DNA from: Megasphaera sp. NM10
Lineage (GTDB): Bacteria > Bacillota > Negativicutes > Veillonellales > Megasphaeraceae
NCBI RefSeq assembly: GCF_000417505.1
Contig: NZ_APHY01000007.1
Location: forward strand, 1-55,540
DNA: 55,540 nucleotides
Direction: 5' to 3'
The notes below the pieces were generated by a model. The model searched no databases. It saw nothing but the letters and a program-made list of their open reading frames with translations, and was not told the origin of the DNA. This document shows, one piece after another, positions 1 through 55,540 of the stretch (position 1 is the first letter of the stretch; the number at the start of each line of letters is the position of its first letter). Position numbers and translations under genes: made by a program.

Positions 1-25
1 GTGCGGGTCCGTTTTCACTATTTTT

Positions 26-105
26 TGGTGTCGCCTAGCAAGAAGGATTCGAACCTTCGCACCCGGTTCCGGAGACCGGTGCTCTATCCCCTGAGCTATA
101 GGCGC
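26..105 (-). tRNA. tRNA-Arg (anticodon CCG), aberrant 3' acceptor
   Basis: The minus strand folds into a D arm, an anticodon arm with loop CTCCGGA (anticodon CCG) and a T arm with loop TTCGAAT. The 5' acceptor strand GCGCCTA should be followed, after the T stem, by TAGGCGC plus NCCA. Instead TTGC lies between the T stem and TAGGCGA, and the end reads CACCA, so the gene is about 5 nt longer than expected. It is the last of four tRNA genes in tandem. Identity as tRNA-Arg is clear; whether the product is functional is not. Confidence 0.75.
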
Positions 106-112
106 AAGTAAG

Positions 113-189
113 TGGTGACCCAGTAGGGATTCGAACCCTAGACCCACAGCTTAGAAGGCTGTTGCTCTATCCAGCTGAGCTACTGAGTC
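113..189 (-). tRNA. tRNA-Arg (anticodon TCT)
   Basis: This is a complete 77-nt cloverleaf on the minus strand. Acceptor GACTCAG pairs with CTGGGTC, the anticodon loop is CTTCTAA (TCT, reads AGA), the T loop is TTCGAAT and the 3' CCA is encoded. It lies 8 nt from the neighbouring tRNA-Gly and is probably cotranscribed with the other three tRNAs. Confidence 0.97.
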
Positions 190-197
190 TCAAAAAA

Positions 198-271
198 TGG
201 AGCGGGTGATGGGAATCGAACCCACATAACCAGCTTGGAAGGCTGGCGCTCTACCACTGAGCTACACCCGC
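198..271 (-). tRNA. tRNA-Gly (anticodon TCC)
   Basis: This is a complete 74-nt cloverleaf. Acceptor GCGGGTG pairs with CACCCGC, the anticodon loop is CTTCCAA (TCC, reads GGA), the discriminator is T and CCA is encoded. Confidence 0.97.
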
Positions 272-283
272 ATCGGTCGGTAA

Positions 284-360
284 TGGTCGGAGCAGCAGGA
301 TTTGAACCTGCGACCCCCTGGTCCCAAGCCAGGTGCGCTACCAAACTGCGCTATGCCCCG
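284..360 (-). tRNA. tRNA-Pro (anticodon TGG)
   Basis: This is a complete 77-nt cloverleaf. Acceptor CGGGGCA pairs with TGCTCCG, the anticodon loop is CTTGGGA (TGG, reads CCA) and CCA is encoded. It is the promoter-proximal gene of the four-tRNA cluster. Confidence 0.97.
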
Positions 361-417
361 CCAACAAAAAACATTATACAAGAAACGAGATGATTTGTCA
401 ACGTTTTTTTATAGCCA

Positions 418-446
418 TTGCCAACAAGTCATATTCCGAGTACAAT
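418..446 (+). promoter_or_regulatory. Sigma70-type promoter of the AroD-like gene
   Basis: A -35 box TTGCCA (418-423) is separated by 17 bp from a -10 box TACAAT (441-446). Transcription would start near 453, and AGGAGGT follows at 463-469, 8 bp before the ATG at 478. Confidence 0.8.
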
Positions 447-477
447 AAAGATAATACGACTTAGGAGGTAATAATAT

Positions 478-1215
478 ATGCCTAGTGCAATGAGTATTCA
501 TTTTGAATCGGACCATCCCTTCATCGCCGTTCCCTTGGAATGTGAAACTATCGAAGATTTGCAGGACCGAATCGACGAAATCTTAAAGAAACCTTACGAT
601 ATGATTGCCTTTGATGCCGGCTGTTTCAACGGGACCATCAATTTGTCCCAGCTCTGGAACGCCCTGCTGTTCATTGCCCGTGATGCTGAACAGCCGTCGG
701 TCCTCTTCTCGTGCGATAAGAGCAAGCTGCCGGAAATGTACCAGACCGACAACGACTACGCGACGATCCTACGCTTTGCCATCCGTTCGGCCCTCATCGA
801 CGCCGTCAAAATCGAAGGCAGCCTCGACGAAGATGACATCGACGACATCGCCGGTCAGGCCGTCGACCTGGGCAGTGTCCCCATCATCGTCATCCGCGCC
901 GACCAGGGCGCCAAAGCCGACGAACTCGTCCAGAAGATGGAAAGCCGCTGGGACCTGGAAGCCAAGACCTTTGAACTGGCTGTCCCCGTCCAGACGAAAG
1001 AAGATATCCAGGCCCTGGAAGATGCAGCTAAAGCCTTCCACGAAGCCCATCACGACGCAACGGTCATCCCACATCCTATCGGCAAAATCGCCAAAGAAGC
1101 CATGCTCCAGGGCCAGACCTTCGGCGCGCCCCTGCTCTATACGACAGACGGTGAAGAAACGGAAACCCTGCCGACCAGCACGGCCATCCATAAACTGCTC
1201 CATCCGGAAGAATAA
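478..1215 (+). CDS. AroD-like TIM-barrel protein, probable pseudoenzyme
   Basis: The 245-residue product has the length and run of motifs of type I 3-dehydroquinate dehydratase (AroD). These include an IAVPL start, a helix with FAIRSALID near residue 100, the strand and helix LAVPVQTKEDIQALE near 165-180, and an IGK...FGAPL stretch near the end. The residues that do the chemistry seem lost. The Schiff-base lysine of KIAVMP is replaced by Glu in FELAVP, the catalytic His strand reads IIVIRADQG, and the N-terminal E-x-R motif is absent. The fold assignment rests on recalled family patterns. The gene has its own promoter and terminator and is the only core gene on the plus strand here, so it is unlikely to serve as an ordinary shikimate-pathway enzyme. 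The role is unknown. Confidence 0.6.
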   Translation: MPSAMSIHFESDHPFIAVPLECETIEDLQDRIDEILKKPYDMIAFDAGCFNGTINLSQLWNALLFIARDAEQPSVLFSCDKSKLPEMYQTDNDYATILRFAIRSALIDAVKIEGSLDEDDIDDIAGQAVDLGSVPIIVIRADQGAKADELVQKMESRWDLEAKTFELAVPVQTKEDIQALEDAAKAFHEAHHDATVIPHPIGKIAKEAMLQGQTFGAPLLYTTDGEETETLPTSTAIHKLLHPEE

Positions 1216-1222
1216 TATAAAA

Positions 1223-1253
1223 AAGAGCTTGTCGCACGACGACAAGCTCTTTT
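1223..1253 (+). terminator. Rho-independent terminator
   Basis: A perfect 12-bp stem (1223-1234 with 1240-1251) has a 5-nt loop and runs into TTT. It starts 8 nt after the stop codon of the AroD-like gene. Confidence 0.9.
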
Positions 1254-1258
1254 AAGTT

Positions 1259-1396
1259 GTTAGTGGCTAGCAGTTAGTTGTTAGTGGATGGCTTTAAATT
1301 TAAAGTTTTTCTCTGAAAACTACAAAATCTGTACTACAAACTATAAAGAGAAAGGGACATCGCATGATGGCATAGGCCTTCATGCGATGTCCCTTT
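1259..1396. repeat. Composite intergenic element: heptamer array plus hairpin
   Basis: Phased 7-mers AGTGGCT, AGCAGTT, AGTTGTT and AGTGGAT run from 1262 to 1289. An A+T-rich spacer with tacaaa-type repeats follows, then a 17-bp-stem hairpin (1351-1396) ending in TTTTT. The hairpin probably terminates transcription from both sides (the AroD-like gene and gatB). Similar compositions occur at 31886-32055 and 48934-49060. Confidence 0.7.
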
Positions 1397-1414
1397 TTAG
1401 CTGCAAACTATCTT

Positions 1415-2854
1415 TTACTGTAAATTCTTGGTCAACAGCTGGTTGACGACGCCGGGGTTGGCCCGGCCTTTTGTTTCTTTCATGATCTGGCCGACGAGGA
1501 AGCCGATGGCTTTCTTCTTGCCGGCTTTATAGTCGGCGACGGACTGCGGGTTGGCAGCGATGACTTTTTTGACCATGTCTTCCAGGGCACCTGTATCGGT
1601 GATCTGGACCAGACCCTGTTCTTTGACGACGACGTCGGCTGCTTTGCCGGACTTCCACATTTCCGGCAGGACTTTCTTGGCGATCTTGCCGGAGATGGTC
1701 CCTTTAGCGATGAGTTTCAAGAGGCCAGCCAGGTCAGCCGGTTTGACTGGCGAAGCGGAAATGTCGATGTTTTCTTCGTTCAGTTTCTTGGCGAATTCGC
1801 CGAGCATCCAGTTGGCTGCTTCTTTGGCATCGACGCCTTCTTTGACGACGGCTTCAAAGTAATCGGCTGTCTGTTTTTCCAGGGTCAGCAAGTTGGCGTC
1901 GTATTCGGACAAGCCCAATTCATCCTGGAAGCGCTGGCAGCGGGCATCGGGCATTTCCGGCAGTTCCTGGCGGACCTGTTCGATGTATTCCGGCGACACT
2001 TCGATAGGAATGAGGTCCGGTTCCGGGAAGTAACGGTAATCGCTGTCCCCTTCTTTGACGCGCTGGAGGATGGTAATGCCCTTGGCTTCATCCCAGCCGC
2101 GCGTAGCCTGCTGGATCGTACCGCCTTCGTCGAGGATCTGAGCCTGGCGGACGGCTTCGTATTCAATCCCCTTCTGGACGGCGCTGAAGGAGTTGATGTT
2201 CTTGATTTCCGTCTTGGTCCCCAATTTATCCGAACCGACGGGACGGACGGAGATATTGGCGTCACAGCGCATACTGCCTTCTTCGAGGCGGCAGTCGGAA
2301 ACGCCGAGGTACTGCATGATGGAGCGCAGTTTTTCCAGATACGCTCTGGCTTCGGCACCGCTGCGCAGTTCCGGTTCGCCGACGATTTCCAGGAGCGGTA
2401 CGCCCGTACGGTTATAGTCGACGCTGGTCGAATCAGAGTTGGCAATGCTGCCGCCGCTGTGGACGAGCTTGCCTGCGTCTTCTTCCATATGGATACGGGT
2501 CAAATGGATGCGGCGCTGTTTGCCGTCGACGTCGATATCGATGTAGCCACCTTTGCAAATCGGCAGGTCGAACTGGGACGTCTGGAAGTTCTTCGGCAAA
2601 TCGGGATAGTAGTAGTTCTTGCGGTCGAATTTGCTGAACGGCAGGATGTCGCAATGCAGGGCCAGGCCGGCTTTGACGGCATAATGCAATACTTCTTTAT
2701 TGAGTACGGGCAGGACGCCGGGCAGGCCTAAGCAGACCGGGCAGACGTGGGTATTCGGTTCGGCGCCGAATTCCGTGCTGCAGCCGCAGAAAATCTTGGT
2801 TTTCGTTTTTAATTCGACATGGACTTCCAAGCCGATAACGGATTCGTATTTCAT
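1415..2854 (-). CDS. gatB: Aspartyl/glutamyl-tRNA amidotransferase subunit B
   Basis: GatB is the kinase and tRNA-binding subunit of GatCAB, which converts Asp-tRNA(Asn) or Glu-tRNA(Gln) to the amidated form in the cytoplasm. The start reads [15 protein letters not shown] and is followed by a Cys pair region (FCGCS ... CPVCLG) that binds zinc in the family. The GatB/YqeY tail ends in KGRANPGVVNQLL. Length 479 is normal. Its ATG overlaps the last base of the gatA stop codon, so translation is probably coupled. It is the last gene of gatC-gatA-gatB. Confidence 0.97.
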   Translation of the reverse strand: MKYESVIGLEVHVELKTKTKIFCGCSTEFGAEPNTHVCPVCLGLPGVLPVLNKEVLHYAVKAGLALHCDILPFSKFDRKNYYYPDLPKNFQTSQFDLPICKGGYIDIDVDGKQRRIHLTRIHMEEDAGKLVHSGGSIANSDSTSVDYNRTGVPLLEIVGEPELRSGAEARAYLEKLRSIMQYLGVSDCRLEEGSMRCDANISVRPVGSDKLGTKTEIKNINSFSAVQKGIEYEAVRQAQILDEGGTIQQATRGWDEAKGITILQRVKEGDSDYRYFPEPDLIPIEVSPEYIEQVRQELPEMPDARCQRFQDELGLSEYDANLLTLEKQTADYFEAVVKEGVDAKEAANWMLGEFAKKLNEENIDISASPVKPADLAGLLKLIAKGTISGKIAKKVLPEMWKSGKAADVVVKEQGLVQITDTGALEDMVKKVIAANPQSVADYKAGKKKAIGFLVGQIMKETKGRANPGVVNQLLTKNLQ

Positions 2855-4311
2855 TAAAGTTCAACCTCCCCCATGGGCGACGGCTTGCGAAGGTCCGTCC
2901 GATTCTGTTCAAACGTATAGGCCACGCGAAGCAGCGTTGCTTCGTCCAGGGCCTTGCCGATGAGCTGCATGCCGATGGGCAGGCCGTTCTTATAGCCGCA
3001 GGGAATGCTGAGGCCCGGCAGGCCGGCCAGGTTCAACGTGACCGTGCAGACGTCGCCGAGGTACATAGCCAGCGGATTGTCGCTGTTCTGGCCGATTTTG
3101 AAGGCCGTATCCGGTGCCGTCGGCGTGAGCAGGACGTCGCATTTCTTCAGGGCTTCGTCGTAGTCCTGTTTGATCAGAGTACGGACTTTCATGGCCCGCA
3201 GATAATAAGCGTCGTAATAGCCCGAGCTGAGGACGTAGGTCCCGAGGAGGATACGGCGTTTGACTTCGTCGCCAAAGCCTTTCGTACGGGTCTTGATGTA
3301 CATGTCGACGATATCCTTGCCGTCGACGCGCATGCCAAAGCCGACGCCGTCATAACGGGCCAGGTTGGAGCTGGCTTCGGCCGGCGCGATGATATAGTAA
3401 GCAGCGATGCCGTATTTCATGTGGGGCATGCTGACCGGTACGATTTCAGCACCGAGTTTCTTATACGTTTCGATAGCGTCTTCCAGGGCCTTGCGGCAGT
3501 CAGCATCGAGGCCTTCACCGAAGAATTCTTCCGGGACGCCGATTTTCATACCCTTGACGTCATTGACCAGGGCCTGTTTGTAATCTTTTTCAGCCTGGGG
3601 AATGGACGTCGAGTCCTTGGCATCGTGACCGGCGATGGCATTGAGGACGATGGCGCAGTCAGCTACGTCGTTGGTGAAAGTACCGATTTGGTCCAGAGAC
3701 GACGCAAAGGCGATGAGGCCATAACGGGAAATGAGGCCGTATGTCGGTTTGAGGCCGACGACACCGCAGTACGAAGCCGGCTGACGGACGGATCCGCCTG
3801 TATCCGAACCGAGGGCCCAGACCGTTTCGCCCGAAGCGACAGCGGCAGCCGAACCGCCGGACGAACCACCGGGGACGCAATCGAGGTTCCACGGGTTATG
3901 AGTCAGCTGGAAAGCCGAGTTTTCTGTCGAACTGCCCATAGCGAATTCGTCCATATTGGTCTTGCCCAGGCTGACATAATCAGCAGCCATCAATTTTTCG
4001 ATGACCGTCGCATTGTACGGCGATTTGAAATTTTCCAGCATCTTCGATGCACACGTAGCCTTCTGACCTTTGATGCAGATGTTGTCCTTGATGGCACCGG
4101 GAATCCCGGCGAGGTCACTGATGGCTTCACCGGCTGCGATTTTGGCATCGACAGCGGCAGCCGCTTCCAGGGCATAGTCGCGGTTATCCGATAAAAACGC
4201 CTGTACTTTCGGTTCTACTGTATCTTTATGTGCAAGAAAAGCCTTGGTCAATTCGACAGCCGATACGTCGCCGTTGACCAGTTTTTCATGCAGTTCATGG
4301 ATGGTTAACAT
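2854..4311 (-). CDS. gatA: Aspartyl/glutamyl-tRNA amidotransferase subunit A
   Basis: GatA is the amidase subunit that releases ammonia from glutamine for GatB. The 485-residue protein carries the amidase signature. The catalytic Lys is in KDNICIKG (near residue 77), the glycine/serine-rich stretch [14 protein letters not shown] follows, and the cis-Ser and nucleophile Ser lie in [11 protein letters not shown]. The length is normal for the family. It lies 15 bp after gatC and abuts gatB. No oddities were seen. Confidence 0.97.
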
Positions 4312-4326
4312 ACATACGCCTCCCTG

Positions 4327-4617
4327 TTAATCCTGGATGACTTTCGGAACTTTGAAATAGCCATCAGCCTGTTCCGGCGCATTCTGAAGCGCTTTTTCAT
4401 TGGCCAGCGACGGCTGGGGAACGTCGTCGCGCATGACGTTGGACATGGATACGGCATGGGCCGTCGGCTTGACATCGGTCACATCGACTTGGCTCAAGAG
4501 ATCCATGTACGATAAAATGTCGTTCAGCTGTTTCCCGACCGTTTCCATCTGGTCTTCCTTGACTTCCAGGCGGGACAACAGTGCGATCTTCTTTATTTCT
4601 TCGGCACTGATTTTCAT
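4327..4617 (-). CDS. gatC: Aspartyl/glutamyl-tRNA amidotransferase subunit C
   Basis: This is the small 96-residue subunit that stabilises the GatA-GatB complex. It begins MKISAEEIKKIALLSRLEV and has the typical LNDILSYMDLL helix and a DDVPQPSL stretch. It is the first gene of the operon, with AAGGAGTGT upstream of the ATG. Upstream lies a 0.4-kb spacer full of repeat-like sequence, and I did not pick a promoter there. Confidence 0.95.
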   Translation of the reverse strand: MKISAEEIKKIALLSRLEVKEDQMETVGKQLNDILSYMDLLSQVDVTDVKPTAHAVSMSNVMRDDVPQPSLANEKALQNAPEQADGYFKVPKVIQD

Positions 4618-4998
4618 ACTGACACTCCTTGCAGATATTTTTAGCGTGACAAATCGGAATCATTTGTCAAAATTCAACACATATATAATTTAATCACCTT
4701 TTGCCATATTTTGCAAGCCTCATCGCCTGTATGCGATACCGCAGGGGCCGTCCCAGAGCCTTTCTGCCCCATCCGATGCAGGACGATTGCCCGAACGGAT
4801 AGCAGCGGCGGGCGGCCCGCTACGTGCTGAGGGTTTCCCCAAGCATCGTTGTTACTTTGAGTTTGTCGCGGCGGAATGCCGCATCTGAGTCCGAGGAAAA
4901 AGCCGTGGCTCGTGGTTCGTGGCTCGTGGTTCGTGGCTCGTAAAAATCCACCATTATACCAGAATGGGCTATGATGGAATCTCACAGCGGGCTGCCCT
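4618..4998. repeat. Gene-free spacer with repeat copies
   Basis: This gene-free spacer separates gatC from the end of the cob operon. Segment 4740-4830 (ggggccgtcc ... cggcccgc) is a diverged relative of the sequence at 7145-7240. Segment 4856-4895 is an inverted relative of 8620-8657, with 15 bp identical. Five 7-mers GTGGCTC/GTGGTTC run in tandem at 4905-4939. No credible ORF was seen. Confidence 0.7.
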
Positions 4999-5023
4999 GT
5001 GGGACGCCCAGAGGGCGTCCCAC
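4999..5023 (-). terminator. Hairpin abutting the cbiC stop codon
   Basis: A perfect 11-bp G+C-rich stem (4999-5009 with 5013-5023) with a 3-nt loop touches the cbiC stop codon. There is no T run after it on the minus strand, so it may protect the 3' end of the transcript or act with Rho rather than terminate by itself. Confidence 0.5.
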
Positions 5024-5653
5024 CTATTCTCTCGTCAGGCGGTAGATGAGGGCATTGCAGATGGCGGCGGCGATGGTGCTGCCCCCTTTTCGGCCTTTGG
5101 CGACGATGTAGGGAATGCCGGCTTCCATGATGACTTCTTTGGCATAGACGACGTTGACGAAACCGACAGGGACGCCGATGATCAGGGCCGGCCGCATCTT
5201 CCCGGCATCGATGAGTTCCCGCAGGCGCAGGAGGGCTGTCGGGGCATTGCCGACGGCGACGATGACCGGCCCTTCGAGGGCTGCGGCTTTATCCATGGAA
5301 GCCTGGGCCCGCGTCGTCCCCTGCGCTTTAGCAGCGGCAGCTACGTCTTCATCGGCCATGAAGCAGACTTTGCGGCAGCCCAGTTTTTTTAGACCCGGCT
5401 GGCTGATACCCATGCAGGCCATGTTGGTATCGGTCACGATGGTGCAGCCGCCTTTCAGGGCCGTCAAGGCCTGATCGACGGCGCCAGGGCTGAAACGCAG
5501 GTTGCGGACATAGTCAAAGTCGGCACTGGTGTGGACGACGCGCTTGATGATATCCTTTTCGTCTGGCGGCAGGATGATGTCGCCTAATTCGTCTTCAATG
5601 ATTTCCATGCTGCGCCGTTCGATATCGGCTGGTAAAATGTGTTCAATTTTCAT
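5024..5653 (-). CDS. cbiC: Cobalt-precorrin-8 methylmutase
   Basis: CbiC moves the C11 methyl group of cobalt-precorrin-8 to C12, giving cobyrinate. The 209-residue protein has the family motifs RRSMEII near the N-terminus, VHTSADFDY with the catalytic His (near residue 43), and GNAPTALLRL followed by IIGVPVGFVN. The ATG at 5653 was chosen because MKIEHILP matches the family start and GGAAGGAACTC precedes it; the frame stays open further upstream but only inside cbiA. It overlaps the end of cbiA by 11 bp and is the last gene of the riboswitch-controlled cluster. Confidence 0.95.
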   Translation of the reverse strand: MKIEHILPADIERRSMEIIEDELGDIILPPDEKDIIKRVVHTSADFDYVRNLRFSPGAVDQALTALKGGCTIVTDTNMACMGISQPGLKKLGCRKVCFMADEDVAAAAKAQGTTRAQASMDKAAALEGPVIVAVGNAPTALLRLRELIDAGKMRPALIIGVPVGFVNVVYAKEVIMEAGIPYIVAKGRKGGSTIAAAICNALIYRLTRE

Positions 5654-7049
5654 GAGTTCCTTCCTTTCGATGGATGCAGGCTGCGACGAAGCGGGCGGCC
5701 CAGTCCCTTTTCCCCAGGAAATGGATGTGGGGATAGCCGCCGATGAAGTGGTCGTTCGCCATGATGCAGGGCCAATGGCGCTGGCTCCCGGCCTTATAAG
5801 CCGTAAAATCATGGCCGTTGTCCGTGCTGTCTGAATAGTGGAATTCGTGGGCCGTCACGGTGTCGCCAGCGCAGCAGAGCAGATTGTCTTTTTCAGCCTT
5901 CAGGGTGACGTAACCGAAACGCTTCAGGGACGAGGTCATGAAGGTTTCGCCAGGTACGGCGCCGACCCAGGGCCACAGGCGGTCCTGGCTGTCGCGAAAG
6001 GCCTGATGGAGATACATGAATCCCCCACATTCGGCGATGCACGGCAGCCGGGCGTCCAAGGCACGGCGAAGGGATGCACGCATCGACGCGTTCTGGCTCA
6101 AGGCCTGGGCATACAGTTCGGGATAGCCGCCGCCGAGATAGAGACCGTCACAAGGCGGCAGTTCCCCGTCGTGGAGGGGACTGAAAAAGACCAGGTCCGC
6201 GCCGGCCTGCTGCAGGACCTGGAGGCTGTCTTCATAATAGAAACAGAAGGCTTCGTCCCGGGCGATGGCCAGGACGGCCCGGCCAGGATCGGGATGAAAG
6301 GCCGGACTGCCAGACCCGGTCAAAGGCGCTGCCTGGCGGGCACAAGCCAGGAGTTCATCAATGGCGATAGTCTTTTCGGCCTGGGCGGCCAAAGCGGCCA
6401 TTTTCCCTTGGAGGTCAGTAATTTCATCGGCTGTGACCAGTCCCAGATGGCGGCTGGAAAAAGTGCAGTCCGGCATATCCGGGAAGCAGCCCAGGGCTTT
6501 CAGGCCCGATGCCTTTTCCCAGGCCCCTTTGAAATGCTCATAGACCATGGGCTTGATGCGGTTGACGATGAAGCCGACGACGTGGCTGTCAGCCCGGAAA
6601 GCAGCCATTCCCTGCAAGACGGCTGCCAGCGACAGGCCGGCACCGCGGCCGTCGACGACGAGGACGACCGGCGTATCTGTCGCTGCGGCCAATTCATAGG
6701 CGCTGGCCTCCGAACCCGTGCCGACGCCGTCGTAGTAGCCCATGGCCCCTTCCAAAATGGCTACATCAGCCGCAGCACCATGGCACAGCAGCGTCTCCCG
6801 GGCAGCTGCGGCGCCCGGCTCGTGGCGGCCGAGGAGAAAGAGGTCCAGATTATACGACGGCGTATCCAGGACCCGGCGGTGGAACATGGGGTCGATATAA
6901 TCAGGACCACTCTTGAAAGCAGCCGGCGACAGGCCGCGGTCCTTGAGGGCCTGTAACAAAGCGCAGACCACCGTCGTCTTGCCGCTGCCGCTGCTGGGAG
7001 CTGCCAAAAGCAGCCGTGGAACCGGCGTTCCTTGTATAGATGAGGGCAT
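5643..7049 (-). CDS. cbiA: Cobyrinate a,c-diamide synthase
   Basis: CbiA amidates the a and c side chains of cobyrinate using glutamine and ATP. The N-terminal half is a dethiobiotin-synthetase-like ATPase with the P-loop APSSGSGKTT (near residue 18) and KSGPDYIDPMFH. The C-terminal half is a class I glutaminase with LYLGGGYPEL and the nucleophile Cys in CIAECGGFMYL, and a late His in HEFHYSD. Length 468 is normal. Upstream lies a 309-bp repeat-filled spacer that separates it from cbiET, although both are in the same direction. Confidence 0.95.
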   Translation of the reverse strand: MPSSIQGTPVPRLLLAAPSSGSGKTTVVCALLQALKDRGLSPAAFKSGPDYIDPMFHRRVLDTPSYNLDLFLLGRHEPGAAAARETLLCHGAAADVAILEGAMGYYDGVGTGSEASAYELAAATDTPVVLVVDGRGAGLSLAAVLQGMAAFRADSHVVGFIVNRIKPMVYEHFKGAWEKASGLKALGCFPDMPDCTFSSRHLGLVTADEITDLQGKMAALAAQAEKTIAIDELLACARQAAPLTGSGSPAFHPDPGRAVLAIARDEAFCFYYEDSLQVLQQAGADLVFFSPLHDGELPPCDGLYLGGGYPELYAQALSQNASMRASLRRALDARLPCIAECGGFMYLHQAFRDSQDRLWPWVGAVPGETFMTSSLKRFGYVTLKAEKDNLLCCAGDTVTAHEFHYSDSTDNGHDFTAYKAGSQRHWPCIMANDHFIGGYPHIHFLGKRDWAARFVAACIHRKEGTHEN

Positions 7050-7358
7050 GAGGATCTCCTTTCGTGAATGTAAAGTCGTTCATCGTAGGTCGTTCATCGT
7101 TCATCGAAAAAGCAAAGACCCCGGCAGGCCGCAGGTCACTTTGTAGGGGCCGTCCTAAGCCTTTTTGGCCCGTCAGGTGCCGACCAGCGAGAGGCGCAAG
7201 ACGGTTGCCAAAACGGACAGCTGTGGCTAGGCGGCCCGCCTTCGCAGTTCGCAACAAGGCTCCCCTGAGAAGGGGAGCTGGCAGCATAGCCGACTGAGGA
7301 GTTCTTCCAGCAAAGGCCCCTTGCAAGGTGGCAGAAACCTTTGTGCGACAGTCTGGGT
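7050..7358. repeat. Gene-free spacer inside the cob cluster, repeat-derived
   Basis: No gene was seen here. Four phased 7-mers (GTCGTTC, ATCGTAG, GTCGTTC, ATCGTTC) run from 7075 to 7102. Segment 7145-7240 shares 13-14 bp identical blocks with 8845-8894 (gcccgtcaggtgc and gttgccaaaacgga). Segment 7256-7300 is an inverted relative of 8766-8812 (aaggctcccct). It looks like a rearranged copy of the MITE-like element at 8761-8937. Confidence 0.7.
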
Positions 7359-8579
7359 CTAAGCTTCCCCTGCGTCCTGACGGACAGCTGTCATGATATA
7401 TACCGGGTTCTGGGCCATCATGAGATGATGCTGGCCGACTCGTTTGCTGCGGGCCGCGCTGACCTGGGTGATGTCCAGCTGGTATCCGTTACGGGCGGCG
7501 TAATAAGCGGTGACGGCGGCCAGGGTTTCCAGGCTGATGGCCGTAATGACCATGCGGCAGGCTTCATTCTTGTCATACAGGTCATCGAGGATGGATGCCA
7601 GATTGCCTTTGGTCCCGCCAATGAAGGCGTAATCCGGTGCGATGTCCAAGGTTTTCAAGGTCTGGCTGGCATCGCCGGCGACGACGGTGACGTTAGTCAG
7701 GCCGAAATGGCCGATATTCTGCTGCAATACAGTCAGGGCCTCTTCATTGATTTCAAAGGCATAGACGTGGCCAAAAGGAGCCTGCAAGGCCAGTTCGACC
7801 GTGCACGAACCAGTACCGGCCCCGATGTCACAGACGACGGCGTCTGCTTCCGGAGCCAGTTTGGACAGGACGACGCTGCGGATTTCCTGCTTGGTCATGG
7901 GCGCTTTGCCGCGCAGGAAGGCTTCATCGGGCAGACCGTGGACGGGCCGCACCCAGGGCCGGGCCTTTTCGTTTTCTACCATCATGACGGCCAGGGAATC
8001 GGCGGGACGGTCGGTGAAATCGGCAGCCGTCCCGCGGAGGATGTTTTCATTGTCATAAGATAAGTCGCAGCCAATGGCTACGGACACCATATCCAGGCCG
8101 GCCTGGCAGAGTTCCCGGCACAAGGCGGCCGGTGAATCGGACCCGCCTGTCAGGACGAAGACTTTCCGATGCTGGCGGACGGCGGCGACGAGGGATTCCC
8201 GGCGGCCATGGCGGCTGACGATAAAGGCGTCGTTCCACGTCGTCTGCAAGGCGGCCGCAAAGTAGACGAGGCTGCTGATACCGGCGATGCGGGTCACCGT
8301 GCAGCCAGGGATGTCCGTGAGCAAGGCGGCCAGGCTGAAAAAGCCGACGTCGCCGGACACGAGGATGGCCATGGGCCCTTCCTCATCGGACAAAGAAGCG
8401 GCAAGCTGACAAATATCGTCACGCCGGTACGTCGCGACCAGGCGCTTCCCGGAAGCCGCAAAAGGCGCCAGCATCCGCTTGTCGCCGACGAGGATGGGCG
8501 AAGCCTCTATGGCCGCTTTGGCCTGCCCCGTCAACAAAGCCGGATTGCCGGGCCCTGTGCCGATAATATATACGTGCAT
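7359..8579 (-). CDS. cbiET: Bifunctional cobalt-precorrin-7 C5- / precorrin-6B C15-methyltransferase
   Basis: This is a CbiE-CbiT fusion (CobL-like, 406 residues). Residues 1 to about 200 are the CbiE methylase, with start VYIIGTGPGNPALLT and GDVGFFSLAAL. The rest is the CbiT methylase, with the SAM-binding loop VVCDIGAGTGSCTVELAL, then AFEINEEAL and FIGGTKG. CbiE methylates C5; CbiT methylates C15 and decarboxylates C12. It is flanked on both sides by repeat-filled spacers of over 300 bp, unlike the overlapping genes upstream. Confidence 0.93.
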   Translation of the reverse strand: MHVYIIGTGPGNPALLTGQAKAAIEASPILVGDKRMLAPFAASGKRLVATYRRDDICQLAASLSDEEGPMAILVSGDVGFFSLAALLTDIPGCTVTRIAGISSLVYFAAALQTTWNDAFIVSRHGRRESLVAAVRQHRKVFVLTGGSDSPAALCRELCQAGLDMVSVAIGCDLSYDNENILRGTAADFTDRPADSLAVMMVENEKARPWVRPVHGLPDEAFLRGKAPMTKQEIRSVVLSKLAPEADAVVCDIGAGTGSCTVELALQAPFGHVYAFEINEEALTVLQQNIGHFGLTNVTVVAGDASQTLKTLDIAPDYAFIGGTKGNLASILDDLYDKNEACRMVITAISLETLAAVTAYYAARNGYQLDITQVSAARSKRVGQHHLMMAQNPVYIMTAVRQDAGEA

Positions 8580-8760
8580 GGTATGTCTCCTTTCATGGGC
8601 GCCCGCAGGTCGCAGTCCGCTCGGACTCAGATGCCGCGGTGCGGCAACAGTTTCAAACGGACAACATCACTTCGAGTAACCCTCGCTCGCAAAAATTTCC
8701 CGAACGGGGCTATTTTTCGCGAACTGCGTCTTCCCTATTTGCCTGAATAGATATGTGTAA
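8580..8760. repeat. Gene-free spacer with inverted copy of the 4856-4895 sequence
   Basis: No gene was seen. Segment 8620-8657 is the inverted counterpart of 4856-4895 (15 bp identical, rest similar). The remainder shows nothing I can identify. Confidence 0.55.
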
Positions 8761-8937
8761 AAAGCAACCTCTCAGTCAGCTGCGCTGACAGCTCCCCTAT
8801 GAGGGGAGCCTTGCTCTTAAACCTCCCCTCATAGGCCTTTTTTAGCCCGTCAGGTGCTGACCGTAGGGAAGCGCAGGGCAGTTGCCAAAACGGAGAGCTG
8901 AGCTGGAGGTGGCTCAAAGAGCCGGAGAGGTTGCTTT
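8761..8937. repeat. MITE-like element with 13-bp terminal inverted repeats
   Basis: A 177-bp stretch is bounded by AAAGCAACCTCTC (8761-8773) and its exact reverse complement (8925-8937). Inside are small palindromes (tcagctgcgctga, ctcccctatgaggggag, ggctcaaagagcc), no ORF, and blocks shared with 7145-7300. It sits 7 bp after the cbiJ stop codon, between cbiJ and cbiET. Confidence 0.75.
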
Positions 8938-8944
8938 CTTGTCA

Positions 8945-9652
8945 TTACTCTCCCTGTTCGATGACGATGACCGTGGCACCTGTTTGTCTGGCAGCTTCTA
9001 ATTTTTCCTGAAAGCCGCCGGTGTGGCCGGAGTTCTTGGTGACGACGTAGTGAGCGCCGGTCTGGCGGAACATGGCCGCATTGAGTTCGGTCGTGAAGGG
9101 GCCCTGCATACAAATCACGTGGGCCGGCAGGTAGCCTAGATCCAGGGCCCGGTCCAACGACGGACGGACGGGCAGGATGCGGGCGTAGATGCGCTGGGCA
9201 TAATCGGGAATCTGGGCAAAGGAATCCAAGTCCTTACTGCCTGTCGTCAAGAAGATGGGCCCCGTCGTGTGGTTCAGGACTTCGACAGCTTCGCCGACGG
9301 AATGGACGGCGATGCAGCCAACCTGGTCCTCATAGCGGCCGCGCCGGCGCTGGATGCGGCGGTACGGGACGCCGACGGCAGCACAGGCCTGGCGGATATT
9401 GGCCGTCACGACTGTCGCATAGGGATGGGTCGCATCGATGACCTGAGCGATAGCCTGTTCCCGGAGAAAGGTTTCCATCTCCCCTTCGTCCATGCGGCCG
9501 GTCACGACGGTCACGAAAGGGCTTTCAGGCACTAACGAAGCGCCGTAATCGGTGGCGACGGACACGTAAGCCCGGATATGACAGCAGTCGGCATAATGGG
9601 CTAGTTTCCGCCCTTCTGTCGTGCCGCCGGCAATCCATACGGGGCTCCTCAT
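8945..9652 (-). CDS. cbiJ: Cobalt-precorrin-6A reductase
   Basis: CbiJ reduces cobalt-precorrin-6A to 6B with NAD(P)H. The 235-residue protein has the family start VWIAGGTTEGRKLA, the VIDATHPYA motif (near residue 75), FLTTGSKDL and the late TKNSGHTGGFQEK stretch. Its ATG overlaps the restored cbiH stop codon in an ATGA arrangement, which implies translational coupling with a cbiH that ends at 9649. Confidence 0.95.
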   Translation of the reverse strand: MRSPVWIAGGTTEGRKLAHYADCCHIRAYVSVATDYGASLVPESPFVTVVTGRMDEGEMETFLREQAIAQVIDATHPYATVVTANIRQACAAVGVPYRRIQRRRGRYEDQVGCIAVHSVGEAVEVLNHTTGPIFLTTGSKDLDSFAQIPDYAQRIYARILPVRPSLDRALDLGYLPAHVICMQGPFTTELNAAMFRQTGAHYVVTKNSGHTGGFQEKLEAARQTGATVIVIEQGE

Positions 9653-10376
9653 AAGTGATATCCCCGCGGTGTGACCAGTTTGCCATGGATGTTCCGGGTC
9701 TGGCTGTTGCCGATGAAGACCGTACAGAACATATCCAGGCGCATCTTGCGCAGTTCGCCCAGGTCAGGACCGTCACTTCCTGGCCTTCGCGGCCGATATT
9801 GCGGACGATGCCGGCCGGCGTATCGGCTGGCTGATGGCGCAAGATGATGTCACAGGCCTTTTCCAGATAGTCTGCCCGCTTCTTGCTGGCCGGATTGTAC
9901 AGGCAGATGACGAAGTCGCCGGCAGCGGCACAGTCGAGGCGGTTGGCGATTTTTTCCCACGGCGTCAGCAAATCGCTGAGGGAAATGAGGCACGTATCGG
10001 CGACCAGCGGCGCACCGAGCAGGGCCGCACCGGCGCTGGCAGCGGTCACGCCGGGAATGACGACGATGTCGACGTCGTCATCGGCAGCCACTTCGTGCAT
10101 GATGCCGGCCATGCCGTAAATCCCGGCATCGCCGCTGGACACGATGGCCACGGTCTGCCCCTGCTTGGCCCGGTCCCGGACCATGCGGCAGCGTTCGACT
10201 TCTTTGGTCATGCCCGTCGTGACGAATTCTTTATCAGGAAAATAATGACGTATCAAATCAATATAGGTGTCGTAACCGACGATGCAGTCGCAGCCATCGA
10301 GGATTTCCCGGGCCTGCAGGGTCATGCCCTGCAGGGAACCCGGTCCAATGCCGACGACATAAATACGATGTTTCAT
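9649..10376 (-). pseudogene. cbiH: Cobalt-precorrin-3 C17-methyltransferase with a 1-bp frameshift
   Basis: CbiH methylates C17 and contracts the corrin ring. The first ~200 residues are intact: MKHRIYVVGIGPGSLQGM, SSGDAGIYGMAG, VIPGVTAASAGAALLGAP and CLYNPASKKR. After GREGQEVTVLT the frame is wrong (WANCARCAW...). In the next frame the sequence reads LGELRKMRLDMFC ... NIHGKLVTPRGYHL and stops at 9649, in an ATGA overlap with cbiJ. One base appears to be missing at about 9761-9764. Without repair the last ~38 residues are replaced by an unrelated tail running to 9525. Start 10376 has AAAGGAGAAAGGTT upstream. A true mutation would break corrin synthesis; a sequence error is equally possible. 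Confidence 0.85.
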
Positions 10377-10389
10377 AACCTTTCTCCTT

Positions 10390-11436
10390 TCAACATGCAA
10401 ACCGGACCTGGTAGCGTTCGCAGGCTACGGCTACGGTGATGCCGCGGCGGCTCTGTTTGGTGACGATGAGGGTCCCTTGATGGCTGGCCAGGACGGCAGC
10501 CCGTTCGCAGACGTTATCCGTGCCGACAGTCTGTTTGACGAAATCGGACGCCGTAAAGTCGCCTGGCACGGCATTGAGTTCATCGGCCGTAAAGAAGTGC
10601 AGCGGCCATTGCTGGGCCTTGGCAAAGGCCAAGAGACCGGTTTCATCCTGCTTGACGTCGATGGAGCTGACGTCGGCAATGGCGTCGGGCGACAAGTTGG
10701 CCCGCTGTAGGACGGCATTGACCCAATAAGCGATGTCTTTGGCCGGCGTACCCTTGCGGCAGCCGATGCCGATGTGGACGATGACCGGCCGGGCGACGAC
10801 AGTCGTGCGGAACACGGGCACGTGGGCTTTGGTCGTGATCACCAGGCCGGCGTCGCCATGGAAGGCATAGACCAGGCCCGGCGGCAGCGGCCCCTGCAGG
10901 GGGAAATCGCTGTACACGCCGGCAGCGCCCTTTTCCAGTATGGCAGCGGCAAAGGCCTTGGCATCGTTCAGGGACGACAGGCGCAGGCCCTGGCGGGCCG
11001 CCCATTCATCGACGGCGAACAAGGCGTTGACATCGGTCGCCGTCGTCACGACGGCCTGGCCTTCCAGTTCTGCAGCCAGACGGCGGGCGATGGCATTGGC
11101 GCCGCCGATATGACCGGACAGGATGGGGATGACGAACTGGCCCTTCTCGTCGATGACCAGGACGGCCGGGTCCAGGTCTTTATGGCGGATAAAGGGCGCA
11201 ATAGTGCGGACGGCAATGCCTGCGGCGCCGATGAAGACGACCAGCCGGGCCGCTTCAAAAGCCCGGGCCTCTTCATCGTGGAGATTGGGTGTAAACGGCA
11301 GGACCCCTTCCTGGACGACAGCGAATTTCTTCAGCGACGCCTGGCGGACGTCCCAGCCGCCTCCCCGCAAGCAGGCAGCGACGCGGCAGCCCAGGGCCGT
11401 CCCGGCCTGGGTAAAGGACAGGACGACGGCTTTCAT
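10390..11436 (-). CDS. cbiG: Cobalt-precorrin-5A hydrolase
   Basis: CbiG opens the delta-lactone of cobalt-precorrin-5A and releases acetaldehyde, a step specific to the anaerobic pathway. The 348-residue protein has the N-terminal domain VVFIGAAGIAVRTIAP, then ILSGHIGGANAIARRLA and TTATDVNALFAVDEWA. The C-terminal domain has HIGIGCRKGTP and SSIDVKQDETGLLAFA. It overlaps cbiF by 4 bp and is followed after 13 bp by cbiH. Its presence shows that the pathway is the early-cobalt, oxygen-independent one. Confidence 0.95.
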   Translation of the reverse strand: MKAVVLSFTQAGTALGCRVAACLRGGGWDVRQASLKKFAVVQEGVLPFTPNLHDEEARAFEAARLVVFIGAAGIAVRTIAPFIRHKDLDPAVLVIDEKGQFVIPILSGHIGGANAIARRLAAELEGQAVVTTATDVNALFAVDEWAARQGLRLSSLNDAKAFAAAILEKGAAGVYSDFPLQGPLPPGLVYAFHGDAGLVITTKAHVPVFRTTVVARPVIVHIGIGCRKGTPAKDIAYWVNAVLQRANLSPDAIADVSSIDVKQDETGLLAFAKAQQWPLHFFTADELNAVPGDFTASDFVKQTVGTDNVCERAAVLASHQGTLIVTKQSRRGITVAVACERYQVRFAC

Positions 11437-12233
11437 GGTTCCGTCTCCTGACCGATGTGGTCGCCGTACTGCTGGTCCTCCGGCGCCGCCTGGCGGCAGC
11501 CGTGGGTAAAGGCCGGATGATACAAAAGGCTGCGGTCATAAGCCGGCCCCAGCACCTTGCCGACGACGATGAGAGCCGTCTTGGAAATGGCATGGCGCCG
11601 GGCCGTTTCAGCCAGGGTGCCGACCGTGCAGGTATAAGTCTGTTCTTCTGGCCATGATGCTTTGTAGACGATGGCTGCCGGCGTATCTGCCGCATAGCCG
11701 CCGCGCAGGAGTTCGGCCTGGAGGCCGTCCAAGAGGGATGCGCTGAGGAAAATGACCATCGTCGCCTGATGAGCGGCGTAATCGGCGATTTTCTGCTTAT
11801 CCGGCACGGGCGTCCGCCCTTCCATGCGGGTGATGATGACCGACTGGCTGATGCCCGGCAGGGTATATTCGGCCTGGAGGGACGCGGCAGCGGCACAGAA
11901 GGAGCTGACACCGGGTACGACGTCATAGGCGATGCCCTTCTGGGCGAGGATGTCCATCTGCTCGCGGATGGCGCCATAGACTGATGGATCGCCCGTATGC
12001 AGGCGGACGGTCATCCAGCCCTGGCCCTCCCCTTCTTCCATGGCCGCCACGACGGCTTCCAACGTCATGCCGGCGCTGTCGAGGATGCGGCAGCCTTCTT
12101 TGGCACAGGCCAGCAGCTGTGGGTTGACCAGGGAGCCGGCGTAAATAATCTGGTCCGCTGTTTCCAGTAATTTCTGGCCGCGGACGGTAATGAGGTCGAC
12201 AGCACCGGGACCGGCGCCGACAAAGTGTATCAT
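11433..12233 (-). CDS. cbiF: Cobalt-precorrin-4 C11-methyltransferase
   Basis: CbiF methylates C11 using S-adenosylmethionine. The 266-residue protein has the tetrapyrrole methylase start IHFVGAGPGAVDLITVRG, then IIYAGSLVNPQLL, LHTGDPSVYGAIREQ and VVPGVSSFCAAAASL. ITRMEGRTPVP is typical of CbiF/CobM. It overlaps both neighbours (cbiD and cbiG) by 4 bp, so the three are probably translationally coupled. Confidence 0.95.
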   Translation of the reverse strand: MIHFVGAGPGAVDLITVRGQKLLETADQIIYAGSLVNPQLLACAKEGCRILDSAGMTLEAVVAAMEEGEGQGWMTVRLHTGDPSVYGAIREQMDILAQKGIAYDVVPGVSSFCAAAASLQAEYTLPGISQSVIITRMEGRTPVPDKQKIADYAAHQATMVIFLSASLLDGLQAELLRGGYAADTPAAIVYKASWPEEQTYTCTVGTLAETARRHAISKTALIVVGKVLGPAYDRSLLYHPAFTHGCRQAAPEDQQYGDHIGQETEP

Positions 12234-13366
12234 CGTAGTTCCCCCTTCGTATGCAATGCAAGAAATTCTTTGGCCCGCGACGTCAGGCCCAGGACGCCGT
12301 AGGCATTGGAAAAGACGACGGCCGCCGTCGGGATTTCACCATGGGTCCGCTGGTCCATATAGGCCTCGATTTTCTCACAGACTGCGGCCATGACCGGTTC
12401 CAGCAGGTTTTGTTCCTTCAGCAGGCGCACGGCTTCATCCGTCGTCAGGCTGTCGTAAATCTGACGGGCCAGCTGCCGTGAGGCACCGGCAAAGACGGCT
12501 TCCAGGGCCAGGAGGGTCGTGCGGCCGTCGGCATAATGGGAATGGGTATTCATGATGCCTTGGGCGACTTTGACCAATTTGCCGATATGGCCGATGACCA
12601 GGACGTCGGAAAAGCCTTTGTAGGCGGCATAATCAAGGGTTTCGCCGACATAGTTGCTGATGGTCACGCGCTGGCTGACGTCGACGCCCAGATGGTCGCG
12701 GCTGAAATCGACGCCGTAATTGCCGAAAAAGGCCAATAAATGGGTCTGGCCGGCAGCGCGGCGGGAATCCATTTCCGTATGGATCGTATCGACCAGGGCC
12801 TGTTCACTCATAGGGTCGACGATGCCCGACGTCCCCAGGACGGACAGGCCGCCGACGATGCCCAGGCGCGGGTTGAAGGTCTTCTGGGCCAGGCGCTGGC
12901 CCTCGGGGATGGACAAGTTCAGGCGCAGGCCGCCCGTATAGCCGCACTGCCGGCAAGCCGCTTGCAGGGCTTCGGTAATCATGCGGCGCGGCACGGGGTT
13001 GATGGCCCAATCGCCGACGGCACAGGCCAGGCCGGGCTGGGTCACGCGGCCGACGCCGATGCCGCCGACAATGGACAGGCCGGACGGCGTCTTTTCGACG
13101 GTCCCGCAGACCAGCATGCCGTCAGTGATATCCGGGTCGTCGCCACTGTCCTTGCGGATGGCGCACGTCGCCGACTGGGGACCGAAAGAGACGTCTTCCG
13201 GGATGAGCTGGAGGACCGTCCCCTGCGGCGTCTGCAAGGATATGGCTTCGACGCGGCGCCCGGTCAGGACCATGATGGCCGCCGCCTTGGCCGCCGCGGC
13301 CGCACAGGACCCGGTCGTATAGCCGCAGCGCATTTTCTTCCCTTCTTTGACCGTGAATAGTGACAT
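12230..13366 (-). CDS. cbiD: Cobalt-precorrin-5B C1-methyltransferase
   Basis: CbiD methylates C1 in the anaerobic corrin pathway. The 378-residue protein carries the signature LRCGYTTGSCAAAAAKAA-like stretch (as MRCGYTTGSC near residue 12), GGIGVGRVTQPGL, GTSGIVDPMSE, FGNYGVDFSRDH and VIGHIGKLVKVAQG. Start 13366 was chosen because GGAGAAATATACC precedes it. It opens the biosynthetic part of the cluster, 119 bp after the ABC ATPase gene. Confidence 0.95.
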   Translation of the reverse strand: MSLFTVKEGKKMRCGYTTGSCAAAAAKAAAIMVLTGRRVEAISLQTPQGTVLQLIPEDVSFGPQSATCAIRKDSGDDPDITDGMLVCGTVEKTPSGLSIVGGIGVGRVTQPGLACAVGDWAINPVPRRMITEALQAACRQCGYTGGLRLNLSIPEGQRLAQKTFNPRLGIVGGLSVLGTSGIVDPMSEQALVDTIHTEMDSRRAAGQTHLLAFFGNYGVDFSRDHLGVDVSQRVTISNYVGETLDYAAYKGFSDVLVIGHIGKLVKVAQGIMNTHSHYADGRTTLLALEAVFAGASRQLARQIYDSLTTDEAVRLLKEQNLLEPVMAAVCEKIEAYMDQRTHGEIPTAAVVFSNAYGVLGLTSRAKEFLALHTKGELR

Positions 13367-13383
13367 GGTATATTTCTCCTTTT

Positions 13384-13418
13384 ATCGTTTTTCGTTCATC
13401 GTTCGTCGTGATGGATGG
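13384..13418. repeat. Heptamer array between the ABC ATPase gene and cbiD
   Basis: Five phased 7-mers ATCGTTT, TTCGTTC, ATCGTTC, GTCGTGA and TGGATGG are seen. This array is close in sequence to the one at 7075-7102. The 119-bp spacer holds no riboswitch motif. Confidence 0.6.
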
Positions 13419-13485
13419 TTATTTTTTTAAACCTTACGTCAAATGATGAACGTATTTAACAAAACTTCACTGATAATCTGACGTG

Positions 13486-14262
13486 TCATTGCAACACAAC
13501 GATGGCCGAACGGCCGTCACTGGTGGTGACGATGTCGGTCCGGACGGAAAAGACGTCCCAAAGCCGTTCCGGTGTGAGGACGGCCTGGGGTGGTCCCGTA
13601 CAGACCAGGGCTCCGTCTTTCATGATGACGACTTCGTCGGCATATTGCCAGGCCTGATTCATGTCGTGCAGGACGACGACGATGGTCTTCTGCCAGCCCT
13701 CATTGATGCGGCGCAGGAGGTCGAGGATGCGCAGCTGGTGGTGCACATCGAGATACGTCGTCGGTTCGTCCAGCAAGAGTATGGGCGCATCCTGGGCCAG
13801 CAAGACGGCCAGCCAGGCCCGCTGCTGTTCGCCGCCAGAGAGGTGCTGCATGACCTCGCCAGCATAGGCTTCGAGGCCGACGGCCTGGATGGCCCGGTCG
13901 ACGGCGTCCCGGTCTTCCCGGCTCCGGCCGCTCCAGAGACGGCGGTAAGGAAAGCGCCCCATGCCGACTAAGTCGCGGACGGTCACATCAGGCGGCACGT
14001 CATGGGTCTGGGTCAGGAAGGCCATTTCCCGCGACAAGGCCTTACGGGAAAAATCATGGACCTCGCGCTGACCCAGGCGGATAGAGCCGCTGGCTGCGGG
14101 AATCATGCAGTTCACGGCCTTGAGGAAGGTGCTCTTGCCGCAGCCGTTGGGGCCGATGATGGCTGTCACCTTCCCTTTGGGCAGGGCTACGCTGAAATTA
14201 TGGAGGATGGTCCGCCGACCGCGCCGGACGACGAGGTGCTGGACGGTAATGGCATCAGCCAT
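13486..14262 (-). CDS. ABC transporter ATPase, FecE/BtuD type
   Basis: This is the 258-residue ATPase of an iron-complex or vitamin B12 type importer. It has Walker A GPNGCGKST (near residue 37), the Q-loop region AFLTQTHDVP, signature LSGGEQQRAW, Walker B ILLLDEPTTYLD and the switch His in VVLHDMNQA. It is 3 bp from the permease gene and last in the receptor-binding-protein-permease-ATPase order. Because the cluster follows a cobalamin riboswitch and precedes corrin genes, the substrate is probably a corrinoid. A siderophore substrate cannot be excluded from sequence alone. Confidence 0.92.
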   Translation of the reverse strand: MADAITVQHLVVRRGRRTILHNFSVALPKGKVTAIIGPNGCGKSTFLKAVNCMIPAASGSIRLGQREVHDFSRKALSREMAFLTQTHDVPPDVTVRDLVGMGRFPYRRLWSGRSREDRDAVDRAIQAVGLEAYAGEVMQHLSGGEQQRAWLAVLLAQDAPILLLDEPTTYLDVHHQLRILDLLRRINEGWQKTIVVVLHDMNQAWQYADEVVIMKDGALVCTGPPQAVLTPERLWDVFSVRTDIVTTSDGRSAIVVLQ

Positions 14263-14265
14263 GGC

Positions 14266-15261
14266 TCACACTTCCTTCCGCAGGAGAAATAAGAAAAAGG
14301 GCGCCCCTATAAAGGCCATGATGATGCCTACGGGCAATTCGGCCGGTGCCAGGATGAGCCGGGCCGCCGTATCGCTCAAGGTCACAGTCGCCACGCCGAA
14401 GATGGCCGAACCAGGGATGATGTAGCGGTAATCGGACCCGACCAGGAGGCGCACGATATGTGGCACGATGAGGCCGACGAAGCCCAGCAGACCGGCAACG
14501 CTGACAGCGCTGGCAGCCAGCAGGGCGGCGACGGCCGACAGGCCCAGGCGGGCGCCTTCGACAGACAGGCCCAGGCTGCGGGCCATATCATCGCCGAGCT
14601 GGAGCAGGTTGAGATAATAGGCGCCGACAGCTGATAAAGCCAGGCCGATGACCGTATACGGTGCGATGGCCGTCACGTCTTTCCAGCTGCTGGCCGCCAG
14701 GCCGCCGACCATCCACAGCAGGGCTCCGTGGACGCGGTCGCTGTAAAAGATGAGGATGCCCGAAATGATGGCCCCCAGAAAGGCCGACACGGCGACGCCG
14801 GCCAGGATGATGCGGACAGGCACGATGCCGTCTTTCCAGGCCAGGAGGTAAATGACGGCGGCTGCGGCCATGGCGCCGATGAAGGCTACAGGCGTCATCC
14901 AGAAGAGATAAGCCGGCCAGACGATGAGGACGACGATACCGGCCAGGCCGGCGCCGGCTGAAATGCCGATGATATGCGGGTCGGCCAGGGGATTGCGCAT
15001 GACGGCCTGGAGGATGGCACCGGACAAGGCCAGGTTAGCCCCGACCAGGGCTCCTGTCAGCGTCCGGGGCAGGCGGATATTCCAGATGATCTGATCCGCC
15101 GTCCGGGCCGACGGCTGCCAGAGGATCTGCAGGACATCGGCCGGCGTAATGGCGGCAACGCCCTGCATGACCGACAGCAGGCAGCCTCCCAGGGCCAGGA
15201 GGACAAAGACAGCCAGCATGAGCCAGCGCCAGCGGGTCCGATAGCAGCCTTCCCTATTCAT
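14266..15261 (-). CDS. ABC transporter permease, FecCD/BtuC family
   Basis: This is a 331-residue, highly hydrophobic protein of the FecCD family with about ten membrane segments. Characteristic stretches are IRLPRTLTGALVGANLALSG (near residue 62), MRNPLADPHIIGISAGAG, LGFVGLIVPHIVRLLVG and LPVGIIMAFIGAPFF at the end. It overlaps the binding-protein gene by 8 bp. It would carry corrinoid across the inner membrane. Confidence 0.94.
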   Translation of the reverse strand: MNREGCYRTRWRWLMLAVFVLLALGGCLLSVMQGVAAITPADVLQILWQPSARTADQIIWNIRLPRTLTGALVGANLALSGAILQAVMRNPLADPHIIGISAGAGLAGIVVLIVWPAYLFWMTPVAFIGAMAAAAVIYLLAWKDGIVPVRIILAGVAVSAFLGAIISGILIFYSDRVHGALLWMVGGLAASSWKDVTAIAPYTVIGLALSAVGAYYLNLLQLGDDMARSLGLSVEGARLGLSAVAALLAASAVSVAGLLGFVGLIVPHIVRLLVGSDYRYIIPGSAIFGVATVTLSDTAARLILAPAELPVGIIMAFIGAPFFLFLLRKEV

Positions 15262-16210
15262 GAGCCGACTCCGGATAGACGAGCCGGGCCATATAGGCTA
15301 CGGCCTTGGGGTAGTCCAGGCCCGGATTGAGGAGGAAGTATTTTTCCGGCAGGACATAGACCTGGCCCGCCTTGACGGCCGTCAGGGCGGCCCAGGCCGG
15401 ATTGCCCTGGATATCTTCGCGGATGCGTTTTTCAATCTTATCGGACGACCCCATGGAGGTCAGGAAAATGACATCCGGGTCGGCCTGGACCAGGCTTTCC
15501 ATACTGTAGGGGATGCGCGTCGTCTGGCCGTCGCCAGCGGCATCGGCAGCGATATTCTTCAAGTGCAGGAGATCCGCCATGTCGCCGGCAATACTCGACG
15601 GCAATTCGGCCGATACGGAACTGGGTGTCACGTGGAGGATGGCGACCCGTTTCCCCTGGACCGGTACGGCATCGGTAACAGCATGGACGGCCTGGTCCAG
15701 TTCGTCTTCCTTGGCCTTGGCTGCCTCTTCTTTGCCATAGACCTTGCCGATGACCTCAAGGTTGCGCTTAACGTCGTCATAGGTCTTGGTCTTGAGGACC
15801 AGGACCGGGATGTGGCTCTCTTCCAACTGGGCCGCCAATTTTTCGTGGTGGTCAGCGCTGGCAATGACTAAATCGGGCTGGCAGGCCAGGACCTTTTCCA
15901 GGCTCACGTTGTAGACAGGTCCGACGTCCGGCACATGCTGATATTTTTCCGGCAGCGATGCATCTTCGGCTTTGACCGTCGCCCGGCCGGCCAGGTCGCC
16001 GTCGACGGCAGCGGCGAAGTTGAGGAGCGATGTCGACAAGACGACGACGCGCTGCGGTTTCTGAGCCAGAGTGACGACCGTTCCCCGGTCATCGGTCACG
16101 ACGGCATAGGCCCCGGACGAGCCGCTGCTTTGGCTAGCGTCGTTCTGAGGCGCACAGCCCGTAAGCAGGACCAGACAAAAAGCGACGATGAGCAGACAAA
16201 TTTTTTTCAC
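15254..16210 (-). CDS. Periplasmic corrinoid-binding lipoprotein, BtuF/FecB-like
   Basis: This is a 318-residue class III binding protein. The signal peptide ends in a lipobox LLTGC, so it should be lipid-anchored at Cys19. After it come TDDRGTVVTLAQKPQRVVVL, LEKVLACQPDLVIAS and late QVYVLPEKYFLLNPG, the usual bilobed PF01497 pattern. It lies 14 bp after the receptor gene and overlaps the permease. It would hand substrate from the outer-membrane receptor to the FecCD/FecE-type importer. Confidence 0.92.
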   Translation of the reverse strand: MKKICLLIVAFCLVLLTGCAPQNDASQSSGSSGAYAVVTDDRGTVVTLAQKPQRVVVLSTSLLNFAAAVDGDLAGRATVKAEDASLPEKYQHVPDVGPVYNVSLEKVLACQPDLVIASADHHEKLAAQLEESHIPVLVLKTKTYDDVKRNLEVIGKVYGKEEAAKAKEDELDQAVHAVTDAVPVQGKRVAILHVTPSSVSAELPSSIAGDMADLLHLKNIAADAAGDGQTTRIPYSMESLVQADPDVIFLTSMGSSDKIEKRIREDIQGNPAWAALTAVKAGQVYVLPEKYFLLNPGLDYPKAVAYMARLVYPESAHE

Positions 16211-16224
16211 CGTAAAGGCACCTC

Positions 16225-18582
16225 CTAAAACTTTCTCTTTACGCCGACCTGCCAGTTGCGCCCGGCAGACGGATAATTATGGTACAAATCATAAGCCTCG
16301 TCGTTGAGATTGTTGACTTTGGCATACACGATCGTCGCCGCATCAGGCGAATACGACGCGCCGACATTCCAGACGACGTAGGAATTATTGCGGTAATACG
16401 TATCGTTGCGCCCGGTCCCGGCGGTCATATCGGCATTGGCCTGCCATTTGCCGTTGTGATAATGGACACCGGCATGATAGCCGTTGGGCTGATTATAGGT
16501 CGTATCGAAGGCCAGGCCTTCCCCTTTGTCCACTTTCGTGCGGATGTAGGAATAACCTGCTTCATAGTCCCATTTATCGTTGACTTTCTGCTTCCACGTC
16601 AGCTCGAAGCCTCGCTTGTCTTCTTCATCGAGGTTCTCTACTTCGTGGTATGTCGGATTTGATCGGTCCCAGCGGATGACGTGCTGCAAGTTGCTGTGGA
16701 AGATGCTGCCTTCGATGTTCGTCTTGGGACCAGCCTGATACTGGAAGCCCAAAGTCTGGGTATAGCCTTCTTCGGGCTGGAGATTTTCGTTGCCCTGCGA
16801 CGTAATCCCGCGGGACGTCGTCACATAGAACTGGTCGTTCAGGCGGGGCGGCGAAAAGACGCGGCTCCACGAGGCGTAGACGTTGAAGGCGTCATTGGCC
16901 TTGTAATTCATGGCCAGGCGCGGCGTCTGGTGCGTCCCAAAAGTGCTATTCCGGTCCCAGCGCAGACCCGGCGTGACCGTGAATTTGCCGAACGTCAGGG
17001 CATCTTCGGCATAGAAAGCCTGATTATGACGTTTTTTGTCGATATAATGGGCTTCATAATTGGTCCCCATATCTTCCGTCCATTCGGCACCGGCCGTCAG
17101 ATGCTGGTGCGGGCCGAGCTGCCAGTTATCCCGCCACTCCAAGCCCTGGGTGCGGGTGAAATAATGATTGGACCAGTACGTCCGCTGGTAATCGTTGAAA
17201 TAGCGCAAAAAGCCTGGCTGAGCCGTTTCTTTCTTGAAATGATAGGTCACACTGTAGTCGTTGATCAGGCGGTCGATAGGCTTATTGGCCGTCAGGTACC
17301 AGCCCGCCGGGTCGGCTTTATACGTCGAACCGTGGCCGTGATAATCTTGATGATAGGCCTTCACGGTCAGGGACGTATGGTCCGTCAGGTCCTGGTCCAG
17401 CCGCAAGGATAAGGACTTCCTGGCAATATCGCCGCGGGAATGGTCCGTATTGGCTCCGTGAGGAAAGGCATAGTATGCCCGCTGCTCCAGGTCGCCGCTG
17501 ACGAGCCAGCTCGTCGCGCCAGCCCGGCCGCTGTGGGTCAGGGTATAGCCGTGCATCCCCCAGGAACCGGTGTAGGCATAGAGGGAAGATTCGCGGCGGT
17601 CCCCCTTCTTGGTAACGATATTGATGACGCCGCCGACAGCGCCGCTGCCGTAGCGCACGGAGCCGCTGCCCTTAGTGACTTCGATGTGGTCGATAGCCCC
17701 GACACCGGGCAGGCTGGTCAAATCGACGCTGCCCCGGCCATAGCCGGAGCCCTGGGCATTGGCCAGACTCTGACCGTCGACGAGGATCAGGACCCGGTCG
17801 TCACCATTGAGCTTGACATAAGAAGAGATGCCAGGCACCATTTCATTGACGGTCACGCCGGTGACGCGCTGCAAGGCCTGCTGGACCGTCGTATCGTGAT
17901 GGCTTTCCATATCCTTGGCCGTAATGACTGTCGTGTTGGACTGATTGGGTGGGATGGTTGGTGTAGGTGGTTGCATCTTTGCTTCCGATAACTTTACAGG
18001 TAGTTTTTCCCGAATGGCATCGAGGACGTCGGCGACGGCATCGGGTACGTGCAGATTCCCGGCCGGCGCGGCGGCCTCATCCTTTCCCGGCCCGGCAGCC
18101 CAGCCGCGGCCGCCGGCTGCTGAACCCGTATGGCCGCTGAGACGTTCTGTCCCAGCCTGGGCCGACGGCTGGGAGCCCTTTGCCGCACCCTTTACAGAGG
18201 GCTCCCCTTTGCCGCTTTCCGTCTTGGCTGCATAAGTCATCCCATCGGCACCGGCTTCATCCGGATCAGGCGACGCAACATCGGAGGCTGCCACAGCCCT
18301 GTCCGAAGATTCCGGGGATTCCGGTCCTTCCGGTCCCCTATCACGGCCATCCGGCTGAGAAACACGGCCCTCATCCGTATCGGTGCCAGCCGCGTCGTGA
18401 CCGCCGGCACCGGCCAGGTCGTCGGCGTTATAGACCATGACGCCGGTTACGCCGTCCTGGCGGGTGTAATGATGGATCAGCGTGAAAAAACCGCCAGCTG
18501 CCAGGGCCAGATAGACGGCGACGTGGAGCGATACGGAAACGCCGGCAGCGACGCGGCCCCGTCGTTTTTCCCAGGGCTTCAT
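16225..18582 (-). CDS. TonB-dependent outer-membrane receptor with TonB-type N-terminal anchor
   Basis: The 785-residue product has three parts. Residues 1-40 are basic (KRRGR) followed by a membrane segment with SVSLH at 16-20. This places Ser16 and His20 exactly as in TonB, where they contact ExbB/ExbD. Residues ~41-215 are a low-complexity Gly/Ala/Asp/Ser/Pro linker. From ~217 there is a normal receptor: a TonB-box-like TTVITA, a plug (VQQALQRVTGV, VKLNGDDRVLILVDGQ, YGSGAVGGVINIVTKKG) and a barrel ending in WQVGVKRKF with terminal Phe. The TonB C-terminal domain is absent. It overlaps exbD by 4 bp, in the place where tonB is usually found. Cobalamin uptake is inferred from the riboswitch. 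Alternatively the N-terminus is only an unusual signal peptide (ALA-A site at 26-29). Confidence 0.85.
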   Translation of the reverse strand: MKPWEKRRGRVAAGVSVSLHVAVYLALAAGGFFTLIHHYTRQDGVTGVMVYNADDLAGAGGHDAAGTDTDEGRVSQPDGRDRGPEGPESPESSDRAVAASDVASPDPDEAGADGMTYAAKTESGKGEPSVKGAAKGSQPSAQAGTERLSGHTGSAAGGRGWAAGPGKDEAAAPAGNLHVPDAVADVLDAIREKLPVKLSEAKMQPPTPTIPPNQSNTTVITAKDMESHHDTTVQQALQRVTGVTVNEMVPGISSYVKLNGDDRVLILVDGQSLANAQGSGYGRGSVDLTSLPGVGAIDHIEVTKGSGSVRYGSGAVGGVINIVTKKGDRRESSLYAYTGSWGMHGYTLTHSGRAGATSWLVSGDLEQRAYYAFPHGANTDHSRGDIARKSLSLRLDQDLTDHTSLTVKAYHQDYHGHGSTYKADPAGWYLTANKPIDRLINDYSVTYHFKKETAQPGFLRYFNDYQRTYWSNHYFTRTQGLEWRDNWQLGPHQHLTAGAEWTEDMGTNYEAHYIDKKRHNQAFYAEDALTFGKFTVTPGLRWDRNSTFGTHQTPRLAMNYKANDAFNVYASWSRVFSPPRLNDQFYVTTSRGITSQGNENLQPEEGYTQTLGFQYQAGPKTNIEGSIFHSNLQHVIRWDRSNPTYHEVENLDEEDKRGFELTWKQKVNDKWDYEAGYSYIRTKVDKGEGLAFDTTYNQPNGYHAGVHYHNGKWQANADMTAGTGRNDTYYRNNSYVVWNVGASYSPDAATIVYAKVNNLNDEAYDLYHNYPSAGRNWQVGVKRKF

Positions 18583-18992
18583 GGCTGGCCTCCCTTGTCG
18601 GCGGCCAGGCCGATGTGGGCGATACCGGCCCGCTTGAAGGCATCGAGGACGTCGGCGACCTGACCGTAATCGAGGCCCCGGTCGGCGCAGAGGACGACGC
18701 TGAAAGCGCTGTCCTGACGCTGCTGGTCCCGAGCCGAAGCCAGGAGCTCATCGGCCTTGACGGGCTGTCCGTTGAGCCACAGGGACCCATCGGCCTTCAA
18801 GGTCACGACGTACTGGGCCGACGGCTGGGCCTGGGCGGCCGAAGCCCGCGGCAGCTGGACGCCGAGGCTGTGCAAATCGACCATGGACAAGGAGGTCATC
18901 ATGAAGAAGACCAGCAAAAAGAACATGATGTCGATCATGGGGATGATCATAATCGACGGCTGTTCAAAATCGCGAATATTACGGAGGCGCAT
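18579..18992 (-). CDS. exbD: ExbD-like proton-channel subunit
   Basis: ExbD works with ExbB to feed proton-motive force to TonB. The 137-residue protein begins MRLRNIRDFEQ, then has one membrane segment MIIPMIDIMFFLLVFFM carrying the conserved Asp, and a periplasmic domain with VVLCADRGLDYGQVADVLDA. The start at 18992 follows the exbB stop by 2 bp. The last 4 bp overlap the receptor gene. Confidence 0.92.
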   Translation of the reverse strand: MRLRNIRDFEQPSIMIIPMIDIMFFLLVFFMMTSLSMVDLHSLGVQLPRASAAQAQPSAQYVVTLKADGSLWLNGQPVKADELLASARDQQRQDSAFSVVLCADRGLDYGQVADVLDAFKRAGIAHIGLAADKGGQP

Positions 18993-18994
18993 GG

Positions 18995-19609
18995 TCACTG
19001 CCCCGCTTTCACAGGCATCGTTTCCAATGCGGAAAAACACATTTCCATATCCGTAATGATGCGGTCCAGGCGCTGGGTGAAATAAGAATGGACGGCCAGG
19101 GCCAGGATGGCGACGCAGAGGCCGAAAGCCGTGGCGATGAGCGCTTCGCCGACGCCGCCGGTAATGGCCACGGCCTGGCCGGACTGGACATTGAGGATGC
19201 TGAAAGAGCGGATCATGCCGCTGATCGTCCCCAAGAGGCCCAGGAGCGGCGCCATGGTGACGATGACGCTCAGATAGTAGAGACGGCGGCGCAGTTTGGC
19301 CACGAAGATGCCCGACTGCATTTCGACGAAGGCCTTGACGTCAGGACCTGCCTGATGCTGAAAGACATCCTGCAAAATGAGGGGCAGGCCGCCGCGGCCG
19401 TCCATGGCCAAGCGCTGGGCCTGGTCGTAGCGCCGCAGCTTCATCTGCGTGTAGAATTGTTCGGCAAAGGCTTTCCCGGCGTCCATGTCTCCATAGAAAA
19501 TCGCCCGTTCGATGCCAATGTAGCCGACGAAGAGAGAACAGGCCAGGAGCAGGTACATGACCGACCCGCCTGCCTGAAATAACTGAAAACCCTGTAAAAT
19601 CGCTTCCAA
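18995..19609 (-). CDS. exbB: ExbB-like proton-channel subunit (MotA/TolQ/ExbB family)
   Basis: ExbB is the multi-span inner-membrane partner of ExbD. The protein is about 204 residues, with membrane segments near VMYLLLACSLFVGYIGI, LYYLSVIVTMAPLLGLLGT and GVGEALIATAFGLCVAILAL; the last two carry the family motif. I chose the TTG at 19609 because AGGAGGG lies 4 bp upstream of it. The ATG at 19660 would put the start inside the riboswitch terminator. It is the first gene after the riboswitch. Confidence 0.88.
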   Translation of the reverse strand: MEAILQGFQLFQAGGSVMYLLLACSLFVGYIGIERAIFYGDMDAGKAFAEQFYTQMKLRRYDQAQRLAMDGRGGLPLILQDVFQHQAGPDVKAFVEMQSGIFVAKLRRRLYYLSVIVTMAPLLGLLGTISGMIRSFSILNVQSGQAVAITGGVGEALIATAFGLCVAILALAVHSYFTQRLDRIITDMEMCFSALETMPVKAGQ

Positions 19610-19652
19610 AATACCCTCCTGTCCGGCCTGCTGACGTGTCGAATGAAGGTAC

Positions 19653-19687
19653 AAAATCAAAAGGAGCCGTCTTGTAGCGACAGCTCC
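19653..19687 (-). terminator. Riboswitch expression-platform terminator
   Basis: On the minus strand GGAGC..GTC and GAC..GCTCC (19687-19679 and 19671-19663) form a 9-bp stem with one G-T pair, followed by TTTTGATTTT. It lies between the cobalamin aptamer and exbB and should stop transcription when the vitamin is bound. Confidence 0.8.
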
Positions 19688-19734
19688 CTTACGTATCTTT
19701 TTTACAATCTCCTTCCTATCGCTCGCAGGTCTAT

Positions 19735-19905
19735 CGGTGATTATCCGTCAGGCAGTTCTTCTGGCTTGGCTTCCTGGCCATGGCTGCGCCTTCCCATACT
19801 TCGTACAGTGACATCGTTGCAGCCTGGCTCCACCCTACAGCGGCGGGACCGCGCCGGCATTGGACCGGCTTCTCTATTGAGTCTATGACACCTGACCTAT
19901 TTCAA
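19735..19905 (-). promoter_or_regulatory. Cobalamin riboswitch
   Basis: The minus strand shows the ordered cobalamin-aptamer blocks. These are a GCCGGTCCAATGCCGGCG hairpin region, GCGGTCCCGCCGCTGTAG, GTCACTG and GTATGGGAAGGC, then an AGCCA...AAGCCAGAAGAACTGCCTG B12-box region. It precedes exbB-exbD-receptor-importer-cbi genes and is followed by a terminator, so it is probably an OFF switch for both corrinoid uptake and synthesis. The assignment is by pattern; covariance was not scored. Confidence 0.9.
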
Positions 19906-19918
19906 ACTTACAAACATA

Positions 19919-19948
19919 ACTATATCATGCCCAGCGCCAGACTGTCAA
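19919..19948 (-). promoter_or_regulatory. Promoter of the cobalamin regulon
   Basis: On the minus strand a perfect -35 TTGACA (19948-19943) is followed after 18 bp by TATAGT (19924-19919), just upstream of the riboswitch aptamer. The -35 box overlaps the stop codon of the PilO-like gene. Confidence 0.75.
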
Positions 19949-20394
19949 TGAAGGGCTGCCCCGGCCTTTCCGTCCGGTGAGACCTCGACAGTGACGACGC
20001 TGCCCCCTTCGCCCCGTTCCCAGCGGAGGATCTGGCAGGTCCCCAGGGGACAGGCAGCGGGCCAGTCGTTGAGCCAGGCCAGGAGGTCGGCAAAGGTCCC
20101 GGTCAGGACCAGCGTCTGCCGACTCCCTTCGCGGACGGACTGCTGCCACGACAAGAGCTGGACGTTCCGGGCCGCCAGGGAGGCCGCCACATCAGGGCCG
20201 GCATCAGGCTTTGCTGCCTCCCGCTTCTCCTGGGGCCGGGCCCGATGGGCATACGGGGCCAGCTGACGGTGGACGCCCTGCCAGCCCTGCCAGGTGTGAT
20301 ACGATGAGATGGCAAAGCAGGCGGCTATGGCAGCCAGCACGGCGAGGACGGGAAAGGCCCGCTGCCAGTCAGCCCTTCTTCGCCAGGCCTTCAT
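19945..20394 (-). CDS. PilO/GspM-like inner-membrane pilus assembly protein
   Basis: This is a 149-residue protein with a short basic N-terminus, one membrane segment (FPVLAVLAAIAACFAIS, ~14-30) and a periplasmic region. Size, topology and position after PilM- and PilN-like genes suggest the PilO alignment subunit. Sequence motifs are weak, so this rests mostly on synteny. It overlaps the end of the PilN-like gene by 26 bp and is the last gene of the pilus cluster. Confidence 0.6.
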   Translation of the reverse strand: MKAWRRRADWQRAFPVLAVLAAIAACFAISSYHTWQGWQGVHRQLAPYAHRARPQEKREAAKPDAGPDVAASLAARNVQLLSWQQSVREGSRQTLVLTGTFADLLAWLNDWPAACPLGTCQILRWERGEGGSVVTVEVSPDGKAGAALH

Positions 20395-20887
20395 GACGGC
20401 TCACCTCCAGGGAAAAAGGGATCCCCTCGCCCCGGTCGGGCTGCATCTTGGCCACGGCGGCCTGGCCCATGCCCTGCTGCTGCAAGGTCCGCTGCCACTG
20501 CTGAGGCCGGTCCGCAGCGGACGCCCGGCCTTGGATGACGACCCGGCCGGCCTGACTGCTCACGGTTTCCACGACGAGCCCGTCGGGTTTGGACGAAGCC
20601 AGGGCCACCATCAGGTACGGCGTCAGCAGCGGGCCGTCGGACGGCCCTTTCTTGGCGCGGTCGGCCAGGGCCTGGCTGCGCCGGATGGCATCATTGCGCT
20701 GCTGTATCTGCTGCTGCACGGGATAGAGATAGTCTGTATAATAGGCCTTTTCCCGTTGGATCTGATACTGAAAAAAGAGGCCTGCCCCGGCACAGACAGC
20801 CAGCATCAGCCCCAGGGCCAGACAGGCCGGCCGCTGCCAGCGGCGATGGTCCTGGCGGTAGCTGGCCGGTACGAGGTTGCATTTCAT
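20369..20887 (-). CDS. PilN-like pilus assembly protein
   Basis: The 172-residue protein starts MKCNLVPASYR, which resembles the PilN start (INLLP...R) that binds PilM. It has one membrane segment at ~22-40 (ACLALGLMLAVCAGAGLFF), then a coiled-coil-prone Gln-rich stretch and a small folded domain. It lies between PilM-like and PilO-like genes, as in type IV pilus clusters of Gram-negative bacteria. Confidence 0.7.
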   Translation of the reverse strand: MKCNLVPASYRQDHRRWQRPACLALGLMLAVCAGAGLFFQYQIQREKAYYTDYLYPVQQQIQQRNDAIRRSQALADRAKKGPSDGPLLTPYLMVALASSKPDGLVVETVSSQAGRVVIQGRASAADRPQQWQRTLQQQGMGQAAVAKMQPDRGEGIPFSLEVSRHEGLAKKG

Positions 20888-20899
20888 GATTCTCCCTCC

Positions 20900-21655
20900 T
20901 TACAAGAAAGCCAGCATGGCCGTAGGCTGGGACACGTGGTAAGCATCCATCAGGCGGCGCACGGCTTCGCTCGGCCCGGCAGGCTGCCATTCCGTCTCGT
21001 CTGCCCCATCCGGGAGCCAGCGGAAGACCGGCCCATCAGCCGTCGGCACAGCCGCCTGTACGTCATAGGCCAGGGGCAGGCCGTCGCGCAGGCGGACGCG
21101 GTGCTGCTGGCCATCGGGGGCTTCCTGAAAGGCCAGGGTCCCCGTACCGGTTGGCCAAAGGCGCCCCAAAAAAGCAGGCAGCAAGTCGATGGACTGGACG
21201 ACGGCTCCGGCAGCGCCGGCAGCCCGACAGATAGCGGCGACACATTCGGCCGGATAGGCGCCGACCGTCCAGTCACCGCTCCCGTCACCGCCTTTCGACG
21301 GACAAGCCGCCTCGAAGTCATAAGGCCGCCCTTCTTCACTGACCAGGCCGGCACCGGCGATGAGGGCATCGGCTTCCTGCCGGTCTGTCGTCCCCAGGGA
21401 CAGGCGCTTCCAAAGGACGCTCGGCCCGCCGATGAGGACGCGCAGGCGCCAGCCAGCCAGGCCATAGCGCTGCAGGAGTTCTGGCAGACAGGACTGGACG
21501 CCCCCTTCCTGGCCCATCCAGTCCGGGTCCCGCTTGGTTTCATAGTCGCGATGACCCTGGCGGAAGGCCACGCGTCCATACCAGGTCCGTTTCGTCTTCA
21601 AAAGATGGACAGACTGTCCATTCAGCCATAAACAGGCATTTTGTTGCCACCACAT
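20900..21655 (-). CDS. PilM-like actin-fold pilus assembly protein
   Basis: This is a 251-residue cytoplasmic protein without membrane segments. Its place before PilN/PilO-like genes, its length, and stretches such as RLRVLIGGPSVLWKRLSL and VQSIDLLPAFLGRLW are compatible with a degenerate PilM (actin/FtsA fold). No clear nucleotide-binding motif is visible, so the name is from context. It may hold PilN at the membrane. Confidence 0.55.
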   Translation of the reverse strand: MWWQQNACLWLNGQSVHLLKTKRTWYGRVAFRQGHRDYETKRDPDWMGQEGGVQSCLPELLQRYGLAGWRLRVLIGGPSVLWKRLSLGTTDRQEADALIAGAGLVSEEGRPYDFEAACPSKGGDGSGDWTVGAYPAECVAAICRAAGAAGAVVQSIDLLPAFLGRLWPTGTGTLAFQEAPDGQQHRVRLRDGLPLAYDVQAAVPTADGPVFRWLPDGADETEWQPAGPSEAVRRLMDAYHVSQPTAMLAFL

Positions 21656-21670
21656 AAGCTCACCTCTCTA

Positions 21671-22105
21671 CTAATTGACATACTGTACGAAATGCAGCAC
21701 GGTCCGGCCCTGTTCATCGGCCGTCACGGCAAAGTGCAGGCCGCACGTCTGCTGGACGCCCGTTCCCGGCGCAGCGGCCCGGGCCTGCAGATAGCCGCCC
21801 GGCGTCTGACCGGCCGGCTGATACTGGCAGCGGACGGTCAGGATGTCCCCAGGGCCAGCCAGCCCTTCTGCCCGGGGCACGGCCATGGCCTGGCCCGCCA
21901 GAAAAGCGTCCGGGTCCTGCCGCAGCTGGTTCCAGCCCTCACAGAGGGCGCTTTCGGCCAAATAGGTCAGCCGCACGGTCTCTTCATAGGTCCGGGCCAT
22001 CTGGAAGTGCTGCCACGCCAGGGTCGCCGCCGTCAGGGCCAGGCTCAGGGTCAGTACGGCGACGGTCACGATAGAAAAAGAAAAGAAGCCATTGCGTCGT
22101 TTCAT
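21671..22105 (-). CDS. Minor pilin-like protein
   Basis: The 144-residue product begins MKRRNG followed by FFSFSIVTVAVLTLSLALTA, a short basic leader ending in Gly and a hydrophobic helix, so it should be a class III prepilin substrate. Position +5 is Ser rather than the usual Glu. Its length and a TYEETVRLTYLAESAL helix recall PilX-type minor pilins. It overlaps the next prepilin gene by 4 bp. Confidence 0.7.
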   Translation of the reverse strand: MKRRNGFFSFSIVTVAVLTLSLALTAATLAWQHFQMARTYEETVRLTYLAESALCEGWNQLRQDPDAFLAGQAMAVPRAEGLAGPGDILTVRCQYQPAGQTPGGYLQARAAAPGTGVQQTCGLHFAVTADEQGRTVLHFVQYVN

Positions 22106-22644
22106 GATTCACCTTCATTCTGGGGACACACGGCAAACTGCACGGGCCGGGACAGGCCGCTCCGCCGTTCTTTTAGGAGAAAGGCGACTTGTACGGCCTG
22201 GCCGGTCCGGGAGAAAAAGGGCCGACCGTCCAGGGGCTGGATGACCAGGGCCCGGCCCTGGACGGTGCTGCCGCCGCCTGTCAGGGGCTGATAGTTGCCA
22301 TCGCTGAGGCGGACATACAGGCCTTGATGGCGGACGGCAAAGCCCTTCACGGCGCCCTTGGCCGTGCGGAAGCGGACCTCCTGAGGACGGACTTCAACGT
22401 CCCGGCCATAGCGCAGGGCCTGGAACAGCGTTTCTTCTACGCTGACGTGCTGCCGCAGCAGGCCTTCTTCAATCTGGCAGCGCCAATCCAGGCGGGCCGT
22501 CTGTCCCGCCAGAGGCAGCAAAGCCGTCAGAGTCAGGGCCGACAGGCTCAAGGCCAGGAGTACGTCCAAGAGGATCCAGCCGTTTTTCTTCGGTCCCTGC
22601 CGGCACCAGAAGCCGGCAGGAAACATGGGGGCCATGGTCATCAC
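22102..22644 (-). CDS. Minor pilin-like protein (ComGF/GspJ-like)
   Basis: The 180-residue product has a longer leader ending KKNG, then WILLDVLLALSLSALTL, with Asp at mature position +5. A middle region with VRFRTAKGAVKGFAV and VRLSDGNYQPLTGG fits GspJ/ComGF-type pseudopilins. The start is uncertain: GTG at 22644 or ATG at 22641 or 22635 are possible. Its first 176 bp overlap the preceding prepilin gene, which is unusually long. Confidence 0.65.
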   Translation of the reverse strand: MMTMAPMFPAGFWCRQGPKKNGWILLDVLLALSLSALTLTALLPLAGQTARLDWRCQIEEGLLRQHVSVEETLFQALRYGRDVEVRPQEVRFRTAKGAVKGFAVRHQGLYVRLSDGNYQPLTGGGSTVQGRALVIQPLDGRPFFSRTGQAVQVAFLLKERRSGLSRPVQFAVCPQNEGES

Positions 22645-22984
22645 CTGCCTCTACCTGCCAAAGGACATAGCCCTCGCCGAGAGCCGTCTGCGCATGCGTC
22701 ACCTCATAGGTCCGGCCCTGGATGACGACGCGGTCTGATGGCGGACAGCCGCTCTTCCAGCCTTCCATGACCTGCCGGCAGACCATGGCTGCCAGCTGCC
22801 GCTGTCTGGCCTGGTCATGCAGTCTGACGGCCTGGAGGGAAAGGCCCAGGGCCGCCGTGAACAAGCAGGCTCCGAGGAGCAGGCCCGCCAGGCCGTCGGT
22901 CAGGAAAAAGAAGCCATTGGCCTCAGGCGATACGGATGCGCCCGGTCTGCGCCGCCACGACGATAGAACGCGTATAGGCCCCAT
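22469..22984 (-). CDS. Minor pilin-like protein (GspI-like)
   Basis: The likely start is ATG at 22984 (MGPIRVLSS), giving about 171 residues. The leader ends PEANG and is followed by FFFLTDGLAGLLLGACLF, a prepilin cleavage site with Thr at +5. Then comes AAMVCRQVMEGWKSGCPPSDR, like GspI/PilV proteins. The last ~58 codons overlap the next gene in another frame. Either the overlap is real or a frameshift near 22645 hides an earlier stop at the GTGATGACC junction. Confidence 0.55.
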   Translation of the reverse strand: MGPIRVLSSWRRRPGASVSPEANGFFFLTDGLAGLLLGACLFTAALGLSLQAVRLHDQARQRQLAAMVCRQVMEGWKSGCPPSDRVVIQGRTYEVTHAQTALGEGYVLWQVEAGDDHGPHVSCRLLVPAGTEEKRLDPLGRTPGLEPVGPDSDGFAASGGTDGPPGLALPD

Positions 22985-23348
22985 CGGGCGAAGTAATGAC
23001 CACAGCCATCGTATGCTGCGGACGACCATCGACAGCAAAGTGTACATCTCCTTTCGTTACCTGCAGGCCCGGCGGATAGGGCCGTTCTTTGACCCGGATG
23101 TAGCCTTCCTGGAGGACGTAGCGCTTTTCTTCCAGGACCAGTTTCCAGCGGCCGTTGCTCTGGTTGTTGCCGACACAGCGCTGGCGGACCTGCTGCATAT
23201 CCAGGGCCATTTCCCGCGCCAGGCCATCGACGGCCTGGTGGCTGCGGCTGCGCTGACCGGCAGTGAGTCCCAGGCCCAGATACAAGAGCAGCAGGCCCAG
23301 GGCCAGCATCAGGCCGGTCAGGCTGATAAAGCCGTTCCGCCTCACCAT
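22923..23348 (-). CDS. Minor pilin-like protein (GspH-like)
   Basis: The 141-residue product begins MVRRNG followed by FISLTGLMLALGLLLLYLGLG, a prepilin leader and helix with Thr at +5. Later strands (RWKLVLEEKRYVLQEGYIRV, VHFAVDGRPQHTMAVVITSP) fit a GspH-type pseudopilin fold. The ATG at 23348 overlaps the prepilin peptidase stop by 7 bp. Confidence 0.7.
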   Translation of the reverse strand: MVRRNGFISLTGLMLALGLLLLYLGLGLTAGQRSRSHQAVDGLAREMALDMQQVRQRCVGNNQSNGRWKLVLEEKRYVLQEGYIRVKERPYPPGLQVTKGDVHFAVDGRPQHTMAVVITSPDGAYTRSIVVAAQTGRIRIA

Positions 23349-23794
23349 AGCCAGCCTCCGGGCCAGGCGCGCTGGAGCGGTTCCTGGGCCAGCCACCAGC
23401 CGGCCAGGAGGAACGGGCCGAAGGGAATGATCGTCTTCCCTGTGCGGAAACGGTAGAACAAGGCCACGAGCGCGGCCAGGCCAAAAGAAGTGACTGCCAT
23501 GGTCCAGGCCCCCCAGCCCGGGCAGCCCGGCGCCAGGGCCAGGGCCAGCTTGATGTCGCCGCTGCCGATGGACCCGGGCCAGAGACCATAGAGGAGCAGG
23601 AAGAGGGCGGCGACGCCCAGGGAAACGGGCCAAAAGGGCCGGACCAGACCGGCATAACTGGCGGCGCCGTTGCCCACAGCCAGGGCCAGGACGGGCGCGT
23701 CGGCAATCCAGCAGCGCCGGATATCGGTATAGCAAATCCAGGCCGTACAGCCGGCTGCCGCAGCGTACCAGAGAGATACAACAGACCCTCCCAT
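23342..23794 (-). CDS. Short prepilin peptidase (A24 family)
   Basis: This is a 150-residue membrane aspartyl protease. The two catalytic Asp residues are visible: the first in CYTDIRRCWI (near residue 23) and the second in GSGDIKLALAL, the GxGD motif. Start ATG 23794 (MGGSVVSLWY). Classical PilD is ~250-290 residues with an N-terminal zinc/methylase domain; that domain is missing. The enzyme may therefore cleave but not N-methylate pilins. It sits between the major pilin-like gene and the minor pilins. Confidence 0.85.
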   Translation of the reverse strand: MGGSVVSLWYAAAAGCTAWICYTDIRRCWIADAPVLALAVGNGAASYAGLVRPFWPVSLGVAALFLLLYGLWPGSIGSGDIKLALALAPGCPGWGAWTMAVTSFGLAALVALFYRFRTGKTIIPFGPFLLAGWWLAQEPLQRAWPGGWLW

Positions 23795-23798
23795 CCTA

Positions 23799-24164
23799 TC
23801 AGGCCTCCCCTTCCTGGGGCGATGCCGCATCGGACGAGAAATGCTTGTTGTTATAATCGGCGGAAACGACGCCATCAGCTATCTGGTATTCCCCCTTGTC
23901 CGGCGTGAGCGGTTTGAATTGCAGATACTGTTTGCCGTCGCTGCCTTGGGTCACTAAATCGTCGACACTGGCCGGGAAGACGCCGTGGTCGATTTCATAG
24001 AGGGCGGCGGCATTGCTGATTGTCCGGATATCGGCCTGTACTTTGGCTTCCTGGGCCGTCTTGGTGGCCGATGAGAAACGGGGTACGGCAAAGGAGGCGA
24101 AAATCAGGATGAGGGACACACAAATCAACATTTCTAACAGGGAAAAACCATTGCGAGTCTGCAT
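23799..24164 (-). CDS. Major pilin-like protein (ComGC/GspG-like)
   Basis: The 121-residue prepilin has a canonical leader MQTRNG and mature start FSLLEMLICVSLILIFASF with Glu at +5. The C-terminal half has the ADIRTISNAAALYEIDHGVFP pattern and an Asp-rich end typical of GspG/ComGC. It is the only member of the cluster with the standard +5 Glu, which suggests that it is the main subunit. Confidence 0.85.
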   Translation of the reverse strand: MQTRNGFSLLEMLICVSLILIFASFAVPRFSSATKTAQEAKVQADIRTISNAAALYEIDHGVFPASVDDLVTQGSDGKQYLQFKPLTPDKGEYQIADGVVSADYNNKHFSSDAASPQEGEA

Positions 24165-24182
24165 ACGAAAAAACTCCTTTCA

Positions 24183-25232
24183 TCAGGTCACGATACTGGA
24201 TGCCATGTCCAGTAACGGTAAGAGGAAACAAAGAATCAAGACGCCCATCAAGGCGCCGGTCAACAAGAGGACGACAGGCCCGAGCCAGCGCCGTATCCGG
24301 CCGGCCAGCAGCTGGAGACGGCTGCCGTAGTAGACGGCAATCGACGCCAGGGCTTCGTCATAGGTCCCGGTCATTTCCCCGACGGCCAGCATGGTCTCGA
24401 CATAGGGCGTCCCGAAGCGGCCGGCGTGGACGGCCTGGCTGAAGGCACAGCCCCGTTCCAGCAGCAGCCGGGCCTGCCATACGTACTGGCGGAAGAGGCA
24501 TGACGGCACGACGGCGGCCGCTTCGGACAGGCAGTCCAGCAAGGGGATGCCGCCGGCCAGCTGGACGGCCAGGATCTGGCTGAAGCGCTGCCAGGCCCAG
24601 ATGAGGAACCACGACGCCATGCCGGGAAGGCGGATGATCTGCCGTTCCAGCCTCAGCCGCCACGCGTCCCGCTGCCAGGCCCAGCGCAGGACAATCAGGG
24701 CGCAGCACAATACGCCCAGGCCATAGATGCCGTACTGCCGCAGACCGTCGAAAAGGGCCAGCACGTACTGCGTCCCTTTAGGCAGAGGCACGGCCATCTG
24801 GACCATCATGTCCGTAAAGACGGGAATGATGAACAGGCACGCGCCTGCCGTCAGGGCTGCCAGGCAGACCAGGAGGAAGGCCGGATAAGCCACGGCCTGG
24901 ACCAGGAGGCGCCGCTCCCTGCCCTTCCTTTCATAGAAATCGGCCAGGACCTGGCAGAGTCCTTCGAGATTCCCCGTCTGTTCGCCGGCCCGGATGATAC
25001 GGCAGGCCAAGTCGGGGAAAGCCTGGCTTTGCCGCATGGCCTGAGACGGGCAGACGCCCTGCTCCATCTGCAGGGCCGCCAGATGCAGGGACGGGCGGCA
25101 GGCGCCGGGCATATCGCTCAGTAGCAGCTGCCAGGCCTGGACCAGGGGGATGCCGCTGCCGACGAGGACAGCCAGCTGGCGGAAGAACAAAGCCAGCATA
25201 GCTGCAGACAGCCGGCGCGGCGGGCGGATCAT
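24183..25232 (-). CDS. Pilus platform protein, PilC/GspF/ComGB family
   Basis: This is a 349-residue inner-membrane platform protein with two repeats of the T2SF domain. Each repeat has a FRQL or FSQIL motif, a GSGIPL or GGIPL motif, and IIRAGEQTGNLE or MLAVGEMTGTYDEAL. Three membrane segments lie near residues 110-135, 160-185 and 315-345. It anchors the pilus base and couples to the ATPases. It overlaps the PilT-like gene by 4 bp. Confidence 0.93.
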   Translation of the reverse strand: MIRPPRRLSAAMLALFFRQLAVLVGSGIPLVQAWQLLLSDMPGACRPSLHLAALQMEQGVCPSQAMRQSQAFPDLACRIIRAGEQTGNLEGLCQVLADFYERKGRERRLLVQAVAYPAFLLVCLAALTAGACLFIIPVFTDMMVQMAVPLPKGTQYVLALFDGLRQYGIYGLGVLCCALIVLRWAWQRDAWRLRLERQIIRLPGMASWFLIWAWQRFSQILAVQLAGGIPLLDCLSEAAAVVPSCLFRQYVWQARLLLERGCAFSQAVHAGRFGTPYVETMLAVGEMTGTYDEALASIAVYYGSRLQLLAGRIRRWLGPVVLLLTGALMGVLILCFLLPLLDMASSIVT

Positions 25233-26194
25233 GACGTCCCTCCCTCACCGCAGCGGCGCAGGGCCTGTTCCATGGTCCGCATCCCCAGGGCCGCACCGGT
25301 CTGCATGACCGTCGGCAGCTGATATTCCTTACCGCTGCGGATGAGCTGGACCACGGCCGGCGTGCGGACGAGGACTTCCCGGACGATGTCGATCCGTCCC
25401 TGCCGTTCCAGGCGGCGCTGGGCCAGGATGGCCTGCAGTACCATGGCCAGGCGGCAGCGGACTTCCTGCTGGGCCTCGCCACTATAGGCACCGGCCAGGC
25501 GGCTCACAGCCTGTGCTGCCGACGGCGTGTGCAGCGTCGACAAGACGAAGTGCCCCGTCTCGGCGGCCGTCAAAGCCGCATCCATGGCGGCCCGGTCGCG
25601 CATCTCGCCGATAAGGATGACGTCCGGATCCTGGCGCAGGGCCTGGCGGATGCCTTCGGCAAAGGTCGCGAAGTGCGTCCCCAGTTCGCGCTGCGTAATC
25701 AAGGCGGCCTTCCCGGCTTCGACGTATTCAATCGGGTCTTCCAGGGTGACGATATGGCAGGGCCGCCGTTCATTAATGGCCTGGAGGATGCGCCACAGGG
25801 CCGTCGTCTTGCCGCTGCCCGTGGGCCCGCAGACCAGGACCAGGCCACTGGTCAGGCAGCTGAGGCGCTGCAGCAGCGGTCCGTCTCCATCTGGCGGCAG
25901 CGACGCTAAAGGATAGAGGAAGCGTATCGTCACATGGAGGCCGGCGTACTCCCGGCAGACGTGGAGGCGGCAGCGCAGGGCGTCGTGCCAGGAAAAGGCG
26001 CCGTCGCCCTGGTCCCCGCCGCTCCAGCCGACGGCCTGCAGGACCTGGCGCAGGTCCCCTTCGCTCAAGGGCGGCCCTGGAAGCGGACAGAGGCCCTGGG
26101 CCAGGCGCATCATCGGCGGCCGGCCCGTCTGCAGATGAAGGTCTGCGGCCTGCTGACCCATGGCCGTTTCCATCAGTTCCCTTACCTTCACCAT
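25229..26194 (-). CDS. PilT-like retraction ATPase
   Basis: The 321-residue protein has the PilT layout: ADLHLQTGRPPMMRL at the N-terminus, Walker A CGPTGSGKTTALW (near residue 122), Asp box TLEDPIEYV, Walker B QALRQDPDVILIGEMRD and His box TGHFVLSTLHTPSA. It is a hexameric motor expected to retract the pilus. A dedicated PilT beside PilB points to a retractable type IV pilus rather than a plain secretion system. It overlaps both neighbours (pilB by 7 bp and the platform gene by 4 bp). Confidence 0.92.
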   Translation of the reverse strand: MVKVRELMETAMGQQAADLHLQTGRPPMMRLAQGLCPLPGPPLSEGDLRQVLQAVGWSGGDQGDGAFSWHDALRCRLHVCREYAGLHVTIRFLYPLASLPPDGDGPLLQRLSCLTSGLVLVCGPTGSGKTTALWRILQAINERRPCHIVTLEDPIEYVEAGKAALITQRELGTHFATFAEGIRQALRQDPDVILIGEMRDRAAMDAALTAAETGHFVLSTLHTPSAAQAVSRLAGAYSGEAQQEVRCRLAMVLQAILAQRRLERQGRIDIVREVLVRTPAVVQLIRSGKEYQLPTVMQTGAALGMRTMEQALRRCGEGGTS

Positions 26195-27231
26195 GAGCTC
26201 CCTCCTTCACAGACGCGGCGTATCTCCCTTTCATCCGTCCGTCCGGCCGCCAGGGTCCGGGCGATGACGTCGGGCAGGAGGACAGCACCATCGGACCGGG
26301 CCGCATCCGTCAGGTCCCGGACGCCGGCACAGCGGCGGATGGCGTCGCGGAGACGGCGGCCAGCCGGCACGACTTCGCACAGGCAGAAACGGCCCTGATA
26401 AGACCCATCGCTCCTGCGGCAGCGGACCAGGCGCTGGGACACGACGCCGGCCAGGGCATCGGCTGCCAGGTAGGGCGCGACGCCCATATCGGTCAGGCGG
26501 ATCACGGCCTCGACGGCGCTCGGCGCATGGAGGGTACTGAAGATGACGTGCCCTGTCAGGGCGGCCCGCACGGCGATGCGCGCCGTCTCGCCATCGCGGA
26601 TTTCGCCGACGACGAGGATATCCGGGTCCTGGCGCAGCAGGGCCCGCAGGCCGTCCTGGAACATCATGCCCCCTTTGGCCTGGACCTGGCTCTGGGAAAT
26701 GCCCTCCATGAGGATTTCCACCGGGTCTTCCAGGGTCGCAATGCTGACCGAGTCGTCCTGGATCTCGTGGATGGCCGCATAGAGAGTCGTCGTCTTGCCG
26801 CTGCCCGTGGGCCCGCAGATGAGGATGAGCCCCTGGCGGCAGCGGATGAGCTTTTCCAGACAGCGCCGGACCTGGTCGTCCATGCCCAGGGCCGAGAGAG
26901 CCAGGGGGATGCGCTGGCCGTCGAGGATGCGGATGACGACTTTTTCGCCGCGCACTGTCGGCAGCGTACTGACCCGCAGGTCCAGGCGTCGTTCCCCGTC
27001 CTTCCAGACGATGCGCCCGTCCTGGGGCAGGCGGCGGTTGGCGATGTCCAGGCCGGCCAGGACTTTGATGCGGCTTACCAGTTTCTCCAGGCCGCCCTTG
27101 TGGAGCGTCCCGGCCTGACAGAGGACACCGTCCCGGCGCCAGCGGATGCGGACGGCGTCGTCCAGGGGCTCGATGTGGATGTCGCTGGCCCCGGCAGCCA
27201 GGGCGTCTTGCAGTAACTTGTTTACGTCCAT
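26188..27231 (-). CDS. PilB/GspE/ComGA-like assembly ATPase
   Basis: This is a 347-residue extension ATPase. It starts directly in the N2 domain (SDIHIEPLDDAVRIRWRRDG), then Walker A CGPTGSGKTTTLYAA (near residue 138), TLEDPVEI, GLRALLRQDPDILVVGEIRD and TGHVIFSTLHAPSAVEAV. It lacks the N1 domain and the zinc Cys cluster of full PilB (~560 residues), like ComGA. It is the first gene of the pilus cluster. Its ribosome-binding site lies in the 3' arm of a strong hairpin at 27241-27274. Confidence 0.93.
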   Translation of the reverse strand: MDVNKLLQDALAAGASDIHIEPLDDAVRIRWRRDGVLCQAGTLHKGGLEKLVSRIKVLAGLDIANRRLPQDGRIVWKDGERRLDLRVSTLPTVRGEKVVIRILDGQRIPLALSALGMDDQVRRCLEKLIRCRQGLILICGPTGSGKTTTLYAAIHEIQDDSVSIATLEDPVEILMEGISQSQVQAKGGMMFQDGLRALLRQDPDILVVGEIRDGETARIAVRAALTGHVIFSTLHAPSAVEAVIRLTDMGVAPYLAADALAGVVSQRLVRCRRSDGSYQGRFCLCEVVPAGRRLRDAIRRCAGVRDLTDAARSDGAVLLPDVIARTLAAGRTDEREIRRVCEGGSSW

Positions 27232-27274
27232 AAAAAAATACTCCTTTCCATAGCTAGCATAGCATGGAAAGGAG
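27232..27274 (-). terminator. Hairpin with T run covering the pilB-like ribosome-binding site
   Basis: A perfect 11-bp stem (27241-27251 with 27264-27274) with a 12-nt loop is followed on the minus strand by TATTTTTTT and then directly by the ATG. The 3' arm contains GGAAAGGAG, the only Shine-Dalgarno sequence for the gene. It can act as a terminator after the 49-codon gene, as an attenuator, or as a translation block. Confidence 0.75.
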
Positions 27275-27341
27275 ACGTCCTGACAAAATTTAATCGTCTT
27301 TTAATGAAAAATCGGAAAACGGCGAAAAACTTAAGAATCCT

Positions 27342-27491
27342 TTAATCTTCCGTCTTGTCCGCCGTTTCTTTGTTGCGGATTTCGCTCAATTTTTCGGCTA
27401 ATTCGTGGAAGGTCTTCTGGTAGAGATCTTCCTTCTTCTGTTTTTCTTCACTGGCATCGATGGTCTTAGCCATTTGTTCCCAAAAACTCAT
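27342..27491 (-). CDS. Small charged hypothetical protein (49 aa)
   Basis: This short ORF starts MSFWEQMAKTIDASEEKQKK and is highly charged and helical, ending KETADKTED. AAGGGGGATTACCT precedes the ATG at 27491. There is no recognised family. It lies between the trkH gene and the pilus cluster, both in the same direction. Confidence 0.6.
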   Translation of the reverse strand: MSFWEQMAKTIDASEEKQKKEDLYQKTFHELAEKLSEIRNKETADKTED

Positions 27492-27583
27492 AGGTAATCC
27501 CCCTTTGATAAAAGATAGAGTAACGTTAAGATTGTCTTTATTATACGGCAAAGGGATGGCGTCATGCAAGGGATTTCCCCCAA

Positions 27584-29038
27584 TTACCAGCTGTTGCGGT
27601 GGCGCCAGAAGGACGGCATGAGGATAGCCAGGACCGGCAGGGCTTCCAGGCGGCCCATGAGCATGGACAGGCAGAGGGCGACTTTGCTGAGCGGCGGCAG
27701 GGCCGAACAAGTAGCCGTCGCACCGAACTGGCCGAATCCTGGCCCGCAGCTGCCCATGGTCGAGACACTGAGGCCGATGGCATCGAAGATGGCCACGCCG
27801 TCAAAGACCATGATGAACGTCCAGAGGACGCCGAGCATGGTGTAGATGAAGAAGAATTTGGCTACGCCGTAAATGAGGTCCATCGAGAATTCTTCGCCAT
27901 TAGAACGGATGTGCAGGACCATGTTGGGATGTATCTTCTGGCGGATGATGGCGGCAATGGTCTTGACCAGCAGCATGACGCGCGTCACTTTCAGTCCGCC
28001 TGTCGTCGAACCGGCACAGCCGCCGATGAACATCAGGACCAGGAGGATGAATTTGGAAAAGACCGGCCACTGTTCAAAGTCGTTGGAGACGAAGCCCGTC
28101 GACGACGAAATGGACACGGACTGGAAAAAGGCCTGGCGCAGGGCTTCGATGCCGTCCCACTGCTGGGCCAGGACCAGGTTGAGGGCCATGGCCGCCGTCG
28201 AGATGGCGACGATGGCCAAGTAGACGCGGAACTCCGTATCGCCGAGGATGACTTTGCAGCCCTTCTTCCAGGCCGCGACGTACATGCCGAAGTTGGCGCT
28301 GCTGATGAGCATGAAAAAGGACAGGCAGCATTCGACGACAGGGCTGTCGAAATGGGCGACGCTGTTATTGTACGGCGAGAAACCGCCCGTAGCGATAGTG
28401 GCAAAGGCGTGGTCGGCTGCGATGAGGAAGGACATGCCGCAGAGCATGAAGACGACCGTCGAGGCAACGGTAAAGACGACGTACACCGTGAACAGGGCCT
28501 TGGCCATCTCCTTGATGCGCGGCAGGGCCCGGTCCGACCGGGGGCCTGTGCTTTCGGCATTGAACATGTGGACGATGCCCTTGCCGAACTGAGGAAAGAC
28601 AGCGATGAAGATGACGATGATACCCAGGCCGCCGAACCAGTGGGTCAGGGCCCGCCAGAGGACCAGGCTGGCCGGCATGGCTTCGATGTCGTCGATGACC
28701 GTCGCCCCCGTGCCGGACAGGCCGGAAATACATTCAAAGACACCGTCCAGGACGGACAAATAGCCGCCGGCAGCATAGGGAACCATGCCCAGGAAAGTGA
28801 CCATGATCCAGCCCAGAGCCGTAATGGCCACGCCTTCGCGGACAGTCAGGCTGTCCGTCGGCCGATGGCCCTGCCACATGAGCAGGCGCCCTATGAGGAT
28901 GCTGATGACAATGGCCACGAGGAACGCGGCGATACTGGCTTCCCCATAGAAAAGGGCGACGACAAAGGGAATCATCAAGGCCAGCCCGCAGGCCTGAGCC
29001 AATTTTCCCAAGACAAATAAAACAATTCGTATATTCAT
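27584..29038 (-). CDS. trkH: Trk-type potassium uptake membrane protein (copy 1)
   Basis: This is a 484-residue TrkH/KtrB family channel subunit with four pore repeats. The filter glycines are visible in GLSGTGATVI, ATGGFSPYN, SSSTGFVSND and STMGSCGPGF. It uses TrkA for gating. It is 10 bp after the second trkH gene and ends the trkA-trkH-trkH cluster. Copy 1 is the more canonical of the two. A third-position swap between K+ and Na+ preference cannot be judged by eye. Confidence 0.93.
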   Translation of the reverse strand: MNIRIVLFVLGKLAQACGLALMIPFVVALFYGEASIAAFLVAIVISILIGRLLMWQGHRPTDSLTVREGVAITALGWIMVTFLGMVPYAAGGYLSVLDGVFECISGLSGTGATVIDDIEAMPASLVLWRALTHWFGGLGIIVIFIAVFPQFGKGIVHMFNAESTGPRSDRALPRIKEMAKALFTVYVVFTVASTVVFMLCGMSFLIAADHAFATIATGGFSPYNNSVAHFDSPVVECCLSFFMLISSANFGMYVAAWKKGCKVILGDTEFRVYLAIVAISTAAMALNLVLAQQWDGIEALRQAFFQSVSISSSTGFVSNDFEQWPVFSKFILLVLMFIGGCAGSTTGGLKVTRVMLLVKTIAAIIRQKIHPNMVLHIRSNGEEFSMDLIYGVAKFFFIYTMLGVLWTFIMVFDGVAIFDAIGLSVSTMGSCGPGFGQFGATATCSALPPLSKVALCLSMLMGRLEALPVLAILMPSFWRHRNSW

Positions 29039-29048
29039 GGTGTACCTC

Positions 29049-30503
29049 CTACCAGCGCCGCCGCAGATAACCGAATGCGGTCTGGATGACGACGAGGAAG
29101 GAAAAGATTTCGACGCGTCCTAAAATCATGAGGAAACTGCAATACAGCTTAGTCCATGCCGGCAGGACGGAAACGTCGGCTACGCCGAAGAGGTCCATCG
29201 TCGCCCCGACACTGGACAGGCAGCCTACGGCCATCCCCATGGCCTGCATGGGCGTGACGCCGGACAGGGAAATGATCAGCATGGAGACGAAGAACGTCGC
29301 CATGAAGAGGAAGAAATAACTGAGGACACGGCTGATGATCTTCATATCGACAGGGACGCCGTCGATTTTCAAAGAAATGACCATGTGCGGATGTAGGGTC
29401 CGGCGCATTTCCTGGGCAGCCATCTTGAAAAGGACCATGAAGCGCATGACCTTGAGACCGCCTGTAGCCGAGCCGATACAGCCGCCGACAAAGGCCAGGG
29501 CAAAGAGGACGTACTTGTCGAATTCCGGCCAGGTGCTGTAGGCGGCTGACGAAAAACCGCTGGTGCTGATGAAGGACAGGACCTGGAAAAAGCCGTAGCG
29601 CAGGTTATCCCAGCCGTCGTAGACGCCGAAACGCCACAAATGGAAGGATACGAGGCAGCCCGTGACGACGACGACGGTCAAAAAGGTCCGCCATTCGGCA
29701 TCGCAGAAAAGGCTCTTGAAGTCGCGCCGTTCCCAGCTCTTCCAGTAGAGGAGGAAATTGCCGCTGGCCAGGAGCATGGATACAGCTCCGGCCGCTTCCA
29801 GGGCCAGGCTGTCATATTGAGAAAAATCGAAGAGCGAATCGCCGCCGCTGGTGGACATGGTCATGAGGCCCTGATTGACGGCCATGCCCAAAGGCAGGCC
29901 GGCCAGGACGTAGAGGACCATGGAAAAGGCCGTAATGGCCAGGTAGATGAGACCGGCCTGGCGGGCCGCTTCCTGCATGCGGGCCACCATGGGGCTGAAG
30001 GATACGCTCTGATGGACGGACAAGGTCAGGCCGAAACAGCCGCTGACCTGGGGCATGACCGATACCAGGAGGAGGATGAAGTTGAGGCCGCCGAGCCATT
30101 CCATGAGGCTGTGCCACAACAAGAGCGACTGCGGCAGGCCGGCCCCGCCGTCAGCCAGGCACGACGTCCCAGTCGTCGTAAAAGCCGAGACGCTTTCAAA
30201 GAAGGCGTCGACAGGCGATGCGAAAGTGCCGGCCATGACGTAGGGAATCATACCCAAAAGGCCCAGGAGGAACCAGGCCGATACCATGTACCAGGCCCCC
30301 TCCCCCGGTCCCAGGTGGCGTTTGTGATGGCGGCCGCGGTAACGGCAGAACGCCGCTGCAAGCAAGGCGGCGGCCAGGGCCGGGGCAAAATAGACCAGGC
30401 CCGCTTCACCCCACCACAAGGCGGACAGCAGAGGGATGAGCAGCGCCAGACCGTTGATCAGGGCCAGGCGGCTGACGAGATAAAAGACGATACTGCGGTT
30501 CAT
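29049..30503 (-). CDS. trkH: Trk-type potassium uptake membrane protein (copy 2)
   Basis: This is a second 484-residue TrkH paralogue. Filter glycines are kept in FTTTGTSCL, MSTSGGDSLF, ISTSGFSSAA and SSVGATMDLFG, but the surrounding residues differ clearly from copy 1. The two are therefore old paralogues rather than a recent duplication. It is 3 bp after trkA. The two copies probably differ in affinity or ion preference, or form mixed assemblies on one TrkA ring. Confidence 0.92.
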   Translation of the reverse strand: MNRSIVFYLVSRLALINGLALLIPLLSALWWGEAGLVYFAPALAAALLAAAFCRYRGRHHKRHLGPGEGAWYMVSAWFLLGLLGMIPYVMAGTFASPVDAFFESVSAFTTTGTSCLADGGAGLPQSLLLWHSLMEWLGGLNFILLLVSVMPQVSGCFGLTLSVHQSVSFSPMVARMQEAARQAGLIYLAITAFSMVLYVLAGLPLGMAVNQGLMTMSTSGGDSLFDFSQYDSLALEAAGAVSMLLASGNFLLYWKSWERRDFKSLFCDAEWRTFLTVVVVTGCLVSFHLWRFGVYDGWDNLRYGFFQVLSFISTSGFSSAAYSTWPEFDKYVLFALAFVGGCIGSATGGLKVMRFMVLFKMAAQEMRRTLHPHMVISLKIDGVPVDMKIISRVLSYFFLFMATFFVSMLIISLSGVTPMQAMGMAVGCLSSVGATMDLFGVADVSVLPAWTKLYCSFLMILGRVEIFSFLVVIQTAFGYLRRRW

Positions 30504-30506
30504 GGT

Positions 30507-31853
30507 CTATTCCCTGCCTTTGAAGTACTTCATGACCTTCTTGGAATATTCCGTCTGGATGAAGAGGATGATCCGGTCGCCGGCCATGAGGACGGACTGG
30601 CCGTTCGGGATATAGGCTTCGCCGTCACGGACATAGGCGCAGACCAGACATTCCTTGGGCAGGCGGACATCCATGAGGCGCTTTCCGGCTACGGGAGCCC
30701 CGTCCTGGACGATGACTTCCACGGCTTCAGCCTTGGCCCCTTCCAGGAGGGACACGGAGACGACACCGCCGCGGCGGGCAAAGGCCAGGACTTCGCTGGC
30801 CGACAAGAGGCGTGTCGACAAGACGATATCGACGCCGACCTTTTCCATGAGGTCGCCGTATTCGATGCGCGACACGCGGACGATGGTCTTCTTGGCGCCC
30901 AAGTGCTTGGCGATGAGGGCCAGCATGAGGTTCAGGCGGTCGTCATCGGTCAGGCAGATGACGACGTCGGCATCGGCAATGCCTTCCTGTTCCAGGAGGT
31001 CGATGTCCGTGCCGTCGCCGCAAATGGCCAGGCCGTTGTCCAGGAGTTCTGCCACCTGGCGGCAGCGTTCGCGGTCTTTATCGAAAATCTTGACCTTGAT
31101 GCCTTCCTTGTCGAGCATGGGGGCCAAAAAACGGCCGGACCGGCCGGCGCCGATGATGATGACCCGTTCGACCATCTTCGTGTCGCTGGGGACGAAGTTC
31201 TCACTGAATTTCTCGATGGCCTTGGGGTCGCCGATGAAATACGCATTGTCGTGCGGGAACAGGCAGTCATCACCATGAGGGATGATCATGCGGTGATCGC
31301 GGAAAATCATGCCGGCCAGGATGGACGGCGGCATGTTCATATCCTTAAAGGGGATGTTGATGAGCGGCGAATGGCGGCGGACCTTGGTTTCAAAGAGCCG
31401 GACCTTGCCGTTGGCGAAGTCTTCGACGTTGAGGGCGGCCGGCGTCATGAGGATGCGGTTGATTTCACGGGCCGTGATCATTTCCGGATTGAGCATGAGG
31501 TCGATGTCGAAATTCTGCTTCAGATAATCCTTGGCTTCCGACAGGAACTGCATGTCCCGGATGCGGGCCGCCGTGTACTTGATGCCGTGTTTCTTGGCCA
31601 TGATACAGGCGACCATATTGACTTCATCGACAGCCGTACAGGCGACGAGGATATCGGCACCGCGGATATCGGGATCGTTCATGGTAATCGGGCTGGCCCC
31701 GTTGGCCAGGACGGTCAATACATCGAGATTATTCTTGACGACTTCCAGCCGTTCTTCATTATGATCGACGACGACGACGTCGAATTGTTCATTCGATAAG
31801 AGCTCGGCAATACTGTACCCCAGCTTGCCGGCGCCTACGACAACGATACGCAA
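30507..31853 (-). CDS. trkA: Trk system regulatory subunit TrkA
   Basis: This is a 448-residue cytosolic gating protein with two RCK units. Each has a Rossmann start (VVVGAGKLGYSIAELL at 3-18 and IIIGAGRSGRFLAPML near 232) and a following TrkA-C domain. It binds NAD(H) or ATP in the family and controls TrkH. It is the first gene of the trk cluster, followed by two trkH genes. Confidence 0.95.
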   Translation of the reverse strand: MRIVVVGAGKLGYSIAELLSNEQFDVVVVDHNEERLEVVKNNLDVLTVLANGASPITMNDPDIRGADILVACTAVDEVNMVACIMAKKHGIKYTAARIRDMQFLSEAKDYLKQNFDIDLMLNPEMITAREINRILMTPAALNVEDFANGKVRLFETKVRRHSPLINIPFKDMNMPPSILAGMIFRDHRMIIPHGDDCLFPHDNAYFIGDPKAIEKFSENFVPSDTKMVERVIIIGAGRSGRFLAPMLDKEGIKVKIFDKDRERCRQVAELLDNGLAICGDGTDIDLLEQEGIADADVVICLTDDDRLNLMLALIAKHLGAKKTIVRVSRIEYGDLMEKVGVDIVLSTRLLSASEVLAFARRGGVVSVSLLEGAKAEAVEVIVQDGAPVAGKRLMDVRLPKECLVCAYVRDGEAYIPNGQSVLMAGDRIILFIQTEYSKKVMKYFKGRE

Positions 31854-31885
31854 AGGAAAGACCTCCTTGTAAGTCGAAATAGAAA

Positions 31886-32055
31886 GGAGGCTGCCACACG
31901 AAGACAGCCTCTTTTTATACTTTAAGTTTGCAGTTTTTAGTTTGTAGTGAATGACTAAAAATTAAAACCCATCCTCTACAAACTACAAACGCTATACTAC
32001 AACTTTTGAAGACAAAGGGCTCCACATGACGGCACAAACCACCATGTTCCAGCCC
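31886..32055. repeat. Composite intergenic element between trkA and the diguanylate cyclase gene
   Basis: The 311-bp gene-free spacer 31854-32164 holds a hairpin with TTTTT (31887-31916) and phased 7-mers AGTTTGC, AGTTTTT, AGTTTGT and AGTGAAT (31925-31952). These are followed by CTACAAA, CTACAAA, CGCTATA and CTACAAC (31976-32003), then a hairpin GGGCT...AGCCC (32017-32055) whose loop (gacggcacaaacc) resembles those at 1351-1396 and 50061-50107. It has the same order of parts as 1223-1396. The second hairpin probably ends the cyclase transcript. Confidence 0.7.
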
Positions 32056-32164
32056 CTACAAATAGTATCACATTTTGTCCTTTTTGTACATCTTTCCTTT
32101 TCGCCGCCAAGGCGATGATCTGGCAGCCCTCTCCCCTTTGCCCCGAGCCAGCCAACACTCACCC

Positions 32165-33814
32165 TCAGGCCCGCGGCGCCAGGTGCTGCTTCTGTTCGTA
32201 CATCTTGGTGTCGGCCCGATTGAAGACGGCCCGGTAGGCCGTGTCGCGTGTCTTGTCGTAGACGGCCATGCCTACGGAAGCGGCGAGCTGCGTCCACGGC
32301 TGAGCGGCACTCAGGTCGCGGATGTGTTCAAAGGCACGGACTTTCTCGAATAAGGCGTCCCGATGAGCATAGTCCTCGCCTTCGAGGATGACGACGAATT
32401 CGTCGCCGCCGATGCGGTAGACCGGGCTGTGCTTATAGATGCGGCAGACGGCCTGGCACAGGCGCTGTAAGGCGATGTTCCCCTTTTCGTGGCCAAAACG
32501 GTCGTTGACGTCCTTGAGCTGGTTCAAGTCGACCATGACCACGGCAAAGGCAGCCTGGCCGGCGGCGATTTTCTGGTTGAGGTCGTAGACCTTCCTGTTG
32601 TAGGCGGCGACGTTCTTGACGGCCGTCAGTTCATCCTGATAGGCCTGTTTCTGCATGGCGCCGACGTATTTGCGCATCCGTTCCATCGTATCGTTCATAT
32701 GGCCTGCAAGCCGCCCGATTTCATCTTGAGCTGTACTGTCCAGAGGCTGGTCATATTCGCCGCGGCCCAGGCGGCGGGCGGCTTCACTGATGTCATGCAG
32801 GGGCCGGACGATACGGTTCGCCGCCCGGATAGCCAGGAGCGTCGACAACAGGCCGATGACGACGGTCACAGCCAGGATCCCGAAGGTCATGAGCTGGCGG
32901 CCGGCATAGATTTCCCGTTCCGGTGCCGTCACGCCCAGTTTCATGCCATTCTTCAAGGTCGCAAAGCCCATGGCCATGGGAATGCCCTGATAATAGTAAT
33001 GGATCAAATGGGTATCCGTCGCTGACTGCTCCAGCAGCTCTCCGTGGCTGACGATATCGAAGCGCGGCTTGAACTCGTAGGCCACCTCCCTGCCGTCGGG
33101 ATGGAAATAAAAAGTCTGCCAGTCCTTGAAGAGGAAGCCGTATCCGCTGTCATAGACCTTCATGCTGCCGATGAGGTCGCAGAGCATGTTGAAGTCGATA
33201 TCGACGCCGACGACGGCGACGAACTGGCCTTGGACGTAGACGGGCATGACGTAGCTGATCATGCGGACACCATTATTGTCATTGACGTAAGGTGTCGTCC
33301 ACAAGGCCCTCTTCTCACGCAAGGGCTGATAATACCAGTTCGTCCGGCCCGCGTCGGCTTCCCCGTACGCCTCGACGGAGGTAATGGGCTGGGACACAAA
33401 ATCATGACGCGCATCTTTGCGGGTATACCAGAAGCCGTCCGGCCCGCCGGCCAGGTCTTCATTGTAATGGAGGTAATAGCCCTGGACGCCGTCGATGCCG
33501 GATACAGCATTATAAAAAGACCGGCTAATCATGGCTTCCAGCCGGTCGCGGTTGGCTTTATTACGCAAGTCCTGGGGATTTTTGACTTCATGCTCGATGG
33601 TATGGCCGATATAGTGGACGATGTCTTCGGACTGCATGAAAATTGGATTCAGTGTCGTACTGGCGTGGATGGCCCGGCCAGTGAGGGTCGTGGCGGCGAT
33701 TTCCGTCTCGCTGCGGTCGACGAGGAAGACGCAGAGGCTGCCGAAGACCAGGGTCAGCGTCAGGGAGACGCCGCAGATGACGGTCAAAAAGCGGGACCGT
33801 ATAGTTTGCATCAT
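32165..33814 (-). CDS. Membrane diguanylate cyclase (dCache-HAMP-GGDEF)
   Basis: This is a 549-residue sensor enzyme. An N-terminal membrane segment (9-32) leads into a periplasmic Cache domain (PYVNDNNGVRMISYVMPVYV, VVGVDIDFNMLCDLIG). A second membrane segment near 305-328, a HAMP linker (NRIVRPLHDISEAARRLGRG) and a GGDEF domain follow, with the active site RIGGDEF near 468. The motif is intact, so it should make c-di-GMP. It overlaps the upstream phosphodiesterase gene by 4 bp (ATGA), so synthesis and breakdown enzymes are coupled. Confidence 0.92.
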   Translation of the reverse strand: MMQTIRSRFLTVICGVSLTLTLVFGSLCVFLVDRSETEIAATTLTGRAIHASTTLNPIFMQSEDIVHYIGHTIEHEVKNPQDLRNKANRDRLEAMISRSFYNAVSGIDGVQGYYLHYNEDLAGGPDGFWYTRKDARHDFVSQPITSVEAYGEADAGRTNWYYQPLREKRALWTTPYVNDNNGVRMISYVMPVYVQGQFVAVVGVDIDFNMLCDLIGSMKVYDSGYGFLFKDWQTFYFHPDGREVAYEFKPRFDIVSHGELLEQSATDTHLIHYYYQGIPMAMGFATLKNGMKLGVTAPEREIYAGRQLMTFGILAVTVVIGLLSTLLAIRAANRIVRPLHDISEAARRLGRGEYDQPLDSTAQDEIGRLAGHMNDTMERMRKYVGAMQKQAYQDELTAVKNVAAYNRKVYDLNQKIAAGQAAFAVVMVDLNQLKDVNDRFGHEKGNIALQRLCQAVCRIYKHSPVYRIGGDEFVVILEGEDYAHRDALFEKVRAFEHIRDLSAAQPWTQLAASVGMAVYDKTRDTAYRAVFNRADTKMYEQKQHLAPRA

Positions 33815-36285
33815 GAAAGGGTCCCTCCTTTATGCAGCTGACAGGCCGGGCAGCAGAGCGCCGGCCGCACACAGGCCAGGGCCAATTTCCGACCGCTCCG
33901 GGGAACGGCGATGTACGTGACCTCTTTCCACGTATAGCCTGCATCCGCTCCTTTCTGGCGGAAGCGGAAGCAATCCGACTGGTCCCCTTGGGATAATTTC
34001 CTTTTGAGCGCCGTATAATCGGTGAAATCCAGGAAGCGCTGGCAGTCATCGGGATGGATATAGCTCCGGGCATAGTGATGAAGGAACTGGCGCATGAAGA
34101 GGCATTTCTCCATGAGTTCCCCGGCTACGGCATGGCGCGAGAACAAGGGGATCCCGGCTGATTTGTCCAAGTCGATGAGGTAGATGACATCGTACAGGCG
34201 GTAGAGCTCATGAATGTGGACGTTCAGCGCCTCCTGCTCCTGGATGTGTTCGTCCAGGGTCAGGTTGTGCAGGGACACGGTCAGCATCCAGCACGACGGC
34301 ATGGAGGCAACGAGTTCCGCCGTGAGCTGGACGTAGTAGCCCTTTTCCGACTGGAAGATCGTTTCCAAATGACCGCTCTGCTTGAGGCCTTCCATGAGGT
34401 CCCGGAAATGGGCATAAAGCCGCGTTCCAGGCCGGTTGATGCGCAGTTCGGCACTGAGGGCCGTAATGCGGCCGAAACTGGCCAGCTGATCCCGATAGGC
34501 CTGATTGAGATAGACGTGATGGAATGCTTGGCCGTCGTATTCGACCAGGGCCAGGGACTGATGGGTCCGGCGGATGGCGGCGCTGGTTTTCTCGTAATAA
34601 GCTCGGCTGGCCGCATCTTCGAAAGACCGGTACTGGCCTTCCAGATAGGAAAATAAATCGTTCCAGGGCATGGGCTTACTGAAGAAATAGCCCTGGAGCT
34701 TATCGCAGCCTACAGAGGCCAGGAAATCGACGTGTTTCTGCGTCTCTACGCCTTCGGCCAGGCTCTGGCTGCCGATTTCCTTGATCATGTCGACGGTATT
34801 GCCGATGATGGAACGGGCCTTGTCCGTCGACGACGAGAGGAAATGCGTATCCAGCTTGATGATATTGAAGTCATAATCCTTGAGGACGTTGAGCGACGAA
34901 TAGCCGCTGCCAAAATCGTCCATGAGAATTTGGTAGCCAGCCTGGAGGAAGCGTCCCAGGGCCTCTTTGATGACTTCTTTATCGTGGACCAGCATGGTCT
35001 CCGTGATTTCCAGATGGATGAGGTCCCGCGGCAGGCCATATGTCCGGACCGTATCTTCGACGACCTGGAAGATGTCGCAGAGGAAAAAGTCCAGACGCGA
35101 CAAATTGAAGGATACCGGGACGACGGGAAGCTGCTGATCCAGGCGGCGGCGCAGGGCCTGGCAGGTCTGGCGCAGGATGTAGCAGTCGAGTTTATAGATG
35201 TCGTGGTTCTTTTCCAGGATGGGAATGAAGCGGGCCGGCGACAGGAAGCCGACGACGGGGTCATTCCAGCGGGCCAGGGCTTCCATGCCGCAGACGGCAC
35301 CGGTCAGGGTGCGGATGACAGGCTGATAATAGACCTGGATCCAGCCGTGCTCAATAGCGTCATCACAGTGTCCGGCAATGTAGTTGTTGACCGTAATCAG
35401 CTTCTGCAGGTCCTGGGTATATTCCAAGACGGAGACGCCCACTTCATCGCGGATGTGCTGGCAGGCGATTTTGGCATAATCCACGGCCAGAGCCGGGTCG
35501 ACGACCTGATTTTCAGGAAAATGGTAGACGCCGGCCTTGATTTCCAGCTGGTACTTGCGATAGACCTGGCAGATGGATTCATGAAGTGTTTCCAGCTTTT
35601 CCCGCACAGACCCTTCCGGCGTGAGCAGCTGGAAGTGGTCATTGCGGCGACGCGACAAGAAGCCCTGCGGGAAGGTTTCCCGAATCATGGTGGCCAGGCC
35701 TTTCAGGCAGTCATCGCCGACGGCGACGCCATAGCGGATATTGACGAGCTTGAAGTTGATGACGTTGAAATAGACCAGGCAGTATCCCGACAGGAACTGA
35801 CCGGATTCCATGAGGTCCCGGACATACTGGAGGAAGCGCCGGTTCCCGGGCAGGCCGGTCATGTTGTCGATGTCGCTGGTCAGGTATTTGCGGTCGTAAT
35901 CGGCGATAAAGACGTAATAGACCTCACCCACGCCGGGCAGGGTGACTTTGCGGCTGAAGTGTTCTGCATAGCGTACGGTACCGTCACAGGCGATGACGCG
36001 GTAGCGGGCATAACTGGTCTGGCAGACGTCGCTCGCCGTCTGCTGGCGGATATTCTGTTCTACCAGTTCCCGGTCCCGCAGGTCGACCATGCCGCGGAAG
36101 CTGTGATGGACGTAGTCGGCCAGTTCTTCGTAAGAAGCGCAGCCAAAAAAGCCGATGACATAGTCACTGGCATAGAGCAGTGTTTCCCCTTCATCGGCTT
36201 TATAAATAAAGATTCCCCCGGCCAGGCTCTGGGGGATGCAGGCCGTCAAAGCGGCCTGGTCCTTCCCGTTCATTTGATGTTCCAT
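33811..36285 (-). CDS. c-di-GMP phosphodiesterase with degenerate GGDEF and PAS-like regions
   Basis: The 824-residue cytosolic protein has an N-terminal PAS-like region (IFIYKADEGETLLYASDYVI), then a GGDEF-like domain whose signature is replaced by RRRNDHFQL. An EAL domain follows (GMEALARWNDP, HLEITETML, ILMDDFGSGYSSLNVL, LAEGVETQ, LQGYFFSKPM) with all metal and catalytic positions present. A ~300-residue C-terminal tail looks PAS-like. It should hydrolyse c-di-GMP. The start at 36285 has GGGAGATGG upstream. Confidence 0.9.
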   Translation of the reverse strand: MEHQMNGKDQAALTACIPQSLAGGIFIYKADEGETLLYASDYVIGFFGCASYEELADYVHHSFRGMVDLRDRELVEQNIRQQTASDVCQTSYARYRVIACDGTVRYAEHFSRKVTLPGVGEVYYVFIADYDRKYLTSDIDNMTGLPGNRRFLQYVRDLMESGQFLSGYCLVYFNVINFKLVNIRYGVAVGDDCLKGLATMIRETFPQGFLSRRRNDHFQLLTPEGSVREKLETLHESICQVYRKYQLEIKAGVYHFPENQVVDPALAVDYAKIACQHIRDEVGVSVLEYTQDLQKLITVNNYIAGHCDDAIEHGWIQVYYQPVIRTLTGAVCGMEALARWNDPVVGFLSPARFIPILEKNHDIYKLDCYILRQTCQALRRRLDQQLPVVPVSFNLSRLDFFLCDIFQVVEDTVRTYGLPRDLIHLEITETMLVHDKEVIKEALGRFLQAGYQILMDDFGSGYSSLNVLKDYDFNIIKLDTHFLSSSTDKARSIIGNTVDMIKEIGSQSLAEGVETQKHVDFLASVGCDKLQGYFFSKPMPWNDLFSYLEGQYRSFEDAASRAYYEKTSAAIRRTHQSLALVEYDGQAFHHVYLNQAYRDQLASFGRITALSAELRINRPGTRLYAHFRDLMEGLKQSGHLETIFQSEKGYYVQLTAELVASMPSCWMLTVSLHNLTLDEHIQEQEALNVHIHELYRLYDVIYLIDLDKSAGIPLFSRHAVAGELMEKCLFMRQFLHHYARSYIHPDDCQRFLDFTDYTALKRKLSQGDQSDCFRFRQKGADAGYTWKEVTYIAVPRSGRKLALACVRPALCCPACQLHKGGTLS

Positions 36286-36393
36286 GCGTCCATCTCCCGT
36301 CGTAATATATTTTATATTTCGTATATACCATCCGTATATTTCTGTATATATTTCTATTTCATTATATTACAAGCCTGACAGGAGTACAAGCGC
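36286..36393 (-). promoter_or_regulatory. A+T-rich upstream region of the c-di-GMP gene pair
   Basis: This 108-bp region is very A+T-rich with repeated gtatata/aatata motifs, in sharp contrast to its G+C-rich surroundings. It lies upstream of the phosphodiesterase gene and just after the stop of the lipase gene. It probably holds the promoter, but no single -35/-10 pair stands out. Confidence 0.45.
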
Positions 36394-37640
36394 CTAGTCG
36401 GCACCGGCCAGAGCCAGCAGGGCTTCAATGGGTGTCATCTTGCCCGTATCGGTCGTGCGGGACACGGCCGTCCGCACCAGGCCGGTCCGGGCATCGTACC
36501 ATATTTCGTCATACGTGAGGGCAAAGTCATATTCTTTTCCCTTGAGGCGCCGCGCCTGGAACTGGCGGAGCAGGACCTCGCTGCAGCCGTTCTGCCGGGC
36601 CTGGCGCAGGGCTTCTCCCAGGGACTGTTCCCTGCGGGCAAAGACAGGATGCAGGCGGTAGCCGAGCTGGTCGTCGGCAGCCCGTTCCAGATAGGGCGTA
36701 TCGGCCTGCAGGGCCTCGTCGAGGGTCAGGGACAAGGGCGGGACCCAGACCGGTGAGCCGAAAGGCCGGCCGCCATCGTCTGGCACAGCATGGCCCAGAT
36801 AGGTTTCATAAGCCGTCTTAGCATCGTAATAACGGCGCAGAGCGGTGTCGGCATATCCGGCTATATCATGGGCAAAGCGGCGCGTCGTCGGCGCTGCCTG
36901 CCAGACCGTCTTGTCCGGGAACTGTTCATACGTGCGGGAAACGGCCTGTACGGCCTTTTCTACGGGATCGCCCTCCATGACGATGCGGTCCAGCCGGATG
37001 CGCCGGCCGTAAGCCTCATTAAAGGCGTCATTGCCGACAGCCGGAGCGCCGAAGGTCACGACCTGGAGCTGCGACGCACCCTGGTCGGCCAGGCGGGCCG
37101 CCGCCAGGACGGCGACGGCTCCGCCCAGGCTGTGACCGGTCAAGGTCAGCCGTTTCGGTGCATGGGCATCGGCAGCCAGCACCTGGCCTACGGTCTGGCC
37201 GCCATAGGCGCTGCCAGAAGGGTCGTCGTGTAGTGGTCAAAGCCGGCATGGACGCGGCGGACGCCGTCCTTTCTAGCGGTCTTCCCGGCCGTGCCGCCGT
37301 AGGCGACGGAATGGAGGTTCAAATCGGACTTGATGTCGGCCAGGCTGGCCGTTCCGGTCACGGCCAGGAGCGTATCGTCCCCTTTCCGGGCCAGGTGGAA
37401 CTTGGCTTCCGATTTATCATCCTTCTGGACCTGGCTGTCGATGTGCCAGCCCCGGCGCACCAGCTCCTGACGGGCTGCCAGACCGGGCCTGTCGCCGTAA
37501 GAAGCCATGGCCATCCAGGCACAGAGGGCTTCCTGCCGGGCCTGTTCATAAGCGGCGCGCGGCGAATCGGCAAAGACAGAAAAAGCTGTTGTCACGCAAA
37601 AAAGGCACGTGAAAACAGCTTTGTAACAAGAAGTGAACAT
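36394..37640 (-). pseudogene. Secreted class 3 lipase with a 1-bp frameshift
   Basis: The first frame starts at ATG 37640 with a signal peptide (MFTSCYKAVFTCLFCVTTAF, cut after SVFA). It continues through LLAVTGTASLADIKSDLNLH and VHAGFDHYTTTLLA, then stops at 37188. The second frame continues AYGGQTVGQVLAADAHAP with the nucleophile elbow TGHSLGGAVAVLAAA, VTFGAPAVGND and EGDPVEKAV, ending at 36394. Together they make one fungal-lipase-like (PF01764) exported hydrolase of ~414 residues. One base seems to be missing near 37207-37213. This is either a real knock-out or a sequence error. Confidence 0.8.
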
Positions 37641-37662
37641 AGGCTTTCCCCTTTCCAGCCCA

Positions 37663-39102
37663 TCAGGGCTCGTAGGACAAAATGGAAAAGACTTCCCGGT
37701 TCGGATGGTGTGATTCTTCAAAATAGAGAGTCCGCTTCAGCTCCCGTTCCCATTCGGCTTTGCGCTTCTTGTCCTTGAGCAGGGCCAGGACGTCGGGATG
37801 GGCTTCGATGAGGATATCCCCTTTGATGTGGCGGACCTGGACCATATGGCGCAGGCGGCGGATGATCTGGATGGCCACGGTTTCCGGCGAATAGAGGTAG
37901 CCTGAACCGCCGCAGACGTCACACGGGCTGAACTGGACCTGGTACAGGCTCTGGCGGGCCTTCTTGCGGGTGATTTCCACCAGGTTCAGGGCCGTCATGC
38001 CCAAGACGCGGGTCTTGGTGCAGTCCTGCGCCGTTTCCCGGGTCAGGATCTGGAGGATTTCGTCGCGTTTCGTCGGCTGGGCCATGTCGATGAAATCGAT
38101 GATGATGATGCCGCCAATATCGCGCAGGCGCAGCTGGCGGGCGATTTCCACGGCCGCTTCCTTGTTGACGTGGAAAATCGTGTCCTGCAGGGTCGAACCG
38201 TTACCGGTGTACTTGCTGCTGTTGACGTCGATGACCGTCAGGGCTTCCGTGTGGTCGATGACCAGATTGCCCCCTGACGGCAGGGGCAAGATGCGCGACA
38301 TGAGGTGGGTCAGGCTCTCTTCGATGGCGTACTGTTCAAAGATGGACACCGTCCCTTCGTAGAGGCGGACGCGGCTGCGCCAGGCCGGGTCGGGAAAGAC
38401 CTGGCAGATGCGTTCATAAGCTTCGCGGCTGTCGACGACGACTTGTTTGACGTCGGCCGTGAAATGGTCGCGGATCATGCGCATGACCAGGTCGGCTTCG
38501 CGGTATAAGAGGGTCGGCTTGCGGGACCGCTTATACCGCTGGAGGATGCTGTCCCACGTCCCCAGGAGATACTGCAGGTCCTTGAGGAGCTCTTCCCGGG
38601 AAACGCCCTTGGCGACGGTCCGGATGATGAGGCCCATGCCGTCGGGCTTGATTTCCGATACGATGCGGCGCAGGCGGTTGCGTTCTTCTTCATCGCGGAT
38701 TTTCTTGGACACGCCGATGTAATCGACAGTCGGCATGAGGACGGCGTAGCGGCCGGCCAGGCTGATATTGGCCGTGACTTTCGGCCCCTTCATGCCCTGT
38801 TCGTCCTTGATGACCTGGACCAGGACGGACTGGCCCACGGAGAGGTGCATCTGCTGGATTTCTTCCTTCGACGCCGCCCGCGGGAACATGTCGCCCATAT
38901 AGATGAAGGCGTTCCTGCGGCGGCCGATGTTGACAAAGGCAGCCTGCAGGGACGGCAGGATGTTCTGAATCGTCCCTTTATAGATATGGTTGACAATGTG
39001 CATGTCGTCATTGCGTTCGACAGCGAAATCACGAAGACGACCATCCTCCAGGATAGCCATGCGCGTTTCTTCTGGCATGACATTGCCTACGATTGTTTTC
39101 AT
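37663..39102 (-). CDS. rng: Ribonuclease G/E family protein
   Basis: This is a 479-residue endoribonuclease acting in rRNA maturation and mRNA decay. An S1 RNA-binding region lies at the start (IYKGTIQNILPSLQAAFVNI). Catalytic Asp residues are in VIDVNSSKYTG (near residue 290) and IIIIDFIDM. The zinc-link CDVCGGSG near 400 holds the dimer. Length fits RNase G rather than the longer RNase E. It follows cbiL, in a cluster with the TIGR03960/TIGR03936 pair that often neighbours rng in Firmicutes. Confidence 0.94.
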   Translation of the reverse strand: MKTIVGNVMPEETRMAILEDGRLRDFAVERNDDMHIVNHIYKGTIQNILPSLQAAFVNIGRRRNAFIYMGDMFPRAASKEEIQQMHLSVGQSVLVQVIKDEQGMKGPKVTANISLAGRYAVLMPTVDYIGVSKKIRDEEERNRLRRIVSEIKPDGMGLIIRTVAKGVSREELLKDLQYLLGTWDSILQRYKRSRKPTLLYREADLVMRMIRDHFTADVKQVVVDSREAYERICQVFPDPAWRSRVRLYEGTVSIFEQYAIEESLTHLMSRILPLPSGGNLVIDHTEALTVIDVNSSKYTGNGSTLQDTIFHVNKEAAVEIARQLRLRDIGGIIIIDFIDMAQPTKRDEILQILTRETAQDCTKTRVLGMTALNLVEITRKKARQSLYQVQFSPCDVCGGSGYLYSPETVAIQIIRRLRHMVQVRHIKGDILIEAHPDVLALLKDKKRKAEWERELKRTLYFEESHHPNREVFSILSYEP

Positions 39103-39146
39103 CTTCTCATTCCTCCTGTGCGGGCAAATTGGTAATCGCAGACAGG

Positions 39147-39842
39147 CTATTTCACTAACAAGACGGCGAAATAACCCGTTTCTTTGGCGTCAGCCGCTTT
39201 TTCATAGACCCGTTCTCCCGGCAGGCCGCAGCGTTCGATCATCGACGCCTTGTCGAGGAGCTGCAGGTCCCGCAGTTCCTCCTGGATTGGTGCCAGCCGT
39301 CCCGAGGGCTTCATGATGACCTTGCTGCCTTCCAGGGCCAGCAGTTCTTTGCGGTGTGCATTGTTTCCGGGGATGACGATGAGGGCTTCATCCTTTTCGC
39401 ACAGCGGCTGCTGGAGCTTGGCGGCGACGGCGCAGAAACTGGGCACGCCGGGCACGATTTCCGTGTCGTAGCCGGCCTCATGGACGAGGCGGTGGACGTA
39501 GATGCTGGTCGCGTAGACCGTCGGGCAGCCCAAGGTGATGAGGCAGACGTCGCGGCCCTGGTCGAGTTCGTCCTGCAGGCGGCGCGCCGCTTTCTCATGG
39601 GCTCCCTGGAGGACCTGGTCGTCGCGGGTCATGGGGAAATCCATGGCGATGACCATTTTATCTTCTAAGGAAACGCCGCAGCCGTCCAGGGCCTTCAAGA
39701 GGATGCCCTGGGCCGTGACGACGCCGGTCCGGCTCTGGGGCACGGCCAGGACGGGACAGGTCCTGATGATTTTCAGCGCCTTCAGGGTCAGCAGTTCCGG
39801 GTCGCCCGGGCCGACGCCGACGCAATAGAGTGTACCTTTCAT
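39147..39842 (-). CDS. cbiL: Cobalt-precorrin-2 C20-methyltransferase
   Basis: CbiL adds the C20 methyl group at the entry to corrin synthesis. The 231-residue protein has tetrapyrrole methylase motifs GTLYCVGVGPGDPELLTLKA, TLGCPTVYATSIYVHRL, IVPGVPSFCAVAAKLQQPLC and VIPGN. The ATG at 39842 is preferred over the one at 39848 because GAGGG lies at a proper distance only from the former. It is far from the other cbi genes and lies 2 bp after the TIGR03936-type gene, in the cell-shape/rng cluster. It fills the gap left in the riboswitch-controlled operon. Confidence 0.92.
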   Translation of the reverse strand: MKGTLYCVGVGPGDPELLTLKALKIIRTCPVLAVPQSRTGVVTAQGILLKALDGCGVSLEDKMVIAMDFPMTRDDQVLQGAHEKAARRLQDELDQGRDVCLITLGCPTVYATSIYVHRLVHEAGYDTEIVPGVPSFCAVAAKLQQPLCEKDEALIVIPGNNAHRKELLALEGSKVIMKPSGRLAPIQEELRDLQLLDKASMIERCGLPGERVYEKAADAKETGYFAVLLVK

Positions 39843-39844
39843 GA

Positions 39845-40555
39845 TCATCCCTCAAATAACGAATATTTCTGACCGTTTTCCTTGCGGACGAAAATACCCG
39901 TCCGCCGGGCCAGCATCATGTCCGTGTGGATGGGCAGGCCGAATTGGCTGCCCAGGATTTCCCAGACCTGGGACGGCTTGATGGCCCCTTCGCCGGTCTG
40001 ATAGATGCCGACAGTCAGATAGACATTGCCGTCCTTCACATGGCCGTGGACGGCTTCGACGACGTGCTGCTTGACGTCGATGGTACGCACGCGGTGCTTG
40101 CCCTTGTGGGACACCTTTTCATAGAGGACGCTGGCTGCGTCATTGAATTTCGCCAAAATCTGGTTGAGTCCGTCCTGGCTGAGGTCTTCCGTCAGCGGGC
40201 CGCGCAGGGTATAGACGGCGTAATTGGCAATGGCCATCAGCTTCAGTGCCTTGGCATCGACATATTTGCCATCGAGGACGGCAAAGCCCTGGGGCGACAT
40301 GGCGTTCATGCGCGCCATGACGTCGGCGACGGGCAGCTTTTCAGCCAGTTCCATGTCGAGGTATTCCACATCGGCCGAGACACCGACGCCCAGGGCCGAG
40401 GCGAAGCTGAGCTTCATATGCGGATTGAAGCCTTCAGAATAACAGATAGGCAGTTTGGCCCGGATGATGACGTAGCGCACGGCCCGGGCAAAATCCAGGT
40501 GCGACAGGAATTGCAGGGCCCCATCTTTCTTAACAGCTAAACGTAGTCTTTCCAT
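39845..40555 (-). CDS. TIGR03936 / DUF2344 radical SAM-linked protein
   Basis: The 236-residue protein begins MERLRLAVKKDGALQFLSHLD and has the IRAKLPICYSEGFNPHMKLS motif typical of the family, which nearly always pairs with the TIGR03960 radical SAM protein. Start ATG 40555 follows GGAAGGGGACGACC. It overlaps the end of the radical SAM gene by 26 bp. Its biochemical role is not known to me. Confidence 0.9.
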   Translation of the reverse strand: MERLRLAVKKDGALQFLSHLDFARAVRYVIIRAKLPICYSEGFNPHMKLSFASALGVGVSADVEYLDMELAEKLPVADVMARMNAMSPQGFAVLDGKYVDAKALKLMAIANYAVYTLRGPLTEDLSQDGLNQILAKFNDAASVLYEKVSHKGKHRVRTIDVKQHVVEAVHGHVKDGNVYLTVGIYQTGEGAIKPSQVWEILGSQFGLPIHTDMMLARRTGIFVRKENGQKYSLFEG

Positions 40556-42437
40556 GGTCGTCCCCTTCCTTTCTGTCGATGATGGATACGCCCAGATTCG
40601 GGCAGACACCGCAGCCCGTACAGGGCAGGCGGCGGCAGTCGTGAGTCAGTTCAGCTCGAGAGGCCTTCTGCCATTCGCGCTTCAAATAGGCCTTGGCGGC
40701 GCCGTTGCTGAGATGGTCCCAGGGCAGGGCTTCGTCGAGGCTGCGCGTCCGGGCGGCATAGTAATCGGGGTCGATGCCGGCCAGGTCGAAGGCTTTCATC
40801 CACATATCGTAATCGAACATTTCCGTCCAGCCGTCGAACTTGCAGCCCAGTTTCCAGGCTTCGTAGAGGACTTTGCCCATGCGGCGGTCGCCGCGGGCGA
40901 AGGTCGCTTCCAGGCGGCCCGTCTTGGCATCGTGGTAATGGTAGGAAATGTGTTTGTCGTTGATGAGACCCTTGATGTACTGCTGTTTCCGTTCGATTTC
41001 TTCAATCGGCAGCTGGCCGAACCACTGGAAGGCCGTGTGCGACTTGGGTACGAAGCTCGATACGGAGACCGTGACCTTGCCGTTGTTCTTGTGGGTCACT
41101 TTGCGGTAGAGATTGAGGACCTTGTAGGCCAGGTCGGCGATACCGGCCAGATCTTCGTCCGTTTCTGTCGGCAAGCCCATCATGAAATAGAGCTTGACCG
41201 TGGACCAGCCGTTTTCAAAGGCATTTTCACAGGCTGCCAGCAAATCTTCTTCCGTAACGCCCTTGTTGATGACATCGCGCAGGCGCTGGGTCCCGGCTTC
41301 GGGCGCAAAGGTCAGGCCGCTCTTGCGGACCTGCTGGACCTTCTTGGCGATATCGACGGAAAAGCTGTCGACCCGCAGCGACGGCAGGCTGACGCTGACT
41401 TTCTGGCCCTTGAATTCGTCCAAGAGCTGGTCGACCAGTTCGGGCAGGCAGGAATAATCGGCCGAGCTCAGGCTCATGAGGGAAATCTCATTGTAGCCCG
41501 AATTGGCGATAATCTGTTTGGCCAGGTCGGCCAGGTGTTCCGGCGATTTTTCCCGGACCGGCCGGTAGAGCATGCCGGCCTGACAGAAGCGGCAGCCGCG
41601 GCTGCAGCCGCGGAAGAGCTCCAGGACGGCCCGGTTGTGGACGATGTCGATGTTGGGTACGATCGGTTTCGTCGGGAAGAAGACGTGTTCCACATCGGAA
41701 ACGACGCATTTCTCGATTTCTGCCGGCGCTCCCGGTTCAGTGACGGTCAGGCCCTGGAAGTCGCCCTTTGCATCGTACTGGGCTTCATAGAAGGACGGCA
41801 CGTAGTTGCCCGGCTGCTGGGAGAGCTGCTTCAAGAGGCCCTTCTTGCCGCCCGGTTTTCCCTGCTCTTTCCAGGCGATGATCGTATCGGCCAGGACCTG
41901 CGTCGATTCTTCCGATTCGCCCAGGAAAAAGACGTCGATGTAATCGGCCAGGGGTTCGGCGTTGTAGGCACAGGGACCGCCGGCTGCCACCAGGGGCATG
42001 TCGTCGCCGCGGTCTTTGGCAAAGAGCGGGATGCCGGCCAAATCGAGCATGTTGAGGATGTTGGTAAAGCTCATTTCGTACTGGAGCGTAAAGCCGACCA
42101 TATCGAAGTCGCGCACAGGCGTCTTCGTTTCCAGGGAAAAGAGCGGATAGCCCTGGCTGCGCATGACTTCTTCCATATCCGGCCAGGGCGCGTAGACCCG
42201 TTCGGCTGCCACATCGGGCCGTTCATTGAGGAGCGCATAGAGGATGCGCAGGCCCAGATGGCTCATGGCGACTTCGTAGACGTCAGGGAAACAATAGGCA
42301 ACGGTCAGTTTGACGGCATCGTGGTCCTTGACGACGCTGTTCCATTCGCCGCCGACGTAGCGGGCCGGCTTGCTGACTTTGCTCAGTAAAATCGGATCGA
42401 TCTCCACGGGATGTGACAAATTAATTTCCTCCTTCAC
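40530..42437 (-). CDS. TIGR03960-type B12-binding-domain radical SAM protein
   Basis: This is a 635-residue protein. An N-terminal half resembles a cobalamin-binding-type domain (VAYCFPDVYEVAMSHLGLR). The radical SAM cluster motif CSRGCRFC lies near residue 277, followed by LPSLRVDSFS and KSGLTFAPEAGTQRLRDVIN. A C-terminal Cys-rich tail CRRLPCTGCGVCP may bind a second metal centre. It is translated with the TIGR03936 partner and lies downstream of rodA. The reaction is unknown. Confidence 0.9.
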   Translation of the reverse strand: MKEEINLSHPVEIDPILLSKVSKPARYVGGEWNSVVKDHDAVKLTVAYCFPDVYEVAMSHLGLRILYALLNERPDVAAERVYAPWPDMEEVMRSQGYPLFSLETKTPVRDFDMVGFTLQYEMSFTNILNMLDLAGIPLFAKDRGDDMPLVAAGGPCAYNAEPLADYIDVFFLGESEESTQVLADTIIAWKEQGKPGGKKGLLKQLSQQPGNYVPSFYEAQYDAKGDFQGLTVTEPGAPAEIEKCVVSDVEHVFFPTKPIVPNIDIVHNRAVLELFRGCSRGCRFCQAGMLYRPVREKSPEHLADLAKQIIANSGYNEISLMSLSSADYSCLPELVDQLLDEFKGQKVSVSLPSLRVDSFSVDIAKKVQQVRKSGLTFAPEAGTQRLRDVINKGVTEEDLLAACENAFENGWSTVKLYFMMGLPTETDEDLAGIADLAYKVLNLYRKVTHKNNGKVTVSVSSFVPKSHTAFQWFGQLPIEEIERKQQYIKGLINDKHISYHYHDAKTGRLEATFARGDRRMGKVLYEAWKLGCKFDGWTEMFDYDMWMKAFDLAGIDPDYYAARTRSLDEALPWDHLSNGAAKAYLKREWQKASRAELTHDCRRLPCTGCGVCPNLGVSIIDRKEGDDHGKTTFSC

Positions 42438-42443
42438 GGCGGG

Positions 42444-43547
42444 TTAAAAAATCATCGTCTGCTGACGCATGTAAATACTCAGTAAGAGGCCCAGGCCCAT
42501 CATATTGGTCGTCAAGGCGCTGACGCCGTAGCTCATGAACGGCAGAGGGATCCCCGTGACCGGCATGATGCCGCAGGTCATGCCGACGTTGACCAGGATC
42601 TGGAAAGCCCACATGGAAACGACGCCTGTCGCCAGCATCATGCCGAAGCTGTCCTTGCAGTCCTTGGCGATCATGAGGCCGCGATAGACGAGGATGAAGT
42701 ACAGGAACAAGAGGAAGACGCAGCCGAGGAAGCCCAGTTCTTCGCCGATGACGGAAAAGATGAAGTCCGTATGGTTTTCCGGCAGGAAGTTCAGCTGGCT
42801 CTGGGTCCCCTGGAAGAGGCCTTTGCCAAAGAGCATGCCCGAACCGATGGCGATCTTCGACTGGATGATATGATAGCCGGCGCCAAAGGGGTCGGCATTG
42901 GGATTGAGGAAGACCGTAATACGGGACTTCTGGTAATCCTTGAGGAAATGCCAGCCTACGGGCGCCAGGAAGACGCCGGCCAGGAAGACGTTGCGCAAGA
43001 GGGACATCTTGATGCGGCCGACGAAGAGCATGCCGAAGGTAATGGCCAGGAAGACGAGACTCGTCCCCAAGTCAGGCTGTTTCAAGACCAGGAGGAAGGG
43101 AATCCCGACGTAGAGGCCGATGGGCAGGACCTGGCGCCATGTGTTGAGCTGGCCTACGCGGTCGCTGAGGATCGATGCCGTGCAGATGATCATGATGAGC
43201 TTGGAAAATTCCGACGGCTGCAGCGTGATTGGGCCGAGCTGGATCCAGCGCTGGGCGCCCAGGGCCGACGTACCGACGAACATGACGGCGACCAGCATGA
43301 GCAGGTTGATGATGTACAGGGGCTTGGCGTATTTCTTCAGCTTCGCATAATCGAAGCGGCTGAAAAAGAGGATGATCATCAAGTCGACGACAAAAGCCGC
43401 CCCCTGTTTTGCGACGAAGTCGTAGTTGATGGCCCCTTTATTGATATGCGTCGCACTGCCGATGATGCACAGGCTGATGCAGACGATGAGGAAGCTCACG
43501 ATGAGCATGACTTTATCTAAATTTTTCCATTCTCGTTTAATAAACAT
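42444..43547 (-). CDS. rodA: Rod shape-determining protein RodA (SEDS glycosyltransferase)
   Basis: This is a 367-residue SEDS-family peptidoglycan polymerase of the elongasome with ~10 membrane segments. Diagnostic stretches are GAQRWIQLGPITLQPSEFSK (near residue 97), KQPDLGTSLVFLAI, FLPENHTDFIFSVIGEELGF and TGIPLPFMSYG. It works with PBP2 (mrdA, two genes upstream). It lies 9 bp after the minD-like gene. Confidence 0.95.
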   Translation of the reverse strand: MFIKREWKNLDKVMLIVSFLIVCISLCIIGSATHINKGAINYDFVAKQGAAFVVDLMIILFFSRFDYAKLKKYAKPLYIINLLMLVAVMFVGTSALGAQRWIQLGPITLQPSEFSKLIMIICTASILSDRVGQLNTWRQVLPIGLYVGIPFLLVLKQPDLGTSLVFLAITFGMLFVGRIKMSLLRNVFLAGVFLAPVGWHFLKDYQKSRITVFLNPNADPFGAGYHIIQSKIAIGSGMLFGKGLFQGTQSQLNFLPENHTDFIFSVIGEELGFLGCVFLLFLYFILVYRGLMIAKDCKDSFGMMLATGVVSMWAFQILVNVGMTCGIMPVTGIPLPFMSYGVSALTTNMMGLGLLLSIYMRQQTMIF

Positions 43548-43556
43548 TTCTCTCTC

Positions 43557-44387
43557 CTATCGACGATAGTGGCGCCAATTCCGGCATTCCTGACGGCGGC
43601 GCTGCAGCGACAGGCCCGGTAAGACTTCGGCCTGGGCCTGGTGTTTCGGCAAGAGGGCCGTCAGAGCCGTTTCCTCGATGGCCTTCCCCGTTTCCAGCCA
43701 GTCTGCCGTCGCCGACAGGGCCTGACAGAAAGGCAGGGAATCAGCCATACAGGTGATCCGCCCTTCCCCGGCAGCCCGGTCGATGCCATCATCATGCGGC
43801 AAGAGACCGGCGACGTGGCCGGTCTGCAAACGGGCTTTGGCTGCGTCTGGCGTGATGACGCCGTCAGCGTAAAAATTATTGAGGATGACGTCGTAGTGAA
43901 AGCGCTTCTGCCGGGCCGCGTACTGCATGACCTTAGCCGCATCGCGCAGGGACGACGGCGACGGTTCGACGACGAACAGGATCTCATCGGCCAGGGCCGT
44001 CGCCGCCTGATAGGCGCCGTCGCGGCCGGGCGGGCAGTCGATGAGGGTATAGTCATAGGACCCGGACAGGGACTCCAGGACATATTGATACGACGGGATG
44101 TCGATCCGCTCCCAGGTCCGCTTCTGGCTGGCCGGCAGGAAATCCAGTCCCGGCACGACCGGCAGCAAAGCCTGGCCGGGCAGGCATTTCCCCCGCGCAG
44201 CCTGGGCGGCATCGTAATGGATGGACCCGTCCAGACCGAAGAGCAGGTCGAGGTTGCGCAGGCCCATGTCGGCGTCGGCCGCCAGGACGCGGTGGCCCCG
44301 GCGCTGCAGGAGGACAGACAAGGCCGCCGTAATCAGGGTCTTGCCGACGCCTCCCTTACCGGAGGCGATGGCGATGAGCTGGGACAT
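43557..44387 (-). CDS. MinD-like deviant Walker ATPase without MinC/MinE neighbours
   Basis: The 276-residue protein has the deviant Walker A SGKGGVGKTLITAAL (near residue 10), ADADMGLRNLDLLFGL and the Walker B-like YTLIDCPPG, as in MinD. Its C-terminus is basic (LQRRRQECRNWRHYRR) instead of the usual amphipathic membrane-targeting helix, so the targeting mode is doubtful. It lies between mrdA and rodA, and no minC or minE is next to it. A role in placing the division or elongation machinery is inferred from context. Confidence 0.8.
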   Translation of the reverse strand: MSQLIAIASGKGGVGKTLITAALSVLLQRRGHRVLAADADMGLRNLDLLFGLDGSIHYDAAQAARGKCLPGQALLPVVPGLDFLPASQKRTWERIDIPSYQYVLESLSGSYDYTLIDCPPGRDGAYQAATALADEILFVVEPSPSSLRDAAKVMQYAARQKRFHYDVILNNFYADGVITPDAAKARLQTGHVAGLLPHDDGIDRAAGEGRITCMADSLPFCQALSATADWLETGKAIEETALTALLPKHQAQAEVLPGLSLQRRRQECRNWRHYRR

Positions 44388-44430
44388 GAAATCACTTTCC
44401 TTTCTGATGAGATAAGGCCGTCATCAGGAC

Positions 44431-46338
44431 TTATCGGTCAGACTCAGTCCCATCGCGATGGCTGCTGTCCTTCCCGTCCTGCGCATTCTTATTGGCCTTG
44501 TTGTCCTTTTCTTTGCCGTCCTTGTCTTTATCCTTCGGTGCGCCTTCGGCGTATTCACCGACGTGGAAGTAGGCTTCCAGCATGGAACGGACAATCGGGC
44601 CGGACGACAGAGACCCGAAACCGCCCTGTTCCGTCAGGACGGCGATGACGATGCGCGGATGTTCATACGGCGCATAGGCGACGAACCAGCCATGGTCCGT
44701 ACCGCCGAAGTTTTCCGCCGTCCCTGTCTTACCAGCGACCTGGATGGGGAAGCCGGCGAACAGGGAACCAGCTGTACCGGATTCTTCAGCAACGTTACGC
44801 ATCCCTTCGCGGACCAGGTCCAGCGTCGATTTGGATACGGACAGGGTGCCGACCTGTTCCGGTGCAAAAATCTTATACGGCGTGCCGTCGAGGTTGTCGA
44901 TACGGCTGACGATGAACGGCCGGTACTGGATGCCGCCGTTAGCGACTTCGCTGACGATCATGGCTGCCTGGAGCGGCGTAACCAGCTGGAACCCCTGGCC
45001 GATAGCCGAGTTGAACGTATCACCGAGGTACCATTCATCGTGGAAATTCTTCTTCTTATATTCCGCACTGGCGACCAGGCCCGGTGCTTCGCCGCGCAGG
45101 GCGATGCCCGTCTTCTTGCCCATGCCGAACATGCGGGCGTATTTCGCCAGTTCGTCAATGCCGACGCGGCGGCCCATTTCGTAGAAGTATACGTTATCGG
45201 ACTTAGCCAGGGCTTCGACGAAATTGATCCAGCCCAGGGCTTCGCCGCCGGCGTTGCGCATGTCGACCAGCCAGTGGCGGCCACTGTCGAAGATCATTTC
45301 ATCAGGCGTGACTTTCTTGAGTTCCAGGGCTGCCGAACCGGTGATCAGCTTGAACGTAGAGCCCGGCGGATATTCGCCGGCAATGACGCGGTTTTCCATG
45401 GGGTGATTGGGATTGTCGTTGATGAGGGACCATTCTTTTTCCGTAATGCCCCGGGTAAACCAGTTCGGGTCGTAAGCCGGACGGCTGGCCATGGCCAGGA
45501 CGGCGCCCGTATTGGGGTCGATGGCGACGGCAGCGATGCCGTGGGTGCCGATGCCGTTGGCGATCTGGCGGTCCATGGCCCGTTCCGTAGCCTGCTGCAG
45601 GTAGAGGTCGATGGTCAGGTGCATATTGTGACCGGCTACGGGGTCCTTGCGTTCCATTTCCTTGACCGGACTGCCGGCGGCGTCGACTTCGACCTGACGG
45701 CCGCCATCCTTGCCGCGCAGGAGGTCATCGTAATAGGCTTCCAGGCCGGCCCGGCCAATCTGGGTGATGTTGGATACGCCTTCGACGCCTTCCAGGCGCT
45801 TGGCGTCTTCTTCATCGATCTGGCCGACGTAGCCAAAGACCTGGGCGGCCATCATCTTGTACGGATAATAGCGGATCGGCTGGACGTCGACGGAGACGCC
45901 AGGCAGGTCGTTGCGCTGTTCTTCGATTTTCGTGACGATATCCTGGGTCAAGTCATTGGCCAGGACCGTCGGCACGTAAGAGCTCTTGACCTTCTGGACC
46001 TTTTCCCGCAGCTTATCTTCCGGCATGTTGAGGATGCCGGCCAGTTTCTGCAGTTCTTCGTCGCTCATGCCGTCCTTAGGCGGCACGTAGGTCACCATGA
46101 AGCTCGGCCGCGAGCCGACGAGGATCTGGCCGTTGCGGTCGTACATGATACCGCGCATGGCTGCAATGGGGATGGCCCGCAGGCGGTTCCCTTCGGCCAG
46201 GGTATAATAATATTCACCGGCAAAGAGCTGCAAGTAGACCAGCCGGCTGATGAGGATGACGAAAATCGCGATGACGATCCAGTAGAGGTAGCGGAAACGG
46301 CCATCTTGATTCTTCTTTTTCAATAACGCTTCAAGCAT
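44431..46338 (-). CDS. mrdA: Penicillin-binding protein 2, elongation transpeptidase
   Basis: This is a 635-residue class B PBP. One membrane segment (~20-40) is followed by a dimerisation region (RAIPIAAMRGIMYDRNGQIL). The transpeptidase domain has catalytic STFK in GEYPPGSTFKLITGS, SDN in AKSDNVYFYEMG and KTG in VAGKTGTAENFGG. The C-terminus is a Lys/Asp-rich low-complexity tail of ~35 residues. It lies after mreB-mreC-mreD and cross-links sidewall peptidoglycan together with RodA. Confidence 0.95.
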   Translation of the reverse strand: MLEALLKKKNQDGRFRYLYWIVIAIFVILISRLVYLQLFAGEYYYTLAEGNRLRAIPIAAMRGIMYDRNGQILVGSRPSFMVTYVPPKDGMSDEELQKLAGILNMPEDKLREKVQKVKSSYVPTVLANDLTQDIVTKIEEQRNDLPGVSVDVQPIRYYPYKMMAAQVFGYVGQIDEEDAKRLEGVEGVSNITQIGRAGLEAYYDDLLRGKDGGRQVEVDAAGSPVKEMERKDPVAGHNMHLTIDLYLQQATERAMDRQIANGIGTHGIAAVAIDPNTGAVLAMASRPAYDPNWFTRGITEKEWSLINDNPNHPMENRVIAGEYPPGSTFKLITGSAALELKKVTPDEMIFDSGRHWLVDMRNAGGEALGWINFVEALAKSDNVYFYEMGRRVGIDELAKYARMFGMGKKTGIALRGEAPGLVASAEYKKKNFHDEWYLGDTFNSAIGQGFQLVTPLQAAMIVSEVANGGIQYRPFIVSRIDNLDGTPYKIFAPEQVGTLSVSKSTLDLVREGMRNVAEESGTAGSLFAGFPIQVAGKTGTAENFGGTDHGWFVAYAPYEHPRIVIAVLTEQGGFGSLSSGPIVRSMLEAYFHVGEYAEGAPKDKDKDGKEKDNKANKNAQDGKDSSHRDGTESDR

Positions 46339-46357
46339 GTAACTAAATCTCCTTTAT

Positions 46358-46867
46358 TTACCAGCGATAGCCCGGGAACCCGTAAAAGGCATCGTCGCGG
46401 CGCAGATGCCAGACGATGTGATCCACCGGCAGGGCCAGGATTCCGTGATAAACAAGCATAGGGATGCTGAATTCCAACAAGTAGGCGGCGATGTTGATGT
46501 ACTGGCCGGCCAGGAAGAGGAACCCGCAGGTCAGGACCAGGCCGACTTCGGTCGCCCCGAGGACGATGAGCAATGTCAATACCCACTGGTCCTTGTCGAT
46601 GTCGCGGCCGAGGTAGCTGCAGATGAGGGCTACGATGAGATAGACCAGCAGGTGCAGGCCAAAGAAATTGCCGATAATGACATCCTGACAAAATCCGCCC
46701 AAGAGGGCCGTGATGATGCCGATGCGCTGGCCGTGATGGAGGGCCATGAGGACGACGAAGACGAAGATGAGGTTAGGCTGGCTCACGCTGTTAAACATAA
46801 AAGGCAGGATGGCAGCCTGCAAAATAAAGACGATGAAGGCTGTCATGACACAGTTCAGTTTCTTCAT
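46358..46867 (-). CDS. mreD: Rod shape-determining protein MreD
   Basis: This is a 169-residue very hydrophobic protein with about five membrane segments and the family pattern QPNLIFVFVVLMALHHGQRIG followed by GGFCQDVIIGNFFGLH. It links MreC and the PBP2/RodA pair in the inner membrane. Its ATG overlaps the mreC stop by 4 bp. Confidence 0.92.
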   Translation of the reverse strand: MKKLNCVMTAFIVFILQAAILPFMFNSVSQPNLIFVFVVLMALHHGQRIGIITALLGGFCQDVIIGNFFGLHLLVYLIVALICSYLGRDIDKDQWVLTLLIVLGATEVGLVLTCGFLFLAGQYINIAAYLLEFSIPMLVYHGILALPVDHIVWHLRRDDAFYGFPGYRW

Positions 46868-47784
46868 AATGCCGCGGCTCCTTTAATTCCTTCTACTTTG
46901 TCGCGATTCGTCTGAGGTACGAGTTTCGGCGTGACTTCCGGTTTTTCATAGGACCCGGTATCGGCCGACTTCAAGATGACGAAGACTTCTTCCAGTTTGG
47001 AGAAATCGACGCTGGGACGAATGACGGCATATTTTACGAAATCATTTTCATTCTGATGGATCGATACGATGGTGCCGATAGGCAGGCCCTTCGGATAGAT
47101 GGAGCCGAAGCCCGATGTGACCAGTGTATCCCCTTCCAGGATATCCGCATCCTTGGCGATGTTGACGAACTGCGGTTCCGTCGGCACGTTGCCGTTGCCG
47201 CGGACGACAGAGGAAACGCGCGATTCCGGACGCTGTACGATGGCACCGATGCTGGTCCGCGGGTCCGTCAGGAGCTGGACGCGGGACGAATGCGGATAGA
47301 CGTCGCTGATGAAGCCGACGACACCACTCGGCGTGATGACCGGCATGTCTTTTTCGACGCCTTCGCCGCTGCCGACATCGATGATCATGGTGTTGGTCCA
47401 CGTGCCGTAGTCACGGGAAATGACCGAACCAGCCAGAAGCTGGTACTGATTATGGGTCGATTTGAAATTGAGGAGCGCCCGCAGGCGGTCGTTTTCGGCT
47501 ACGACTTCATCGTAGTCGACAGTCCGGCTCTTGAGGTCGGCATTTTCTTTTTCCAGCGATTCCCATTCAATGCGGTTCTTCAAGCTGACGTCGACGATGT
47601 GGATGCTCGAGGTCAGCGAATCCATGACGCGGCTGGCACCGTATTCAAAAGGCGACATGATCGTCATCAGCGGCTTGGTAATGAACGGCAGGGAATCGCG
47701 CTGGCGCCAGGCCCAGCCGACAAGCGCAATGACGATGAATAAGATGAGTACGAAGACGACGCTTCTTTTACCGAACGAAAACAA
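46864..47784 (-). CDS. mreC: Rod shape-determining protein MreC
   Basis: This is a 306-residue protein with a basic start and one membrane segment (RSVVFVLILFIVIALVGWAW). A coiled coil follows (~70-105), then the MreC beta domain (GSVISRDYGTWTNTMIIDVG, ITPSGVVGFISDV, ILEGDTLVTSGFGSIYPKGL). It organises the elongasome in the periplasm. It overlaps mreD by 4 bp. Confidence 0.94.
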   Translation of the reverse strand: MFSFGKRSVVFVLILFIVIALVGWAWRQRDSLPFITKPLMTIMSPFEYGASRVMDSLTSSIHIVDVSLKNRIEWESLEKENADLKSRTVDYDEVVAENDRLRALLNFKSTHNQYQLLAGSVISRDYGTWTNTMIIDVGSGEGVEKDMPVITPSGVVGFISDVYPHSSRVQLLTDPRTSIGAIVQRPESRVSSVVRGNGNVPTEPQFVNIAKDADILEGDTLVTSGFGSIYPKGLPIGTIVSIHQNENDFVKYAVIRPSVDFSKLEEVFVILKSADTGSYEKPEVTPKLVPQTNRDKVEGIKGAAAL

Positions 47785-47786
47785 TT

Positions 47787-48827
47787 TTAAAATCTCCTCC
47801 TATATATACGCTGTGCCCCTTCGATGAGGGCCGATAATTTATCACGATCAGCGACGGCAATGCCCGTGCCCTTGGCGACAGCCAGTTCCGGCTCGGAAGC
47901 CAGCATGACCGGCACGCCCAGTTCCTGGGTGAAGAGCTGGTCCATGCCCTTTAGCTTGGCCCCGCCGCCAGTGAGGACGATGCCATGTTCCATAATGTCT
48001 GCGGCCAGTTCCGGCGGCGTTTCCCGCAGGACATCCTTGACCAGGTCGAGGATCTTGATGAGAGGCTTGCCGATGACGTGGTAGAGCTCACTCGATTTGA
48101 TGGCCATTTCCCGCTGGAGGCCGTCATCGAGGCCGCGGCCCATGAAGTAATAGCCCCGGTCTTCCAGGGGCAGGACAGCTGAGCCGTTGGTCACTTTCAT
48201 CTCTTCCACCGTCGTGTCGTCAGTGACGATATCGTACTGATAGCGCAGGTAATCTTTGATGGCCGCATTGAAATCGAGGCTGCCCAGATGGAGCGACTTG
48301 GATACGACGATGCCGCCCAGGGACAGCATGGCTACATTGGTCGTACCGCCGCCGATGTCGACGACCATATTGCCGACCGGATCATAGACGGGCAGATTCA
48401 CGCCGAGAGCCGCAGCAGCCGCCGTTTCGATGAGGAAGGCTTCCTTGGCGCCGGCCTGATAGACGGCTTCCATGACGGCCCGTTTTTCGACATTCGACGC
48501 CGCCGAAGGCACGCCGATCATGATGCGCAGGCGCTGGACGCTGCGGACGCACTTGCTGAGGATATAGCCCAGCATCGTCCGGGTTACACTGTAATCGGCG
48601 ATGACGCCGTGGACCAGAGGCCGATGGAGCTTCACCGTTTCCGGCGCCCGGGACAATAAGTCCTCTGCCGCCCGGCCGACAGCAATCATCTTGCTGTTCC
48701 GTTCATCTGTCGCCATGACCGACGGTTCAGACAGGACGATGCCCCGGCCCTCCACATAGACCTGGGTCGTAGACGTCCCTAAATCAATCCCTATATTTTT
48801 AGTTAATGGAGAAAAAATCGAAGCCAT
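47787..48827 (-). CDS. mreB: Cell shape-determining actin MreB
   Basis: This is a 346-residue bacterial actin. Phosphate-1 NIGIDLGTSTTQVYVEGRG is near residue 12. VHGVIADYSVTRTML, GVPSAASNVEKRAV, VVDIGGGTTNVAML and the C-terminal GIVLTGGGAKLKG complete the fold. It is the first gene of mreB-mreC-mreD-mrdA-minD-rodA. GGATTTGTT gives only a weak ribosome-binding site upstream of the ATG. Confidence 0.95.
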   Translation of the reverse strand: MASIFSPLTKNIGIDLGTSTTQVYVEGRGIVLSEPSVMATDERNSKMIAVGRAAEDLLSRAPETVKLHRPLVHGVIADYSVTRTMLGYILSKCVRSVQRLRIMIGVPSAASNVEKRAVMEAVYQAGAKEAFLIETAAAAALGVNLPVYDPVGNMVVDIGGGTTNVAMLSLGGIVVSKSLHLGSLDFNAAIKDYLRYQYDIVTDDTTVEEMKVTNGSAVLPLEDRGYYFMGRGLDDGLQREMAIKSSELYHVIGKPLIKILDLVKDVLRETPPELAADIMEHGIVLTGGGAKLKGMDQLFTQELGVPVMLASEPELAVAKGTGIAVADRDKLSALIEGAQRIYRRRF

Positions 48828-48933
48828 AACAAATCCTTTCTATTTCTTTCGCATATTCTGTTATACAAAACAGTCATCATTCCATATTCTATCACATTGC
48901 GCCCCTTTTCGCATTAACTAATTTCATGGAATG

Positions 48934-49060
48934 AAAAAAAGGCCTGTCGCACGTGCGACAGACCCTTTTAAGTAGTTAGCAGCTAGTGGCTAGTGGCTAG
49001 CGGATGGTCTTTAATTTAAAAACCCTCGCTTCAAACATCAAACTTCAAGCAGGGATACAC
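48934..49060. repeat. Composite intergenic element: palindromic terminator plus heptamer array
   Basis: A perfect 18-bp palindrome (48944-48961) has AAAAAAA on its left and TTTT on its right, so it can terminate in both directions; on the minus strand it follows the ECF gene. Phased 7-mers AGTAGTT, AGCAGCT, AGTGGCT, AGTGGCT and AGCGGAT follow at 48971-49005, then an A+T-rich spacer and cttcaaa-type repeats. It has the same architecture as 1223-1396. Confidence 0.75.
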
Positions 49061-49097
49061 CCACATGTGCATGACAACCGAAACGACCACACGCTTC

Positions 49098-49727
49098 TTA
49101 CGCGACTTTCAATCCGGCGCGGTGCAAGGCCATGACGATCGGCGTGATGATCAGGCCCGATACGATGGCTTCCGGGATGCCATTGACGGCCGTGATGCCC
49201 AGCATGATGTTGATGACGTTCATGAAGGGGATGCCCTGTGCTTCGGCATAAGGGACGCCGACGATGGCCGTAAAGGAACCGAGGAAGAGAATCGTGTGAC
49301 AGACCGTCGTCAAGACCGCCGTGACGGCGATGCGCCATACTTCGCGGATTTTCAGATGACGGTACAATTCAAAGGCGATGACGCCGATCAGGATACGCGG
49401 TACGATACAGATGAAGGCGTCGGCAACGACGTTATACTGTACAGCAAACAACAGCAACGCGCTCGGTGCCTGCAAGGACCGGATAAAGGAAAAGATACCG
49501 AACATGAAGCCGACGATCATGCCGACCTTGCGGCCTGCCGTCAGGCTGCCGATGATAGTCGGGATGTGAAGGATCGTCGCGTTCATGATGACCAGCGGGA
49601 TGAAACCATAGCCCGTGAGGCCTAAAAAAATCGTAATCGCCGATAAGAAACCGGCAACCGTTAACTGACGAATCGACAAAAAAGTGCGTCGTGCCGGCAT
49701 GACGCCAGCAACATTCTGTTTTTCCAT
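49098..49727 (-). CDS. ECF transporter substrate-binding (S) component
   Basis: This is a 209-residue, six-span membrane protein of the PF12822 type. The first helix motif is QLTVAGFLSAITIFLGLT, followed by ATILHIPTIIGSLTAGRKVG and VPRILIGVIAFELYRHL. Such proteins bind a vitamin and share an ATPase module encoded elsewhere. The pattern is closest to pantothenate-type S components in my memory, but the substrate is not established. Start ATG 49727 has CGGAGGAAAAAC upstream. It is monocistronic, with its own promoter, leader and terminator. Confidence 0.85.
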   Translation of the reverse strand: MEKQNVAGVMPARRTFLSIRQLTVAGFLSAITIFLGLTGYGFIPLVIMNATILHIPTIIGSLTAGRKVGMIVGFMFGIFSFIRSLQAPSALLLFAVQYNVVADAFICIVPRILIGVIAFELYRHLKIREVWRIAVTAVLTTVCHTILFLGSFTAIVGVPYAEAQGIPFMNVINIMLGITAVNGIPEAIVSGLIITPIVMALHRAGLKVA

Positions 49728-49785
49728 GTTTTTCCTCCGTTCTCGCTCTTTCGCAAGATACAAGTCGCAATACGATTAAAGACGC

Positions 49786-49820
49786 AAAAACACGGCCGGT
49801 CCGCGCCAGTATCCGCCCGT
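49786..49820 (-). terminator. Attenuator-like terminator in the leader of the ECF gene
   Basis: On the minus strand an 8-bp stem with one mismatch (49820-49813 with 49799-49792) runs into GTTTTTGCG. It lies between the promoter and the ECF start codon, so it must be bypassed to express the gene. The ~46-nt leader before it (49821-49866) contains other pairing options (ccgg ... ccgg) and may be a small regulatory RNA element. Confidence 0.65.
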
Positions 49821-49871
49821 TTCCGGTACCAACCCGGCGCTTTAAAAGAACCTGCCTTATGTGTCACGCGT

Positions 49872-49901
49872 AGTATATCATACTTGAAGGGGTCTTGCCA
49901 A
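49872..49901 (-). promoter_or_regulatory. Promoter of the ECF gene
   Basis: On the minus strand -35 TTGGCA (49901-49896) is followed after 18 bp by -10 TATACT (49877-49872). Transcription would begin about 140 nt before the start codon, leaving a structured leader. Confidence 0.75.
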
Positions 49902-50060
49902 TAGTAATTGGGAATATTGTGAATCTTTACACAAGCATAATGGAGGATAAAGGCCTTCGGCCGCAGTTGGCAAAGAAACACGGTCCAGCAAGAACGGGCT
50001 GTGGATTTTTCTCCAGCAGGCTCGCCCTCTATCATGAATCAAACTTCAACCCTGAAAAAG

Positions 50061-50107
50061 AAAGGGACTGTACGCGATAGCACAAAGCTTCATGCGACAG
50101 TCCCTTT
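50061..50107. terminator. Hairpin terminator at the tRNA-Leu attachment site
   Basis: AAAGGGACTGT pairs with ACAGTCCCTTT across a loop containing gatagcacaaagcttcatgcg, nearly the same loop as in the hairpin at 1351-1396. It directly follows the 3' end of the tRNA-Leu fragment, where it would have ended the original tRNA transcript. Confidence 0.75.
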
Positions 50108-50163
50108 TGGTGCGAGTGGAGGGACTTGAACCCTCACGCCGTGAGGCGCCAGATCCTAAGTCT
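50108..50163 (-). tRNA. Truncated tRNA-Leu (anticodon TAG), 3' part only; prophage attachment site
   Basis: The minus strand holds the anticodon loop CTTAGGA, the 3' stem, the long variable arm (gcctcacggcgtg), the T arm (TTCAAGT), acceptor CACTCGC and ACCA. The D arm and 5' acceptor are absent and replaced by unrelated sequence (gcaaaggtagttg). This is the fragment displaced when a phage integrates into the 3' half of a tRNA gene. It marks the host-side end of the prophage. The restored full tRNA-Leu should lie at the far end, outside the window. Confidence 0.85.
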
Positions 50164-50407
50164 CAACTACCTTTGCTAAAAATGGCTTAGTTATGCGGTT
50201 TGGCTAATCTCTGGACAACATCATAATGTGAATAAGTCGCATTAAATCGTATTAAAGTGATACTCGCGGGGTCAAAAATGGGGTCATATCTTTTTGACTG
50301 TAATACTAATGTGATACAGCAAATCGGCGTCCACTCACAATGGAATGGGCGTCGCTTTCTTATATTATAAATAAAAGGCAGCTCATTTCGAGCTGTCATT
50401 TTTGAGT
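50164..50407. other. Phage-end spacer with a terminator-like hairpin
   Basis: The spacer between the tRNA-Leu fragment and the HTH gene contains a hairpin CAGCTC-atttc-GAGCTG (50382-50398) with T-rich flanks on both sides, which could end the HTH transcript. A 70-codon open frame on the minus strand (50187-50399) has no recognisable features and is not called as a gene. Confidence 0.5.
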
Positions 50408-50609
50408 TTATTTATGCTCCGGTCCAAAAAGTCTTTCCATACCGGCTTTAGTCACAAACCATGTTCCGGCCGATTTTCTGGCTTCTGCATTTGTAAATCT
50501 AGGCGGGGCCTTTTTTATATCCCGTGCAGGCTTGCCTAACAGTAATCTGGGCCAGTCCCCAACGTTCGGCCGCTTCTTTCGCGGTCATAATATCATCTAA
50601 CGTGCTCAT
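50408..50609 (-). pseudogene. Small HTH protein (excisionase/MerR-like), frameshifted
   Basis: From ATG 50609 (GAGGTGAT upstream) the frame reads MSTLDDIMTAKEAAERWGLA then QITVRQACTGYKK, a winged-helix start, and stops soon after a run of six A. In the next frame it continues APPRFTNAEARKSAGTWFVT and KAGMERLFGPEHK to the stop at 50408. Five A instead of six would give a continuous 66-residue protein. Its place beside the attachment site would suit an excisionase, but related HTH proteins have other roles. Confidence 0.65.
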
Positions 50610-50672
50610 CATATCACCTCTTTTTCGCTGTTTTGTCAATCGTTTTTCGATTGATTGTAATAAAAAAAATAT

Positions 50673-50707
50673 GCCAGCAACTCTAGTATTTTCCTAGTGT
50701 TGCTGGC
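50673..50707 (-). terminator. Terminator of the phage lysis operon
   Basis: GCCAGCAAC and GTTGCTGGC form a 9-bp stem extended by CTAG/CTAG, followed on the minus strand by ATATTTTTTTT. It lies 16 bp after the last lysis-operon gene. Confidence 0.88.
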
Positions 50708-50722
50708 TTTTTCATTTAGACT

Positions 50723-51013
50723 CTATGCTGTTTTCTGTTCGTTACTCGTGCTCTTGCTCAGCACAAATTTAATACCCCAAATAGTCCCATTGATAAGTAA
50801 AGGCAATACAAATTTATCGCGAATCGCATTCCAGCCAGTTTCAGACGCGGCCTGTGCCTGTACCTGGATCACGAACTTATCAGCTACGGATTCAAGTGCT
50901 GCCATCCCTTCAGCGCTCAAGCTTTCAACAATTTGCTGTTTCGCAGATTCTACTACATCGCTCGCATCCAGTGCTGCCAGCATACCGTCACGTACTTCTG
51001 TCCATTTACTCAT
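50723..51013 (-). CDS. Small phage protein of unknown function
   Basis: This is a 96-residue protein starting MSKWTEVRDGMLAALDASDV, mostly helical, with a hydrophobic stretch FVLPLLINGTIWGIKFVL near the C-terminus that could insert into or touch a membrane. ATGGAGGTAAAAACT lies upstream of the ATG. It is the last gene after holin and amidase. A lysis accessory or superinfection role is possible but unsupported. Confidence 0.65.
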   Translation of the reverse strand: MSKWTEVRDGMLAALDASDVVESAKQQIVESLSAEGMAALESVADKFVIQVQAQAASETGWNAIRDKFVLPLLINGTIWGIKFVLSKSTSNEQKTA

Positions 51014-51048
51014 AGTTTTTACCTCCATAAAAATACAATATAATAGTT

Positions 51049-51633
51049 TTAATTGTTAGATTGTTCGTAATCTGTTACGCCCCTAGCAATAGCCCGGGCA
51101 ATGTCGTCCCAATGCTCTACTAACACCAACATGTCATCATCATTGTCGATAAAAGCCGTTTCGACTAAGACGGCAGGCATATCTGTATACCGTAGTACCA
51201 GCAAGTCTGTCATTTCTTTTACGCCTCTATCGACAGTATCAATGCTGTTGATGAGTTGCGATTGGATGCACTGAGCTAAATTGCCTCCGTTACTCATCCG
51301 GTTATAGCACTCAACCTCGGTGCCGCGAGCAGTGCCCGAAGCGGCGTTACAGTGGATGCTGACAAAAATATCAGCGCCCCATTCGTTAGCGGTTTCAGTA
51401 ACAGTCATACCTTGGCGATCATCATAGTCGCTACGCCCTGCCGGCGTCGGTGCTAAATTGTCGCTTTGCATTAAATAACTTTCACAGCCAGCCGCTTCAA
51501 GATATTTTTGTACAGCAGTACCGATTTTTGCTGCTACATCGCATTCGCGCAAATCTACATTTCCATTCGTGTCATAATGCACCGCACCACTATCATACTT
51601 AATATCATGGCCCGGATTGATAAATACCTTCAT
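51049..51633 (-). CDS. N-acetylmuramoyl-L-alanine amidase (Amidase_3), phage endolysin
   Basis: The 194-residue protein is a single Amidase_3 zinc hydrolase that cuts the peptide from the glycan. Metal ligands are visible in INPGHDIKYDSG (His at 9), RECDVAAKI (Glu) and VSIHCNAA (His near 94), with the catalytic Glu in VLVETAFIDN (near 158). It has no signal peptide and no cell-wall-binding domain. It overlaps the holin gene by 4 bp, the usual holin-endolysin pair. Confidence 0.92.
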   Translation of the reverse strand: MKVFINPGHDIKYDSGAVHYDTNGNVDLRECDVAAKIGTAVQKYLEAAGCESYLMQSDNLAPTPAGRSDYDDRQGMTVTETANEWGADIFVSIHCNAASGTARGTEVECYNRMSNGGNLAQCIQSQLINSIDTVDRGVKEMTDLLVLRYTDMPAVLVETAFIDNDDDMLVLVEHWDDIARAIARGVTDYEQSNN

Positions 51634-52079
51634 TTCTGTACCGTCCTTTCATTTTTATCTGTTAATTGCTCTAAGGTTGCTCTTAATTTCCCCGGGATGG
51701 GTAATCCCGCTTTCGCTGCATTTTCCACGATTGACAGCCCTTCATTACCTAAGAAGAACCATACCACCAATGATTGTACAGCCGGCCGGCCCGTGGCACG
51801 GTCCAGCTCGTGAGCCAGTGCCACTAATAGCAGAATGACGATTTTTTTGCAGATTCCCTTAAAGCCTTTTTGACTATTCAATGCCAAATTAGGGTTAATA
51901 TAGGCTGCTAAGATTCCCGTCACGTAGTCGATAGCCATGGCTACCAGCAGCGCTTCAATTACATCATTCCAGCCGATGAGATACGAAAACGCCGTACCAA
52001 CACATGACACTATGGCTCCCCACCCCATAGCGGCCCCGCCAGGGACCATCTCGCGAAAAAAAGTTATGATTGATTCCAA
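51630..52079 (-). CDS. Phage holin (phage_holin_4 type)
   Basis: This is a 149-residue protein with about three membrane segments. Typical stretches are LLVAMAIDYVTGILAAYIN, KGFKGICKKIVILLLVALAH and VWFFLGNEGLSIVENAAKAG followed by P. It starts at TTG 52079, immediately after the stop codon of the preceding gene, with GGGGG upstream. It would make the holes that release the amidase. Confidence 0.88.
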   Translation of the reverse strand: MESIITFFREMVPGGAAMGWGAIVSCVGTAFSYLIGWNDVIEALLVAMAIDYVTGILAAYINPNLALNSQKGFKGICKKIVILLLVALAHELDRATGRPAVQSLVVWFFLGNEGLSIVENAAKAGLPIPGKLRATLEQLTDKNERTVQK

Positions 52080-52241
52080 TTACGTGCCCCCGTTCTGCTT
52101 GGTTGTCTCTGTTGTGGTGGTCTGCTTGTCAGCGGCTTCAGCGGCAGCCATGACGTCCATGATGGCATTGTGTGGGCAGTCATCCCAGGGGCAACGGCCA
52201 TCGTCGTTTAAGATATTTCCGCAAAATTCACAAAATTCCAT
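52080..52241 (-). CDS. Small Cys-rich phage protein (zinc-ribbon-like, 53 aa)
   Basis: The ORF starts MEFCEFCGNILNDDGRCPWD, continues DCPHNAIMDVMAAAE and ends in a Thr/Gln-rich tail. CEFC and CPWDDC form two Cys pairs that look like a small zinc ribbon. GGAGGGATGAAAC lies before the ATG. It is directly joined to the holin gene. Function unknown. Confidence 0.7.
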   Translation of the reverse strand: MEFCEFCGNILNDDGRCPWDDCPHNAIMDVMAAAEAADKQTTTTETTKQNGGT

Positions 52242-52253
52242 GTTTCATCCCTC

Positions 52254-52691
52254 CTATGCGTTCTTGATTTCCGCAGCCATATTGGCAAGTGTGTTTTTAT
52301 ACTGGCTGTCAATTTTCGAGGTATCAGCACCCAGCATAGCCGCTTTGACGCGGGCTGTGATCATGGCGTCGAGCTGAGCGTTATATTTCGTCTTGATTTC
52401 GTTGATCTTCGCTGTTTTCTTTTCAGCTTCTGTGGGTTCCGGCGGGATATATTCGACGGGCTTCCCGTCAGATCCACGCACTTTTCCGCCGAGATATTCA
52501 GCAAAATCGTCGGCCGTGATAATTTCAACGGTGACGGCATCGGATACAGCTTCCTGGGCTTTGGCTTTGAGGGCCTGCACTTTATCCGCGTTCTTGTCTT
52601 TCGTCGGGTCAAAATCGCAGATAGCAGAGTAAATGCGCTTGCCATCGGCATCAAAGGCCGCGCAGTAGTAATCTACATTGGTTCCTGTCAT
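52254..52691 (-). CDS. Phage tail-associated protein of unknown function
   Basis: This is a 145-residue protein starting MTGTNVDYYCAAFDADGKRI. It has an Ala/Lys-rich helical second half (EAEKKTAKINEIKTKYNAQL). Similar proteins lie between tail-fibre and lysis genes of Firmicute phages, so an assembly or capping role for the fibre is possible. AAGGAGATAGTACC precedes the ATG. It is the first gene of the leftward lysis run and is divergent from the recombinase. Confidence 0.65.
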   Translation of the reverse strand: MTGTNVDYYCAAFDADGKRIYSAICDFDPTKDKNADKVQALKAKAQEAVSDAVTVEIITADDFAEYLGGKVRGSDGKPVEYIPPEPTEAEKKTAKINEIKTKYNAQLDAMITARVKAAMLGADTSKIDSQYKNTLANMAAEIKNA

Positions 52692-52728
52692 GGTACTATC
52701 TCCTTATCATATAAAATGAGGTGGTAAA

Positions 52729-53754
52729 ATGCGTAATCCTAACGGATACGGATGTATCAAAAAATTGCCTGGGAAGCGGCGGCGGCCGTTTGTCTTTGTA
52801 GTGACGGAGGCGGGGCGACAAAAGCCGGTCGAATATTTTACAAATCTGGTTGACGCTCAAGTTTTCCAGGCGGACTATCATCGTGCTCATCATCATCGCT
52901 CCCTTCCAGGTCACAAAATAACATTCGCCGAGCTCTATCACCGCTGGCTACCACGGCATACGGAGGATACTCAGCCATCACAATCAACGCTGGACAGCTA
53001 TCGCAATGCGTATCAGCATCTATCTACGCTCCACGGGATGCCCGTCGAGGAGCTGCGCTATGCTGATTATCAGCGAGTCATTGACGACATGCGTAGTCAT
53101 GGGCTGTCTTACAGCAGCGTCAAAAAGGTCCGGTCGCTTATATCGCTATTGCTCAAATATGCAAACAAAATCGATCTGTCTACGACCAACTACGCGCCGC
53201 TGCTCTCTATCGGCCGCAATAAGCCGGTCCGGCCACACCATACTTTCAGCCGGCAGAAAATCAACCGGCTATGGGCGGCCGTGGATCGCCCCGGTGTCGA
53301 TACCGTGCTAATTTTGCTATATACCGGGATGCGCTGCGGTGAGATGCTACAGCTGCAAAAAGCTGACGTCCATCTGCGCCAACGTTATGTCCGCATCACG
53401 AAGAGCAAGACGGCCGCCGGCATCCGCATCATCCCAATACATCATCGCATTGCGCCGCTCATCGAGTCCCGCATGAAAAGCCCAGGTGACGCCCTCATCT
53501 GTGATGGGGACGGCCGACCATACAACTATGGACGGTACTGCACCATCTGGCGGTCGGTTATGCATCTCATCCGGGCCAATGGCCATACTACGCACGATTG
53601 CCGGCACACGGTCGCAACGCTGCTTGATAATGCCGGAGCAAACGAGACGGCAAAACGCCGCATCCTCGGCCATGCTGGAGGCGACATCACAGAGCGCGTC
53701 TACACGCACAAAAACCTGCGACAGCTCCGTAAATGCATCGAATTACTCAAATAA
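52729..53754 (+). CDS. Tyrosine recombinase, candidate tail-fibre invertase
   Basis: This is a 341-residue complete tyrosine recombinase. An N-terminal DNA-binding region (~1-60) leads to a core-binding helical domain (~65-165, FAELYHRWLPRH, LDSYRNAYQHLS). The catalytic domain has Arg in TGMRCGEML, Lys in TKSKTAAGI, HDCRHTVAT (H-x-x-R), His in LGHAGGD and Tyr in ERVYTH. It lies between the tail and lysis genes, reads against them, and is not at the expected integrase end. With the inverted tail-fibre cassettes 0.4 kb downstream, a DNA-inversion role like Rci is more likely than integration. AGGTGGTAAA precedes the ATG. Confidence 0.85.
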   Translation: MRNPNGYGCIKKLPGKRRRPFVFVVTEAGRQKPVEYFTNLVDAQVFQADYHRAHHHRSLPGHKITFAELYHRWLPRHTEDTQPSQSTLDSYRNAYQHLSTLHGMPVEELRYADYQRVIDDMRSHGLSYSSVKKVRSLISLLLKYANKIDLSTTNYAPLLSIGRNKPVRPHHTFSRQKINRLWAAVDRPGVDTVLILLYTGMRCGEMLQLQKADVHLRQRYVRITKSKTAAGIRIIPIHHRIAPLIESRMKSPGDALICDGDGRPYNYGRYCTIWRSVMHLIRANGHTTHDCRHTVATLLDNAGANETAKRRILGHAGGDITERVYTHKNLRQLRKCIELLK

Positions 53755-53943
53755 TTGTTACTAATGCGATACTATACGAGCCGCATATAGACGCATAAAC
53801 CCGTCCGCTGTGCGGCTCTATCACTGTTACTATTGATACTCTAAAAATCAGCATATCTGCATCTATAGACGATTTCATTTCATGCGGACTACCGACGATG
53901 CGGTTAATGCTGTATTTCTCATTTATCTAAAAAGTATTGATAA
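53755..53943. other. Spacer after the recombinase gene
   Basis: No gene was seen. GAGCCGCA (53779-53786) and TGCGGCTC (53811-53818) can pair across a 24-nt loop, a possible weak terminator. Two short related blocks (catatagacg and atctatagacg) occur. Confidence 0.4.
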
Positions 53944-54150
53944 TCATGGCTTTTGCATCCGGTTTAGATGCTCGTCCAGCTCTTTATATAACTGGCCGAT
54001 GAGGGCATCGCTGAAAACTACGCCGTAGCTTTCGGACACCACTTTCATCGTGTAAATTGTATCATTTACGGCACCCGCTACGACACTTGGACGTTTTTTC
54101 TCGTCGTCAGTTCCAAGCATGAGGTATACGGATTTGTCGCGTTCGGTCAT
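53944..54150 (-). CDS. Small phage protein of unknown function (68 aa)
   Basis: This ORF starts MTERDKSVYLMLGTDDEKKR and ends DEHLNRMQKP. It has AAAGGAG at 54160-54166, 9 bp before the ATG. Its ribosome-binding site ends 2 bp before the inverted repeat at 54169, so inversion of the adjacent segment would leave the gene intact. No family was recognised. Confidence 0.65.
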   Translation of the reverse strand: MTERDKSVYLMLGTDDEKKRPSVVAGAVNDTIYTMKVVSESYGVVFSDALIGQLYKELDEHLNRMQKP

Positions 54151-54166
54151 TTCATTTATCTCCTTT

Positions 54167-54382
54167 CAACAGTGGGGAAGTGCGACAGAAGAAACTAAAA
54201 CTAGTTTTGATGTTAAGCTAAATATCACAATGACTGTTATATGCGCCATTCCGTATGATATATCGAATAAAGCAAGTAGCGCATGCTACTTATGCCACAT
54301 TAATTCAACTGCTACATCATTAACATTTGGTGCAAATACAGTTCCGTACGGATATGGGTGGATTGCTATCGGCAAACAATAA
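54167..54382 (+). pseudogene. Silent tail-fibre C-terminal cassette 1 (no start codon)
   Basis: The plus strand reads QQWGSATEETKTSFDVKLNI, then TMTVICAIPYDISNKASSAC, and ends YGYGWIAIGKQ before a stop. This has the QWG entry and WIAIG ending of phage tail-fibre C-terminal domains (gp53-like). It has no start codon or constant part. It begins at the left inverted repeat, and upstream of that is the ribosome-binding site of an opposite gene. It is therefore a spare end that could be expressed only after inversion. Confidence 0.75.
54169..54178 (+). repeat. Left inverted repeat of the candidate invertible segment
   Basis: ACAGTGGGGA, the exact reverse complement of 54570-54579. It encodes the QWG turn at the entry of cassette 1. 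Confidence 0.7.
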
Positions 54383-54579
54383 TGCATCGTGCTTTATTTG
54401 TCCCATCATTTCCACTAGAAAAATCGTTGTGTATTTTAAATCTAACAGTCCCGAGCTCATTTGCTAATTTAGTTGTAGTATTTGTTGTTGTTTCATGTAT
54501 TGCAACTGCGCATAGCAATTCTGTTGGCGGTGTGAGCGGAGGATACACCCATTGTTCTTCAGCTAACAATCCCCACTGT
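54366..54579 (-). pseudogene. Silent tail-fibre C-terminal cassette 2 (no start codon)
   Basis: The minus strand from the right inverted repeat reads QWGLLAEEQWVYPPLTPPTE, then LLCAVAIHETTTNTTTKLAN and GTVRFKIHN, and ends KARCIIVCR before a stop. It has the same layout as cassette 1 (QWG entry, two beta-rich blocks, hydrophobic final strand) with a different sequence. Its last 17 bp overlap the end of cassette 1 on the other strand. It has no constant part. Confidence 0.7.
54570..54579 (-). repeat. Right inverted repeat of the candidate invertible segment
   Basis: TCCCCACTGT on the plus strand, the exact reverse complement of 54169-54178. It lies between the stop codon of cassette 3 and the QWG entry of cassette 2. 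Confidence 0.7.
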
Positions 54580-54768
54580 CTAATGCCCTATCGCAATGCA
54601 CTTCGGAGAGCTCCCGGTATTGGAGCCGTTAAGCCGAAACTGTACCGTGCTCGTGGTTGTTTGTTTGTCATTCCAGATAATACAGCTGTCCGTAGTATCT
54701 GCTATATAGCCGCATATATTCGCAACACAAATAAACACACCATTAGGAAATGCGATAGGGAAAGAAGC
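54580..54768 (-). pseudogene. Tail-fibre C-terminal cassette 3, cut by the IS element
   Basis: The minus strand reads ASFPIAFPNGVFICVANICG, then IADTTDSCIIWND and ends GSSPKCIAIGH before the stop at 54580. FPIAFPN and the final CIAIG are strong tail-fibre C-terminal motifs. The expected QWG entry and the fibre body are missing because the left end of an IS256-family element starts at about 54769. This was probably the expressed end before the insertion. Confidence 0.75.
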
Positions 54769-55540
54769 GGGAGTGTAAAATAGTTTGTGTAAATCGGTAT
54801 TGCATGAATCTACTTTATGCCCCATACTGGGGTAAACAAAGATAAGGACGGTAACAGAATGGCAAAGTGTAAAACTCCACCAACTACCCCAGGCGAGCAG
54901 ATTGCTCAGCAAATCCTCAACAACTACGACATCAAGAGCGCGGAAGACGTACAGGACGTCCTGAAGCAGATTTTTGGCCCCATTTTTGAGTCCATGCTCA
55001 AAGGTGAGATGGAAAATCATCTCGGCCATAAGAAGCATGAGCGCTCCGAAGACGGTGACAATGTCCGGAACGGCTATTCATCCAAGACGCTCAAGACCTC
55101 TCTGGGCGAGGTTCCTATCCGCGTCCCTAGGGATCGCCAGAGTACGTTTGAACCGCAGATCATCAAGAAGCACCAGCGCGACGTTTCGTCCATCGAGGGC
55201 AAGGTACTGGCGATGTATGCCCGTGGCATGAGCCAACGCGACATCGCTGCAACCATCGAAGACATCTACGGCTTCCAGATGTCACATGAACAGATCTCCA
55301 CCATCACAGGCTGCGTCATGGAAGAGGTCGAGGCATGGCGGAATCGTCCGCTCCAGTCGTTCTATCCATTTGCTTTCGTCGACTGCATCTACGTATCGCT
55401 GCGCACGGAGTATGGCGTCCAGCAGGTGGCCGTCTATGTCATGCTTGCCTATGACGTCAACGGCTGCAAGGATGTCCTTGGCCTCTGGATCAACGAGACG
55501 GAGAGCAAGCATGCCTGGATGCAGATCTTCGACGAGCTGA
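54769..55540 (+). mobile_element. IS256-family insertion sequence, left part
   Basis: The element starts near 54769 with GGGAGTGTAAAATAGTTTGT, which looks like the terminal inverted repeat of IS256-type elements, 90 bp before the transposase start. The candidate 8-bp target site is just left of it (aaagaagc or aagaagcg). The right end is outside the window. It splits tail-fibre cassette 3. Confidence 0.75.
54859..55540 (+). CDS. IS256-family transposase (Transposase_mut), truncated by window end
   Basis: The reading frame from ATG 54859 is open to the window end (227 codons; the family is ~400). It reads MAKCKTPPTTPGEQIAQQIL, then the family blocks EMENHLGHKKHER, NVRNGYSSKTLKT, GEVPIRVPRDR and MYARGMSQRDI. 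A catalytic-core start FVDCIYVSLRT carries the first Asp, followed by KDVLGLWI. AAGGACGG lies upstream. Confidence 0.9.
   Translation, partial: MAKCKTPPTTPGEQIAQQILNNYDIKSAEDVQDVLKQIFGPIFESMLKGEMENHLGHKKHERSEDGDNVRNGYSSKTLKTSLGEVPIRVPRDRQSTFEPQIIKKHQRDVSSIEGKVLAMYARGMSQRDIAATIEDIYGFQMSHEQISTITGCVMEEVEAWRNRPLQSFYPFAFVDCIYVSLRTEYGVQQVAVYVMLAYDVNGCKDVLGLWINETESKHAWMQIFDEL

Follow-up and report, generated by a model that had tools for sequence, protein, structure and literature searches.

The window analysed here, a stretch of 55,540 nucleotides of Megasphaera sp. NM10 DNA, carries on its minus strand a run of genes that resembles an operon for corrinoid uptake under B12 control. A cobalamin riboswitch (RF00174, 99.6 bits; 19734..19910) lies upstream of exbB (18995..19609; MotA_ExbB, PF01618, E 2.6e-26), whose start we took from a homologue, the longest open reading frame beginning at 19660. 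It is followed by exbD (18579..18992; PF02472, E 1.7e-27), which encodes 137 amino acids from its ATG, the longest frame starting at 19040, and then by the gene of 785 amino acids (16225..18582) that is the subject of this work. Downstream lie genes for a btuF-like periplasmic binding lipoprotein (15254..16210; PF01497, E 1.2e-37), a btuC-like permease of the FecCD family (14266..15261; PF01032, E 5.2e-93) and a btuD-like ATP-binding protein (13486..14262), the last recognised by reading its translation, with the motifs GPNGCGKST and LSGGEQQR. It is the combination of the upstream riboswitch with the downstream binding lipoprotein, FecCD permease and ABC ATPase that points to B12 uptake, and the RF00174 riboswitch was present in all eight loci searched (L051-L058). 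The substrate of the receptor itself would presumably be a corrinoid; its best NCBIfam match is TIGR01779 (E 1e-45), with a score of 156.4 bits that falls below the equivalog cut-off of 599.7.

The central gene reads from 18582 to 16225 on the minus strand, which corrects the strand given in the first-pass annotation, and forms one intact frame from an ATG in which a TonB-type anchor precedes a BtuB-like receptor. It had been described as following exbB-exbD in the position of tonB and as containing a complete plug and barrel without a TonB C-terminal domain, and both statements hold. The gene overlaps exbD by four bases (ATGA; exbD ends at 18579), tonB occupies the same place in the split operons of relatives, and Pfam recognised the plug (PF07715, residues 215-319; 17626..17940) and the receptor barrel (PF00593, residues 352-759, extended by us to the C-terminal Phe785; 16228..17529). 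Both domains were found in all five fused proteins of the family, and TonB_C was found by Pfam in none of the five, the TonB of M. cerevisiae (G001) serving as positive control (E 5.5e-17). Ahead of the plug we distinguished a TonB-type membrane helix (residues 11-35; 18478..18552) with Ser16, His20 and Leu27, a D-box-like stretch (TGVMVYN, residues 46-52; 18427..18447) read from the alignment, a low-complexity linker rich in Gly, Ala, Ser, Asp and Pro (residues 57-205; 17968..18414), which was recognised by composition (residues 46-200), identity and gaps, and a conserved pre-plug segment (residues 174-200; 17983..18063) at the site where separate receptors have their Ton box. Gly, Ala, Ser and Asp are abundant in the linker, and prolines number 11-14 per 155 residues, which suggests a flexible tether rather than a stiff rod. 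Sequence matches of the fused receptor among PDB entries were the colicin I receptor and BtuB; the N-terminal 55 residues gave no meaningful match in a sequence search against solved structures.

The resemblance of the N-terminus to TonB was measured with a profile of residues 1-62 from six TonBs that have genes of their own in related operons, the divergent TonB of G005 being excluded, which was run against 1051 proteins and open reading frames from the window and the loci. All five fused proteins matched, with E values from 2.4e-12 to 1.6e-9, and none of the nine separate receptors was listed at E<=10. The other matches with E below 1e-5 were a TonB-like open reading frame of a Megamonas locus, two open reading frames of Selenomonas loci, the second-locus TonB of G015 and a piece of a fused gene at a contig edge (L078). 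As judged by this profile, the likeness of the fused protein to TonB is far beyond chance. The S-x3-H-x6-L pattern, represented by Ser16, His20 and Leu27 in the 785-residue protein, is kept in all five fused proteins, and S-x3-H also occurs in six of the seven separate TonBs that adjoin a receptor, the exception being that of G005. The first-pass annotation had aligned residues 1-28 with the start of E. coli TonB (the E. coli letters at positions other than Ser16 and His20 being those that we take it to have), and the Ser16/His20 part of this claim is borne out by the profile and by conservation in the five fused proteins; the Arg7/Arg8 part carries little weight, since these residues are not conserved among the homologues. 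A TonB-like part is indeed present, but it does not end at residue 28: it reaches about residue 56 and includes the D-box-like stretch. Behind the helix the fused proteins align with the D-box region of TonB, reading TGVMVYN in G000, GTVTVYN in G004 (ungapped) and TDVMIYN in G009, all of which agree in part with the published D-box pattern (PMC10907165), and VDVTVYN in the separate TonB of M. cerevisiae agrees with it fully. In TonB, this box binds ExbD (PMC10907165), and Ser16 and His20 contact ExbB (PMC12215075).

Among 17 genomes of the family, the source genome included, the fused receptor with this N-terminal segment, which the first-pass annotation had proposed as a feature to look for in relatives, occurs in five (G000, G002, G004, G006 and G009). 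In seven (G001, G005, G011, G012, G013, G015 and G016) a separate TonB_C gene lies between exbD and the receptor; this placement was taken from coordinates, with both genes also read in six of these genomes, G016 being assigned by coordinates and the S-x3-H pattern. Four genomes (G003, G007, G008 and G014) have, by coordinates, a receptor with no adjoining exbD or TonB_C, and no part of the system was found in G010, an assembly that is 82% complete. In the split operon of M. cerevisiae, TonB has 258 residues and a TonB_C match of E 5.5e-17, and the receptor starts with a signal-peptide-like segment of its own followed by the Ton box DTIIVRA. Compared at this level, the fused form lacks TonB_C on the TonB side, and on the receptor side both a signal peptide and a recognisable Ton box. 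A covalent link would make these three modules redundant, which supports the reading of a chain that ties ExbBD to the outer membrane. Relatives in which the N-terminus is a plain signal peptide without S-x3-H had been named as evidence that would count against a fusion; the unfused receptors whose N-termini were read do start in a signal-peptide-like manner, but the S-x3-H of the fused proteins is matched in their separate TonB (six of seven).

The fused protein thus combines the traits of two known proteins. Like TonB of E. coli and of M. cerevisiae and its relatives, it has an S-x3-H anchor, a stretch that resembles the D-box in part and a low-complexity, presumably periplasmic linker, and like the M. 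cerevisiae tonB its gene follows exbD with a four-base overlap; unlike in TonB, the linker runs into a receptor and not into TonB_C. Like BtuB, it has a plug and barrel, TIGR01779 as best match (below cut-off), a riboswitch and downstream btuF- and btuC-like genes; unlike BtuB, it has neither a separate signal peptide nor a recognisable Ton box and is longer at its N-terminus by about 205 residues of TonB type. Gene order and receptor family are shared with the split exbB-exbD-tonB-receptor operons of Megasphaera relatives (L006-L009, L014 and L049), and a riboswitch was likewise present in the three split operons searched (L054, L055 and L056), in which, however, TonB and receptor are two proteins. 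The five fused assemblies, one of them a single contig, all have intact frames of 769-808 amino acids, and in a tree of the plug and barrel the five proteins form one group with support 97/97 (14 rows, G003 and G016 being left out, with long branches for G005 and G015). That the gene is an artefact, arising from a sequencing or assembly error or from a decayed operon, or is a one-off, was suggested by the odd architecture alone, and was rejected as having a negligible chance in view of the five assemblies, the single contig among them, the intact frames, the single tree group and purifying selection at both ends of the gene.

As to the Ton box, a simple pattern found it in none of the four fused proteins on which it was run, and in the fifth (G002) none was seen by eye. 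The same pattern found a Ton box in nine of the 15 separate receptors whose start could be read (L058 was left out) and is therefore a loose test, since it misses the remaining six; these have weaker boxes or none by eye, and one of them, that of G011, has a TonB adjoining. Lack of a clear Ton box is thus not confined to the fused form.

The possibility of a separate tonB elsewhere in the genome, raised in the first-pass annotation, divides the fused species: none was found in G000 and G002, and a second exbD-tonB locus is present in the other three. G000 and G002, the latter a single contig, each contain one plug protein and one ExbD, and searches of both with PF03544, and with TIGR01352 at E<=10, gave no TonB_C (the positive controls G001 and G013 matched). 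Between these two genomes exbB and exbD are under purifying selection, with pN/pS of 0.23 and 0.17. Where no TonB C-terminal domain is present, a retained ExbBD motor must have something else to work with, and in G000 and G002 no candidate for this was seen apart from the fused protein. In G004, G006 and G009 the second exbD-tonB locus lies, by coordinates, near further plug proteins; G004 and G009 have two of these each, and the one receptor read in each (L019 and L022) has a signal-peptide-like start and a usual Ton box, KDVVVTATR. We initially counted three fused genomes as lacking TonB_C and reduced them to two: G006 gave no TonB_C match, but its second tonB (L076) has a run of N over its C-terminal part, either a gap or masked, so that this genome was dropped from the TonB-less count.

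Selection on the fused gene was compared region by region among the five genes by pN/pS, all values of which are rough because synonymous sites are near saturation. By this measure the helix (residues 11-35) is among the most constrained parts, with an amino-acid identity of 0.84 and a pN/pS of 0.15, as against 0.87 and 0.15 for the plug and 0.80 and 0.21 for the barrel. Residues 2-56 as a whole gave 0.71 and 0.28, the pre-plug segment (residues 174-200) 0.54 and 0.43, and the linker (residues 57-173) 0.37 and 0.68, with 24% of alignment cells gapped. As controls, pN/pS was 0.42 for the btuF signal peptide of the same five species, 0.59 for that of four separate receptors and 0.40 for the helix of four separate TonBs, which is a true anchor. 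The strong constraint favours a kept function of the fused helix; taken alone it does not separate an anchor from a signal peptide, since the separate TonB helix, at 0.40, is no lower than the btuF signal peptide.

We consider it probable that the gene encodes a natural fusion of TonB with a corrinoid (B12) receptor, in which an uncleaved single chain would direct ExbBD force straight to its own plug. That one chain might join the ExbBD motor and the receptor was already the proposal of the first-pass annotation, and it gains support from the five-species group, the split operons of relatives, the module loss, selection on the anchor and the two genomes in which no TonB_C was found, with non-cleavage of the helix as its conditional element. 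The N-terminal helix would be a TonB anchor that is kept in the inner membrane and not a discarded signal peptide; Ser16 and His20 would dock it on ExbB, and the D-box-like stretch would be offered to ExbD. The flexible linker of about 150 residues would cross the periplasm to the plug, and the C-terminal 570 residues would form that plug inside an outer-membrane barrel. ExbBD force, carried by the linker backbone to the N-terminal edge of the plug, could then remodel the plug, whereupon bound corrinoid would enter the periplasm for BtuF and BtuCD. Such a chain would have no need of the reversible, non-covalent contact that TonB_C and the Ton box ordinarily provide, and both may have been lost for this reason. 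In force spectroscopy of BtuB (PMC5413942), the first half of the plug came unfolded when force was applied to the Ton box. It also seems fairly likely to us that the fused protein is one polypeptide integral to both membranes, with a permanent covalent force line, powered by the Ton motor without a TonB C-terminal domain or Ton box, and sensing loading by other means, e.g. linker tension or the pre-plug segment. It is hard to see how TonB, once tied for good to its receptor, would sense substrate loading, and this counts against a fusion that acts in this manner. In a caecal proteome with 83 M. elsdenii proteins, which names TonB-dependent receptors from Bacteroidetes only (PMC11204068) and whose M. 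elsdenii strain may or may not have the fusion, there is no sign of expression of the fused receptor.

The main competing reading, which we regard as unlikely, is that the TonB-derived N-terminus acts as a cleavable signal peptide, serving export only and being cut by signal peptidase I, after which the receptor would use another TonB or work passively. A small-x-small site at the end of the helix (A26-L27-A28 in G000, Gly-x-Ala in G006 and G009) would allow such cleavage, and export must at least be initiated by the anchor, no further export signal being present in the fusion. The separate TonBs, however, have very similar helix ends (LAAGG, LAASG, LAAAG and LSAAG in six of them) and must stay uncut to work. 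Mean hydrophobicity, tried as a means of telling anchor from signal peptide, gave no support for an anchor and reads against it: the best 19-residue values of the five fused helices (1.63-1.93) fall within the range measured at the start of nine separate receptors (1.09-1.95), whereas those of six separate TonBs are all higher (2.09-2.57), so that the fused helices are as hydrophobic as receptor signal peptides. The second exbD-tonB locus of three fused species also favours cleavage, but the fused proteins have no recognisable Ton box to offer to another TonB, and in G000 and G002 no TonB_C was found. Moreover, the helix is more constrained than both control sets of signal peptides, S-x3-H-x6-L is kept in five of five, and a D-box-like stretch behind the helix would be needless for a signal peptide.

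Cutting might instead occur in the linker after insertion into both membranes, separating a stub in the inner membrane from the receptor, in which case the fusion would serve co-production or co-location. Its length, its low content of hydrophobic residues and its poor conservation would leave the linker open to proteases; yet no conserved site was seen by eye in its alignment, and the two separated pieces, one lacking a C-terminal domain and the other a recognisable Ton box, would have no known way of working together, which makes this quite improbable in our judgement. We attach still less weight to the idea that ExbBD and the N-terminus have another role, such as receptor placement or envelope tethering, with corrinoids entering without Ton energy. 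A chain fixed in both membranes would tether them, and the lack of a recognisable Ton box fits such a role, but the strongly conserved plug, the cobalamin riboswitch, the btuF- and btuC-like genes and purifying selection on exbBD all speak against it.

Receptors with an extra domain before the plug are familiar from the transducer types (FpvA/FecA and SusC), and the fused protein has such an extension likewise; theirs is periplasmic, lies behind a signal peptide and leaves the Ton box in place, and we know of no transducer-type receptor with an inner-membrane anchor. To our knowledge, the parts of the fused protein are each known and their joining is not. Two issues concerning TonB are unsettled, its way of transmitting force and the extent to which its cycle requires the Ton box to be bound reversibly, and a natural covalent link would separate them. 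If the fused protein transports, binding and release at the outer membrane would be dispensable, and the motor side alone would be enough for plug opening. A chain anchored in both membranes would also raise the question of how BAM can insert the barrel while the N-terminus of the same chain remains tied to the inner membrane. If the fusion is what we propose, structural studies of a system that is difficult to trap would gain a complex of fixed one-to-one composition. Among the matches listed from the open full-text literature, taken by titles and abstract starts (most subscription papers lie outside this body), no TonB-receptor fusion is described. A 2025 evolutionary survey of force transducers deals with Ton systems in Negativicutes and with TolB-Pal fusions (PMC12204202), and the passages of it on fusion or fused proteins contain no TonB-receptor fusion.

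Beyond the family, we searched 61 genomes belonging to the order (cut-off E 1e-30) and 380 belonging to the class (cut-off E 1e-70, with no more than two candidates scored in each genome). In both sets, matches starting at residues 1-4 of the fused protein were limited to the five already described; given the limits set on the class search, a fusion involving a different receptor type could have escaped notice. Ten non-fused matches of the class had open frames of at least 710 residues, and nine of these were read, the tenth (G126) being the same as G125 in frame and identity. Independent fusions elsewhere in the class were rejected on this basis, for all nine start, by our own reading, like a signal peptide and continue with a Ton-box-like stretch, which is VVTA in seven and IEVTA and FVITA in the other two.

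We found that the five fused proteins share a conserved pre-plug segment, which comprises residues 174-200 of the window's own protein (17983-18063, minus strand), has the consensus AP-G-IHVPDAVAD-LDA, and occupies the position that the Ton box holds in the separate, unfused receptors. In Anaeroglobus geminatus (locus L012 / L058), the match to the receptor gene falls into two parts, C5:14040-15632 and 15622-15765, with the break close to where the plug begins, as if by a frameshift, whether from mutation or from sequencing error. In M. massiliensis (G006), the second tonB gene (L076 368-1492) is broken by a run of N, and because of this interruption the automated search reported no TonB C-terminal domain for that genome.

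Upstream of exbB in the window lies a cobalamin riboswitch (19734-19910, minus strand), and the same riboswitch family was present in all eight named loci searched (L051-L058). Downstream of btuFCD, on the same strand, reading of the translations points to apparent cbi/cob-type corrinoid biosynthesis genes (5024-13366, minus strand), among them one for a CbiD-like protein (12230-13366, minus strand); judged from these sequences, the organism may therefore combine corrinoid synthesis with import.

Translations were likewise read elsewhere in the window. The stretch at 19945-27231 (minus strand) appears to encode two ATPases, an inner-membrane protein and prepilin-like proteins, and looks like a gene cluster for a type IV pilus or for type II secretion. 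Close to the contig end, a tyrosine-integrase-like gene (52729-53754, plus strand) and an amidase-like gene (51049-51633, minus strand) possibly represent a prophage remnant.
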